DNA of 64,000 nt. Origin: Paracyclopina nana (Eukaryota; Arthropoda; Copepoda; Cyclopoida; Cyclopettidae). Position 1 is the stretch's first letter, and every line of letters begins with the position of its first letter. The notes beneath the pieces are model-generated. The model worked only from the letters and a program-made list of their open reading frames with translations, ran no database searches and was not told the origin of the DNA. The stretch is from the NCBI GenBank assembly GCA_019096065.1, contig JAGUCH010000007.1, forward strand, positions 2,626,501-2,690,500, written 5' to 3'. This document shows positions 1 to 64,000 of this stretch, piece after piece. The position numbers and the translations under genes were made by a program.

Positions 1-3000
1 ATTGAACAGGAGGTAACTTCATTGAGCTATTATGTAGCCAACCTGGATGAGGTGCGAGTAAAGATGATGACTGACCAGAGCCAAAATACTCAAGTCTCCT
101 TGACCCAGCAAATGTCTCGTGAAATTATGAAGCTCAAGCAAATCGAAGCTCAAGAGAAAGATGCTAGACAACGAATCGAAGCCCAAGAAAAGGAAAGCAG
201 AGACAAATTGCGGAAAGAGCAAGAAGAGTTGGACAAACAGAGAGCGCTGCTGCAACAAGAACAGTTGGGTTCCTTCAGTTTTCAACCTCCTTCTCAAGCT
301 TCAGTACCAGCCACCACAATGGTGGCACTGCCATCCTTCAACCTGCCCCCTTTGACCAGAAGTGGATCCATGGGACACATACCCGCTCACCTAGATGCCC
401 ACTCAGCCACCACGACTACGGCAACGGACCAAGGCAGACAGGATGCTTTGAACACCGCCTCAGCATTGTTGGCCTCATCGACGTCACCCTTGTTCGCCCA
501 GCCGAGGCCATCCCCGTCCTCCACCCCGGCAAGCCAACTGCCCAGCAGATCGACCTCCACCACTCCACCAGAACAAATACCTCAGAGGCAGCCTCTGAGG
601 CAAAGTGCAATGGAAGTGCAGCTGTCAGAAATGGACAATAAATACATGGAGGTCAGAGTTCGACTGAGGGCCTCGATAAGAGCCATGCTGGAAGCTATCA
701 ACTCTACCGCGTCAAGCCCCACATCGACTCAAAGGTTAATAGAAGATTTCAAGGAAGCCCAAAATGAGAGGTCAAAGTTCTTAGCCACTTACCCATCGGC
801 GGGAGCTTCACCCTTTATCGGCTCCTTGGACCAACCATTGGTCGTCTTAATCGAAGAAGCCCAGCTGGAAGCCAACACTTACGAGCAAAGCCTAGCTTTC
901 GCAAGATCCGAAAACCAGCTGCTCCCAAACCAAGCAGCTGACCAACACAGGGAGATGATCATCACCATCAAAGCTATGGCAGCAAACCTCACTCGAGAAA
1001 TTCGTGCAAAAAAGGACCACGCTTTCATCAGTGAGCTAGCCACACTTTTGCAGCAAAAGTTGAGGAGCATGGCTCAACTAAGACAACAATTTCAACAATT
1101 GTGCTCGACCAAGCAAGATAAAAAAGAAGAATATGAATCGCGAGAAGCAGCTCAACACGCCACTTCAGCTGCAAACAAATACAATCAAGGCCAACCGCAA
1201 CTCATAGTGGCTCAGCCTTTCTTCGATGTCGACTTGAAAACTCCGGAAATATCGTGGACAAGCTCGGATGAGTCTGAAGATGCAGTTGCTCCTCCATCTA
1301 AAAGAGGACCGTCCCGCCCTCCGCCACCAAGAACGACCAATTTTTTCGATGCACCAGCTGACATGGACTTCTACCAGTCCACAGCCTCAAAACAAAGATC
1401 GCAGCTGCGTGTTGCTGGCGGTGGAGGACCTCCACCAGACCGGGGGGGAGGCAACGATAGAAACGATGACTTTCACAGAAGAAATCGAAACTCAAGAGGA
1501 AGAGGATTCCACAACAACGGCTACCCCGGTAGAGGAAACGGGCCACCCGGATCTGGCCGGGGCCCTCCTCCCCCTTCAGGCCCTCCACCACCTCCACCTC
1601 CAGGTGGACCGTCATCGCCGCCTGGCGGCGATGATAGCGACTACAGTGAAAGGCCAAGAAGATCCAGAAGACAAGCAGAGGATGAAGACCAATGGGACAC
1701 GGAAGAGCGACCCAGAAGTGGAAGCTCCACCACGCCCAACCTATATCAAAATATCAAACTAAAGCCGTTAGATCTACCTAGCTTCACGGGTCACACGCCC
1801 TCCGAGTATTTCGCGTTCAAGCACAACTTTAAGTTTTTGGTGCACGACAATCCAAACATCTCGGTAGCGGAGAAATTCGGCCGATTATGTGAAAAAACCC
1901 AGGGTCCAGCTAGTCGCTCTTACAATTATTTGCCACGAACCGCCGCCAATTACCAAGTTGCCCTACAAAAACTCGAACACCTCTACGGCAATGTTGAAAG
2001 ACAAATTGACTATGCCTACAACACGCTAAAAGGACTAGACGTGGTGGATAATTCAGATATAGAATCCATCTCACAAGCGCAAGCAGCGGTAGGACAACTG
2101 GCGGTACAATTGCAGCAAATACCAGGCACAAATTTGGCTAGCCATCACGGAAGAACCCGAAATTCACTACAATTCACATCCAAAGCAAAAGATGCATTTA
2201 ATCACTACTGCCAAGTTTTGAGCCCAAAGGGATTCACCTTTGACATACAAAACTACGATTGGATCACAGACATACGCCACCACAATCCAGGCATGCCATA
2301 TGTCATCACCACAAAACTGGGAAATGTAGTCCTATACGGGGAATCGCCCACACCAAACAATTCAGTCACTCCCTCGGCAGCCGAGGAAGTGACAGGGGGG
2401 GGCGCAACCACATCTGGTAACTGTAACCAGAATGACAAGTCAGCAACAACTCAAATGAAAAGCTGCTACTTCACCACAGTGGAACATTCAACGCTAGGAC
2501 CAACAGGCGAGACATTGGCACTGATGACGACCATGTTGAAAGCCCCATCGGATGACCCGATGAAAATGTTGGAGAACTTGTGGTCAATGGAAGCCATCGG
2601 TATCGGAGTGGAAGAAGAAAACGAAGAGTCAAAGCCAACAACTAAGGAGGAAGCCTATGCTCTGGGAATATTAGAGAGAGGACTCATGCAACTCCCCAAC
2701 AAAAGATACAAGGTGCCAGTGATGTGGAAACCAGGGGAACCCACACTAACGTGCAATTTAACCGAAGCGCAAAAAATGGCAGTCAAATTCGAACAGAGGC
2801 TAAAGCTCAAGATGCCTCAAGCTTACGAAGCTGCAGACAAAGAGATACAGATCAGTCTACAGAGTGGATTCATCCGCAAACTGGATCCATCAACAGAGGA
2901 CTTGAACCGAGGGTTTTACCTACCTGGGCTCACAGTATCGCGACTGGATAAACCCAGCACCCCTGTGAGAGTGGTATACGACTGTGCCCGAAAGTTTGAG

Positions 3001-3246
3001 CAGGGCAGAAGCTTAAATGATGCAATGTTACCTGGGCCAAATCTATTGAATGACCTGCTCGATATACTCCTTAGGCTGCGAGAAAAACCAGTGATAGTGG
3101 GAGCAGACGTGAAGAAAATGTATTTGCAGTTCACCCTGGCTGAAGAAGATCGACAGTATTTCAGATTTATCTGGAAGGGCGAGTATTACGAGTCCATATC
3201 CTTAGTATTTGGGGCTGCTTCCTCGCCGTGCATGGCCTTGAACTAA
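1..3246 (+). pseudogene. BEL/Pao element 1: gag, protease remnant and truncated RT
   Basis: The frame is open to the window edge, so the 5' end is missing; the first ATGs are at 64 and 67. In order it encodes a Glu/Gln-rich coiled coil (about residues 20-90), a Ser/Pro/Thr-rich stretch, an RG- and Pro-rich segment (nt 1,420-1,640) of RNA-binding type, and the BEL gag domain (DUF1759-like, from LPSFTGHTPSEYFAF). Only the tail of the aspartic protease follows; I find no D-S/T-G active site and no CCHC knuckle, so an internal deletion lies near nt 2,150-2,230. The RT amino half follows, with motif A VGADVKKMYLQF. The frame stops at TAA 3,244, just after FGAASSPC, before the YxDD box, so the RT is catalytically dead. 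The family assignment is firm from domain order. Confidence 0.85.
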
Positions 3247-3249
3247 CTC

Positions 3250-5144
3250 TTAATTATCGCAAATCGGTGAGAGTACTGGGCTGGATGATATTGTATGCTT
3301 CGAAGTTAAGAGCATTCGTGATGAAACACAGAAGGCTGCCTTCCCATCAAGATTATACGTCTTGGAAAGAGAACCAGGACAAAGAGAAAGAACAGGAAAA
3401 CGACCCCGCCCCTCGAGCACCCCTGGACTACTCCACTTGGAGAAAAGAAGGAGCCAGCCACGACGCCCCCATGGTCCAAGTCGCGGAGTCAAGACTGGTC
3501 CTGAGTACTCCAGTACTACGAAAAAGAGCTACAACATTTGGCACAAAAGGGGAGATTTCCTGAAAAGTCAAAGTTGTCAGGACTGAGGCTTGCCTTTGGG
3601 GAACACGGGGAATTGCGCACGCTGGGCCGCACCTCAGAGTTAGCCATTCCAGGCCTGGCCAGGGCTCGACTCATCTTACCCCCCACTGAGCTAGCCAAGG
3701 CTATCCTGACAACACTGCACAAAGAATCTGACCATGAGAGGGGCTACAAGTCCTTGCTCCATAGAGCCCGAGCTCGCTACTGGCCTTTGCAGTGCAACAC
3801 TATCGCAAAAAAGGTCATAAACGATTGTATCACATGCCAGAAAAAGACAAGAGAGCCATTGCAACCTCAAATGGCCCCATTGCCGAAGGATGCTGTCACG
3901 TATAAGGATTTGCTGCCTTTCAAACATGTAGCTATAGACTTTGCGGGACCTTTCCCAGTCAGACTGGGAAAAGCAAACTTGAAAAGACACGTGTTGATGG
4001 TCGTGTGTCGTGACACTCATGCATTGCACGCAGAAGTGACTGAATCTATGAAGACCGAACACGTCCATAATGCCTTACAAAGAGCCGTCGCAATCAGGGG
4101 CGTGCCGTACTCCATCAGGTCGGACAATGGGCCTGGATTGCCTAGTACGATGTCCACTATTTGGGGCGATGAGCGCCATGATGCCCTTCTCAAGCAACTT
4201 GAGGTTTTAGATTGGGGCCACCTCAGACGATGGAGTAAAAAATTGGACTTTCTCCCCCCCCCTACGGGCCCCACTTCAATGGGATCGCAGAAGCGGGGGT
4301 TCGCTTATGGAAGAAATATTATTACAAGCTCTATAGGCATTACACTTTCTCCCTAGACGAGTTTACTACCCTGACAGCCAAGGCTATGGCTTTAGTCAAC
4401 TCGAGACCGCTAGGAGAAGTGCGAGGGGAGATTCTGACTCCTGCCCATTTTTTAAGCTTAGGACCGCCGGGAGAGCTGCTACCGGTGGTCCACCCCGACA
4501 ATTAAGAAAGAGCAGCCATTCGATTCGGACTTATAGACAAATTCTTGCAAGAATTGTGGTCGGAGTGGCTGCCGCAAGTTCTCTTCCAAGTGCATCGATT
4601 GCCAAAGTGGAGAAATTTTCGAGAAGAATTGAAGGAAGGCCAGATGGTATTGGTGGTAGACTCCAAGGAGCGGCGATGCGATTGGAGATATGCCAAAGTC
4701 ATGAAAGTGATACGCGGCGTAGATGGAGTGCCTCGCCAAGCCGAAATACAAGTAGCCCCACCCAACCGACCCAAACACACTCTAACCAGGCCGATTACCA
4801 ATCTAGTACCTCTCGAACTGTTCGAGGAGGATTTTGCCAACAATCGAGTGGAGCCTCCCGCACACGAAATAGAGCTACCTGCCAACAAAGAAATTGTCAT
4901 GACACCAGAAACCATTCGCACTCAAAAGAAGAAAGCCGAAGACAAGGCCAAAGCGTGGGTGACCAAAAAACACCCCATCAAACCTATGGCGACGCTGAAA
5001 AGGGAAGCTATAAAATACCGAGACACTATCAAGGACAAGACTATCCCGCTCCAAGTCAAGACTCGTGCCCAGCTCAGAAGAGAAAAACAATCAGAATCAC
5101 GAACGGCTCTGGTTTCCCAACTCCATCTCATCGAGCAACAATAA
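3250..5144 (+). pseudogene. BEL/Pao element 1: integrase and pol C-terminal domain
   Basis: This continues the pol gene after a deletion of the rest of RT and RNase H. VRVLGWMILYASKLRAF (near 3,270) matches the linker between RNase H and integrase. The integrase zinc domain (His-His-Cys-Cys, ending CITCQ near 3,830) and the catalytic core (first Asp in AIDFAGPF, second in RSDNGPGL) follow. The frame breaks at a run of eight or nine C at about 4,253-4,261. The downstream core resumes in another frame (ALVNSRPL near 4,400) until an in-frame TAA at 4,503. After the TAA comes the pol C-terminal domain (DUF5641-like: GQMVLVVDSKERRCDWRYAK) and a Lys-rich tail ending at TAA 5,144. The multiple breaks show it is inactive. 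Confidence 0.8.
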
Positions 5145-5575
5145 AACCTAGTGTTGAAAAGGTCGTTAACCCTCGCGCTGTCAACTTGACAGGTGACGAG
5201 GTCAATGGACACAAACCAATGCCGTCAACTGGGAACCAAGATTCATTCATGAAAATCGCGAACCTTCTACGCCAGCAGCCAATGGAAAACAACTTTACAA
5301 ACTCTACGCACCCACGCGGAAAATACCGCAGCCAATCCCCATCAAACAAAGTAAACTCAACATGCTACGAGATAGCTGATTGGCTGCCATCGGCGTTATC
5401 ACACAACAACAACGCACCCCATTGGTCGATCACTTTGCTACCGCGCACGCTACGAAAGAGTAAACAGTCAGCTGCCAACCTCCACCGCTGCAACACGTGT
5501 CCAAAAAGCATCGAAAATATCGTGATAGTGAGCCAGATTATTGGGAGAAATAAAGGACTGTCCTTTGTTCTCGCC

Positions 5576-8527
5576 ATGAGTCAACGACCTCAAAGTGATT
5601 CGAGCGGCAGCCGCTCGAAAAAGAGGTATAGTAGCAGTAGCAAGGGCTCGCAAAATGCAAAGCGAGCCAAATCTGACTCTGTAGCGGCGCTAAGTGAAAT
5701 TGATCTTAATCACAGTTCTGATCGCAGGGTGGTCTTTGACGAGGACGCCTCCCGAGAAGATGGACCAGGGCCGCGAACTCATCGACGCTCCTAACCAGAA
5801 AATGCTGCAATGAGGCCCAATCCTGATCAAATGGCCCACGCTAGAGGAGTGAAAGCAGCTGAAGAAAATTACGTCAACCGCCAGGACGCTGGGTGGGAGA
5901 ACGACCCGCCGGCCGTAGTGGATTACTACAAAGAAGCCCGTTTCGAGCCACGATCAGCTCGTGAGGTGCAATTAGCTATAGTGGCGGCGAATTTCACGCG
6001 CCAGTTTGGCTTTCTCAGAGCGTGGTACGTTGAAGAATTGCGCCAGTTGGATTACGTGGTGCTGGCTTTAGTGTACGCCGACCCGCGGCAAGCCATAATG
6101 GGCTCTAACTGAGACTTTGGTGACCCTTTAACTGGAGACAGGCGAGGTCTCGCAGAGAGGATGAATGGCCGATTGTCAGGCTTACAACAGGATGCGCTTA
6201 GATGTGGAGCTATAGCAGAAGGTGCACCAATACTGCGCATCATGCTACAATGCCATCCTTCTCTACTCGGTCGATACTCTAAAAGCCTGGCTTCAACGGG
6301 CTCACCCTTCAACCCTCCACCACCATCACAAGACCAAAAGCACAATGGCGCAGTGTCACTGCAAACTTATTCGGCATTGTTCAACATCGTAGCCAACCAG
6401 CGTCACAAATATCTAGTCCAACGAGACTCGAGCTCAAGCCTGGAACAGTTCCAGGCTACTGACATGGATCTCCGAAATCTCCTAGCCCAATTCCCATCAC
6501 AAGATGCCGGAAAACTTAAGGGCTGGTTGGTCGACGCTGCCCAGGATGTATATGGTCCTGATCCGACACTAGCTGAGATTGCAATACAACAATATGGTCA
6601 AGACGACAATCTAGACCCGTTGATCGCACCCCCCAAAGCTACTGGGAGCCCCAATGACTATCACACGGACTGCCCACTCGCCCTGGCAGCCCTTGCAAAA
6701 GAAGAGCCGTCTCAGCCATGCCCCTACCCATTCTGCGCCCTCATGCACCCAATAACTCAGCCTCTCCCTATACCACTACTGCACGGCAGCCAAGAAACCC
6801 GGCAACTGCGATACTACCCGCTTGCCATCGCTCGAGCAGACGGCCGAGCCAGTGCAGGGCCATTCAACCTTATGGAACATGGAGCAAGGTGCATCGTAAT
6901 ATACTCCCACCCAGCACAGTGGGAAAGCATCGTGAAGACTCTCAATGAAGAAGAGTTCTTCAACACCATTGCTAGCAGCAGAATCATGTCGATTCATACT
7001 ACAGGTTGGGCAAATGCCGCGTACAGACGAGCTGGCTTCAAGACTCAGCAACCCCCCAAAGAGGCCTTCACTGTGCTATCGATGGCCTCAACCAACGGAG
7101 TTGTCCTGGCCATTCAAGTATTGTCAGGAGGCTTGGGGGAAGCCGTAGTAGGAGTGCCGATCCCACCCAAGATTATAAAAATGTTGGAAAGCGACACGGT
7201 CCGTAAATATCAGTTCAACGTGTTGTATGACCGACGATGCTTGAACAGTCTAAATGTGCAAGTAAAATCCTTGTGCGACGCTACCAACCGCGCCGCGTTT
7301 GCATTTCCGCAACCACTGGAAAAATTCACCAATTTGAAAACGGGAGCCGAATTTGTCGCCACCCAATTGGGCCTCCCGATTGTCTTTGAACCAGTGCGGC
7401 CCGAAAGAAAAAACGACAAAAAATCTGCCAAAGAACTCATCGCAATCATTGGAGACAACCTGTCAGTAAAGCACAACGGCAAAACGTTGATTAGCGTGAC
7501 TTCGCTTAACTATGCCAAAGAACCAAAGAAGTGGGAGGATGAGACCATCCTATACTTGTTCTATGAAACCGTGCTGCCGTTAGTGTTCCTAGTCCGAGAA
7601 TCGGTGGCGATAATGGAAAACCTCAACCTGCCGGACGAAGCAGACGCAACAAGATGGCAATTGCACTTGTTGGACCAAGTCGTGGACAAGCCTCAATTGG
7701 CAGCAGTCCAAAATCGCCAGCTCAAAGATGCAAGACCCTTTGGACACAGTGAGTTCATGACGCTTAAAGCAGCCAAACCAGGTCCTGCTTACGTTTACCT
7801 CACCGAGGCGACCCAAACAGTCAACAGTGAGACTGAAATCGTCCACTGGATCAATAAGCCACCAATGTATAGGCCTGTGGACATGAATCTCTGCACACCT
7901 TACCTCAAATCCGTGCTGCTGGAAATCTCAGATTGCACCTCATTCCAACAACTCAATCTGAACACGGTGTTGGACATATTGTTTGACTCGGGAGCCGCAT
8001 TTCCCCATCGGTGTTTAAGATGTGGATCCACTCATCACTGCCTCTCAATCCAAGAAGTGACCTCGGCAGCCGAGGACACAACCAAACTCACGCCAAAGTT
8101 GGAGCAGTTAAAAGTGGCAACAAAACTCCCTGTGCCAAAACCACAATGCCACAAAGTCACTGTCAAATGCGTCTATCCACCGTGTGGCTCAAATGACCAC
8201 GTGTTAGCTGTGTGCCCATTGCTAATTGAAATATGCAAAAGGTGCAATTACATGGGTCATCAAGCCTATCACCATTTGGACACACCTTGGCTGAGACTGA
8301 TCGAAGATTTCTGGTCTTGCGCCCCATTCCACGTCACTGCCATCAGCCTCGTGCAAAACTTAACATGGTATACCCGCATCATCGGCCAAAAAATTGGAAT
8401 AACCGTAAAACTGAATCAAGAAAAACCCACGCAACCCGCAAATGTCAACCTCCCACTAGCCTACTTGTGCCCTCAGATCCCTGATGTCACGGGGGGGGAT
8501 TCTGATGATGTTGATGCCGCCCCTTAA
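5576..8527 (+). pseudogene. BEL/Pao element 1 accessory ORF, degenerate exonuclease-like with zinc knuckles
   Basis: One reading frame from ATG 5,576 to TAA 8,527 is broken by TAA 5,792 and TGA 6,110. It starts with a Ser/Lys/Arg-rich tail-like region and an acidic patch, has a central globular region (about 6,850-7,650), and ends with Cys/His motifs (CLRCGSTHHC near 8,013; CKRCNYMGHQAYHH near 8,235). The central region aligns by eye, in the same order, with the accessory ORF of element 2 at 57,340-58,323. Shared features are a hydrophobic strand then IHTTGW (where element 2 has IDQEGF), PPKIIKMLES (element 2 PEKIKKLLES), VLYDRRCL (IQGDLQDF) and a final helix LFYETVLPL (RYDRVDQFA). Only the middle Asp of the putative DEDD set survives, so this copy is probably not a nuclease even if translated. 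Confidence 0.7.
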
Positions 8528-8712
8528 TGTGAGGTTTCGTGAACCCTTTAGAATGTTGCGTTCGCGGTAAAAAAGGATAAATAAAGCAGTTCATTTTCCG
8601 CTATCACAACGACTACATGTCATTTATTTGAGTTCATCTCAAGTCTTGCAAAGGCCACACCTGGCCTTTGTGAGGCCTTTTAGTAGTCCTTAGCAGTGTT
8701 CTTGAACCATTA
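8528..8712 (+). other. Spacer between accessory ORF and envelope-like ORF
   Basis: There is no ORF here. It holds an AATAAA at about 8,580 in an A-rich stretch. In element 2 the accessory ORF is followed directly by the 3' LTR, so this spacer could be the remains of an LTR or of an env leader. I could not find a matching LTR to decide. Confidence 0.4.
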
Positions 8713-10788
8713 GTGAGGTCATCTCGCCCGGACTTTCCTTTGACACTCTGCTCCGGGTCCACATCGCAAGGTGGATCTTTTCTGCCTTCAAAAGCTTGGG
8801 TTGATCTGTCAAGACTCAACACCCTGAACACCCCGGTCTCACTTTCGTACTTCTCCAAGGGCGGGCTGGACCGCAATCACAAATGTACCACGACTACCTT
8901 CATCAGCCATGGCGTGACCTTTTCCAAATCCTACGAGACCACCACTATCCACGCCTTGGTGGAGCCGATTTACGGGAAGTTGAACACGGCCAACGGACGT
9001 GTGGTGTTCTCCAACCACTTGACCGCCAACTTCCAGGACTTGATTGTTCAAGACGCCGCCGAAGGAACTATCATGTGGCCCAAGCGCAAGGCCCCGCGGT
9101 GCAAGGATGAGCTCAGCGAAGTCTACAAGGGGCCTGCCGTCCTCTACCCGCACCAAAATTCTTACAGCCTCGGCGGGAACCCAGGCCATCTCGGAGACCT
9201 GCTCCTCTTGGCCCATGAGGAAGAATCGCGGTTTGCCGGGTTCGTGCTCAAGGGCGTGCAGTCCTTGTGCCAGCGACGACTATTCACCACGCAGCTCCGG
9301 GACTTTGCCATCCTCCTTGTCGGGCCTGGGGACAGGCCGTTGAAAGCCAAGTACATGCATCCGGAGGACATGGACGGTGCAAACATCCAGACCCAGCTGG
9401 CCTTTGTCCATTCCCAGCATGCGCTACACATTCAAGACCGCTTCAAGTTCCTCCAGGAGCTTATCTGCAAAAATGAACGCTCCATCCTCCACTCGAAGTT
9501 GCAGAGCATGGCCTCGGGCTCGTCTTCCTATGCCACCTTGGACAGTCATGGGCCGGGCCATTTGGTCACCCAAGCTGGAGCAGTGGCTTACGTCACCTCT
9601 TGCTACCCGGTGCAAGCGGTTACTCGGTCCATTGCCAACTGCACCCAGGAAATCCCCGTGCTGGTCAACAATGAGACCCGGTTTGCTGACCCCCTGTGAT
9701 TTATCTTGACCGATCGGCCGAGTATTGTGCCTTGCGACTCAATCACTCCCATCAAGTGGAGGATCCACAATCAATGGATGTGCGCGACCCCCCAGATCCA
9801 TGCATGCATCGCCCCCACCCAATTGCACCCCATGTCGGATGCTGCGCCCCGCAGCATCCATTGCGATATCAGCCGAGGACTGGGCGGTGGAGTGTTCTCC
9901 GCCGAACAAAGGGCGAACCACATGTTGTATCTACACATGTTCAGTAGCCGCGAGGCTGTGGTGAATACCATTACCAGTAACGTATTACACAACTCCCTGA
10001 TTACAGGCAGCCGATCAACTACACTGTGGATGCAAGAGGACCTGGACCAGATGGTGGACCATGTGGGCAGTGCCATCATACCCTTCTTTAGCTCGGTGGG
10101 GAAGTACAACTCGTACTTCACCGGCACCCTCATCACCATCAGGCTCATCAAGCTCATCCTAGGGGCGGTCATCCGGATGGTCATCTTGTATCGACGCCGC
10201 GGGCTTGGCTGGTGGATGCTATTAGCCGTGTGGCACACAGCTTTCCTAATGGTGGAGATGCCCTGGAAAATGCTCACCAACTTAGGCCACGACCAGATCC
10301 TGTTTCCCGGCGGGGATGATGAGGACGACGCAGCCGATGGACGCCCCCGACGACGCCCAAGGACCCGAGCCGAGGCCTACCGACTAGCCGCCCTGAGTGG
10401 ATCCGACGAGGATGACGACGAGGAAGCACCCCCGAAGTACGGTGCCGCAGGAGCTCCCGACCCGGACGAACCTGAAGCCGCTCGACGCCCGGGACTCCGT
10501 CAAAGGATGCGAGAGGCCCTATTCAAGGAGCAGGACGGTGTCTACCGCAACCTCCAAGCCCAAGTGGACGCCCTAGCCCGGCAAAATGAGACGATGCACA
10601 ATTACATCATGTTGGTGCTGCCTGCTGTTTCCGTCCCGCTGGCAACGGCCTCCGCAACCTCCACGCCTATCAAATCCCCGATGGAAGGTGGTGCAACTAC
10701 AGGACCCCCTATCTCCCCGGTTCCTCCTGCTCCTGCTACTGCCAGGCAGAGACATGCGAGTCGTGGGGACACGACCATCTCTCAGTAG
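8713..10788 (+). pseudogene. Envelope-like glycoprotein ORF, N-terminally truncated
   Basis: Frame 1 is open from about 8,713 to TAG 10,786, with one in-frame TGA at 9,697; there is no ATG at the 5' end. A related fragment at 61,439 begins with a signal-peptide-like segment and shares KGGLD..HKCTTTTF, so the amino-terminal roughly 170 residues are missing here. The ectodomain is Cys- and His-rich. A long hydrophobic region (about nt 10,095-10,280, from YFTGTLITIRLIKLI to FLMVEMPW) is followed by an acidic then Arg/Pro-rich cytoplasmic tail and a short coiled coil (VDALARQNETMHNY). This is the layout of a viral class of membrane glycoproteins captured by LTR elements. A chuvirus/mononegavirus-type origin is my tentative suggestion, because such genes are known in arthropod BEL/Pao elements. 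Membership in element 1 is likely from position but not proven. Confidence 0.6.
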
Positions 10789-10795
10789 GAGGAAG
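10787..10795 (+). other. Candidate polypurine tract of element 1
   Basis: The purine run AGGAGGAAG directly overlaps the end of the envelope-like ORF and lies one base before a TG dinucleotide, the expected position of a plus-strand primer next to a 3' LTR. Confidence 0.5.
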
Positions 10796-10796
10796 T

Positions 10797-10970
10797 TGTA
10801 GCAGGAACACGGGTCTGCGTTGCCGGAGGCGTGGACCGCCCGCCGCCTGGCGATTCCTGGTGTTTGTACTTCAGTAAATATACGATGGTGTTTGAGTAAA
10901 GATCTCTCTCTCTCTATTTCTACGAGCGTAACGTTGTCGGGTCTTGGAGGGTATTCAAACCCCATACACA
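10797..10970 (+). repeat. Candidate 3' LTR of element 1
   Basis: Starts with TGTAGCAGG immediately after the purine tract and probably ends at a CA near 10,970 (CCCCATACACA). It holds an AGTAAATATA A-rich signal and a CT microsatellite. The 5' partner lies outside the window, so the limits are estimates. Confidence 0.4.
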
Positions 10971-12150
10971 AAAATGTCACTTTGGTCATCTTGAACATTG
11001 GCAAGTCCTTGACAAGTGTCTGGAGATCAGGGTAGGAGAAGGTTTATGGAGACTCAATCTTTGTCTTATGTTTGCAAAAATGAAGCTGCAGTGGCACACA
11101 TTTTTTGCAGTTTTTTGTGTATTACTTGTTTCAAGATGGCTGACTGACTGGCATACAGAAAAAATTATTTATAACTCAAATAATTGAAAAAAGAGCCCAA
11201 TTAAGTGCTGAAAGAATCAGAAACTAAAAAAGCCAAAATAATAACACTGCTGACGAGATTGCACGCCCCTGCATCGCTAGCTAGAACGGATGATCAGCAA
11301 TGCGTCATGATTCCTCCGCCCGGCTGCTCTGGTCAAGTTTCCACGTGCTACGTTTGGCACGAGAAGTGTTAACAATCATTGACGCACTCAATCGAGCTCG
11401 ACCTAGCCATTTTCATAATTACGTGTGGCGTGTGGCGCCATCTAACAAATTCAGCTTTTTGTGTGCAATATCAGAGAACCATGCTGTATTCTACCTGCCA
11501 ATTGACCAGACTGCATAAAAACCTAAAAAAAAGAAATTAAAATTAAGAGTTTCATTGGAATTTCCGAAATAAATTGTACTTTGAAGCATGAGCAGGTAAG
11601 CCAAAAAAAGCCAACTGTTTAAATGCTTTTTTGGAACAAAAAACAAGTGAAATATTGAACTCAAAATGTTTCAAGCATTTTGGCCCTAAAAAATTAGAGA
11701 TGTTATTTTAGTTCTTTAATAAGTTATTCATGGATTTTCCTTACCAAGAAATGAAAAGTAATTATAATTGTTCTGATTATTTTTCCTAAATCAGGTTTTA
11801 AAAGAGCCATGTATTTATTATAAGGAGCAATATTTCAAGCCATTATATTTACTTGAGCTTGGTTTGAGTCCTAAATCATCTATATTTAGTCCAGATATAG
11901 ATGACTTATCCAAGAATCATCTATATTTATACCGCACTTGAGCACAGGCAAGTAGCAGTCCAAATATAGATGAGGATTGTCAAAAATCATATGAAAATGG
12001 TACAAATACAGATGACAAAGATGATCATCTAAGCCATCTAATGCATCTATATTTATACAGAGCGCTTCATAAAAGCAAATATACCCCAAAACAAAAAAAC
12101 AGAAGTACCTCCTCAACTGTCAATCTTCAAGTAGACTTTATAAGAGCCAA
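10971..12150. other. Non-coding AT-rich stretch
   Basis: No convincing gene was seen. Between 11,875 and 12,060 there are several short inverted copies of a CATCTATATTT motif, perhaps a decayed MITE. The rest looks unique and AT-rich. Confidence 0.5.
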
Positions 12151-12929
12151 ATGATGCTGTTAGTGAAGAAATAAGAGCAGAGCAAGACAAGCTCACCACG
12201 CTGGTGAAAGAGAAACTGGCAGAGATGACGAGTGCATAACCAGGATAGTCAAAGCACAACTTTGAAACAGTCAAGAGGAGCACTACAGAAGAAGAAAGAA
12301 CTGTCATGGCCATACGAGAAAAATTGAAACTTAGAGCTGCAAGACTCAAGCAAGTTATCTAGCAAGAGGAATCATTGCAAGTCATTATCAATTGCACGAC
12401 AGCTCTGGAGGCCATTTTAGCCATTTATGAGTCTGAATGGAATGACCTATTGGATGTAGATCCAAGAGCCACTGGTCTTCTTGAAAATCATGAGATTAAC
12501 TACAACAAAATCTTTTGCCAAGCAAAAAAGGCAATCGACCTCATCATCCCCCAAGAGATTAACATCAAGTCTCAGTCTTGAGGCCAAAGAAGCCAGGACC
12601 AAGTATTCTCCAATTGAACAAGTCATCGATACAAGAGATGGTCAAAAGCTAGTGCAACCAAACAATTCATACTTCCAAATGATGGTCCAGTGCGAGGAGG
12701 TGTGCCTAATGGAGGAGATACTGACTCCCCCAGTGATTCCTCAGATGATAGAGAAAAGGGGTCGAAAAAAGGATCTGGTGGCAGAAAACCAAAAAGAGAT
12801 CCTGAGGACTCGGATGGCGGCAAATGATTTTGGTCGGATCCTCAGATGTCCTTTGTCACTCTAGGCAGTAATGCGACTCAAACTGTCAGAAACATGCCTG
12901 TCAAATTTGAAAAGGAGCTGAGCATAACG
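12150..12929 (+). pseudogene. Decayed retroelement gag fragment
   Basis: Translatable segments in several frames join into a gag-like layout. A charged helical region (about 12,160-12,360) leads to a segment around ALEAILAIYESEWNDLLD (12,400-12,580), then an acidic/Lys/Gly-rich hydrophilic region (about 12,690-12,830, rich in DSPSDSSDD and KGSKKGSGG). At least two frameshifts and stops break it. It ends abruptly where the transposon relict at 12,931 begins. The composition resembles the gag of BEL/Pao element 2, but I cannot show homology by eye. Confidence 0.45.
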
Positions 12930-12930
12930 A

Positions 12931-13320
12931 GACTAATAGGGTTATCATGGAGCCCTGAGCACATACATTGAGCTGGAGACCTGAACTTTGGCACAAGCAT
13001 TTGTTGTCCCATCGCAGACAATAGTTATTAGAGGCACTTTTTGATTTTCCGCCAAATCACAGACTTCCATTTTTCTCCGTTCTCCGGCAACAAAATGAGA
13101 TGAATTTTTGTATTTGACTCTCATTTTGCAAGGGCTTATTAATAATTTTTTTCCAGGTTTGTTCTCCCAAGGACACTTGTTTATGAGCATTTTTCATATT
13201 TTTGTAATATCTCAAGCAGACCTTAACTAAATGGGCTGAATTTTTGTGAGTGACTCTAATTTTGTAGTCCCCACAACTTCTACTAATACTATTTTTTCAT
13301 AATCAGGCTATGTCATGATT
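12931..13320 (+). mobile_element. Diverged solo copy of the long terminal inverted repeat
   Basis: This stretch aligns over most of its length with the left terminal repeat at 49,811-50,227 in the same orientation. Shared blocks include AGGGTTAT near the start, CACTTTTTGATTTTCCGCCA, GACTTCCATTTTTCTCCG and CTCATTTTGCAAGGGCT. It carries many substitutions and indels, and no opposite end was found nearby. It is an old, partial member of the same DNA transposon family, inserted in a decayed gag. Confidence 0.75.
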
Positions 13321-13659
13321 ATTTTGCACATTTTTTGGGTATCTGCATTGCAACTCTACTAAATTAGCTCAGTCTGTGGTAAATTGGCAACTTACACACT
13401 ATATTATCTCCTTAAGAGTAACTTCCAGTAGAGATACTAGAGAGTCTTTTGTATGTTCTCACTTGCTGTAGAAAGGTCTCAGGTGCTTGGATATTTCTAC
13501 TTTCCAGGAATGGCCAAGATAGCTTACAAAGTGAAGTCAAGTCAGAAAACCAAGCCAGGAGTGGTCACTCAGTGGCACACCTTGGTTTGGCGTCACACTG
13601 ACTTCCCATTTTAAATACTCAGCCTCAACTACAAGGGGATGGTAAAACCTGCATCTAGC
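13321..13659. other. Unassigned non-coding stretch
   Basis: Nothing recognisable apart from a short imperfect inverted repeat (CCAAGCCAGGAGTGG / CACCTTGGTTTGG, about 13,550-13,590). Confidence 0.4.
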
Positions 13660-13960
13660 AGCTATTGTACTTAAGACTTCCTTGCTGTTAATCTTCTAGC
13701 TTCAACCCTTCCGCATAGCTACGCTAACCCTTTCCATCTTCCGCCTAACAACACTCACTCTTATGATATTGCCGTAACCTTGTACGACAGGTATGTAAGC
13801 GCAAGTATAGAAATTAAGGACAGATTTGATACTGACTTTGAGTTAGCAAGTTGTGCTCATTCCGGCTCGCCATAGTTGACAGGATCTTGGAAAGTCCAGG
13901 ATCCAATATTGGTGGCACTAGATTTTGACCTCACGTCCTCGTTTTCACCTGGGGAGGGAC
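13660..13960 (+). repeat. LTR/leader segment of Gypsy-like element (plus-strand copy)
   Basis: Homologous, with clear divergence, to the reverse complement of about 42,120-42,420. Shared blocks are TTCCGCCTAACAACACTC, GTAACCTTG..CGACAG, AGTTGTGCTCAT and GGATCTTGGAA. It sits just upstream of a gag ORF in both copies, so it should be the 5' LTR and leader. The other copy has a TATA-like ATATATAAG and an AATAAA here. Exact LTR ends were not determined. Confidence 0.55.
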
Positions 13961-14021
13961 TCTGCCCTTTTTTGCTTGCTTGCAAAGGAGCAGAATTTGC
14001 GCCAGAACATAGTCAGTTTGT

Positions 14022-14666
14022 ATGCCTGGTTCACGACAAGTTGCACCAGATGTACCAGTGGAACCTGGTAATCAAGAGGAGCCTGCGGGCAATTTGGATC
14101 ATTTGGGCAGTCACAGGACTACTGCCATGGCCAACAGGGCAATCAAGGCAATCAATTTGCCTGAGTTTTCTGGAGACCGAGCAACAGACAAGCTTGGACC
14201 TCGAGCCTGGGTGACGCGCATAGATCACCTGCGTACCATTGTCAATCAGGGGGCTGCTTCTGAACAACCCCGCTGGAGCGATGAAGCCACTGTAAGTTAT
14301 GCAGCTTTGGCCTTGAAAGGCAAGGCAGGTCAGTGGTTCAATATTTTGGCTGAGGAGAAGCGAACGCCCTCCACCTGGGAAGGGCCCAATGGATTAAAGA
14401 AGATTTTTCTTGCTTGTTTCCACCATGTGTGTACTTTGGCCGGAGAATCCGCAATCAAGGACTCCTTGGTACAGGAGCCTAATGAGACGGTCAAGGACTT
14501 CTTTGATAGGGTCAAAACTGGGACCCTAACCTTGATGGAGAACTTTACGCCTTTAGAAAATACCCCCGCCACTCTGATCGCTGCGGGAAAGCTGCAAGAG
14601 GTCCAGGTTGAGGATGCTTACTTGCCCTCCCAAAAAACCGCAAGAAAGAAGAAGGCAGATGGCTAG
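14022..14666 (+). pseudogene. Gypsy-like Gag (capsid) fragment, copy 1
   Basis: An ORF of about 214 codons, nearly identical to the minus-strand copy at 41,212-42,063. It has the retrotransposon gag (capsid) pattern: INLPEFSGDR near the start, then SYAALALKGKAGQWF, then FLACFHHVCTL and an ETVKDFFDRVKTGTLTL helix. This matches Pfam Retrotrans_gag-type domains of Gypsy/Metaviridae elements. It ends with a basic tail KKTARKKKADG and TAG 14,664. No zinc knuckle or pol follows. Downstream to about 14,820 there are Glu/Arg-rich out-of-frame segments that may be its continuation. I call it a non-functional fragment. Confidence 0.7.
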
Positions 14667-14869
14667 AGCTTAAACTGGCGGCGACCATGAGCTCAACTAT
14701 GGAAGGCTGGAAAGGAGCCGCGGCTGACGAAGACGAGCAAGGGGACGCGCAGAGGAGAGGAGCGAGACTGGAGAAGTTACAAAGAGGGTGTCAAACAGTC
14801 AATGTACCCTCCTACAACAGAGGGGCTCTTTCTGTGACCACTTTATTCCTAGCTCTGCTTGAATAAATG

Positions 14870-16760
14870 GATTATGTACTGAGACTGGCCATACTATATT
14901 CTAAGAGGTAGAACCTGCAGAGCTCCTTAGTGAATGTAGGAAGCTGGGTTAAGCCCAGGGCTTTCTCAGTTGGAGTGCTTTGGAACGCATTGGTGGGAAG
15001 ACATGTGCTGGGCACTGCCAATTCCTCCTGATGGTGGTGCTGATTGGGAGGATTGGTACTCTGTCTACCCTAAAACATTGTATATATGCCATCAGGCTCA
15101 GTCCCAACCAGAGGGATTCTTCAGAGGATTGAGATATTTGCTAGACTCGAGTACCTCCGCTTAGAGTTGGAGTTGGCCCTGGCTTTAGGTGCAGAGTAAA
15201 GGCACAGTGTCGCAGAGCATTTTGGGGCTCAACCGGGATCCCTGCGTAGCATCCGGGGATCCCACCCTCGATCGGCAATTGAGTGAGAAGAGAGAGGACT
15301 ATCATTTCAAAATATCATTGTCTGGCACAAGACGGTGCGTGGTCCTTTGGGTGATCGGCAAAAGTAACGTGAGTCCTACAGCCCATTGGACAGTGATCGG
15401 AGAAGAGCAATTCAGGGCGAACTTGAGGAGTAGAGGCGGAGTTGGGTAGAGGCATGTGATTTGGTAACGCGCAACCTTTGACGATGATAACCTCTTGATA
15501 CAGCACGCCATCGCCTCTTGGTCGACCTGAAGAAGGCGTCTCGTTGCCAAGTGTGTGTGCAATTTAAGGTACCAGGTACTGGTGCACATATTTGAAGACC
15601 ACATAAGTCCAAGGAGGCAAAATTAGAGACAAAGAGTGCATATCCCACTGTTTGGACGTCTAGTAGCTCTGGAGCAGTGGTGCCTTCCCCCCTCTTCTTG
15701 CTATACCAAACACTGACTCTTTGGCGAGTGGATTTACAAGTTAATCAGGGCTTGGACAATTGCATGACAACCTTTTTGCTAATCTGGGAGGCCACAGATG
15801 CGAAAAGAAAGTTAGTGGGCCAAAAGTTTGAAGGAAGTGCTAAGACCATTGTGCTTCTGGACTGCACTGGGAAGAGAAGATCACCTATTCCAGGGGTGAT
15901 TGTGTGCTAGTGAATTTAGTGTGAACCAATTTTAACAAGTGTAAGTAAAGGGCCTTGGACTGGTAATCAGACTGGTCCATGTACAGGTCGCAAAAAGTGT
16001 TTTTATCTTTCACCTTGCTACAACAGCTGGTGGTTTGGTGGGAACGAGGTTCCAAAACTGTTTCTGTTCAAAAAACCCACACAACATCTGGACTACCTTG
16101 GTGCGCTAGTCGACAGGGGCATCAAGAGGTCCGCCTGGTTAAACAAAACAGGCTCCCAAGGGAGCCAAAACCCCTGTTCTTTGCGTGCTTGAGATTGTGT
16201 GAGCGTGTTGGGGAGAGCATCTGGGTTGTGCCTGTCTGCATAACCTTAGAACAAATTGCTTTCCAAGTTTCCCTGTACTTAACAGTTGTTGAACCTCTCT
16301 GTGAAAAACTAGTTCTCTAGTTTTGTATTGATAACTGGTTTACCAGTTTTTCTTTGTGCTGTTTCACAGACTTTTCCAATTAAAATTGTTTATCCTAGTG
16401 ATAATCCTTGAAGTGTAATTTATATTCTAGTTTGAGCGCTGGTAAGAACTCTTTCTGGATTTTAAAAAATGGCGACAAATGTTTTGCAAGTCAAGGTTAA
16501 CTCCTTGTATTTGATTTTGTCTTCTGTGAGTGGATTGGAGGCTGCAGCTGTTGATGCTGTAGTCCAGACTTTGACTTTTAATGTGAGTGAGCTGTCAAGC
16601 CAAACCAAGGCTGGTCTTGCAGCTCTAAATTGGACTGAAACCATTGTCAAGGCCTTGGTAGATGCCGACACAATAGGTGGTCTTTGGATGCGAGTCCTTC
16701 CCCACAAAACAAATCCGAAAACCATACCTATTTTATTCTTATTTAGTACGTATTTTTGAT
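14870..16760. other. No convincing gene; retroelement debris
   Basis: Short open frames only. A 97-codon ATG frame at 16,469-16,759 opens with MATNVLQVKV; it could be the start of a decayed gag but has no recognisable domain. The stretch has a GC content like the flanking retroelement remains and changes sharply to AT-rich DNA at about 16,740. Confidence 0.4.
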
Positions 16761-17500
16761 CCGTATTTTTGGTACAAGAATATACGCAAAAGCGTAACGC
16801 AACCATTTCATAAAATTTTCGAGAAATACCGACTACTTAAAGTTAATGCTATCAACTTATATTCATTTTCATTTCATCCTAGGGCATGTGCCTTTACTAA
16901 TTTTAATTGAGTTTTTAATTTTCAATTGTTACTTTTGCTAAATTTTATACTTTTATTTACAAATGGATAGTATTTAAACCGTTTTTAATATGTATTTACC
17001 TTCTTAAAGACGGATTAAATTAATTTTTTTTTTTTCAAAAATTTTAAAATTACAACCACTATTTTATAGCTATTTTTTGCCTATATTTGCTATTTTCTAG
17101 ACATTTAATACATTTCTTTTAAAAATTACTAGTAGATGAAATCTAATTTAAACGGAATAAATTCAGTGTTAACAGTTTTTATTTTTATGTATTTATTCCA
17201 TATTTCATACATTTCATCGGTTATGATAACACATATAAAATTAATAGTGCTATCGCTTTGTCCGTTTTTTTAGTAACTTCTTCTTTTCGCAACTGGATTG
17301 AATATACAATTTCAAGCATTTTTTGTTTGTTTCCAATATCAATATTTTATTTGTATTTAAAATGTGAAAAAGTCTACTAAGTATAAATAAGATTTCTTTA
17401 CTTGTAATACTTATTTATATTAAACAAAACTTTTGCTGTACTGAAAATTGCTCCTCTTAAATAATACACGTTTATGAGTAAGGGTTATAGTAATAAATAG
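16761..17500. other. AT-rich 3' flank of the paralog cluster
   Basis: A very AT-rich stretch without an ORF. It ends at the putative polyadenylation signal of the neighbouring minus-strand gene (TTTATT on the plus strand at about 17,505). I looked for a transposon terminus here and found none that matches the far side of the block. Confidence 0.5.
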
Positions 17501-17600
17501 ATGATTTATTCATAGGATCAATAGTACATTAGATCAGATTGCTATTAGTATGCAATTGAAATCATCATCACTCGTTCTTGCGAGTTTTAGCGTAGCGATT

Positions 17601-20535
17601 CTCAGTCTTCATCTTCCGATGATGATCCAGATCGATTCTGCAAATATAACATATATTTTAAAATTCTCGAGTACTCAATAAAATAAAAATATATTTTACC
17701 ATAATTGGTGAAACAATTTTTTTGTTTCGATTATTGCCACTCGGATTGGATCCAAAATCCTGACTCAATGATCGCCTGTCATTGTTGCAATCCTGTCCAT
17801 CCTCTTGTGGCTCTTTCTGTGTGGATGATCGGCAATCACCTTGTGCACTGAGGGCCAACTTTTGCGATCTTGCTGATTGCCGTTTGGTTTTGGATTTCGT
17901 GCAGTCCATGTCATTGTCGTTTGACTTTCTCTTCCTCGAGCTAGCACTTGGATTCTCATCTTGCAAAGTAGCTTCCTCCTGTTCCTCTCGCTCATTTGAT
18001 GGAGTCATTATGCTACGCAAATCTTCCTTTCGTTTCCACTTACGGATTGGATCATGGATTTCTGCGTGTGTGACGATACTCTCCAAATATCTTTCTTTGG
18101 GCTATAAAAATATTAATTAGCAATAAATTAACTATAATTTTTGTTTTATTGTACCTTTGCGACACCATCAATTGGCATGAAACTGACAGATTCCGGATCT
18201 CGATCGAGTGCCATGCAGACATCGACAATGACTTTAGTTGCCTCAACTAATCCACGAATTTGGACACCGGCACCCTTTCTGGTGTTTGCAAAGTACTGTC
18301 TGTACTTTGCAACATTTTCAGTCGACTCATCGTCAAAATCATCCGCTGACTCAGAGTTGCCCTTGTCTGAGTTAAACTTGTTGCGTATAGCCGTAATGTC
18401 TCTCGTTGTTTTGTAGAATTGAGCGAAAGTCATGGATGGATCCATATTGACATGCTAATAAGTTTAAAATTTGGAATCATTGACTATAACAATGTTTAAA
18501 GAATGACATACCGAATTGTTCCTCCAAAACCACATTGCCTCGAGATAAAGTGCTTTCAGAGCATCGTTTCCAGAAGGAGCATTTTTGCAGACCAAATCCA
18601 TGAGTCGTTGTCTGTCGCCACTGAGTGCATCACCCATACGAAACTTAATGTCATGGATCGATGTTTTCTTAAGGTAAGGCTCCTCAACTTTTCGCCGTTG
18701 CAAGTACGACGTGACAACTTCCTCAGCAATTTTGACGCATCCATTTGGAAATCCTCGTTTGAACCAAATTTTGTTTTGTGTTCCGCTAAATAATTTGTAT
18801 TCAACTTTGCTGCCAATGAAATAATAATATATAAAAACATATCTTACGTGACTTTTTCTCCGAAGATCATATGCGCCCTTGCAAAACTCGTGAACATGAT
18901 ACGATTTAGTTCACCGCCCATCTTGCTCTTCATGTTGACATAGTCGACTTTATCGATCCTTGGGATGATTGCAGTTTGGAGCACTTGCATTATGACATCG
19001 CAGCCAAAAAAGTAGTCGTACCCAATATTCACGCGATCAGCCGGTAAATGTCTGAGTACAATTTGCCTTGCAAGTGACTCCTTTTCGACAGGTAGACTAC
19101 GCAACATTGACATTTGCTCCTTCATCACTGATGTTTGCTCCAATATTGCCTTGTTTGTTTTGAGCAATTCAGCTTGATCGTCAATCTTTCTCTAAATTGT
19201 CAAAATTGTTGGTGTTATATTTGATTTATAGCTTAAATAACTTACCGCTTTGAAATTTGATGAGGCCTTAATCCATTTCGAAGATGAAATAGTCATCTCA
19301 TTGACTTTAGAGCACAATTGCTTGATGTCATTTGTGTCATCGTTGACAATCGCAATTTTGGAAAGTATTTCCTCCTTTGCCTCATTGATGCTCTTGGCAA
19401 CGCTTTCCTCAATTTTTGGAAGCAATTCCCTGGTCAAGTTCCTCACCAATTCATCAATTGGACCATTTAAATGTCTTATTGGAGTCGTATCTCGGCTTTG
19501 ATCATTGTTGGATTGAGAGTTGGAAAAGCGAACCTCAGCAATCACATTCCGAGGAATAATGTCACTGATGCATGACTCATTGTCTGAAGGGACATAGTTG
19601 TCCTCTTGACCCATGTCGAGCGAAATATTCGAACTTTGGCTTGGTTTGACCACCGATGACTTTTTCCTCACAATTTTAGTTGGCACGTACTCGTCTTCCG
19701 GATCCTCAACGTCTGGTATGACCTTGATAAACAAAGAAATATTAAACAAGATGCAAAATAAATTCAAATTAATTACCGTCGGTAGTTTGGAGGCGTTCTC
19801 AATAGCATCACTATCAGAAGTTATCGGAATCGCCACAGTCTTGCTTCGAAGAGTCTGGCTGTTCCAATAATGATAGATATGCGTATTGGTCTTGAGATCG
19901 AGAGGAGGAAATGTGTACGCCATCATAAGCTTCTCCGGGTACGTAGCAACCATTTGTGAGTACATTTTCTGCACTTGCAATTGAGTTTTGCACTTCTTAA
20001 AGTGGCTGTTCTGACTTTCCAACAAAAAAGCCAGGCGTGATTCGGTAGTACCTAAGTCATATGTGTAGCAAAAAAATAATGTTTACATTATTGTTATATT
20101 ATAGGTATTACCTTCCTCAATTCGAAAATAGACGTAGGTCGGTGAGAATCCTTCGCCATTGTGGACAAGGCTTGGCTTAAGACGAGATTGCGACTTGAGA
20201 TTCTTATGCGGCTTAAATCCAAAGATTTCAGTAAATGTTTTGCCAGTGACATCGCAACGGTGATTAACATAGCGGATGAAAAGCTTATCTTTTTTCCTCG
20301 AAGGTTCAAAGAGACATATACGATCATATGTCCCACAAGATGAGGGCAAATCGACAGCGTTACTTGGATCCAGACTTTTTGTGGCTTCAGAAGCATGAAC
20401 AGACGCACCTGCGACAAAGGGCAATTCAGTCCCAATGACATCATCAGCGAGTAGAGGAGGCAACATGTCACAGTGATCCGTAGTCAATGATTTTCTTAAT
20501 CGCTTCATTTTCGAACGCCACGTGGGAAGCTTCAA
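17601..20535 (-). CDS. Paralog family member 2, eight-exon gene of unknown function
   Basis: Predicted exons, in transcript order, are 20,112-20,535; 19,777-20,051; 19,246-19,722; 18,848-19,191; 18,512-18,785; 18,155-18,454; 17,700-18,101; 17,601-17,636. All introns are 47-66 nt GT-AG and the phases join into about 843 residues ending at TGA, with AATAAA about 95 nt downstream. No known domain was recognised. Visible features are an N-terminal region with CDVTGKTFTEIFGFKP; a second block with YPEKLMMAYTFPP; an acidic linker repeating EYVPT/NYVPSD; a coiled coil; a conserved region ARQIVLRHLPAD..GYDYFFGCDVI continuing across the exon junction to IWFKRGFPNGCVKIAEEVV; a basic tail with KSKTKRQ (nuclear-localisation-like); and an acidic end SGSSSEDED. 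Paralogs are at 20,737-22,084 and 24,082-26,959. Confidence 0.75.
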
Positions 20536-20736
20536 GAGGAAATGTGAGGGCTGAGAATGTTAGCTGATGCCACGAGTTAGAATTATTGAGCCTCAACAAT
20601 TCAGATATAAAACAGCAATTTATGTTGTTCTACGTAAATTTGAATAGTAGTAATGATTTTCAAGAATATGATTCACAAACAATTGAATATAATGTTCATA
20701 TATTATCAATCGATAATTTGAATATCAATTAAATAT

Positions 20737-22084
20737 TTAATTTTTGCCGTCATGAAAGAATAGATTCAAGGTGAATGGTTTTTTGGCATCCACCGCATTC
20801 ACATCGTCACTCATTTCGTTGTCAGTAGCTGATGTGCTCAATCGCTTGATGCCCAATCCATGACGACAAGTATTGGCCAATGAATCATTGAGTTGATTCA
20901 TCCCTTGAGAAACGCTCGTAATTGATTCAGAAATCAAGGTGCAAGTATTCATAAGGATATTGCAGTTGTCATCAATCTAAAACATAAATTATTGATATAA
21001 TGCATAACTTTGTAATAGTTAAGAATTACCTTTGCGTCGAGTTGCTCCTTTGAGATTTGTAGCTGGTTAATGCCAGTAGTTATGGCCTCTAATTCATTTT
21101 TGTCGGACTTCAGAAGAGCAACGTTCTCAAATTGGGATTGGCCCATAGACAAATTGTCCAGTTTCATCATTGAAACGTCTTCTTTGATCAAATGAACGTC
21201 TTGACAGATTGATGTTAGAAGCTCAAATAAATCCGAAGTTTGCTTGCCAATAGCCTCAGCAATTGTTGGCTTGAGCTTCTCTGAAACAGCGACAACAAAT
21301 TGATCATATAGAGATTCCTCTTCGCCATCATTGTCATCATTGTCCTTGCTAGTCTTTTTGACTTTCAATTGACCACCGTCATCTTCATGTTCTTGATCAT
21401 CCTAAAATGTTTTGCTCAACAATGCAAAATTAACATAGCTTTACAAAAAACTCACCTTGTCATCACTACTAATCAAATCGATCAAAAAGGCAGTTTTCTT
21501 GATGAGATTCCAATAATGGAAGTGGAAATTGTCCGTACATGGATCCCTTGGCGGATATGTGTAGTAGGCCATGACTTTTTCGGAAAAATGATACACCAAT
21601 TGATCATATACGACACGACGATCATTTTCAGTTTTGCAGCCAATGAAATGAGCATTCATATAGCGCAAAATGACATTGAGGCGAGAGTCTGACACAGCTA
21701 AAATAATAACGATTAAAACAAGTTAATATCATTAACTGTTTGCATACCATCTTCGACTCTAGCAAACACAAAGTAATCCTCGGTATTGCCAGTGTGAATC
21801 ACTTGGTTCGGGATTCTCCTATTCTCCATCGAGATCTCTTCAAATGGGTTGAAGTCGAAGAGATCATGAATCGTGCGGTCAGAATACCTGCACTTGTAGT
21901 CGATTCCAATCGCAAAAAAGAACGATTTTTTCGCCGCCGGGTTGAAAATGAGCAGTCGATTGTAAATCCCAACGTTTGGCCGCATAACTTGATCCCTCGG
22001 CAAATGAGATGTCTCTTCGGTGATTGGTACAACCACTCCCAATTTATCGGATAGATTCTCTAACTTATTGCTGCTTGCAGCCAT
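20737..22084 (-). CDS. Paralog family member 1, short four-exon form
   Basis: Exons are 21,748-22,084; 21,456-21,697; 21,030-21,401; 20,737-20,976, giving about 396 residues ending at TAA. An in-frame upstream ATG at 22,159 would add a hydrophobic 25-residue extension. I prefer 22,084 because the paralogs start with hydrophilic sequence. Exons 1 and 2 match the other two genes in position, phase (1 then 0) and motifs: CRYSDRTIHDLFDFNP, then EKVMAYYTYPPRD. Exon 3 is acidic then helical, as in the others. The last exon does not clearly match, and the conserved FFGC/GCVK domain of the longer paralogs is absent. It is therefore a truncated or specialised member. The palindromic satellite begins about 225 bp upstream of its start. 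Confidence 0.7.
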
Positions 22085-22309
22085 AATGAAGATGAACAAA
22101 ATGAATATAGTCGTTGAACCAAAAAAGAGAAAACGCAACTGACGAAAATGCTGAGACAACTACTGAAAAACAATGTTTCTTGCTTGGGCCGTTTAGGGCA
22201 GAACAACGAATGGGCCATAAAATTGCTGAGAACTGTAAGCATCACAAGCGGAAATTTTATGTAATTGTCGTCACGAAACCTCGCACAAAACTAAACTAAA
22301 CAACGTTGA

Positions 22310-23890
22310 CAGACATTGTTTAGCTTATTTTTCCAAATGTAGCTATAAATATAGCAAGTACTTTTAACTCAAGTAAGATTGCATAAGCAAATAGAACAGA
22401 TAAATTGTTTAGCTTATTTTTGCATATACAACTATAAATATAGTCATTAGATCTTACTCGAGTAAGATTGCATAAGGCAACGTTGTTCAGCATAGTTTTG
22501 CATATGCAGCTATAAATATAGTCATTACATCTAACTCGAGTAAGATTGCATAAGCTAAGCTAAACAACGTAGATATATATTGTTTAGCTTAGTTTTGCAT
22601 ATACAACTATAAATATAGCCATTACATCTTACTCGAGTAAGATTGCATAAGCTAAGCTAAACAACGTAGAGATACGTTGTTTAGCTTAGTTTTGCATATA
22701 CAACTATAAATATAGCCATTACATCTTACTAGAGTAAGATTGCATAAGCTAAGCTAAACAACGTAGAGATACGTTGTTTAGCTTAGTTTTGCATATGCAG
22801 CTATAAATATTGCCATTACATCTTACTCGAGTAAGATTGCATTAGGCTCGATATGCAAAACTAAGCTAAACAACGTAGAGATACGTTGTTTAGCTTAGTT
22901 TTGCATACGCAGCTATAAATATTGCCATTACATCTTACTCGAGTAAGATTGCATAAGGCTCGATATGCAAAACTAAGCTAAACAACGTAGAGATACGTTG
23001 TTTAGCTTAGTTTTGCATACGCAGCTATAAATATTGCCATTACATCTTACTCGAGTAAGATTGCATAAGGCTCAATATGCAAAACTAAGCTAAACAACGT
23101 AGAGATACGTTGTTTAGCTTAGTTTTGCATACGCAGCTATAAATATTGCCATTACATCTTACTCGAGTAAGATTGCATAAGGCTCGATATGCAAAACTAA
23201 GCTAAACAACGTAGAGATACGTTGTTTAGCTTAGTTTTGCATACGCAGCTATAAATATTGCCATTACATCTTACTCGAGTAAGATTGCATAAGGCTCGAT
23301 ATGCAAAACTAAGCTAAACAACGTAGAGATAAGTTGTTTAGCTTAGTTTTGCATACGCAGCTATAAATATTGCCATTACATCTTACTCGAGTAAGATTGC
23401 ATTAGGCTCGATATGCAAAACTAAGCTAAACAACGTAGAGATACGTTGTTTAGCTTAGTTTTGCATACGCAGCTATAAATATTGCCATTACATCTTACTC
23501 GAGTAAGATTGCATAAGGCTCGATATGCAAAACTAAGCTAAACAACGTAGAGATACGTTGTTTAGCTTAGTTTTGCATACGCAGCTATAAATATTGCCAT
23601 TACATCTTACTCGAGTAAGATTGCATTAGGCTCGATATGCAAAACTAAGCTAAACAACGTAGAGATACGTTGTTTAGCTTATTTTTGCATACGCAGCTAT
23701 AAATATTGCCATTACATCTTACTCGAGTAAGATTGCATTAGGCTCGATATGCAAAACTAAGCTAAACAACGTATCTCTACGTTGTTTAGCTTAGTTTTGC
23801 ATACGCAGCTATAAATATAGCCATTACATCTTACTCGTGTAAGATTGCATACAAAGCTATAAATATAGCCATTACATCTTACGCGTGTAA
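22310..23890. repeat. 112-bp satellite with two palindromes per unit
   Basis: About a dozen tandem units, 112 bp long where measured (for example 22,845 to 22,957), very similar in the middle and more divergent at both edges. Each unit contains (a) a near-perfect inverted repeat of about 26 bp per arm with a 4-base GAGA loop, centred on CAACGTAGAGATACGTTG; (b) the perfect 16-bp palindrome TCTTACTCGAGTAAGA; (c) a TATA-box-like GCTATAAATATT between them. It fills the gap between the start of paralog 1 and the end of paralog 3. Confidence 0.9.
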
Positions 23891-24081
23891 GATTGGAGGA
23901 CTCGATTGTAAAAAATGACATACCAACATAGCGCAATAAAAATACGAAAAGATTCCATGACATATTCTTTATTCTTATTGTCGGCATGCTATTCTTCGGT
24001 CATATCACTATAAATTTGGAAGGAGTAATTGCTACTCACTATCCATCATCCAAAAACGGTTTAAAACTATTTACATAGACA

Positions 24082-26959
24082 TTAGAATTCCTCGGCCTCA
24101 GAGGATGATCCCCTATCCTTCGGAATCGGATGTCTGGCTCGAGTAGAGGGTCCCGACAACAACTGGGAGGTGGATGGGATTGGCATCCTGGCCAGAGCAA
24201 CAGAGACAGCCCTCATCTTCGCTTCAGCGTCTGCCGCCTTTTTGGCCTCCTCCAAGGCCTTTTTTTGTGCCGCAGCTGACAATTTACGTGGCCGTTTATT
24301 CATTGGCGATGACTTAGTCTCGCCAGACTTCTTACGCGTTTGCCTTCTCGTTTTTCTGCCACTGGTTGGCACTTCGGCCTCGGTCTCGGAATCGGAGCTT
24401 TCCACAGTCTGAACTCGAGCGCAGTCTTGCTGGATGTTGTCAAGAACATCATTAATGTCCAGCCCTTCAATGACCGACAAGTACACTTCCATTGGCTGAA
24501 ATAGAAATTACTATTAGCGCTGTCCACAATTTTAGTTGATCAACAATTTTACGTATAACAATTGACAATAATTGATAGAACTTACATTTTTGATGCCATC
24601 AAGCTCGTCGAACTGGACATCTCTTGGGTCCCTCCCTAGCGCTTGACACACGGCCGCGATGACTTTGCATGCTTCCTCAATGCTGTTTATCGGACTGCCT
24701 GGAACCCCTTTAAATTTGCGAAGTATGTCCGCCTTCGCCAGGTTACTGCTGATCGGATCTGCGTCAAACTTTTCCTGCAGATCCTCTGAATGTCCGTGGG
24801 CCTCCTTAAACTGCATCAGAGTCATGCTCACATCTGAGTTGACATGCTAATAATAAATGTTATCAATGTTATGTAAATATAAATAAGATAATGCATTAAA
24901 TTTACCTGATTGTTGCTCCAGCAGGTCAAAGCCTCGTCGTAGAGTACTTCCATCGCCGTCTCCCAATCGGGTGCAACACGGCATACCTCCTTGATGAGTC
25001 GTTGGCGTGCAGCACTAAGTCCATCGGCGATCTTACGGTTCACTTCAGTGACCGAGATCCTTAAAATTTGCTGCTCTGTCATGTTTCGCCTTTGGTGGTT
25101 GTCCGAAACAACCTCGGAAATAAATTTGACGCAGCCAGTAGGGAATTTCCGCTTGTACCAAACTTTAATGGCGTTGCCACTGTAAAAATAATGAAATTAG
25201 ATATGAAATCAAAGAAATTGCAAGTTTATTGTTTTACTTACGCGGTCGTTTGGCCAAAGATGAGGTGAGCGAGTGCGTTGCTTGTGAACATGAAGTTCGC
25301 AATCTTGCTCGGCATCTTGGATGAAAGGACATCAAAACGAATATTGTCAACGATCGTGACAATGGCAGCCAGCATCACCTCGCGAATAATGCTGCATCCA
25401 AAGAACATATCATGTCCCGCGGTGATATGATCCACTGGCAAATACTTGCACACGATTCGTCTTGCCAAGGATACACGTTCCACCTTCGAAGATTTAATGT
25501 CCTTTAAGGCCTCGTCAATTTTGGACACCTTTTCGAGAATGGCCTTGCAAGTGATGACAACTTGCTGTTGCTCCGCAGCCTTTCTCTGCAACAGATAATA
25601 TCAACTATAAATTAAATATATATAAGAAATAATAGTTGTATTTACCGTAACAAGCTCTTTTGTCGAAATCGTCATCCTGTTGATTCCCTCGCATAGCTCG
25701 GCCATCTTAATGAAATCGTCGCACTTTTCACGTATCTCCGCATTTGTTGACAACACAAGCTCGTTGCCGTCCTTGATCCTAGTCAAGTCTTCCTTGACAG
25801 AATTAAGGTCATCCTTGACGACGATGAGGAGCTCAATCATCCGTTGATCCCTTTCCAAGAGCCTTGGCATCAATTGATCGGCAATGGACTGAGCAATTTT
25901 GTCGATTTGCTCCTGCGACAATGATGGCTCACTTGTTGGCTGCCAAGCAACGAACGGTTGCTCAAAAATTCGGGTGGCCGGTTGATCAACAATGCCTGAT
26001 TGCTGTTCAGCGATTTCTTCCGCTCCAGCATTCGTTGACGAGACCGAGGATACAGATGCCCTCATTGCTGGCCTCTTCTTGAAAGGTATGTTAACCTTTA
26101 ATGGACTCGCCTTACTTGATGTCGACCGAGTGCTCCTTCTTGAAGGGCTTGCGACAATTGATTCCGCTTGATCGTCCTGTTGAATGAATTGATACACCAG
26201 TTGTTAAAAGATATGAACCAGCTATAGTTTAACAATAATTACCGAGGTGACTGCGTCCGAAATGGCTTTCCCTTGAGCATCGGGGAATCGGTGAAAATAA
26301 AATTCGCCATCACTATGACGTGATGGGAAAGTATAATCCGCCATCAGCTTCTCCGGATAGTTTGCCACCATCATCCTGTAGACGTGCAATCTCGCATCCT
26401 CGTTGAGACTTTGAAAATGGTCATTCATAAACTTCGAAAAGACCGCCAGTCGCTCATTCGAGACACCTATGAATAGTTTTGTTTAAATGAGAAATAAACG
26501 ACAACATTTCAGTTAAAATTACTTACTATTTTCAACTCTGCAGAAAACGAACGACTTTCGTTGAGTCCTAGGCGCAATGTTGATCATGCCTTGTTCTAGC
26601 CGGTGACGATCAGACAGTTTTCCTTTTGGCTCGAATTTAAAAATTTGAGCAAAGGATCGCCCTGTGTATCCGCATTTCATGCTCACGTTGTAGACGGACA
26701 CAGGCTCGAACTCATCGGGCATAACGATCATAATCCGATCGTATTCGGATCGGCCGGGACGAGGGACGGCATCCTCAATAGCGAATCCACGCCAATCCTC
26801 TTCATCGGGAATCCGGACACCAATATTGATTGGAAAAATCTCACCCTCGATTGTTGGTGGTCTGTCGGGCGAGGTATACGGCGTTGGAGGAGGCATATTT
26901 AAATCCTCACGGAGTTTTTTTCTTTTTTCGTAAAGAAGACGAGCGGCCGACTTCTTCAT
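24082..26959 (-). CDS. Paralog family member 3, seven-exon gene of unknown function
   Basis: Exons are 26,527-26,959; 26,243-26,466; 25,646-26,176; 25,242-25,585; 24,906-25,179; 24,586-24,846; 24,082-24,495. All splice in phase to about 826 residues ending at TAG. Exons 4 (344 nt) and 5 (274 nt) have exactly the same lengths and phases as in paralog 2, showing common descent. Conserved marks are CGYTGRSFAQIFKFEP, YPEKLMADYTFP, a coiled coil, ARRIVCKYLPVD..GHDMFFGCSII, then VWYKRKFPTGCVKFISEVV and VCQALGRDPRDVQFDELDG. The last exon is basic (GRKTRRQTRKKSGE, nuclear-localisation-like) and ends GSSSEAEEF, like paralog 2. It is divergent from the transposase gene, 463 bp away. The function is unknown; I infer a nuclear, possibly DNA-binding role. 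Confidence 0.75.
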
Positions 26960-27422
26960 TGTCGTTGTTGTTAAGCAATTGCGCCAAAAGTTGAGCGCGC
27001 GTTCAGCAATTCTCAGTTTAATCGGTATGGGCTGGCTATAGTTGTTAAGAAATTTGGGCCGGCTGGGCAGTACTGCAGAGAGCGCGCTGTTTCGTTACTA
27101 TGGCAGCCGGAGCCGGAAGAGATTTAGTGACGTCATTTTGACGAACTTTTTGAAATTAATGAGAAAATGACGTATATGATAAATATTTATTATTAGCATG
27201 AGCGTCACTGAAAATTTGGGTCAGATTCATTTTATATTTATATTAAGATACAATTCTTTGACGCAAACAATTGTAAATTTTTACGTAATATCATCATTCC
27301 ATATTTTTGTATTATTCGCTTTGCATTATAGAATTACTTCAAAGTTAAAATTTATAAAAAAAGTTCAATTTTTGATTGCTTTGAGTTGTTAGGTTTAGTC
27401 GTGACTTGCGTTTTTTGCAAAA
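26960..27422. promoter_or_regulatory. Shared divergent promoter region
   Basis: A 463-bp gap separates the oppositely directed starts of paralog 3 and the transposase gene, so both promoters must lie here. The half near the paralog is GC-richer; the half near the transposase is AT-rich. I could not pick a single convincing TATA box. Confidence 0.5.
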
Positions 27423-30127
27423 ATGAATTCCAAAGAGCGCATGTGGGCATTACGAAAGCGAAAACGAAATCAGAGAATTCGCGAGCTAGAGGAAAACGAA
27501 TGTGACGATCACGAATCTGCTAATGCCTCATATGAAACGATTGATGTTCCGGAGACACATATGAAACCGGGTGATGATGAGAATCAAATTGCAGAGTCAA
27601 ATACTACAAAATTTGTCAAACTGTCCGATGTGCTGAAGAGAAAGCGTTATGAGTTATTTGATGAAAATGAAACTTCAAGTTCAATTTCTGATTCGGTAAA
27701 TTATACTTGTTTAATTCCTTTTTACGTCATTCCTTTTTTTATCATTGCAACTATTATTTTCATATTATAGTTCAATTCAATTCCGGAAAGTGGAAGTGAA
27801 AGTGAAATCGATGCCTTTGAGATCCAAAGTGACCATTTATTGGCGAATGAGATTTCAGGCAATGTTGATGCTAATTTATCAGAGGACTACGAAGACGCAT
27901 ACAGAGAGGTTGTTTCATTGACAATACTTATTGTAATGACTTATAAATACTCATTTAGGAAATTCATTGTCACCATGACAAAAACTATGGCATAAACGAG
28001 GGGTACTATACAGCAGACAAAAAGTACATGTTTCTAGACCCAAACAAACCACGATTGAAAGAGAATTTTTCATTTCAAAAATTTAAATCAATTTTTGAAG
28101 AGGCATCAAATTTAACGACTGATAATGCGATGGAATATATAGCAGACAGCTTTATCATGGCATACACAGAACTCATGATGTCTGAAAATTCTGCAAATGC
28201 TATGTGGAACTTCATTTGCGCATCCTTAGTTGACAAATACCCAAACATGAAGTCATTTGCAACAATCAAACGAAAATTTTATGAGAACATACCAACAACA
28301 ACAATTGATTATCAATTACTTGAAAAAGCAAGTGGTGAATTAATCACTATATGTGACAAAAAGTCATTCCCACGAAAGAAATATCCATCTAAAGATTATG
28401 AGATTCTCTCAGAGTGGACAAAACTGACAATCAAAGAGGTATATATATTTCACTCCATGAACCATGGAAAAAAAGTGGAGGACATCACTATTTGCAATGT
28501 ACGTTATGATGTATCATTCGATGGTGTACCAGTAACTGAATCCGGACTGGACAAGTCAACTGTTCTCTGTGTCAGGTTTCACGGTTGCAAATTAGTGTAC
28601 AATGTTGGTCTGCATAAGTACAGGTATAAATTAACAATGAAATGACAATATTAGTTGTAATATATTTGTATTGTAGAACAAACTCAAAAGTCGACTTCAA
28701 TAATCTCATGGACAAAATATTATACCAAGGACTACTGGATGGATTTATTTGTCACTGTGCTATCGCTGATGCTCCGTGCAGGTCATCTGGTAAATGCTTC
28801 AAAGGCCACGGCGGATACTGCTCATGTGAAAGATGCTACGCTGTTGGAGTTAGCTTAGGTCCGGGGTGCATTGCCTATCCACCTACCAAAAAAAAGTATC
28901 AGCTGCGTACGCACACTGGTTGGTTAAGAATCGTTGACAATATAAGAAATGCGAAGAAAGATCTCACCGACTATGCTAAGTTTGGCATTCATGGTGCTTC
29001 CCCATTTTTACGACTGACACACTTTGACATTGTCAAACACTTTCCAGTCGAGCCCATGCATAATTTGTTCTTAGGACAAGCTAAAGGATTGTTGAAATTG
29101 ATGCTTGGCTTGTCTGGCAAAGCAAAAACTTTCCCAATTCGAGTTGTGTCTGTTTTGAAGAGGTAATAATACAACTATGTCTTTACAAAATTGTTATATA
29201 ATTGCTATTTTAGATTTGATGAAATTTGGACCAATGTTCATTTGCCATCAGAGTTTTCAAGGAAACCAAGAGATCTAGTACGTTCGTTTGTTCATCTAAA
29301 ATCAGAGGAATTTGTGACAATAACTACCTGCGCATTTTGGCATATGTCTGAATCGTTCCATGACATTAAAACTAACAACGGTCACATATCACAAAAACAA
29401 CTGCGAAGACTATTCAAGTTTTTTGGCTTTATTTGTAAAGCTGTGCTACTTGATGACCAAATGTTGGATTTCTGCAAAGGAAAAACATATCTGTCACTGG
29501 ATGAGCTATTGGATATATTCTATCGAATGTGGTCTGACCAGTTTGGAGAACGAAAATGCACATACAACTTACATGCCTTCTCACATGTTTTTTTGGTTCG
29601 TGATGATCATCAATTTGACGACATTTCAGCTGAAAGATTCGAGAACAATTATGGATACATGAAACGCTTCCTCAAAAATAACACTCAAGTAATAATTTTA
29701 TCTGATGATGTTGAAGAAACAAATATGTCATTTCGTTTTCAAATAATTTTAGTCTTATGGTAAGCAAGTCATTAACAAGGCCAATGTTTTGACAATGCAA
29801 AAACACAACTGTGCAAGAGTTATTCGCATCACGAAAAGGCAAGGAAAGAAGAACAGTGACGATTCGGTTATATTGGCGAGTGATTTAATTTATTATCAAG
29901 TGGTATCTGATGAAGGTGAATATTTCTTGTGCCACAAAATCAAAACTGAAAAGTTAATCGATGATGAGACGCCAGAATTGAATTATGACGCTATAATGGT
30001 TCGTAAATACGTGAAAGTGATTATTGCAGATGACATGTTTCAAGTTAAGAAAGTCAACATCAAATGTAAAGGTGTTATTGTCAATGATATTGTATATGCT
30101 GTTTCCTTTACCACTCTATTTGTATGA
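27423..30127 (+). CDS. Six-exon DDE-type transposase, CACTA/CMC-like (tentative)
   Basis: Exons are 27,423-27,695; 27,771-27,908; 27,959-28,623; 28,677-29,162; 29,214-29,688; 29,753-30,127. Introns are 50-75 nt GT-AG; all phases agree, giving about 803 residues, TGA, then AATAAA within 10 nt. The N-terminus is Lys/Arg/Glu-rich with an acidic Ser-rich linker. The core carries DVSFDGVPVTESG (Asp near residue 325), IADAPCRS (Asp near 390), a Cys motif GYCSCERCYAVG (near 410) and FPVEPMHNLFLGQ (near 485), then a DUF4218-like end (HAFSHVFL, ERFENNYGYMKRF). This set is typical of 'transposase domain-containing' proteins of animal DNA transposons related to CACTA/Tnp2. No in-frame stop, so it may be intact. 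The family label is from motif memory, not a search. Confidence 0.7.
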
Positions 30128-30286
30128 AATAAATCGTTTTCATTCATTAAATATTACACTATTGCAGGCAAATTTTGCATGAGATATTTAAAAAATTTGA
30201 GATTGACATTAAAAATAAGCAGTCATTCAAGCTGACTATTTCTCATTTTCGACAACTCAGCGTCGTTTATACAATTACAAAACAAG

Positions 30287-30601
30287 ATGTCTGATAATTG
30301 TAACTTCAAAAACAAGACGGATTTGAAGTTCAAACTGAACAAGTTAGCTGGAAACGAGCATTCAACTTGCCATATGGAACATATACTTAAAAAGTATAAA
30401 AATTCCGACGAACTCATGGCAGCATTGCAGCCAAAACATCGTGATGAAGAAAAAAAGGAGACATGAAGCGATGACGAGCGTAGACAGCCACAGAAAAGAA
30501 TTTTGTTTGAAAAAGTACAAAATCCTAATGCAACAATTTATATTGGTCCGAAGAAGCAGGCAATTCAGTATGAAACTGATAGTGATAGTGATCGGAGTTA
30601 A
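30287..30601 (+). pseudogene. Small hydrophilic ORF with one in-frame TGA
   Basis: ATG 30,287 opens a Lys- and Asn-rich frame of 59 codons to TGA 30,464. The same frame continues immediately as SDDERRQPQKR and on to an acidic DSDSDRS end at TAA 30,599, with an AATAAA at about 30,681. Continuity of composition across the TGA suggests a single gene of about 104 residues with one nonsense change. It lies just downstream of the transposase on the same strand and could be an accessory gene of the same element. No known domain. Confidence 0.4.
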
Positions 30602-30899
30602 AAATTTTGAACCTGCGCCAAACAACTATTTATTGGCATATTTAGTGGCAAAAATTGTTGTTTGCATGTGTTAATGTTGGAATAAATATTCTCAAAATGA
30701 ATTTGATTTTTTATTTCTTAATAACATAAGCTACGAAAAAGGTATAATATGCCTTAAAAATTGTATACTTTCATTCAAAATTATTAGCTCGGTCAAACTC
30801 TTGATCCATCAATGTAAACAAAAATCTCGTGGAAATTATTGTGAATAAGCGAAACACAACGAAGGAAATTTAATAACACGGCAATGTGTTGGCTACAAC

Positions 30900-31829
30900 T
30901 CAATAACTATTGCAATAGTTGCTTTATCATATTGATCGATGATTGAAGAAGAATCAGCGTCAGAGACATGCAAATCCAATCTATGGAGCGCAAAGTTCTG
31001 CGGTCTTCGAGTTGCCTGATCTCCTTATTGATGTCGATGGTAATGTCCGAGCCACGAGTGGCGTCGATAGCTTCATGCTTGATGAGAAGACTGGATTTGT
31101 GGCTGCTGCCAGACAAAGATCCCATCTTGTTGCGGAAACCCGTCGCGGCTGCCAGCAAAGATGAGGAGGAGGATCCGGATGATCCTCGCGTCAGAGACAT
31201 GCAAATCCAATATATGGAGCGCAAAGTTCTGCGGTCTTCGAGTTGCCTGATCTCGAGCTCCTTCAGCCCAAGCCTTTGCCATAGCTCAACTTCAAGTTCT
31301 TTAGCAAGCTTAGTTGCAACGCCAATCAACTGCTCAAGACCAATTCTACCACTGATGTCCTTATTGATGTCGATGGTAATGTCCGAGCCACGAGTGGCGT
31401 CGATAGCTTCAGTGTTGGTGATGGCTATGTCCACGCTAGTGGCATTATTGTTGTCGTCAATTTTTGAGCCGTTATTCTTGTCAATGAATTTAGCAATGTT
31501 GCTTTCGGAACATTCAGAATCCATAATGGCATCGAATTTGGAATTTGTATGGTCTACAGTCTGGCAATTGATTTTGGCTTGAGATTGAGCCTCGGTGCCT
31601 TGAAGAATCACGACGGGCATCATCAGCATCTCCAATGCAGTCATCATCAGAGACAGGCAAATCCCATGTATTGAGCGCAATGTTCAGCCAAGTGGTATTG
31701 TTGTCGTCAATGAATTTAGCAATGTTGACTTCGGAACATTCAGCTTCCCTAATGGCATCAAATATGGAAGTTGTCTTCGGCCTCTCAAATAGCTCGAATA
31801 TTGAAGAAGGATTGGCATCAGAAACCTAA
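30900..31829 (-). pseudogene. Minus-strand coding remnants with duplicated segments
   Basis: Several minus-strand frames carry repeated peptide pieces. FALH.LDLHVSDA occurs twice, and a related LNIALNTWDLPVSDDD once. EAIDATRGSDITIDINK and EIRQLEDRRTL each occur twice, because a DNA segment of about 120 bp is repeated (30,965-31,080; 31,195-31,250; 31,360-31,415). AECSEVNIAKFIDDNN near 31,715 matches SECSESNIAKFIDKNN near 31,490. A splice acceptor-like CCTGAAATTAG lies at about 31,830. This looks like a gene built from repeated exons and now rearranged. I could not fix exon borders, and no family was recognised. Confidence 0.35.
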
Positions 31830-32078
31830 TTTCAGGTCAGCTATGACAATTTGCATGTCTTGATGACCTAGCTTCCAAGACGTTACTAATGAAAATCAGC
31901 AAAAAAATTGAGAAACACGGAGACAGCTTATATTGCTGACCATGACTCAGTACTACCTGTTATGATTAACTGAGATGTGTAATAAATGCAAAAAACTTTT
32001 ATTCACTACAAATCGACTACATATTCCAAACTTTTGTTATTGTTTTAAAAGCGAGGTAGTTAAACCATGAACTAAAAA

Positions 32079-33122
32079 TCAATTCGTGCTTTCTTCTTCA
32101 TCCAAATTGCTAGACAGCCTTATAATTTCTGCTTGAACAAGATTAATCAACAATATTTGATTCTCATTTTTAATGCGCAATTTTCTAAAGAAAAAGATTT
32201 AAAAAGTATTAAAATATTTAATTATTAGTGTTTACCTCAGTACTTCATCAGCTTTGAGTTGAGCTTTTTTTAGTTGCTCATTCTCTTTAAGCAATTCTTC
32301 ATAGAGTTTTTCTTCATTTGGATCCATATTTTTGAAATGATGTCTAATGCTCTGGAGGAATTGATTCAAACTAACACATGTAATGTTGTGAAGAGCCAAT
32401 ATGACTGATTGTTTATGAAAGATGATAGTGCTGAAACTGGTTGAACAATCATGTGACATGTGATTTATAGTTCATGACTCGCACATTTGGAGTAAAAATC
32501 TTGATTTCCAACTTACCAATTAAGTCCGATGAATCCACATTTACACTGGATTTAGTATACTCGTAGATAGCAGAGCAAAGAATTGCGGATGATGCTCGGA
32601 GGACAGTTGTAACTGTATTTATTGTTGATTAAGAGCATGGATTTTTTGAAAGGGCTGGAGGATGTCAATCTTGATTTCCAACTTACCAATTAAGTCCGAT
32701 GAATCCACATTTACACTGGATTTAGTATACTCGTAGATAGCAGAGCAAAGAATTGCGGATGATGCTCGGAGGACAGTTGTAACTGTATTTATTGTTGATT
32801 AAGAGCATGGATTTCTTGAAAGGGCTGGAGGATGTCAATCTTGATTTCCAACTTACCAATTAAGTCCGATGAATCCACATTTACACTGGATTTAGTATAC
32901 TCGTAGATAGCAGAGCAAAGAATTGCGGATGATGCTCGGAGGACAGTTGTAACTGTATTTATTGTTGATTAAGAGCATGGATTTTTTAAAAGGGCTGGAG
33001 GATGTCAATCTTGATTTCCAACTTACCAATTAAGTCCGATGAATCCACATTTACACTGGATTTAGTATACTCGTAGATAGCAGAGCAAAGAATTGCGGAT
33101 GATGCTCGGAGGACAGTTGTAA
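32079..33122 (-). CDS. Coiled-coil gene with a four-fold tandem exon duplication (5' exon unknown)
   Basis: Exons in transcript order are 33,027-33,122; 32,857-32,952; 32,687-32,782; 32,517-32,612 (each 96 nt, phase-symmetric); then 32,236-32,404 and 32,079-32,184, ending at TGA, with AATAAA at about 32,000. Each 96-nt exon is open in the single frame that fits the next exon and encodes the same 32 residues (starts VTTVLRASS, ends VNVDSSDLI). Its acceptor is AATAAATACAG and its donor GTAAGT. The final two exons encode a charged coiled coil (EEKLYEELLKENEQLKKAQ) and an acidic end DEEESTN. All six junctions keep phase, strong evidence for a real gene. The first exon and start codon were not found. 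Function unknown. Confidence 0.65.
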
Positions 33123-33176
33123 CTGTATTTATTGTTGATTAAGAGCATGGATTTTTTAAAAGGGCTGGAGGATGTC
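32498..33176. repeat. Four tandem 170-bp units (exon plus intron)
   Basis: Exact 170-bp periodicity (units at about 32,498, 32,667, 32,837, 33,007) with only one or two differences between units, for example in the A/T run before AGGGCTGGAGG. Each unit is a 96-nt exon and a 74-nt intron of the minus-strand gene. Confidence 0.95.
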
Positions 33177-33179
33177 AAT

Positions 33180-33734
33180 CGACATTTTCTACTAACTTTT
33201 TAAATAAGATAAGTAGGGAATAAATAGGCATAACTTATTTGAAATCTTTTAACAAAAAGAGTATTAAAGTTGCCAGAAAAATTACTATTAAAATAGTACA
33301 TTTATCGACATGAGTATACATTTCTTTGCAACAATTATCAGTGAAATAGATGCATATCAATAGTGATTAAAATAAGTAACAATTTTATCCATACAAAATG
33401 TATTAAATACTTAATTATTAGGCTAAAAATAGATATATTGAATTTTAAATTTAATAAAAATAATTATGATGAATGACCTAGTTATATGCAAAACAATTGA
33501 TAACAATTCGAAAATGAAAGATTAGAGAAAATATTTTAAAGACTTTGAGTACGTCAATTTGTCGCAAATTTAAAGACTATAAAATTGAATATCTTAAAGA
33601 CTAATAATGATAGAGTGAAAAAAAAACCATATGAGTAATCAATGGACATAGGCGAATGCATGAATATCAAAATTATTCAATTTGGACATGAGTGATTTTA
33701 CAACTGGCTTTTCTACATATTTAATACAGACTTT
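33180..33734. other. AT-rich stretch upstream of the exon array
   Basis: No ORF. The first exon and promoter of the minus-strand coiled-coil gene may lie here, for example around the ATG at 33,184 on the minus strand, but I see no convincing donor. Confidence 0.4.
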
Positions 33735-35898
33735 TTGTTTTGTGGGGTTGATGTGCAACTAGCTAAAGACATCGCTGGTTCTAAGGACACTTCTATGAGT
33801 GTGACAAAACACATTGATGTCATATTCACTAACATGATGAAATATATTACAAATCCATATCTTATGGTAATACTGGTACTTAAGTACATTACTAAGCTGG
33901 TACAACGTACACAGCAAAGTAATTCCTTGTTGATACTTGCTGGACTGATTTTGGGGACTTTTGGTCTTCATTGTTTTGTAGGCATAATAAGTATTGCAAA
34001 ACGTGCAGAGTTTGAATTTGACAAGCTGTATAAAGCAGTTGCTAGTGGCTTTAATGATTCTGAGGTTCAATGGAGCCCTGGAAGTGATAGTGTGATGAGT
34101 GTTGCTGCATTATTTGGAATTAATGCGGCCAATCTTGGTTTAGATTCAATAGGAAATTAATCTGTTAATGTACAGAATGCGGCTCCGAAAATGCAATCAG
34201 CGGGCTGCTCTGCAGATGCAAATAAATGGGCCGAATCGGCTGTTGTGCGGTTGCAATTTCGGAGCCACACTCTGTATCTGGCAATTTGGAACAATCTCAG
34301 ATTGCATCCAAATCTGTCCACTTTGGAAATATGTCTTCTAGTGTGGGACCACCCCAAATTGGTATACTTGCCAGTACTATGATTGACGAGAATAAAAGGA
34401 GTAATGCAGAAGGTTTTGATACCACTACAGGATCAAAAGCTGCATCTTTTAATGATTCTATCATAATAAAAAAGTTGTACAATGGAGATGATCTGAACGC
34501 TGATGAGGAGCAGCGAGTATTTGCTTATTTTTCAAAATGTTTTGACAGCAAAACTGCTGAACGCATCATTACTCAGATTAATGAATTGCATGACATGTTC
34601 CCTGGAGATATGCTTGAAATGAGACGAAAACACATTGAGTCAAAGATTATGGCCATTGTGTCTGGTTTTTGTGATCGTACAAAGAAACAGGATGTGGCTC
34701 AGCCCACAACCTGTCATTTAGTGAAAAAGTTGCTTGAGTGAATACAGAGGAAATTACCAGCATTGAGTCAGCCAAGAGGGCTATATCTCAGGTAATTAAC
34801 CCTCGACTCACTCACGCTGAACAAGTTAATGAGATGAAAGGTATCCTTGGATATCTCCAAGGGGATCCTGGTTTAAATGCCAAACTACGAGTCATTTTAG
34901 CAGAGACCAATTATGGCTTGAAAGCCTTAAATGAGTCCGCTCAAGATACAAATAAGTCCTCAATGGACATTTCACTGCATGCTCTCTATGTAAGCCTTCC
35001 TCCTGATGGGTCAGTCTTACAACCATTAGGATATTAGGAATGTGCTCAAATCACAGAGAAATAATTATTTCAATGTTGATCAGTCACACAGTGCTACATT
35101 TGTTAATATCTTTCTGACTGCTATTTAAAATGCAGCTGTGACAAACAACTGGGCACATCAAGCTACCATGCATGTGCTTTGTTCTTTATCAACAGAAAAG
35201 ACTGCTGATCATCTTCATTTAATGTGGTCTTGGAACCAAAGTTTGTCGACCATTTGGGACTACATTCAAATGGGACATCAAATGGTCATTGATGTTGGAG
35301 CTGTCCAAAGTAAAATTCATGAGACCATTGCTGATAAGACTAAAAACTTCTATTCAGTCATGGGTACTCTTATGGAACTTGAAACCAAGTTGTTTGAAGC
35401 AAAGGGTTTATTGTGAACTGACCACACATGCTTTGCTAACACCATTAATAATTGGGGTGACATTCATCCAGATGCACTACCCATATGTGTACACTGCGGT
35501 ACTACGTGAGTTAGACACATTATGCTTTGAAAAGGGCATCTCAGCAGGCAATGCTGAGGCTTACAATGCATTTATTAATGTTTTTAATAAACTTGTGGTT
35601 CAGTCCCATGTGCGCTCCTCAAGGAAGGATCCTGAAAAAGAAAAGGATCAAAGGGGAGCTCGTCACCATACATAGACTTCCTCTTCTTCCTGATATTGGG
35701 CGTAAAGCGAAAATCGCTGCCATTGAAGTCTATCCTGAAGACTCAGTCAGTCAGGTGGGCAGTATTATTTCAAGAGCTTCTAGGGCCTCAAATAGCTCTA
35801 AACTGAGTGTGCCTGCAGAGATGGTTGAGACCATATTGAAACAGACACATGAGTTACAAAATGCAAAAATTGCTGCTATGCAAATAGCAAATGACCGG
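33735..35898 (+). pseudogene. Unidentified, frameshifted coding remnants (gag-like?)
   Basis: A series of plus-strand open segments reads as one decayed protein-coding region: 33,735-34,160 (contains a hydrophobic segment SLLILAGLILGTFGLHCFVG), about 34,220-34,741, 34,742-35,037, 35,138-35,416 (WAHQATMHVLCSLS, then WNQSLSTIWDYIQMGH), 35,410-35,675 and 35,660-35,900. Frames change at almost every join. The helical, Cys-poor, moderately charged composition, and the position directly before a BEL gag piece, suggest an old retroelement gag, but I recognise no domain. At about 35,899 it is cut and continues as BEL/Pao element 3 gag in mid-codon context (TYVL replaced by LYLHMFLLS in another frame). 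Confidence 0.4.
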
Positions 35899-36884
35899 CC
35901 TCTATTTACATATGTTCTTGCTAAGTCAGATCTACGATCCAAAGAAGGACAAGCTGCCAAAAGAAAGTGACATTCCACGTATGAAGTTCACGGGAGACAT
36001 TGGTGAATACCAGGACTTCAGGGACCGCTTTTTCATCAGGGTCATCTTGAACACGAGTATCTCCCCCTCGAACAAGTTGATGTTGCTCAGGGATAGCCTG
36101 GAAGGTGAACCTGAAATTGAAATAAAGAATTTTAAGCCTTGGAATTTGTTGAACCTCGCGAATGCGGTTGAGAGACTGGACAAGGTCTATGGAGACTTAA
36201 AAGGCCGGCAAGGTTTCTTGTTGGCTAAAATCACAAAAATGCAGCCCCTCGATCATACTAAAAAGGATTCGCTACAAGAATACAAGGCAGTCATGCTAGA
36301 AATAATTAAGTTCTTCACTGAGGAGGGGGCCAGAATTAAATGCAACCCGATCATGGGCATCGCAGCCATCCCGTGGGTCCTGCAGTGGAAAGAGCAATCA
36401 AAGCTCAGGTACGAGGAGTACATAAAGCTGTCTAAGCTAGAAAACTCGGTGGACTCAGTCATGGAATTCATAGACTGGAAACTGTCCCTGATGAGAATGT
36501 CAAGCTACGAAGCTAAAGTAAAGGAGGTGACTGACAAGTCAGAGTCTAGGAAAAAAGCGGTGACACTGCTCACGAACGAAGCTTCCGGAGAAGAAGACAG
36601 CCCGTCTGACTACTCCACAGACTATGAGGAAGAAGCAGTGGGACCGTGCCTGTCCACTGCAGTCAGAAACTTAGACGTAAAAGACTGTCAAGTCTGCGGA
36701 CGTGAAAATCACAAGACCCCGCAGTGCAAGCAGTTCATCCGAATGTCCGGAAAGGACAAATATGAGCTGTGCATTCAGAAAAGACTGTGCATGAGATGCA
36801 TTGATTCGAAGCATCAAAGGATGGAATGTAAAGCACCGAAATGCACGAAATGTCAAAACCCGCATCATGGACAAGCAGATTAAG
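35899..36884 (+). pseudogene. BEL/Pao element 3: gag, 5'-truncated (plus-strand copy)
   Basis: Begins inside the gag gene and encodes the DUF1759-like domain (PRMKFTGDIGEYQDF, then PWNLLNLANAVERLDKVYGD) and a zinc knuckle CQVCGRENHKTPQC, followed by a Cys-rich CMRC..CTKC segment. It ends where a deletion joins it to the protease. It is almost identical to the minus-strand copy at about 38,560-39,540, differing by single residues (GREN/GHEN, KHQRM/KHRRM, FRDRFF/FRDCFF). Confidence 0.85.
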
Positions 36885-37292
36885 ACTAACATGGTGCTAG
36901 ACGAGGCCTCAAGTAATACTTTCATTAGCACGTCGCTTCATAAGGCCCTAAATTTGCAGGGGCAGAAAGTTTCATACTCGGTCTCCTCCATAAACAATCA
37001 GACTCAAGACTTTTTGAGCCACAAGTGCAATATCACGATTAGAAGCACAGAAAGTGAAAGCAGCGAGCTGCACAGCATAAGTGCTTATACCTCGGACGCG
37101 ATAAATAAGCTAATAAAGCTGCCAAACTACGCAAAACTGAAGACAAAGTTTAAGTTTCTGGAACCGATAGAATTCCCGGATCTAGTGAAAGGCCCAGTTG
37201 AAATACTATTAGGCATAAACTACCCGGCCTTGCATCAAAGTTTTGGAGACAAGTCCCAAGTCCGATGGGAAGGTCGGTTCCCCACTGGTTAG
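36870..37292 (+). pseudogene. BEL/Pao element 3: retropepsin-like (DUF1758) fragment
   Basis: Starts at a junction in the Cys-rich region and reads VLDEASSNTFISTSLHKAL, where the protease active site D-S/T-G-S is expected. The residue after Asp and the Gly are changed, so it is probably inactive. It ends ...GPVEILLGINYPALH and runs one frame off into RT. Confidence 0.65.
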
Positions 37293-38449
37293 AAAGATGC
37301 TATTTGGAAATACTTTGACGTATACGTCGCCTGAATGCAAAAAGCCAGTGACTTTGCTGACATGTGAAGCTATTGATAGTGAATGCCCGGAACTAAAATA
37401 CATCATGAAAAAGATATTTGATGACGATACGCAAGGCTTGACGTTAGCAAACCCAGTAGAATTACTGACTGCAGACGAGCTACGAGCTAGAGACATCATA
37501 AGTAGCACTATCCACACTAACGAGAAAGGTCACAAGGCTATGAAAGTGCCATGGCGAAATCATCCGGATCCTCCAGATCTGCCAAATAACTATTGGCAAG
37601 TACTCACTTTTGAGCTGAAGCAGGAACAGAAACTGGGTCCTGAGCTCATGAAACAAGTAGATGATGCTATAGAAGAGATGATAGCTCACGGAGCTTTGAA
37701 ATTACTTCGTGATGACGAAGACAAGTTAGTGGGGTTCTATATACCACGAGTAATGGTAGTGAAGCTAGACAGGGCTTCTACCAAAGTTAGAGTTTGCATG
37801 GATGCAGCTTGGCCTTTTGGGGCCAAAAGAACTTCACTGAATTCCCAAGTTTTGACTGGTCAGAAGTTACAAGGCGATATTTGGGCTATATGGCTTCGAT
37901 TCCGGATGCGTCCAAAAGCTTACATAGCTGACGCTGTAAAAATGTTTCTAAACGTGCACTTACTGCCAGAAGACAGGAGATATCATAGACTTATACATAG
38001 GGGTCAAGCTTATGAATTATGGGTCTTTGGCAACGTGGCATCGCCGTATGCCGCGCTGTATACTATGAAGGAAATAGCAAAAGAAGGCAAGTTGCATCCT
38101 TTGACTGAGTACGTGTTCAACTCGTGCCTGTACATGGACGATATCATCTTCAGCTGCAACACCACAGAGGAAGCTCTGGCAGTCTACAATGATGTAAAAA
38201 ACGTACATGCAAAGTCGAAAATGGTTTTTAAAAAATGGGTCAGTTCAGACAGATAAAGACTGGCATCCATCGTTTGAGTTGAACTCGAACAATCCGGATG
38301 TGAAAGCCCTTGGAATCAAGTGGCAATCAAGCACTGACGAGATAACATTCAATCCGTTAAAGACGAGCCTCACAGATGATGATCTAAAAATAGTAACGAG
38401 GCGGTACATCGTCTCGATAGTAGCCCAAATATATGACCCTCACTTCTAA
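37243..38449 (+). pseudogene. BEL/Pao element 3: reverse transcriptase fragment
   Basis: The RT domain covers LPNNYWQVLTFELKQEQKL to the C motif. Motif A is YIADAVKMFLNV and motif C is LYMDDIIFS, so the polymerase Asp residues are present. A frameshift at about 38,240 moves the thumb region to another frame (from about 38,243, DVKALGIKWQSS). The reading stops at TAA 38,447 just after AQIYDP, where the inverted gag copy begins. RNase H, integrase and an LTR are absent. The fragment is dead but its RT active site is intact. Confidence 0.8.
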
Positions 38450-40480
38450 AAAAGTCTGCTGCTGCTCCAGCATAGTTGCCAACGTCGTTTCCATGGACTT
38501 TAGCTTGTCATTCACGTTCTTTTCTACCTTTTCTCTATCTCTTTTCTCGAAAAACCCATGCAGCAGTCCATGATGCGGGTTTTGACATTTCGTGCATTTC
38601 GGTGCTTTACATTCCATCCTTCGATGCTTCGAATCAATGCATCTCATGCACAGTCTTTTCTGAATGCACAGCTCATATTTGTCCTTTCCGGACATTCGGA
38701 TGAACTGCTTGCACTGCGGGGTCTTGTGATTTTCATGTCCGCAGACTTGACAGTCTTTTACGTCTAAGTTTCTGACTGCAGTGGACAGGCACGGTCCCAC
38801 TGCTTCTTCCTCATAGTCTGTGGAGTAGTCAGACGGGCTGTCTTCTTCTCCGGAAGCTTCGTTCGTGAGCAGTGTCACCGCTTTTTTCCTAGACTCTGAC
38901 TTGTCAGTCACCTCCTTTACTTTAGCTTCGTAGCTTGACATTCTCATCAGGGACAGTTTCCAGTCTATGAATTCCATGACTGAGTCCACCGAGTTTTCTA
39001 GCTTAGACAGCTTTATGTACTCCTCGTACCTGAGCTTTGATTGCTCTTTCCACTGCAGGACCCACGGGATGGCTGCGATGCCCATGATCGGGTTGCATTT
39101 AATTCTGGCCCCCTCCTCAGTGAAGAACTTAATTATTTCTAGCATGACTGCCTTGTATTCTTGTAGCGAATCCTTTTTAGTATGATCGAGGGGCTGCATT
39201 TTTGTGATTTTAGCCAACAAGAAACCTTGCCGGCCTTTTAAGTCTCCATAGACCTTGTCCAGTCTCTCAACCGCATTCGCGAGGTTCAACAAATTCCAAG
39301 GCTTAAAATTCTTTATTTCAATTTCAGGTTCACCTTCCAGGCTATCCCTGAGCAACATCAACTTGTTCGAGGGGGAGATACTCGTGTTCAAGATGACCCT
39401 GATGAAAAAGCAGTCCCTGAAGTCCTGGTATTCACCAATGTCTCCCGTGAACTTCATACGTGGAATGTCACTTTCTTTTGGCAGCTTGTCCTTCTTTGGA
39501 TCGTAGATCTGACTTAGCAAGAACATATGTAAATAGAGGTCTGACCAGTCGTCCAAGACCGCCTTTTCTGTTTTTGTGGATCTATAATCCGTTGTCCTAA
39601 GCGAGATGAATTCCTCTTCTGGCTCTGGACTTGGGTCCCTTCTAGGGCCCCCGCTTTGCAACCTGGGTGGTCTAGCAGGTCTGTTTTGGTCACCCAGGTT
39701 CTGTATTGGCGTGAAGTTTGGAGTTGAAGGCGGAGGAATCTCCCTTCTGGACAGCTCGTTGTCATTTCCTAGGAATTGACTGATCAGGCTTTGCACTGTC
39801 CCCGAGGGCTGCGGTGGGCGTGCCCCCCCTTCTTTCTGCCCTGACAGCCTTTTGCCGTCTGTCTGCTTGTTCCTGTTATCTAACAGTTGTTCAAGCGGGC
39901 CTTGTTGCTTCAGGCGGGCAATGAAGTCCTTTACTGTTTGATCAGCTTGATTCACCGTTTTTGTGATGACTGTGAGTCCAGTCTTTTTTGCAGGCTGCTC
40001 GCATTCATTCCAGATAGAGCGGCACTGCTCAGCGTATTCTCTTAGTACCTTGACGTTTCCATCCAGGATACCTTCAATCTTAGCTATACCTTCCGCGCTA
40101 ACCTCTTGTGTGCCAAAGTCTTGGATCATCAGCCTAATCTGACCCCCTAATGATTTTAGTTCGTCCAGAAGCTCTTCCGGGGTCTTTACCTTGGCAGCTT
40201 GATCAGAATGCACCCCATTCTGGTCGACCTGATCCTTCTTCCCCGCAGTTGCCTCTGCTGGCTTTTCCTGCGAATCCGGGGCTCTGAGAGCCTCCTTGGG
40301 TAGAATCAAGTTCTCTACCAGTGTCAGATTCATGCCCGTGATATTCGGATCCTCTGGCATGGAGCTTATCATATAGCTCGAATCCGCGAATGAGATCTGT
40401 TCCAGATCTGGCTCCGCCTGTAAACGTGCATTGTAAATGCGCAAAAGCTCCCTATACCAAAACCGCTTCCGGAGCTTCAA
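38445..40480 (-). pseudogene. BEL/Pao element 3: full-length gag on the opposite strand
   Basis: A long intact frame (about 698 codons; the last roughly 20 codons are antisense of the adjoining RT). The N-terminal region has a helical DELKSLGGQIRLMIQDF segment and a Gln/Pro-rich linker; then come the DUF1759-like domain, CQVCGHENHKTPQC, the CMRC..CTKC segment and a final coiled coil (VEKNVNDKLKSMETTLATML). The frame has no stop from 40,480, so this gag may still be translatable. The 5' LTR expected above 40,480 is not recognisable. Together with the plus-strand copy it forms an inverted duplication. Confidence 0.75.
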
Positions 40481-40566
40481 CCTGCTTCAACCCGCCTTGT
40501 TGGCCTCTCTGCTCGATGCCCAAGTGAGGGCTATTGGCCTCTCTGCTTTCCTCGGGTGATCGAGTT

Positions 40567-40591
40567 CCTTCGATAGCTCAGTTGGTAGAGC
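40567..40591 (+). tRNA. tRNA-Tyr-like 5' half (fragment)
   Basis: CCTTCGATAGCTCAGTTGG and the following TAGAGC match the acceptor 5' strand and D arm of animal tRNA-Tyr, including a perfect internal A box. The sequence after it does not fold into an anticodon arm plus T arm at normal spacing. It is a tRNA fragment or tRNA-derived repeat, not a working gene. Confidence 0.4.
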
Positions 40592-40599
40592 TATTACCT

Positions 40600-41210
40600 G
40601 TAATCACAGAAAATGAAGGATTAGCGAGGTATACCAGGTTTGATGGTCTTTCCCTACGTCTATTTTCCTCGCGTGGCTTCGTGGCACTGCTTGCCGGAAG
40701 CGATGCTAACACAGCTGACTACTCAGCCTTAGATTTATTGACTCGGTGCGCGCTTCTTCACGCCCGAGAATTCAAACCTTGGCGGGACTTTTTTGATGGC
40801 GTCACCTGACGCGCAGCTTTGACCCAGCTCTCAAGAAGCTGGAGCCTGTCAAAAAAGTCCCAAAGAACCTGTAGCGATTCAAGAAGGTGTCACCTGACAC
40901 GCAGCCTTTATGTGCAGCTTTTAAATAAGCTACGGCTCATCTAGAATCGCAATCGACAAACTGGCGTCCTTTTGACGCAAACGAATGCTCAGAAGACTAC
41001 TACTTAGTCTCCAAGCATGGATGGCTCGCCTAGCGTCTCACCTCGTATTCACGGGGGACTGCTTAAGCGAAAAATCGCGTCTGGCGGGCTTATTACCGGC
41101 CAAAAGCGGAACGAACGCGTCTAGCAGTGTATTCACCTGCTAAAAGCGTGATAAATATGAGTTCAAATCCCAACTATACCTCTATCCCACATAGACAGGA
41201 TGGACTCGCA
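40600..41210. other. Unassigned stretch with short direct repeats
   Basis: No convincing gene. It has two related blocks GGCGTCACCTGACGCGCAGC (about 40,798) and GGTGTCACCTGACACGCAGC (about 40,887). A B-box-like GTTCAAATCCC at about 41,162 lies too far from the tRNA-like A box to make one tRNA. Confidence 0.4.
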
Positions 41211-41211
41211 A

Positions 41212-42063
41212 CTACTCAGGGTTGTTGTGGTTCACCAGCCTGCGAACGTTGGGCGCCATGAAAGGAAGAGAGCCAGCGTTACTATGCCGCTGGGTTATTG
41301 TCCGATGCTGCGGATATAGCCGAAGTCCCGGCAAAGAGAATCTTCGTACAAAAGTGTCGGAATAAACGAACAACTTGTTCATGTGGAATAACAAAACGAA
41401 CTGATGTATTTTCGCGGTTAATAGCTGAAACAGTGAAGCTAACATAAAGCTGAGATCATCGTCGAGTGCTGTGTTTCGAGGTTGGGTGAAAGGCGAGTCG
41501 ATCTTTCCTTTCAGGGTGTTCTCCAAAGGTGAGAAGTTCTCCATTAAGGTCAGGGTCCCAGTTTTGACCCTATCAAAGAAGTCCTTGACTGTCTCATTAG
41601 GCTCCTGTACCAAGGAGTCTTCAATTGCAGATTCTTCAGCCAAGGTGCACACATGGTGGAAACGAGCAAGAAAAATCTTCTTCAATCCATTGGGCCCCTC
41701 CCAAGTAGAGGGCGTTCGCTTCTCCTCAGCCAAAATATTATACCACTGACCTGCTTTGCCTTTCAAGGCCAAAGCTGCATAACTTGCAGTGGCTTCATCA
41801 CTCCAGCGGGGTTGTTCAGCAGCAGCCCCCTGGATGACAATTGTACGCAGGTGATCTATGCGTGTCACCCAGGCTCGAGGTCCAAGCTTGTCTGTTGCTC
41901 GGTCTCCAGAAAACTCAGGCAAATCAATTGCCTTAATTGCCCTGTTAGCCATGGCAGTAGTCCTGTGATTGCCCAAATGATCCAAATTGCCCGCAGGCTC
42001 CTCTTGATTACCAGGCACCTCTGGTACGTCTTCTTCACCTGCAACTCGTCCTGAGCCAGGCAT
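41212..42063 (-). pseudogene. Gypsy-like Gag fragment, copy 2 (inverted)
   Basis: A minus-strand ORF opening at an ATG (MPGSGRVAGEED). Residues 15-190 are nearly identical to the plus-strand copy at 14,022-14,666 (IDLPEFSGDRATD, ALKGKAGQWYNILAEEK). After the shared gag helix the frame continues for about 90 residues of unrelated sequence (from LKGKIDSPFTQ) that contains no zinc knuckle or protease, so the downstream part was replaced or deleted. Confidence 0.7.
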
Positions 42064-42109
42064 AAAAACTGACTATATTCCGGCACAAATTCTGCTCTTT
42101 TGCAAGCAA

Positions 42110-42420
42110 GCAAAAAGGGCAGAGTCCCTCCCCCAGGTTAAAAACGAGGACGTAAGGTCGAAAAAAACCAAATGCCACCAGTAATGAATCCAGGACTTCC
42201 AAGATCCTGACAACTGTGACGAGCCGGTATGAGCACAACTTGCTAGCTCAAAGACAGTATCAAAGCTGTTCTTTTATTGCAGTACTCGCGCTTATATATC
42301 TGTCGCACAAGGTTACGGCACTATAATAAGAGTGAGTGTTGTTAGGCGGAAGGAGGAAAAGGGTTAGTCGCGTAGTTATGTAAAAGAGTAATTGCCAGGA
42401 AGTCAAAAGTACAATACAAC
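42110..42420 (-). repeat. LTR/leader segment of Gypsy-like element (minus-strand copy)
   Basis: Reverse complement of the 13,660-13,960 segment with moderate divergence. In minus orientation it has ATATATAAG (TATA-like), then AATAAA about 35 nt later, then AGTTGTGCTCAT and the gag start. This matches a compact LTR promoter and R region followed by the leader. Confidence 0.55.
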
Positions 42421-42519
42421 AAAAAACTCAGATTGCGTGCCTTGCCCAGCTTATTGAATGCACACAATCACCAAAATCAGCTCACCAAAAAAAAGCTATG
42501 TTCCCAACCCCAAATTACT

Positions 42520-43136
42520 CGTCCTCGTGTGCTCAGGAGGTCAATGACCTGTTTAAATTCTCGCGCGGAGTCAATGACCTGTTTAAATTCTCGCGCGCCC
42601 TCATTTCAGCGCTTTAATGCCGGCCGGCCAGGAAAATAAAATTTTCTAGCCAAATTTCTTGTCCTCATGTGCTCAGGGAGTCAATGACCTGTTTAAATTC
42701 TTGCGCGGGGTCAATGACCTGTTTAAATTCTCGCGCGCCCTTATTTCAGCGTTTTAATGCCGGCCAGCCGGGAAAAAACATTTTTCCAGCCAAATTTCTT
42801 GTCCTCATGTGCTCAGGGGGTCAATGACCTGTTTAAATTCTCGTGCGGGGTCAATGACCTGTTTTAATTCTCACGCGCCCTTATTTCAGCGTTTTAATGC
42901 CGGCCGGCCAGGAAAAACTTTTTTCTTGCCACAAAACTTGTCCTCATGTGCTCAGGGGGTCAATGACCTGTTTAAATTCTCGCGCAAGGTCAATGACCTG
43001 TTTAAATTCTCGCGCGCCCTTATTTCAGCGTTTTAATGCCGGCCGGCCAGGAAAAACTTTTTTCTTGCCACAAAACTTGTCCTCATGTGCTCAGGGGGTC
43101 AATGACCTGTTTAAATTCTCGCGCAGGGTCAATGAC
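42520..43136. repeat. 140-bp satellite, left part
   Basis: Tandem 139-140-bp units (for example starting at 42,661, 42,801, 42,940, 43,079). Each unit holds a duplicated GTCAATGACCTGTTTAAATT core, then TTTAATGCCGGCC and a poly-A/T-rich spacer. The array is cut at 43,136 by BEL/Pao element 2 and resumes at 59,104. Confidence 0.9.
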
Positions 43137-43362
43137 TGTTTGGGCTCCCGCCTATCTATTGTATTGTGACACTCGTATGTGAGCTCGACCTACTATTCGA
43201 TCCTTCATGCTTATGTTTTCGCTAGTATGATTTCGGATTTCACCTTGTGTTAGTTGAATAAATCTCGACTACTACATAGAAATCACCGTCGTGCCGGATT
43301 TTATGCATATCTCGACTTTATTATCATTTTAGTGCATCGACGACTCTCGTTAGATTCATACA
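43137..43362 (+). repeat. 5' LTR of element 2
   Basis: A 226-bp TG...CA repeat with AATAAA at 43,257, a short LTR typical of BEL/Pao. Its left edge abuts the ATGAC duplication in the 140-bp satellite. Confidence 0.95.
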
Positions 43363-43380
43363 TGGCGACCAACCGGGTTC
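43363..43380 (+). other. Primer-binding site of element 2
   Basis: TGGCGACCAACC begins directly after the CA of the 5' LTR and continues into CGGGTTCGA. Its complement would be a tRNA 3' end (...GGTCGCCA) including a TCGA-type T loop. I do not assign the tRNA species. Confidence 0.75.
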
Positions 43381-43583
43381 GAGGACTCACGCAAGAGATG
43401 AAAAGTGGATTCTGGCATTCTCTGGTGATCCGACATTTTTACTGAGACAGCTGACTCTAAAGTGATTTTAAGTGCTGTGACTCACGATTTTATCCTCAAC
43501 GGGGAGACAGTCAAGCCTCACGTTGAAGTCTATCCTTAACGGGGAGACAGTCAAGTCTCTCGTTAACGGGGAGACCAGCACTG
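43381..43583 (+). other. Leader of element 2 with three PPT-like repeats
   Basis: The untranslated leader carries GGGGAGAC at 43,501, 43,541 and 43,568, within longer direct repeats (AACGGGGAGACAGTCAAG twice). The same octamer forms the polypurine tract next to the 3' LTR. Confidence 0.7.
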
Positions 43584-45589
43584 GTGCCACGGATATACCA
43601 GTCTGGCAAGAAGAAGACTAAGAGTGGAAGAGCTGTCAGGCCTCCACTTAAGACTCACGGTGGAGATTTTGACATCTTGATTAAGAGAGCCAAAAAGTCA
43701 AGTGTCAAAGACAAGCAGCTACTGTCGGCTAGTGAAGCTGACAAGGACTGGGTATTTGACGAGATTTCGCTACTCTTCATGAACGACGAAGACGAGATCG
43801 TGGCCACTGGAGGAGAAGCTCAGCTACTAGGTTACGATACCCTCCTCAACAACGTCACAATGGCGTCATTGGATGGAAACATGCCGGCACCAGCCCACTC
43901 CAAAGACATGTGGATGGATGTCCTAAGAAACATCAAGGACACCATGGATAGCCACATTAAAGTCTTGGGTGAGAGATTGGATGCAGCCACATCACCAGAT
44001 TTGGCTGAGAGGATCAAAGCCCAAATCATAGGACTGAAGGCCGAGGTTACGGAAGATGTGGAGACATGTAGAGGCCTTGTCATGGAGGCCGATCGCAAAG
44101 ACTTCAAATATCAAGTCTCCCTAATCCACTACCAGTTGGAGACTTATGTAGTCAGAGCCTCAAGGGTTGTCAAGGACAAAAGACTCAGTGAATTGGACAA
44201 CCCTACCACACCGACTCCAGCAGCAGCTTCAGGTGCTGCTGCGGAGACTGTGGTTGCCAAGGCGGACTCTCAACATGAAGAGGGGCTTCAATTGGATGAC
44301 GATATCCTCGCCAACTCAGCGGAGAAAGTCTTGGAAGAATTGGATGTAGTGGTGTGTCAACTCAAAAAAGCTGATAAGTTGAGAAGAACTCTGATGGTGG
44401 GCACAGGAGCTTACAAAGACCAGGTGACTTTGATGGAAAATGCCAACAAGAGGAGGAAAGAACTGGAGAATATTGTTCAGTGCATGGGTGAAGATGATCG
44501 CAAAAAGTTCAACATGCAAAGTGTGGTCCTCACTAGCAAAGAAATCGACAACCTCATGGCATTCTCGGATCCAGACCACCATAGGAATCGGCCACGGGCC
44601 AATGGTGGAACGACGCCGAATCAAGAAAAAAATGACCATGATAGCTCTACCTTCGGCAGGAGGGATTTCAACTTGGGCATGACCACGGTTACGTTGTCGA
44701 GCGAGCTATATGAAAAGAAGATCCAGGAGGAGCAGTCATATTTGGCCCAGGACACTATCATCGACCAAGTAAGAAGACGGGCTCGGGCCGATATCGACTG
44801 GAATGATTTATATGAAGGCAAAAATCTCTCCCAGTTCTATGACCCGAACGTGCCCAGGGACTTCATCAGGGACGGCGTCAAGCCAATGTACTTCAATGGC
44901 ATGGGTGAAGTCACCTATAGAGACTTCAAGGAATATGTGCACGCTGGTATTGTCATGAAGAGAAACATGAACTGGTTTGAGAAGTGCATTAAACTCAAAA
45001 ACTTGTGCACTGGGGCAGTGAAAATCAAAGTGGCGAGGTGCAGCTTGTCAAAGGATGGTTTCATCGAAGCCCTTCAAAAATTGGACGGGGACTACCTGGC
45101 TCATAGAGATGAAGCCGAGGAAGTGATCCATGACTTGCTCATCAAGATGAGAGAAAGACCACCCATCTCTGTGAAAGACCTGAACTCTGTGGAAGCAGCC
45201 CTGGTTATCATAGAGGAGATCATTGATTGCAATGGACGTGCGGGCAATGACCTGACTAATGGTGAAGCCTCAATTTTGTCCAACATCAGGATGGATAACA
45301 TCACGACCAGGGATTACAGAGATTTTAAGGAAAAGAAGCTCCAGTTGAGGAATTCTCTCAGGCTCTTCATTACTTGGGCTAGAGTCCGAATCAGAGATCA
45401 TCTGAGGACAAAGAGAACTGATACTTTGCTCAAGAATCTCACCAGGTCCTTCGATGAGATGGAAGTCAGTGAGGCGGAGCCCTGCCAATGGAGAAGAAAT
45501 GACAAATACCGAGCAAAGACAACAAGATCAAGGAGGCCACGGGGTTTGTGGATGACGACTCTGATGAGTTTGACTCCAGCGATGATTAA
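43584..45589 (+). CDS. Element 2 Gag
   Basis: The frame is open from GTG 43,584; the first in-frame ATG is about 43,778, so the true start is uncertain. It is a helical, charged protein with acidic N-terminal half, coiled-coil segments, then the BEL capsid-like domain (IDWNDLYEGKNLSQFYDP, YFNGMGEVTYRDFKEYV, then FIEALQKLDGDYLAHRDEAEE). Near the end the sensible frame changes from 3 to 2: the acidic end FVDDDSDEFDSSDD is read in frame 2 and stops at TAA 45,587. The pol frame begins with the very next codon, so gag-pol expression would need stop readthrough, or the TAA is a mutation. Virus-like capsid protein by family. Confidence 0.7.
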
Positions 45590-46369
45590 GACGTGGTGGC
45601 ACTGGCAAGGGAAAAGCAACAATGTCTCGTATGCCAACAGCTAGGCCACAGGGGCTTTGAATGCACCAATTGGGGCAAGCAAAATATCAAAGATGTCGCT
45701 CGAAGGATGGAAAACGAGAAGCTGTGCAAGCAATGCCTCCAAGGAAGACATGCTATGGATAAGTGCAAATCCACGGAGAGGTGTGACAAGTGTGGTAGCG
45801 TGGAACATCACACCAGGCTGCACCAAGGCCAATCAACAAACACATCCATGCTGACTACCAGCTCACAAGCTCAGAGTGGACTAAAGAAGCAACTCACTGA
45901 CTGTTTGATGAATGCGGTCAGGCTCCTCAATGATGATGCCACTCTACTCACCCAGGATCACGGGTGTCCTGGGGAGCTGAGCGGCGACGAGGACAATGTT
46001 GAGATTGTTGGATTTGCGAGTGATGTATCGAGGTCATGGATGACGGTGCCAGTGGAAATTTCCACTATGATGGATTTTGGAAAAGCAGTTGAAACAAATG
46101 CACTTTTGGATACAGGATCCAGCGTGACATTGCTACAACCCCAATTGGCTAAAGTCATGGGAGCTAAGGGCAAGAGGAAGAGCATGGCAGTACAGGTTGT
46201 CGGCAACAATCAGGTGGTGAAGCAACCTTCTTTCAAGGGCACCATGTACATCAGAGCCAGAGGCACCGTGGAGCCGATCTTCCAGCTCAAGTTTAGCACT
46301 TTCAACCTGCCCATCGCAATCCAACCAGTGGACCCCCGAATGACATTAAAGAAAAATATGTGGAGCTGA
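45590..46369 (+). CDS. Element 2 zinc knuckles and retropepsin-like protease
   Basis: Two Cys/His motifs, CLVCQQLGHRGFEC (CCHC) and CDKCGSVEHHTRLH, surround a CKQCLQGRHAMDKC motif near residues 5-85. The aspartic protease (DUF1758-like) follows with its active site LLDTGSSVTLL intact at about nt 46,105. It overlaps the RT frame by a few bases with a -1 shift at about 46,365, a mutation in the normally continuous pol frame. Confidence 0.85.
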   Translation, partial: DVVALAREKQQCLVCQQLGHRGFECTNWGKQNIKDVARRMENEKLCKQCLQGRHAMDKCKSTERCDKCGSVEHHTRLHQGQSTNTSMLTTSSQAQSGLKKQLTDCLMNAVRLLNDDATLLTQDHGCPGELSGDEDNVEIVGFASDVSRSWMTVPVEISTMMDFGKAVETNALLDTGSSVTLLQPQLAKVMGAKGKRKSMAVQVVGNNQVVKQPSFKGTMYIRARGTVEPIFQLKFSTFNLPIAIQPVDPRMTLKKNMWS

Positions 46370-47520
46370 AGGAGATTGACTTTCCTAGACCAGTTGAGGG
46401 TGACCTGGGATTGCTCATTGGCTTCGACAACATGCAGCTGATGATAAGTGAAAAAGACACATATGTCAAAGGGGGCCCCTTGGTGAGGAAAACTCCACTT
46501 GGATGGGCTATGCTATTCCACCCAAAGACTGGCGGAGTCGAAGCTACAGCCTTTGTCAGTGATTGGAAGCAATTCAACCAGTGCCAGGCTATTTGTGATT
46601 TGGAAATGAGGTACCTTCTGGACAGACAGTATGGACTCGAATCAATTGGCATTGACAGAGCAGAACAACCCTCAACGAGACTGACCTTGGCGGAGGAGAT
46701 AGCTTTGGCTAAGATGAAGACTACACTCAAGAGATTGCCGAGTGGACTGTATGAGGTTGGCATTCCCTTTAAGAGTGATACGCCGCAGTTGCCCAATAAC
46801 TTTAAACAGTGCTGGGCCATACAACAAAAGCTGGACAAGAAACACAAGAAAGACCCAAATGTGGCCAAGGCAGTGGTCGACACAATGGCCAAGTACGAGC
46901 GACTGGGAATCATTGAGCCGGTCCCAGCTGCAGAGGTTGGGACTAGATATTTCCTACCAGTCTTTTGTGTACCCAAAGAAGGAAGTGAGACAACGAAGTA
47001 TAGGTTTGTCTACAATGCCAAGCAAAATTTTGAGGGCACTTCAATCAACGAGCAGATGTACACTGGGCCGAACTACCTGGATGACATTTACGACACGATG
47101 ATACAATTTCGAGTTGGAGAAGTGGCAGTTGTCGGTGACATTGAGAAAATGTACTTGATGATAGCCTTGCCGGAAGAAGATAGGAAGTATGTACGCATTG
47201 TGGTCAATGGACGACAGATGCAGTTCTGCCGATGGCCCTTTGGCCTTAGAGCAGCACCTAGTGTTGCAAACTTTGTTGTCAAGCATCACATCAAGCAGTA
47301 TGGATCCCCACTATTGAAAAAGAAGGCCAGGGTCTACATGGACGATTTGATCGTGGCCTTTGAGACCTTGGAAGAGGCCAAGAAGGTCGTGGAGGAGGTT
47401 GTGCCGTTGATGAGCTCGTGTGGAATAGAGTTAAGAAAGTTTGTCTCTAACAGACCTGAAGTACTACAAGGCATTGACAAACAAAGGCTGGGCAAGGCCA
47501 TGGTGGGGGGGGGCAGCTGA
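46360..47520 (+). CDS. Element 2 reverse transcriptase
   Basis: The RT region starts with the link from the protease (GLLIGFDNMQLM) and a linker. Motifs include LPVFCVPKEGS, motif A VVGDIEKMYLMI, the WPFGLRAAPS box and catalytic motif C YMDDLIVAF (about nt 47,334). The frame is lost at a run of G at 47,502-47,511; the thumb region continues in frame 2 (EEPVVHSTLGLKWDP). The active-site Asp residues are all present. Confidence 0.85.
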   Translation: MELKEIDFPRPVEGDLGLLIGFDNMQLMISEKDTYVKGGPLVRKTPLGWAMLFHPKTGGVEATAFVSDWKQFNQCQAICDLEMRYLLDRQYGLESIGIDRAEQPSTRLTLAEEIALAKMKTTLKRLPSGLYEVGIPFKSDTPQLPNNFKQCWAIQQKLDKKHKKDPNVAKAVVDTMAKYERLGIIEPVPAAEVGTRYFLPVFCVPKEGSETTKYRFVYNAKQNFEGTSINEQMYTGPNYLDDIYDTMIQFRVGEVAVVGDIEKMYLMIALPEEDRKYVRIVVNGRQMQFCRWPFGLRAAPSVANFVVKHHIKQYGSPLLKKKARVYMDDLIVAFETLEEAKKVVEEVVPLMSSCGIELRKFVSNRPEVLQGIDKQRLGKAMVGGGS

Positions 47521-49810
47521 AGAACCAGTTGTGCACTCGACCCTTGGACTCAAATGGGACCCCATGAATGACTACATCGGATACACATTGTCCAAGGTGG
47601 AACAGAAGGGCATCACCAAGAGGATTATGTCAAGCCAAATAGCTTCGGTCTATGACCCGCTCGGAGCCTTGACACCGTGCTTGCTAAAGGCAAGGAAAGC
47701 TCTGCAACTTGCACATAAAGCCGACAAGAAACTAGCTTGGGACGATGACCTGACGAAGAGTGATCACCCATTAGCCTTGGAGTCAGTCAAGTTGTGGAGA
47801 CAGTGGCAGAGCGAGTTTGACGAGATGACTTTGGTCCAATATCCACGAATGGTAGCACCCAGAATTGACAAAAACACAATTTTGCACATGTGTAGCGATG
47901 GATCTGACTTGGCCTTTGCGACAACGGCCCACATTACCTCATCTAATGTATCACACAAGCCAGGTTGGTTAACAACAAAAGCCAGGATCCAGGGGATCAA
48001 GCAAAGAACAATTCCAGAAGTCGAACTGGCAGGAGCCCTGTTGAGTGCCAGACTATCGAATAGGCTGATAAACTTGCTGTTCATGGGCAGAGAAGCAGTT
48101 TGGTACTGGGTCGACAATACTTCAGTCATTTGTTGGATACGGAAGGCTGGAGTTGACAGGTCAGTGTATGTCAGAAATAGAGCAATCGAAATTTCAGACA
48201 CTACAATAGTGGAGCGTTGGAATCACATCCCCACTGAGAAGAATTCTTCTGACGTCGCGACTAGAGGCTGCACTGGCTCTCAGCTCGCTCAACACACCAC
48301 TTATTGGACTGGACCAGATTACTTTGGTGAAGATATTACGACTTGGAAGTTGATGAAGCTCAAAGTAACCGAAGAAGAACTGGCAGGAACTGGACAGATT
48401 TCTCTCATGAGCAAAGACCTCGGGTGTCATTGCCATGTTGAAATCAATCAGTTAGGGATCATTCAAGACCATGCAGTCAAGCCTGGGGATCCACATAGAC
48501 TGCAGGAAAGCCAGGAAATCTTTGTGCAAATGAGACAAGTACTGCACAGCCGGAATGTGGGTCGTTGGTCGATCCTGGTCAGGGCGATCACGAGAGCATG
48601 CTTGAGCTGGAAAGTAATCAAGTGTGAGCAAGAGCTTCCGCTGATGGAAATGGCGGAGGTGGTGAGAAGACTATTGATTCTGGGTCAGTGGCTGAAGATG
48701 GAGAAGGAGTTGAGAAAATTCTTGGACACTAATAAGTGGCCACAGTGTGCAGAGAAAAATCTCAAGCTGATGGTGGCCAATGATGGACTAGTCAGAGTGC
48801 ACAGTCGCCTGTACAATCAGGACTACGTGGCCCAATCTCAACAATATCCAATCATGATGACAGAAGCGTGGCCATTTGTACTGTATATGTGGACTCTGCA
48901 CATTACCACTGGACATGTGAGAAACGACGATCTTTGGTACCAAGCATTGAAAGTATTTGCTGGAGCGGCAGTGAAGAAAATAGCCAGGAGAATATCAAGT
49001 GAGTGTGTTCAATGCAGAAAGCTTCATTCTCCGATGTCAAAGCAATTGATGGGCTCGCTGCCTAATTTGGAATTGACTAACATTAAGCCCTGCTCGAAGC
49101 TGGCAATTGACTTCACAGGAGTTCAATATGTCAGGTTCTTCCGCAAGAGAATCCTAGTGTATATCTTGGTAGCAGTGTGTCTCCAGACTAAGGTGGCCAC
49201 CTTGGAGATCACCATTGGACAAAACACAGAAGCGGTGGTCATGGCGCTGTCAAGGATTGCCGCAAGGAGGGGCCCGATTGAAGAATGTTACTCAGACAAT
49301 GGCGGGAGCTTTATTAAGGTCAAGAGGCTGCTGACAAAGGAGGAGAAGAAACAAGCAGTAATGAAGCCGCAGAATGTCATATACTCAGTGGACGAGATTG
49401 ACTGGGAAAAAGTGAGAATTGACACAGCCAGATACGTGAGAAAGTGGACGATGAATGCTCCAAGAGATCATGAAGCCAACGGCCAAGTGGAGTCCTTTGT
49501 ACGCTTAGCAAAAAGGGCGGTCAAAGATCACATTGACCAAGGAGAGGTTGACCTGGAAATATTTAGAACATGGGTAGCCATGGTGGAAAATGTGGTCAAC
49601 TCTAGACCAATAGCTGTGGTGGAGCAAAGTGGTGGAGAAAAAGTGATCCTTACACCAAACCACCTCATTGTCGGCAGATTGGGCGACACTGGAGTTTTTT
49701 CCACGGACAGTGAATTAGACTATGATGTGCACGCCCTTGCAGAGAGGATCGAAAGCTTTGAAAAAACCTTGACGAAGTACTACTTGGCGACAATGCAAGA
49801 GAGAGGAAAA
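47502..49810 (+). CDS. Element 2 RNase H and integrase, interrupted at its 3' end
   Basis: Frame 2 encodes the RT thumb, the A17/RNase H-like region (MCSDGSDLAF, then PEVELAGALLSARL, WVDNTSVICW and NSSDVATRG), the integrase zinc domain (HITTGH...CVQCRK) and the DDE core (AIDFTGVQY; CYSDNGGSF; HEANGQVESFVRLAK), so all catalytic acids are there. At 49,811 the gene is cut by a DNA transposon. The missing C-terminal domain resumes at 55,257. Removing 5,446 bp brings both parts into the same reading frame. Confidence 0.85.
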
Positions 49811-50227
49811 GGGGATGAGTATATTCTCAGCAGTAGGGTTATTTGGGAGCCCTGTGCATATAGTTTGAGCTATCAACGTGAAATTTGGCATGAGCATTCC
49901 TCTCCTCATCGCGCATGATGTTTATTAGCGGCACTTTTTGATTTTCCGCCAAATGACAGACTTCCATTTTTCTCCGCTCCCTGATGATCAAATGAGCTGA
50001 ATTTTTGTGGGTGACTCTCATTTTGCAAGGGCTACAACTTTTATTAATGACTTTTTTCCAAATTCAAACTTCAAAGGGGACTTGTTTAAAAGCGTTTTGC
50101 CTATTTTTGTGCAATCTCCTACAGGCCTCAACCAAATGAGCTGAATTTTTTAGTGTGGTCCTAATTTTACATTCCCCACAACTTTTATTAGTGTTATTTT
50201 TGCGCTAAGTAACTTTTTAGGGTGGCT
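49811..50227 (+). repeat. Left terminal inverted repeat
   Basis: Pairs with 54,839-55,256; the match ends at AACTTTTTAGGGTGGCT. Within it the motif AAATGAGCTGAATTTTT occurs twice, about 140 bp apart. Confidence 0.9.
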
Positions 50228-50339
50228 CTTTTTGGATACTTTTTGTTTATTAGTCATATTGCCAATAAGCCTGGGAGAAATAAGCTGAATTTTTAGCAAG
50301 CCCATGAGTCCAGTTTCACAAAAAATTGCAAATTAATAT

Positions 50340-51565
50340 AAATATATTAATTTCTTGGGACATAAAAACGTGCCGTAGCCATATTATATTTACTTATTGC
50401 CCATTGCAAATTATCCTATATCCTATTGTCACATAGCACAATGGCCCATTGCAAATTATCCAATAGCATATTGTCACATAGGAATTTGTCACATAGGAAT
50501 TTGTCTCATAGCCATTTGTCACATAGCATATTGTTTCATAGCAATTTGTCTCCTTAAGAATTTGTCTCCATAAGAATTTGTCTCATAGCCATTTTTCACA
50601 CAGCAATTTTTTTCATAGCAATTTATCAAATACCATATTGCTCTATTGCAAATGGTCTCATAGTATAGTACTGTTCCATAACAAGTTGTCTCATAGGATC
50701 TTGTGGGCTCCTACCTTAGGATCTACTACGGACCTGGACTAGAAACTACTGTGACGGACCCGGACTAGCATCTACTACGGACCCGTAATAGAATCTACTG
50801 CCACAACATACCAGGAATAGAAACTACTGTGACAGAACCGGAATAGGATCTACTGAGTAACATAACAGGAATAGCATCTACAACAGACCTTTACTTACGT
50901 ACTACAAAGACAGAACAGGAATAGAACTTACGAGACTGAAATTAGGCCAGCAAAGTTAGTAAATGCATCAGGTAGATAATTCAGCTAAGTAATTAAGGTC
51001 ATGACAAATAAGATATACTGAAGTATGCAACAAGTCCTCTAAGTCTTGGACATGTTTTTTAGTCATTTGAGTACTGTGGCTTAAAAAGTCATAGCCTAAA
51101 ATAGGCAAGTCCTGAAGATTGAGGCAAGTCTTAAAGTTTGAGGCAAGTCCAGAAGTTTTGGCCAAGTCCTGAAGTTAAAGGCAAGTCCTGAAGTTTGAGG
51201 CAAGTCCCAAAGTTTCAGCCAAGTATTAAAGTTCAGGCCAAATCTTGGTGCATTGTCTAAGTCCTGAAGTATCAGCTAGGTTGTGAAGTCAATTGCATTT
51301 CACTTATAGTTTCAACAAATTCAAAGTATTTGGTCGGTCTAAATTCTAGTAAGGTATGTATTGGCAACAGTTTACATTCCTAGTCTGGTTAAAATTGCTG
51401 TTCCTGGTCTGTCCCAAAAGTTTCTATTCCTGTACTGTCTCAGTAGTTCCTATTCCTGCTCGTCATTGAGTAGATTCTATTCAAGTATTGTCACAGTAGT
51501 TCCTATTCCACTCTGTCTTGGTGTAGATTCTACTCCGGTACCGTCACAGTAGTTTCTAGGGTATA
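50340..51565. repeat. Degenerate short tandem repeats, left interior
   Basis: About 50,380-50,700 consists of loose 15-20-bp repeats of CATAGCAATTTGTCTCATAG type. 50,700-50,950 holds repeats of ATAGAAACTACTGTGAC type, and their reverse complement fills 51,361-51,565. Between them, at about 51,100-51,260, are 19-bp repeats of GGCAAGTCCTGAAGTTTGA. The arrangement is fold-back. No gene. Confidence 0.8.
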
Positions 51566-52196
51566 TCTGTTGAAATCCGTGCCGTTATATTCTGTTCCGT
51601 TATATTCTGTTCCGTAAAAATCCGTTCCGTGAAAATCCGTTCAGTCAAAATCATCTCAATTAAAAACCATTTAATGTATTTTAATCAACTTTGCCTTATA
51701 GTAGAAATAATATTTGTTTCATCCATGTATGTCAAATCTTGATTTTTCTGTTTTTTACCAGAATTTTTGGATAGAACTTGGCTGCTATGAAGAGCAGGGA
51801 TAAAATCAGTAGTGCTTTCTGGCAATGAATCAATGCAAGGCCTTTGTACCTGAAGTGGTTGAATTGACTGGTTATGGGGGCTTAAAAACCTAGACTCACT
51901 GTAAGTGTATGTGGGAACCTCTAAAGAGACCAGCCATCTTGTTTGTCCAGCCTTTTTCCAGAAGCATGACAACAAAAGAGTTATGCTGTTGTGTGCGCAT
52001 CTTTTGGTGATTGCTGATGCGCAATCACTGTAGCAACTTTTAAAATTGAACTCACCAAACCTTCTAAAGAAAAATACTATCCATATGTACGTATTTGAGG
52101 ATTACCGGAGATTTGCGGGGCTGATTATCACGGAACGGATTTTTACGGAATGGAATATAACTGCACGGATTTTTGCGGACACGGATTTGAACAGTA
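51566..52196. mobile_element. Nested MITE-like element with Tc-rich inverted ends
   Basis: The left end (CTGTTGAAATCCGTG, followed by repeats of TTCCGTTATATTCTG) and the right end (reverse complement CTGTTCAAATCCGTG, then CGCAAAAATCCGTG) form imperfect inverted repeats of about 90 bp. The interior is unique, about 450 bp, with no ORF of note. It lies inside the 5.4-kb transposon. Confidence 0.6.
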
Positions 52197-52259
52197 CATT
52201 TGTTTCTAGCACAGTATGTCCTGGTAGATCCATCCTATTCTGGCTTCCCGATCTTGTTA

Positions 52260-53860
52260 CATAGCATGATAATTAGTAATGAGACAATATGCTATGAAAC
52301 CATATGCTATACTGATTGAGTCATCAAAACCGGGTAAGCACTTTGGCCAATTTGGCTGGTTTATTTAGTGCAACAGTGCAGCCAGCGCATTCTGTTTCTC
52401 ATGGCTCAATGGGTATGCAATGAGACAAAATGCTATGAGACAATATGCTATACTACTATAAGCTGTGTGACAATATACATTTGCTATTGAACAATTTGCT
52501 GTGCTATGTGTTAATATGCTATGTGATAATATGCTATGTGACAATATGCAATGTGACCATATGGTATATGACAAATCCCTTTTGAACATATTAGATTGTT
52601 CCATAGCCAATGAGGTAACATGGCTATATTGTTTTTACTAAAGAAAGCAAATTGTCACAAAGGCAATTGTCACATAGCATATTGTCACATAAAACAATGG
52701 CCCCTTGCAAATTGTCACATAGAAAATAGTCTCATAGTTTATTGTCACATAGCTTATTGTCTCATTGCATATTGTCTCATAGCAAATTGTCCAAAAGTCA
52801 ATGTCTCATAGCACAAGGGCTCATAGCATTTTGTCTATAGCTTATAGGAAACAGTAAGCAGACCCCATATCTAGCCTAGCGACTAATTACGTAAGTTTTT
52901 GGACGTCAAATTGCGACCCAAGTTAAGATGTCCGCGACTGTTAGGTTAGCTTTTCTCTTGATTATATTTGGCAAGGTGATATTTTAGCATGGCTTCACTT
53001 GTTACTGCCATAAAATGGTTACACTTCATTATCATTTGACCATATTTTGAGGCTTACATTGCTTGAAATTTCAATTTTTAGTGAAATTCAAGGCTGGCTT
53101 AAGGGCTGGCTTTTGGGTAAGCCAAGGCACCAATTAAAGTGCTTCCAGAATGGTTATGCTTATATAAAGTGACTGTATTGCTAGATGAAATTGGCTACTT
53201 TTGGCCTGAAATCAAAATCCAAGCCTTGTAACACTTATAAGGCACGGGTCAACTTCTTGTGCGCGCTTCTACGTCACCGCATCTGAACTGACGTCCGAAA
53301 ATGTTGCTTCCCCTTTCCTATTGTCAAATGGCAGATTATCTCATATCCTATTGTCTCATGGCATATTGTCACATGGTAAATTGCCCCATAGCATATTGTC
53401 ACATATGATTACATCTCATTTTGCTCCAAAGCAAATGGTCTCATAGCAATTTGTCTCATAGCAGTTTGTCACATAGAATATTGCTCCATGGAAAATTGTC
53501 TCATAGGATTTTGTCTCATAGTGTGACAATTTGTTTATGAGACAATTTACTAAGGGACAATTTGCTATAAGACAATTTGGTATGGAAGAATCTGCTAGAT
53601 GACTTTATGCTATGAGACAATATTGTATGAGAAAATATGCTATGTGACAATATGCTATGTGACAATATGCTATGTGACAATATGCTATGTGACAAATGCC
53701 TATGTGACAAATTGCTATGTGACAATTTGCTATGAGACCAAATGATATAGGACAAAATACTATGAGACCATTTGCTATGGGACAATACGCTATGTGACGG
53801 TATGCCATGTTACATTGAGCATAGGCCAATCTAGCAGGGTATATTACTGGATGCTTCAAG
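52260..53860. repeat. Degenerate short tandem repeats, right interior
   Basis: Same CATAGC(A/T)(A/T)TTGTC(T/A)C family as at 50,400 but in alternating orientation: reverse at 52,265-52,600, forward at 52,630-52,840 and 53,320-53,520, reverse at 53,520-53,830. Open frames here read as LSHSI-type repeats and are not proteins. 52,850-53,320 is unique sequence. Confidence 0.8.
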
Positions 53861-54838
53861 AATGTTTGGTTTAGGGCTTAAAGCTACTTATAATGGGACA
53901 TTATGATATGTGACAATTAAGACACCTGCAATGATCAAAAGTATGGGCTTTTTTGGTGGAGCTTGACACATGGGCATAGCCCTCTTTATTATCAGAACAT
54001 ACTTGATGGTGGCTGAACTTAAGTGACATCACTATTGTTGACATAGTGTGTACTGTGTAACAGATTTTTTATCCTTTCCTAGGCCCTTTAGCCAAGAATC
54101 CTGTAATGGACAGTCAGTTCCATACAATCTGCACTCAAATTTGATTGACTACCCTACTTAAATGTGGATGGCAAGGCTTTTTGATCTGTTAATGATGATT
54201 TTTGAAATCTTAAAACTTAAAAGTTATTGATAAGAACAATTTCACAAATAAATGAATTGCTAGCAGAGCCATCTCTGAACTGTTTACTATGTTAGATTAG
54301 ACGCCAATGTCCTGCCCAAACTCTTTCTTTTCTAAGTTTGGGAGCCAGCCTACAAATGTAACCCAATCAAATTTAATGAACAAGCATGTACCACATAGCT
54401 AACTTTTTCTGAACTGATCTCATCCTTGGCACTTCAAAAAATACAAGCAGCTGATTTCAGCTAATCATAAGAATGTTTGAATTACCACTTTATAATTGTG
54501 ACTCAAAAGAGCAATTTGGATGGCTGATGTTGTGTGTTTGGTTTGATTCAAGGCTGGCCTTCATAGTCATGTTTTGACCTTTTTCTGAAATGACCTCATT
54601 CTTAGCCCCTCAAAAAGAGCAAGCAGCTGATTTCAGGTGATCAAAATTATATTTGAATTACTGCTTTTCAAAAATGGCTCTTTTACTTTCATCAACAGGT
54701 GCCCCAAGAATTCATCAGGTGAAAAAAAGTTGAAATACATATTGTAGGGAAATGCAAAAATAATCAGAATAAATGAAATATGAGCCTGATTGCACTGTAG
54801 TGCACTGCAGGGCAGTTATAGCCAAAATATCCTTACAC
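53861..54838. other. Unique non-coding interior of the 5.4-kb transposon
   Basis: No ORF or repeat of note, apart from two related blocks around TGACCTCATTCTTAGCCC and TGATCTCATCCTTGGCAC (about 54,415 and 54,590). Confidence 0.5.
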
Positions 54839-55256
54839 AGCCACCCTAAAAAGTTACTTAGCGCAAAAATAACACTAATAAAAGTTGTTGAGAAAACAAA
54901 GTTAGGGCCAGGCTAAAAAAATTCAGCTCATTTGGTTGAGTCCTGTTGGAGATAACACAAAAATACGAAAAATGTCCATAAACAAGTCCCCTTGGAAGTC
55001 CGAATTTGGAAAAAAGTCATTAATAAAAGTTGTAGCCCTTGCAAAATGAGAGTCACCCACAAAAATTCAGCTCATTTGATCATCAGGGAGCGGAGAAAAA
55101 TGGAAGTCTGTCATTTGGCGGAAAATCAAAAAGTGCCGCTAATAAACATCATGCGCGATGAGGAGAGGAATGCTCGTACCAAATTTCAGGTTGATAGCTC
55201 AAACTATATGCACAGGGCTCCCAAATAACCCTACTGCTGAGAATATACTCATCCCC
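54839..55256 (-). repeat. Right terminal inverted repeat
   Basis: Reverse complement partner of 49,811-50,227, ending in CATCCCC at 55,256. Confidence 0.9.
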
Positions 55257-55484
55257 TTTTTAGCTATGACCGACAATATCCAAGAAAATGACACGGTTGT
55301 GGTGGCCAAAGAAGATTTAAAAATCAAGCGTGGAAAATGGACAATTGGAAGAGTAATGAAAGCAATCAAGAGCAACGATGGACTTGTGCGCAAAGTGGTC
55401 GTTAAACGTCGTCATGGCATCATAGAACGTGGAGTCAGGCAGTTAAGTCCACTGCCAAGTTTGCCCTTCATCAAACTCGACTAA
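55257..55484 (+). CDS. Element 2 pol C-terminal domain (DUF5641-like), separated from pol
   Basis: Resumes the pol frame after the transposon: DNIQENDTVVVAKED, then KRGKWTIGRVMKAIKSNDGLVRKVVV and a short tail to TAA 55,482. This is the SH3-like pol C-terminus found after integrase in BEL/Pao; the equivalent in element 1 is at about 4,600-4,800. Confidence 0.8.
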   Translation, partial: FLAMTDNIQENDTVVVAKEDLKIKRGKWTIGRVMKAIKSNDGLVRKVVVKRRHGIIERGVRQLSPLPSLPFIKLD

Positions 55485-55665
55485 AACCACGTAAGTTAGA
55501 CCACAGACTCTTCCATTAAAAAATCTCCACAACAATTCTAGTCAAACACCACAATTTTATCTGGTAACGCTGTACCGATCCCATTTCACTCCCGCGGATC
55601 TGGTAACGCTAGTGAAAACAAAATTCAGTTGACGCGGAAATTCCGCCAAAATAGTCGAGGTCAAA

Positions 55666-58600
55666 GTGCTCAAAATGACGAACAAAAGAAGACGATCGGC
55701 GAGCAAGAAAAGCTCCACGTCGGGCGACGAGTCACCCCGAAGGGGCCCCAGGTGTCCCTCTGGGAGAAAATCGGCCCGAACAGTGGTTTTTGAGAGTGAC
55801 GAAGAAGAGGCTCGACGACGCCTCAACATCACGGTGGCCAATACCGGCGAGCAAGCGGGCGAGATTGGCGAATTACCGCGCCAAGGCATGGCGAGCCTGG
55901 TCGACCTCAACGAGGCCACGGAAGCCGGTGAAATTATGAACGCGACAGGCATCGAGTACGTCCATTTGTTCTCCGCCACCAAGGGAGCCTTGAAGACCAC
56001 TTTTTTGACGTTGTTCAAGGATCCTGGCTGTCTCATCATGGGCGACCAATTCAACTGGGGCAGGAGGACGCCCACAGATAGTCGACCGGGCGATAAGCGC
56101 AGAAAAGCACGCAGGCAAGATATCCACCGCTGTTTTCGTAGCTATATTCTTGGAGCCAGGGGATTATCATTGCTGGAGGCCATAATGTTCTCGTATGGTC
56201 ACATCTTTCTCACCATCATGGAAATCAAAAAGGAGGTGAACGATGCCGAAATGGATGAGCCACTCAGCACAGTCAATAGAGCCAGGTGCTTCGAGATCGC
56301 CAAATTGCTCAGCAATTATATTATCAATTCGGCCGAGAGCGAAGAACGTGGCGTTTTGCAGTCATTGGAGACCACGGCCATGGTCGTACCACAAATTGTG
56401 AGGCTATATGAAGAGGGCCAAGTGGAGAACACATTGGTCATTGACAGGGTTGGCATGAGGCTGTCAGCTGCGGAGCTCAAGATGATTACCGAAAGGGACC
56501 AGCTGCCTCCCACGGTCTTGGCTGATAACTTGAGACTTCTGGATTCGATGAACGATGCAGTAAGAGAAGCAGAAGAAGCGAGGGCAATGGTCCTTGCCAA
56601 CCTACTCAAGTTGCCTAGGACTCAGCTAGCTTCAACCGAGCCCGACCTCAGGTGTCGGGCCGGCGAAGCGAGTGTCAAGATCAGGGAGGCAACAAGTGAC
56701 GAAGAGGCTGCCATGGAGGTCGGTGAACAACAAGTTGTAGAAACTCAAGCCGCCCAAACTCCAGTTGAGGTCAAAGTTGCCGAGACCCCGCAGGAGGACA
56801 AGATCCTGGATGAGATGGAAGCCTTACTTGCTTCTGATGAGGAGGAGGCTAACACTGAGCAGCTTGATGAGCCGGTGGCCTCAACCTCAGCTCAAGCTGA
56901 TGAGCGAGAAGCAGCAGCGGCACTCCCAGATGTCAAGGATGATGACAGTGATTGGGGGCGGGCGATGGATGCCATCAGGAGCAAAGAGAAGGCACCAGAG
57001 GCAGTGGCTCCACCAGTAATTGTTGACACGCACCCGGTAGCCACTTGTAGCTTTGGAGTGCAGGTCAAAGAAGAATGGATAGCCGCGGACATGGTCACTG
57101 CCACTCCTCGGGTGATCCCTGCTGGCATGGAAGAAGAGTTGGAAGAAGAAGACAACAGCAAGAGGCTGATGGTGGTTCACCACTTGCCAACTGCTGGCTA
57201 TGATGCGATCACTCCAGATGAAGAGTACCTGCACAAGTTTGATCGCAAAACTCATCGTTGCCCTGACATTCGAGTTGGTAAGATTATGCAGGTTGCCTTC
57301 GACCCCATGAAGAAGAAGTGCGACTTCATGGCGTGAGCCGTCAAGCAGAATGTTCTACCCGCTGATTGCATTGAGGTCACTGCTGCCGTCGCCCCGGTTG
57401 TGACGGTGCAGGATGTCGAATTGCGATCAAGGATGGGTGCCAGATCAAAGTATGATCTGGTCACGAAAAACTTGCGCACCACTCATGTGTATGGCCTCAC
57501 GAAGTCTTACAACAACTGGACGAGCAACGATTGGGATGAGATCGACTACAGGTTGACGTCTCGCAACTTTTATTCCAACATCGAACGCTACCGCATGATG
57601 ACGATCGATCAAGAAGGATTTCAGGACAAGCTTCGTAATGCCTGTGCCAAAGCATACCTGCCCACGGTGAGCCAATACAAGCATGCCTCTGCCTACATCC
57701 ATATGGGCAGCCCTGAAGGTATCGCACTTGGCATCAGAGTTGCATTTGTGGGGCCAAGATTCTTGGGCGTGGCTGTACCTGAAAAAATCAAGAAGCTATT
57801 GGAATCGGAAAAAATATTCAAGCTTGGCTTTGGCATACAGGGCGACTTGCAAGACTTCGGTGAAATGGGCATCATGATCCGCAATTGGGTCGACGTGGGC
57901 CATTGTAACCTGTTGCTCAACCCTGCGGCCAAGGTCGGCAAGTGGGAGATGCTGAACTTCTTGGGCATCAAGCACACCATCAAGAAACCCAACTTTGCCA
58001 TCGACAACTACTCAGGTTTCACTGATGAGATGTCCCAAGAAGTTGTCAGGTATGATAGAGTCGACCAATTTGCCCCGTTTGCTGGCATCTTTCGCGTGGC
58101 ATCCCTTATCGCCAAAGCTGAAAACATGGGCAACAATGATAATGTCTACCCTTATGTCGTCGTGCTGCTGTCACTTCTTAGCCACCGCCCAGTGACCATT
58201 CGAGGTCAGAAGATGAGCACAATTGCGAGCCTCCTCCCAGACCTCGGGTGTCAGGGAGAGGCTGCAAGACTGCTCAGGGAAGAGTTCGGGGCTTACAACA
58301 ACTTTAAGCAAGTTGTGCAGTGATGGCATCAAGTTGGGCTGATTTTCCCTGCCACGATTGGGCTTTTTCCCAGTGCCTCGGCCGAACTAGTCAAAGACCT
58401 TGAGTTCAAGTTCGGCGCCCAAATGCATGAGTGGCACCTGCCTCATGTTGTGTCCTCCCATATTGATTGTGTGCTGGGCATTAGTGGCGTCTTGGAACCT
58501 AAAGACCTCCGGCTGTACCCACATGCATGCTTGGTGTGCGGGAGCTTTGGCCACGCTGCAGCGGACTGCAAGAAGACGAATACTTGCCTCAACATTCTAT

Positions 58601-58807
58601 GTGGGCCCAGTGACGTGTGATGATTGTTCGAAGTGTGGCAGCCGAGGGCACTCGGCAGAGCACCATGGTCGGTTCGACTTAGTGCAATTGCTTTTGGCTA
58701 CTCGATTGGCGTGCCTGCAACATGTTGCTTATGCCAAAGTGATGGACAAGTCTGGCCGCAGTCTTATCCGCCCCATCAAAGAGGGAATTCGCCCCTTCAG
58801 GTGCTAA
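55666..58807 (+). pseudogene. Element 2 accessory ORF: DEDDy exonuclease-like domain plus zinc knuckles
   Basis: Frame 1 runs from about 55,666 (ATG 55,675) through TGA 57,334 and TGA 58,321, then shifts to frame 2 at about 58,590 and ends at TAA 58,805. The N-terminal part is basic/Ser-rich, then globular (LFSATKGALKTTFLTLF), then long, acidic and Glu/Ala-rich. The region after the first TGA, numbered from ATG 57,400, has MMTIDQEGF (Asp70, Glu72), a hydrophobic strand, PEKIKKLLES, GFGIQGDLQDF (Asp149), VDVGHCNLL and RYDRVDQFA (Tyr218, Asp222). Those spacings fit a DEDDy 3'-5' exonuclease of the WRN/EXD2 type. It ends with CLVCGSFGHAAADC and CSKCGSRGHSAEHH. The exonuclease reading is my inference. 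The whole ORF lies between pol and the 3' LTR. Confidence 0.65.
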
Positions 58808-58869
58808 TCATTGCCTGGAGAGCATCAAAATTCGCTGTGATGACGTCAACGCTTACTCAAGATGTCACA

Positions 58870-58877
58870 GGGGAGAC
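58870..58877 (+). other. Polypurine tract of element 2
   Basis: GGGGAGAC immediately precedes the TG of the 3' LTR. The same octamer is present three times in the leader. Confidence 0.75.
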
Positions 58878-59103
58878 TGTTTGGGCTCCCGCCTATCTAT
58901 TGTATTGTGACACTCTTATGTGAGCTCGACCTACTATTCGATCCTTCATGTTTATGTTTACGCTAGTACGATTTCGGATTTCACCTTGTGTTAGTTGAAT
59001 AAATCTCGACTACTACATAGAAATCACCGTCGTGCCGGATTTTATGCATATCTCGACTTAATTATCGTTTTAGTGCATCGACGACTCTCGTTAGATTCAT
59101 ACA
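58878..59103 (+). repeat. 3' LTR of element 2
   Basis: 226 bp, same ends as the 5' LTR, AATAAA at 58,998. It is followed by the ATGAC target duplication. Confidence 0.95.
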
Positions 59104-59448
59104 ATGACCTGTTTAAATTCTCGCGCGCCCTCTATTCAGTGCTTTAATGCTGGCCCGCCAGGAAAAAACCTTTTTCTAGCCAAATTTCTTGTCCTCATGT
59201 GCTCAAGGGGTCAATGACCTGTTTAAATTCTCGCACGGGGTCAATGACCTGTTTAAATTCTCTCGCGCCCTCTATTCAGCGCTTTAATGCCGGCCCGCCA
59301 GGAAAAAACCTTTTTCTAGCCAAATTTCTTTTCCTCATGTGCTCAGGGGGTCAATGACCTGTTTAAATTCTTGCGCGGGGTCAATGACCTGTTTAAATTC
59401 TCTCGCGCCCTCTATTCAGCGCTTTAATGCCGGCCCGCCAGGAAAAAA
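59104..59448. repeat. 140-bp satellite, right part
   Basis: Continues the array that was cut at 43,136, with the same GTCAATGACCTGTTTAAATT core; unit starts at about 59,191 and 59,330. Confidence 0.9.
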
Positions 59449-59900
59449 CTTGACCAAGTCAAGAATTTCGCGCATTCTTAGCAGTTATGGATTAGCATAA
59501 TGCGATGCGCAAGTTTTTGCATTTGCGAATTCAAAATGAGGCAAAAGTTTGACTTTGCCTCACATTGTGAGTCAAGTTACCTCAAATTAACAGCTGTGAC
59601 TGACTTTTGACTCACAATTGACCAAGTCAAGAATTTCGCGCATTCTTAGCAGTTATGGGAGTAGTATAACGCGATGCGCTAGTTTTTGCATTTGCGAATT
59701 CAAAATGAGGCAAAAGTTTGACTTTGCCTCACATTATGAGTCAAGTAACCTCAAATTAACAGCTGTCATTGACTTTTTGACTCACAATTGACCGAGTCAA
59801 GAATTTCGCGCATTCTCAGCCGTTCTGGAGTAGTATAACGCGATGCGCTAGTTTTTGCATTTGCGAATTCAAAATGAGGCAAAACTATGAGTCAAGTTGC
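59449..59900. repeat. 170-bp satellite
   Basis: Nearly three units of about 169 bp starting at 59,449, 59,618 and 59,788. Each begins TTGACCAAGTCAAGAATTTC and contains AAAATGAGGCAAAAGTTTGA. Confidence 0.85.
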
Positions 59901-59904
59901 CCAC

Positions 59905-60610
59905 GACCAGACACGACCTAGTGCATAAACTAACTGAAACTAGCATATTTTTGGCAACTTTTTTGAACTGGGAGCGAAACTCGCGTAACGTGAATACTTA
60001 CTAGAGCAAAATTGCATTTTTTGACAAAGGCCAAAATTAAGCCTTTGCTTCACCTAGTTTTCAAAGACTAGTCTCCTAGTGCAAAAACTAACTGAAACTA
60101 GCATATTTTTTGTCGACTTTTTTAAACTGGGAGCGAAACTTGCAAAACGTGAATACTTACTAGAGCAAAATTGCATTTTTTTGACAAAGGCCAAAATTAA
60201 GCCTTTGCTTCACCTAGTTTTCAAAGACTAGTCTCCTAGTGCAAAAACTAACTGAAACTAGCATATTTTTTGTCGACTTTTTTAAACTGGGAGCGAAACT
60301 TGCAAAACGTGAATACTTACTAGAGCAAAATTGCATTTTTTGACAAAGGCCAAAATAAGCCTTTGCTTCACCTAGTTTTCACCAGACTAGTCTCCTAGTG
60401 CAAAAACTAACTGAAACTAGCATATTTTTTGGCAACTTTTTTGAACTGGGAGCGAAACTCGCGTAGCGTGAATAATTATTGGAGCAAAATTGCATTTTTT
60501 GATAAAGGCCAAAATTTAAGCCTTTGCTTCACCTAGTTTTGACCAGACTAGTCTCCTTGTGCAAAAACTAACTGAAACTAGCATATTTTTTGTCGACTTT
60601 TTTAAACTGG
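59905..60610. repeat. 160-bp satellite, left part
   Basis: Units of about 160 bp (for example at 60,076, 60,236, 60,396 and 60,556), each with AAACTAACTGAAACTAGCAT, CTGGGAGCGAAACTCG and CTTTGCTTCACCTAGTTTT. It is interrupted at 60,611 and resumes at about 62,247. Confidence 0.9.
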
Positions 60611-60771
60611 TTTCCGTTTCCGGGGCCACCTTGTCGTGGGAATGCTGAACCCGCTGGACCACCCGGTGCAGGTGAAAGGGGGTACCCATTAAAACTTCAG
60701 TATTTCGGTCGCAAAAATTATGACATCACAATAACCCATTACTCTCTCTTTTACAGTCTGAGTTACCAGTG

Positions 60772-61393
60772 CACAGTGGGCCACGGAGACCCTTATTTTT
60801 CCATTTCAGCTAAATTATGAAATCCAGTTTCAAACACTTTTTTATCTTATAATAGTTCCTATGGGTTCTTGGTGATCAGAAATGGCCATTTAAAAGGCTC
60901 TAAATTCAATTCGATTTGTGAATTGAAGATCATTTTTGAGAAGCATCCCGAATTTGCTAAAAAAATCTAAGAAAAAAGAAATGTCAAAAAGTGGCTACAA
61001 GCTTCTACTGTTCCATTAGAACTATAATTTTTTTGTTGAAGCCTTTAATTAGAGTTAGTTTAAGTATTTTAGGCCTCAAGAGAACAGGATTTCATTTAAA
61101 ATAAGTGTCAAAATTGACCCAAAAAGATGACTCTTCTATTTGCATGTAAAACTAAACCAAATATTAGCAGAACTTATTATGTCCAAGGTTGTCCAACCTA
61201 TAACACTGTCAAATTAGAGAAAAAGTAATATGAACAGGGTTGGATTGCAAAAAAAGTGCGTGGATGTGCGTAAGACTTTGCTAGAAAGAGTTAAAAGTTC
61301 GAGTTTTACTGTCATTTAGGGGCTTTGCTAATGCACTTCCGATTTGACTAAAAATCAGAAATGGAGGAAAATGCTTCAACGGGACCCACTGTG
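60772..61393. mobile_element. Transib-like MITE
   Basis: 622 bp with terminal CACAGTGGG at the left and its reverse complement CCCACTGTG at the right (CACAGTGGGCC/CACAGTGGGTC). It is bounded on both sides by the 5-bp direct repeat CAGTG (60,767-60,771 and 61,394-61,398). CACAGTG ends plus 5-bp duplications are hallmarks of Transib elements and equal the RAG heptamer. There is no ORF, so it is non-autonomous. Confidence 0.7.
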
Positions 61394-61438
61394 CAGTGCT
61401 AAGCTATAAACATCGCAAGTAATTACTATTCAGGAATC

Positions 61439-62230
61439 ATGACAACACCAATCTGCTGTAATTTTACCTTCATCTTGCTGGCCTTCTTTATGTACTCATA
61501 CTGGGTACTATTCAATGAGTTGGCTCAAGCAGCTGTGATCCAGGGAGCGCCACCAATGAGCCGGACAGCCGACCTCTACACCCCCGATGCCAAGGTCACG
61601 TCCTTCACGACTTACAACTGTGCGCACCCCGACGCAATCCACGAGGCCATCGACCTAAGTCAGCCAGAGCTGTGAGAGGACATTAGGAGTGCGTACCAAG
61701 CCCCGATCAACATCACGGTCCAGGTACTGCAAACAGCCTCCACCTTGTCTATCAAGGCCTTCCGGTGCTGGGTGCACTTGTCCAGACAGGTGACTAGGTG
61801 CAGGTACGAGAGCATCAGTTACGGCAGCCAGATGACGGACGTCAACAGGCCCTACTTGGTGACCCCACAAGCTTGCCGAGAGGCCGCCGAAAAACATTAC
61901 CTGATCGTGGAAAACAAGAAAGTGGAGGTGGCGCTAAACAACTCCAAGGGAGGCTTGGACATGGACCACAAGTGTACCACCACCACCTTCACTAGCGGCT
62001 GCATGACTTTCTATAAGTCATACGAGACCACTACGATCCATGCCTTGCCTTAGTCGTACCCATCTATGGGAAGCTGAACACGGCCAACGGGCTTACAAGC
62101 CCAGGTGGACGTGCTGGCTCGACAGAACGAGTCGATGCACAATTACCTCATGACGGTCCTGCCGCTGCTACGGTGCCTTCGGCTACGTCCACGCCTTTGA
62201 AACCTATCCCGAAAGTTGCCCTCGGGGGGT
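61439..62230 (+). pseudogene. Envelope-like glycoprotein, internally deleted copy
   Basis: ATG 61,439 opens a frame with a signal-peptide-like hydrophobic stretch (FILLAFFMYSYWVLF), then a Cys-containing ectodomain start. TGA 61,673 interrupts the frame, which continues unchanged to KGGLDMDHKCTTTTF and KSYETTTIHAL. After a one-base shift at about 62,047 the sequence jumps from the ectodomain (near 62,090) directly to the coiled-coil tail VDVLARQNESMHNY, a loss of roughly 490 codons relative to the copy at 8,713-10,788. Its N-terminus supplies the part missing there, so the two copies are complementary decay products. Not functional. Confidence 0.65.
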
Positions 62231-62246
62231 CTATGCGAACCTCCTA

Positions 62247-62556
62247 CAACTGGGAGCGAAACTCGTGTAACGTGAATAATTATTGGAGCAAAATTGCATT
62301 TTTTGACAAAGGCCAAAATTTAAGTCTTTGCTTCACCTAGTTTTGACCAGACAAGTCTCCTAGTGCAAAAACTAACTGAAACTAGCATATTTTTTGGCAA
62401 CTTTTTTGAACTGGGAGCGAAACTCGCCTAACGTGAATACTTACTAGAGCAAAATTTCATTTTTTGAAAAGGCCAAAATTAAGCCTTTGCTTCACCTAGT
62501 TTTGACCAGACTAGTCTCCTAGTGCAAAAACTAACTGAAACTAGCATATTTTTTGT
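62247..62556. repeat. 160-bp satellite, right part
   Basis: Two further units of the AAACTAACTGAAACTAGCAT satellite, ending abruptly at about 62,556. Confidence 0.9.
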
Positions 62557-62653
62557 AGCGTATCAAAATCTACTCATCCGATCCAGTGTCTTCATTCCTC
62601 TAAGTTGCTTTTCAAGGCAGTGTCGTCAAAGCAACCTCCCTCCATTGGACATT

Positions 62654-63049
62654 CTATTTTGCACACCATATGACCAGTGTCAGACCGATAGCTACCATCG
62701 TGACTGCAGCCATGCCATGCTTTCGGCGGTCTTCTTTGAATACTTCCACCAACTCGTCACGCTTCAAGTCCATAATCTTGACGATCTCAGCCTTCGTGAC
62801 ATGGGTCTCAACATTCGAGCCTTCATCTCCATGGGCGGCCGTGTAGAGCTGGCCACCGCTCCTCCCATATCCAATGAGCTCGGCTTCAACCATCAAACCC
62901 TGAAGTGTGTATGCTTTGCCAGCTCTGGGCATGTAGCCTTCGCGCTTAGCAACCTCGGCATTTTCGAAGTAAGGTCTGGAAACTCTGTGGACCCCTTCAG
63001 CGTCAACCACTACTGTCAGGGGATCGGTATGATCTGGGTCCGCTTCCAT
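62654..63049 (-). pseudogene. Unidentified protein end with C-terminal membrane segment
   Basis: A minus-strand frame of 131 codons opening MEADPDHTDPLTVVVD and ending AAVTMVAIGLTLVIWCAK, a likely C-terminal transmembrane anchor. Charged, globular middle part (TKAEIVKIMDLKRDELVEVF). It is probably the continuation, after a frameshift at about 63,050-63,100, of the coding region at 63,102-63,967. No family recognised. Confidence 0.45.
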
Positions 63050-63101
63050 TTCTTGCTAGGGGAGTTCATGGCCTTATGGATGTTGTCGAAGATTTTATCC
63101 A

Positions 63102-63967
63102 TCATCCCCTGTAGCCGTTGTACTGGTGCTTCAAGTCCGCTCTTAGTACATCCTTGGTCCAGATGAGATCCCTGACCTCACTATTGGCCTCAGCCAAGTT
63201 GTGCTCCAGTTCAGTGATCCTGAATTGAGCATCGTACAGCTCTTCCTTGGTCTTTGCCAATGTGGCTTTCAGCGTGGCTATGTCTTGGCGGTCTATCTCT
63301 TCTAGGGTGGCTACGTCAAGTGGTTCTGGTGCGTCATTCCGGTCTTCCTTGACAGGTGCGTTGGAGACCCAATCTGGATGATCCCAATCTACGGAGGGAC
63401 TCTGGTTGGCTTGACCTTTCGACATGCCTGCAACATAGAGAAAAACATTTTAGATATTGTTGTAAGAGATGGCTAAAGGACGATTTCGCCTTCTCTGCTC
63501 CTCCTCCAACAAGGGGGGTGAGTCTGGATGTGAAACCGCAGGTGCACTTCCCAGCAGGGAGGCTCCATTAGCCGGCAATGACATATTCGGCAGGCTCTGT
63601 ACAACTCCTGGGAATGGTTGATAAATCATCGGATGAGGGGTCGGGGCAATAGACATTGTTGAGGCGAAGGGCGTGACATAGGGTGACGCATAGCCTGGAC
63701 AGCCATATGGGGCAGGGGCTTGTTGGGGGTAGACCGGTGGCTGCACATTTGTAGCCGCTTGAGAATGCATGATCAACAGCGAGTCTCTGGCCCTTTTCCT
63801 CGCGCAGGCCTTCTTCCGCTATTTTCTGAACCAAAGTCCAATCCATAGCAAAGCCATAATAGCGCAAAAGGCCACTCCATAGAAGATCCAATGTGTGACA
63901 TCTCTGCCAGCTGCCTCGGCAGCCTACTTGTTCTCTTCACTGGAGCCTTGCGGAACCATAATGTCAA
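63102..63967 (-). pseudogene. Unidentified membrane and coiled-coil protein remnant
   Basis: One minus-strand frame reads through the block with TAG stops at about 63,930 and 63,830 and a TAA at about 63,452. Order: an acidic Ser/Glu stretch, a transmembrane segment (WIFYGVAFCAIMALLWIGLWF) followed by a basic cluster (RKKACARKRARD), a Pro/Ala/Tyr-rich region (PQQAPAPYGCPGYASP), then an acidic region and a coiled coil (TLKATLAKTKEELYDAQFR). A splice-acceptor-like run lies before MSKGQANQ, so part of the breakage could be introns. The layout resembles a viral or retroelement membrane-protein tail, but I recognise no family. Confidence 0.4.
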
Positions 63968-64000
63968 TGTCCGCTAGCCTAATACCAGTGTGGCTGGTCT

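Follow-up and report, generated by a model that had tools for sequence, protein, structure and literature searches.

BEL/Pao-type elements that have captured an env gene (for example, one for a chuvirus-like glycoprotein) carry it as a third ORF downstream of pol, and hookworm Atlas virus is an element of the BEL/Pao type with a captured env. No retroelement is known in which a 3'-5' exonuclease of its own is a routine part of replication. The closest described systems come from bdelloid rotifers, for which Rodriguez et al. (2017, PMC5408684) reported an RNase D-like DEDDy ORF3 in the Vesta and Juno LTR families and in the Penelope-like elements called Athena. In the accessible part of that paper the rotifer motif is given as DEED, 3'-end processing is suggested, the ORF3-bearing families are described as mostly lacking a bona fide env, and a Cys-His-Cys motif is noted for Vesta2 and Vesta5; BEL and Pao, as whole words, are absent from the same portion of text. 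Of two 2019 publications, the accessible parts of one name a DnaQ-like exonuclease as one of the accessory domains already described for LTR elements, with Rodriguez et al. among its sources (PMC6338049), and those of the other, a review, mention DEDDy exonucleases in Terminons (PMC6431247). A first-pass annotation of the DNA analysed here had proposed that a BEL/Pao element carries a captured DEDDy exonuclease gene, a combination that it regarded as undescribed. This novelty holds in part: a BEL/Pao element with such an exonuclease was not found in the literature searched (coverage of which is incomplete), but a DEDDy ORF3 had been published in 2017 for other LTR retrotransposons and for Penelope-like elements (PMC5408684).

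The window, by which we mean the whole 64-kb stretch analysed (G000:C7:2626501-2690500 of the 91.95-Mb, 10-contig genome of Paracyclopina nana), includes the element in question, here called element 2, within a 140-bp tandem-repeat array (42510-43136 and 59104-59449). Its parts are as follows:

43132-43136, no strand: left target-site duplication, ATGAC
43137-43362, + strand: 5' LTR, 226 bp, TG...CA (blastn of both ends, 6 mismatches in 226)
43363-43380, + strand: putative primer-binding site abutting the 5' LTR, read from the sequence
43527-46369, + strand: gag region, two overlapping open pieces with a knuckle triplet and an aspartyl protease (Asp_protease_2, 5.8e-6)
46297-49806, + strand: pol up to the insert, two open pieces with reverse transcriptase, Pao peptidase and integrase core
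49807-55260, no strand: DNA-transposon-like insert interrupting pol, 437-bp terminal inverted repeats 92.7% identical
55269-55454, + strand: DUF5641, the C-terminal part of BEL/Pao pol (2.2e-9, over the Pfam cut-off; pol stop at 55482-55484)
58878-59103, + strand: 3' LTR, 226 bp (blastn)
59104-59108, no strand: right target-site duplication, ATGAC

The BEL/Pao identity that had been proposed for this element is borne out by Pfam matches to Peptidase_A17 (6.4e-25), RVT_1 (2.4e-11), rve (1.2e-5, under its cut-off) and DUF5641, by the TG...CA LTR pair and by the ATGAC duplication. The gag knuckle triplet consists of two CX2CX4HX4C units and one CX2CX4HX4H unit. The 5.4-kb insert splits pol just ahead of DUF5641, and its interior contains blocks of a 15-bp tandem repeat. 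The accessory placement was also read correctly, in that ORF3 follows the pol stop and precedes the 3' LTR. Pfam scans of the ORF3 pieces and of further element 2 pieces outside the insert showed no env family. Elsewhere in the window are two copies of another gag-like gene, on opposite strands with long near-identical stretches (35888-36883, which has a DUF1759 match, and 38384-40486), and partial copies of a gene for a Monjiviricetes-type fusion glycoprotein at 8674-9699 (Pfam 1.9e-25) and 61676-62053 (Pfam 1.6e-7).

The annotation had described an exonuclease-like open stretch between pol and the 3' LTR, but does this stretch comprise the gene? Frame 1 is open at 57337-58323, bounded by TGAs at 57334 and 58321 in the window sequence, and IDQEGF, GFGIQGDLQDF, VDVGHC and RYDRVDQFA occur within it in the order claimed. 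The first TGA (57334-57336) is wrong as the start of the gene, however: sister copies L002/L009 and L010 read through in one stop-free frame over the same stretch (727 and 1094 aa, respectively). The ORF3 frame of the window copy starts at 55633, its first ATG is at 55675 and the gene ends at 58807; judged from these frames, the region 57340-58620 noted earlier is the C-terminal part of a larger ORF3 protein. Because the sister copies have a single frame there, both TGAs (57334, 58321) and a frame change somewhere between about 58570 and 58625 look like decay of the window copy. An intact ORF3 protein would have roughly 1000-1200 residues and comprise an N-terminal domain, the exonuclease and the knuckles, laid out in the window copy as follows:

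55675-58807, + strand: whole ORF3 from its first ATG (TGA at 57334-57336, TGA at 58321-58323, frame change before 58625)
55921-56610, + strand: conserved ORF3 N-terminal domain (20-row alignment A3; fold not recognised)
57472-58209, + strand: DEDDy 3'-5' exonuclease domain
57607-57615, + strand: catalytic DxE, Asp90 and Glu92 (23/23 rows)
57844-57846, + strand: catalytic Asp169, motif II (23/23 rows; aligned to the Asp of WRN GIEGD)
58051-58065, + strand: catalytic YxxxD, Tyr238 and Asp242, motif III (23/23 rows)
58528-58569, + strand: first zinc knuckle, CX2CX4HX4C
58625-58666, + strand: last zinc knuckle, CX2CX4HX4H (in the other frame in the window copy)

ORF3 sequences of this genome fall into two groups, and the window copy in element 2 belongs to group A. 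The DxE, Asp and YxxxD motifs are invariant in all 23 aligned group A rows, window included, at identities down to 30%, so the expected conservation of the acids in sister copies is true for the branch of the window copy. (This alignment, A1, holds 23 of 25 rows, L015 and L016 having been dropped as near copies of L014; L011, which is the window again, and L029, L030-L032 and L034 had been set aside before as duplicate, short or partial.) The catalytic set as it was claimed stands for these residues; the Asp of VDVGH, which had been counted with them, lies outside the four acids and is Glu in 4 of the 23 rows. The predicted model has the exonuclease fold that had been anticipated and not a different one. 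Its Foldseek matches are modest in score (query-normalised TM-scores of 0.26-0.41 in the 50 rows listed), and the top rows are EXD2 with rmsd of about 18-21. The motif set is beyond chance, because it is invariant in 23/23 rows and the model has the exonuclease fold. In profile searches the window copy by itself is weak: it matches Pfam DNA_pol_A_exo1 (PF01612) with E 0.15 and 12.3 bits against a cut-off of 23.6. Among its relatives, PF01612 matches 15 of the 23 aligned rows at E up to 1 (best 3.4e-5), and two genomic copies pass the cut-off with 27.7 and 25.3 bits. Against the PDB the window copy is likewise weak and finds the WRN exonuclease with E 0.059, with the GIQGD Asp opposite the WRN GIEGD Asp and YDRVD opposite the WRN YAATD stretch; even for the 23-row profile the E value is no better than 0.012. 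We are nevertheless highly confident in identifying ORF3 as a DEDDy-fold protein of a BEL element.

The N-terminal domain (alignment A3, 20 of 22 rows, without L015 and L016) was modelled by AlphaFold with a pLDDT of 69 overall and block means of 77-95 in residues 1-140, and no Foldseek match of this model has an E value below 2.4. At the other end of the protein, two zinc knuckles had been claimed; knuckles do follow the exonuclease, but sister copies mostly have three. The group A frames carry CX2CX4HX4C and CX2CX4HX4H in 24 of 24 cases and a middle CX3-5CX4HX4C in 22 of 24. Of 28 group B cases none has the first knuckle, all have the middle one and 27 have the last. By pattern, within a short stretch rich in Cys and His, the ORF3 triplet resembles a nucleocapsid-type triplet like that of the element's gag.

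How widespread is this gene, and does it travel with BEL elements? Genome searches with two ORF3 protein types gave at least 85 and at least 112 matches (30 of the 85 group A-type and 30 of the 112 second-type matches were read in detail), which merge to at least 139 places, many of them with stop-free open frames of 1000-1440 aa. DUF5641 precedes 97 of the 139 places on the same strand at a distance of up to 8 kb (median 1947 bp) and lies downstream of 2, where random placement gave a mean of 1.3 and a maximum of 6 in 200 trials; the Pao peptidase lies upstream within 9 kb of 76 places and downstream of 1. These counts use the matches listed for the two markers, 150 scored of 229 DUF5641 candidates and 150 scored of 243 Pao peptidase candidates. 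When the 24 places under 600 bp are removed, 115 longer places remain, of which 81 have DUF5641 and 19 of the other 34 have an upstream Pao peptidase, so that 100 of the 115 are preceded by a BEL pol marker. The 15 longer places with neither marker among the matches listed include the window copy, which has its own DUF5641 and Pao peptidase, and the marker lists are thus incomplete. Viewed from the markers, 95 of the 150 scored DUF5641 matches have an ORF3 downstream and 55 have no recognised ORF3, and 76 of the 150 scored Pao peptidase matches have an ORF3 downstream. Env-like glycoprotein matches show no link to ORF3: of the 68 scored out of 381 candidates, a single one follows an ORF3 place at a distance of up to 9 kb, and none follows a scored Pao peptidase at that distance. 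The Monjiviricetes-type glycoprotein has at least 68 matches genome-wide, most without stops and rarely near ORF3. Four places (L030, L031, L032 and L007) match ORF3 in its C-terminal part only, and in L032 the frame of gag and protease continues into this part, like an internal-deletion derivative. At G000:C4:8462783-8480420, three ORF3 places and two DUF5641 matches lie on one strand within 18 kb, a possible BEL cluster. The genome also has TTAGG arrays, which point to an arthropod as the probable host of these elements.

In the pairs that can be measured, ORF3 is under purifying selection by the codon comparison. Of 276 group A pairs, 6 (not all of them independent) have a usable dS of 0.02-1.5, and their dN/dS values span 0.039-0.073; of 300 group B pairs, 2 are usable, with dN/dS of 0 and 0.043. 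One more pair in group A is identical, and all remaining pairs lie beyond these dS limits.

Group B is also represented in the window, by the first of its elements:

6113-8527, + strand: ORF3 of element 1 (group B), exonuclease-fold homologue with an incomplete set, after integrase and DUF5641

The group B alignment (A2, 24 of 28 rows, with L049, L060, L063 and L065 dropped and with L056, L067 and L039, the window copy itself, set aside beforehand) matches group A in hhalign at 99.5% with E 2.2e-23, and the two groups form separate branches with full support in a tree without outgroup in which one long branch is flagged. In the hhalign columns the full catalytic set is present in 0 of the 24 rows: none retains the first Asp, 6 retain the Glu of DxE, 21 the motif II acid and 18 the Tyr, and at the last position 1 has Asp and 18 have Glu. 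Group B is probably catalytically inactive, to judge from these columns, and its retention with an incomplete set means that not every element needs full catalysis.

What, then, might the ORF3 protein do? We favour, with moderate confidence, the reading that ORF3 is an accessory gene at the env position of a large BEL/Pao lineage, whose knuckles would sit on the element's nucleic acid while its exonuclease trims 3' ends. Through its knuckles the protein would bind RNA and cDNA of its own element, within the particle or next to it, and at that site its exonuclease would take nucleotides off free 3' ends of cDNA or RNA before integration. Nucleic-acid binding is probably the core function common to groups A and B, and RNA/cDNA binding is its likeliest form because fold and knuckles are kept in both; trimming would be specific to group A, and for the group A protein it is likely because the catalytic set is invariant. 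That the exonuclease acts on the element's own 3' ends we put forward tentatively, as a possible target: it is favoured because the knuckle pattern is gag-like and because the putative primer-binding site abuts the LTR, an arrangement in which extra 3' nucleotides left on the cDNA could interfere with integration.

The best surviving alternative, unlikely on balance but deserving real weight, is that the domain chiefly serves to bind structured RNA that is to be transported or packaged, as in Egalitarian, a host RNA-transport protein and BicD adaptor of the same fold group (Foldseek 2.2e-4), with hydrolysis secondary or vestigial. Against it, binding alone does not require invariant catalytic residues, and in group A all five of them are invariant while the rest drops to 30% identity; group B, for its part, retains some of the set, so that its loss of activity is itself a deduction. 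It is likewise rather unlikely that the exonuclease serves counter-defence by destroying small RNAs of the host, or dsRNA, through which the element is silenced, given knuckles whose gag-like pattern points to the element's own nucleic acid and the survival of group B with an incomplete set. The broken window copy, with its two TGAs and frame change, is what one would expect of a captured exonuclease that does nothing for the element, but such a passenger is very improbable beside sister copies with stop-free frames of at least 1000 aa, a dN/dS of about 0.04 in usable pairs and two deep branches that are both kept. That ORF3 belongs to the host or another element and merely neighbours a BEL element, as the 15 of 115 places without a listed marker might suggest, has next to no probability when 100 of the 115 have BEL pol markers upstream, and it is contradicted for the window copy, which is inside the LTRs and the target-site duplication.

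The reading of ORF3 as an accessory nucleic-acid-binding and trimming protein has a bolder version, which we regard as improbable: the BEL/Pao lineage as a whole would have replaced env by a 3'-5' exonuclease of nucleocapsid-like character, borne in the particle, which completes or proofreads the cDNA ends, and group B, with catalysis lost and binding kept, would be a natural control. If true, this would be the first proofreading-type activity within a retroelement replication complex.

Among cellular proteins, the predicted ORF3 domain shares its fold in structural alignments with WRN, EXD2, NrnC/diDNase, RNase D, Rrp6 and Nibbler, at about 8-19% identity, and the DEDDy catalytic set of these enzymes matches that of ORF3. 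It differs from host exonucleases in being retroelement-encoded and joined to an unrecognised N-terminal domain and to zinc knuckles, and it differs from the product of env-bearing BEL/Pao elements in that the third ORF here encodes an exonuclease-fold protein. The nearest likeness is to the ORF3 of Vesta, Juno and Athena, as far as the accessible text describes it (PMC5408684): in both, a DEDDy exonuclease is the third ORF downstream of pol. By the same description the two are set apart by the carrier, here BEL/Pao, and by the motif, here DEDD and not DEED, and also by the CCHC/CCHC/CCHH triplet, the conserved N-terminal domain and the sister branch with an incomplete set. DEDDy cargo kept under selection here raises the question of whether cDNA polishing, counter-silencing or RNA binding alone maintains it, a question made testable by the presence of a full-set and an incomplete-set branch in one genome. 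With the rotifer cases, DEDDy cargo is found in LTR elements of such different kinds as BEL/Pao and Vesta/Juno.
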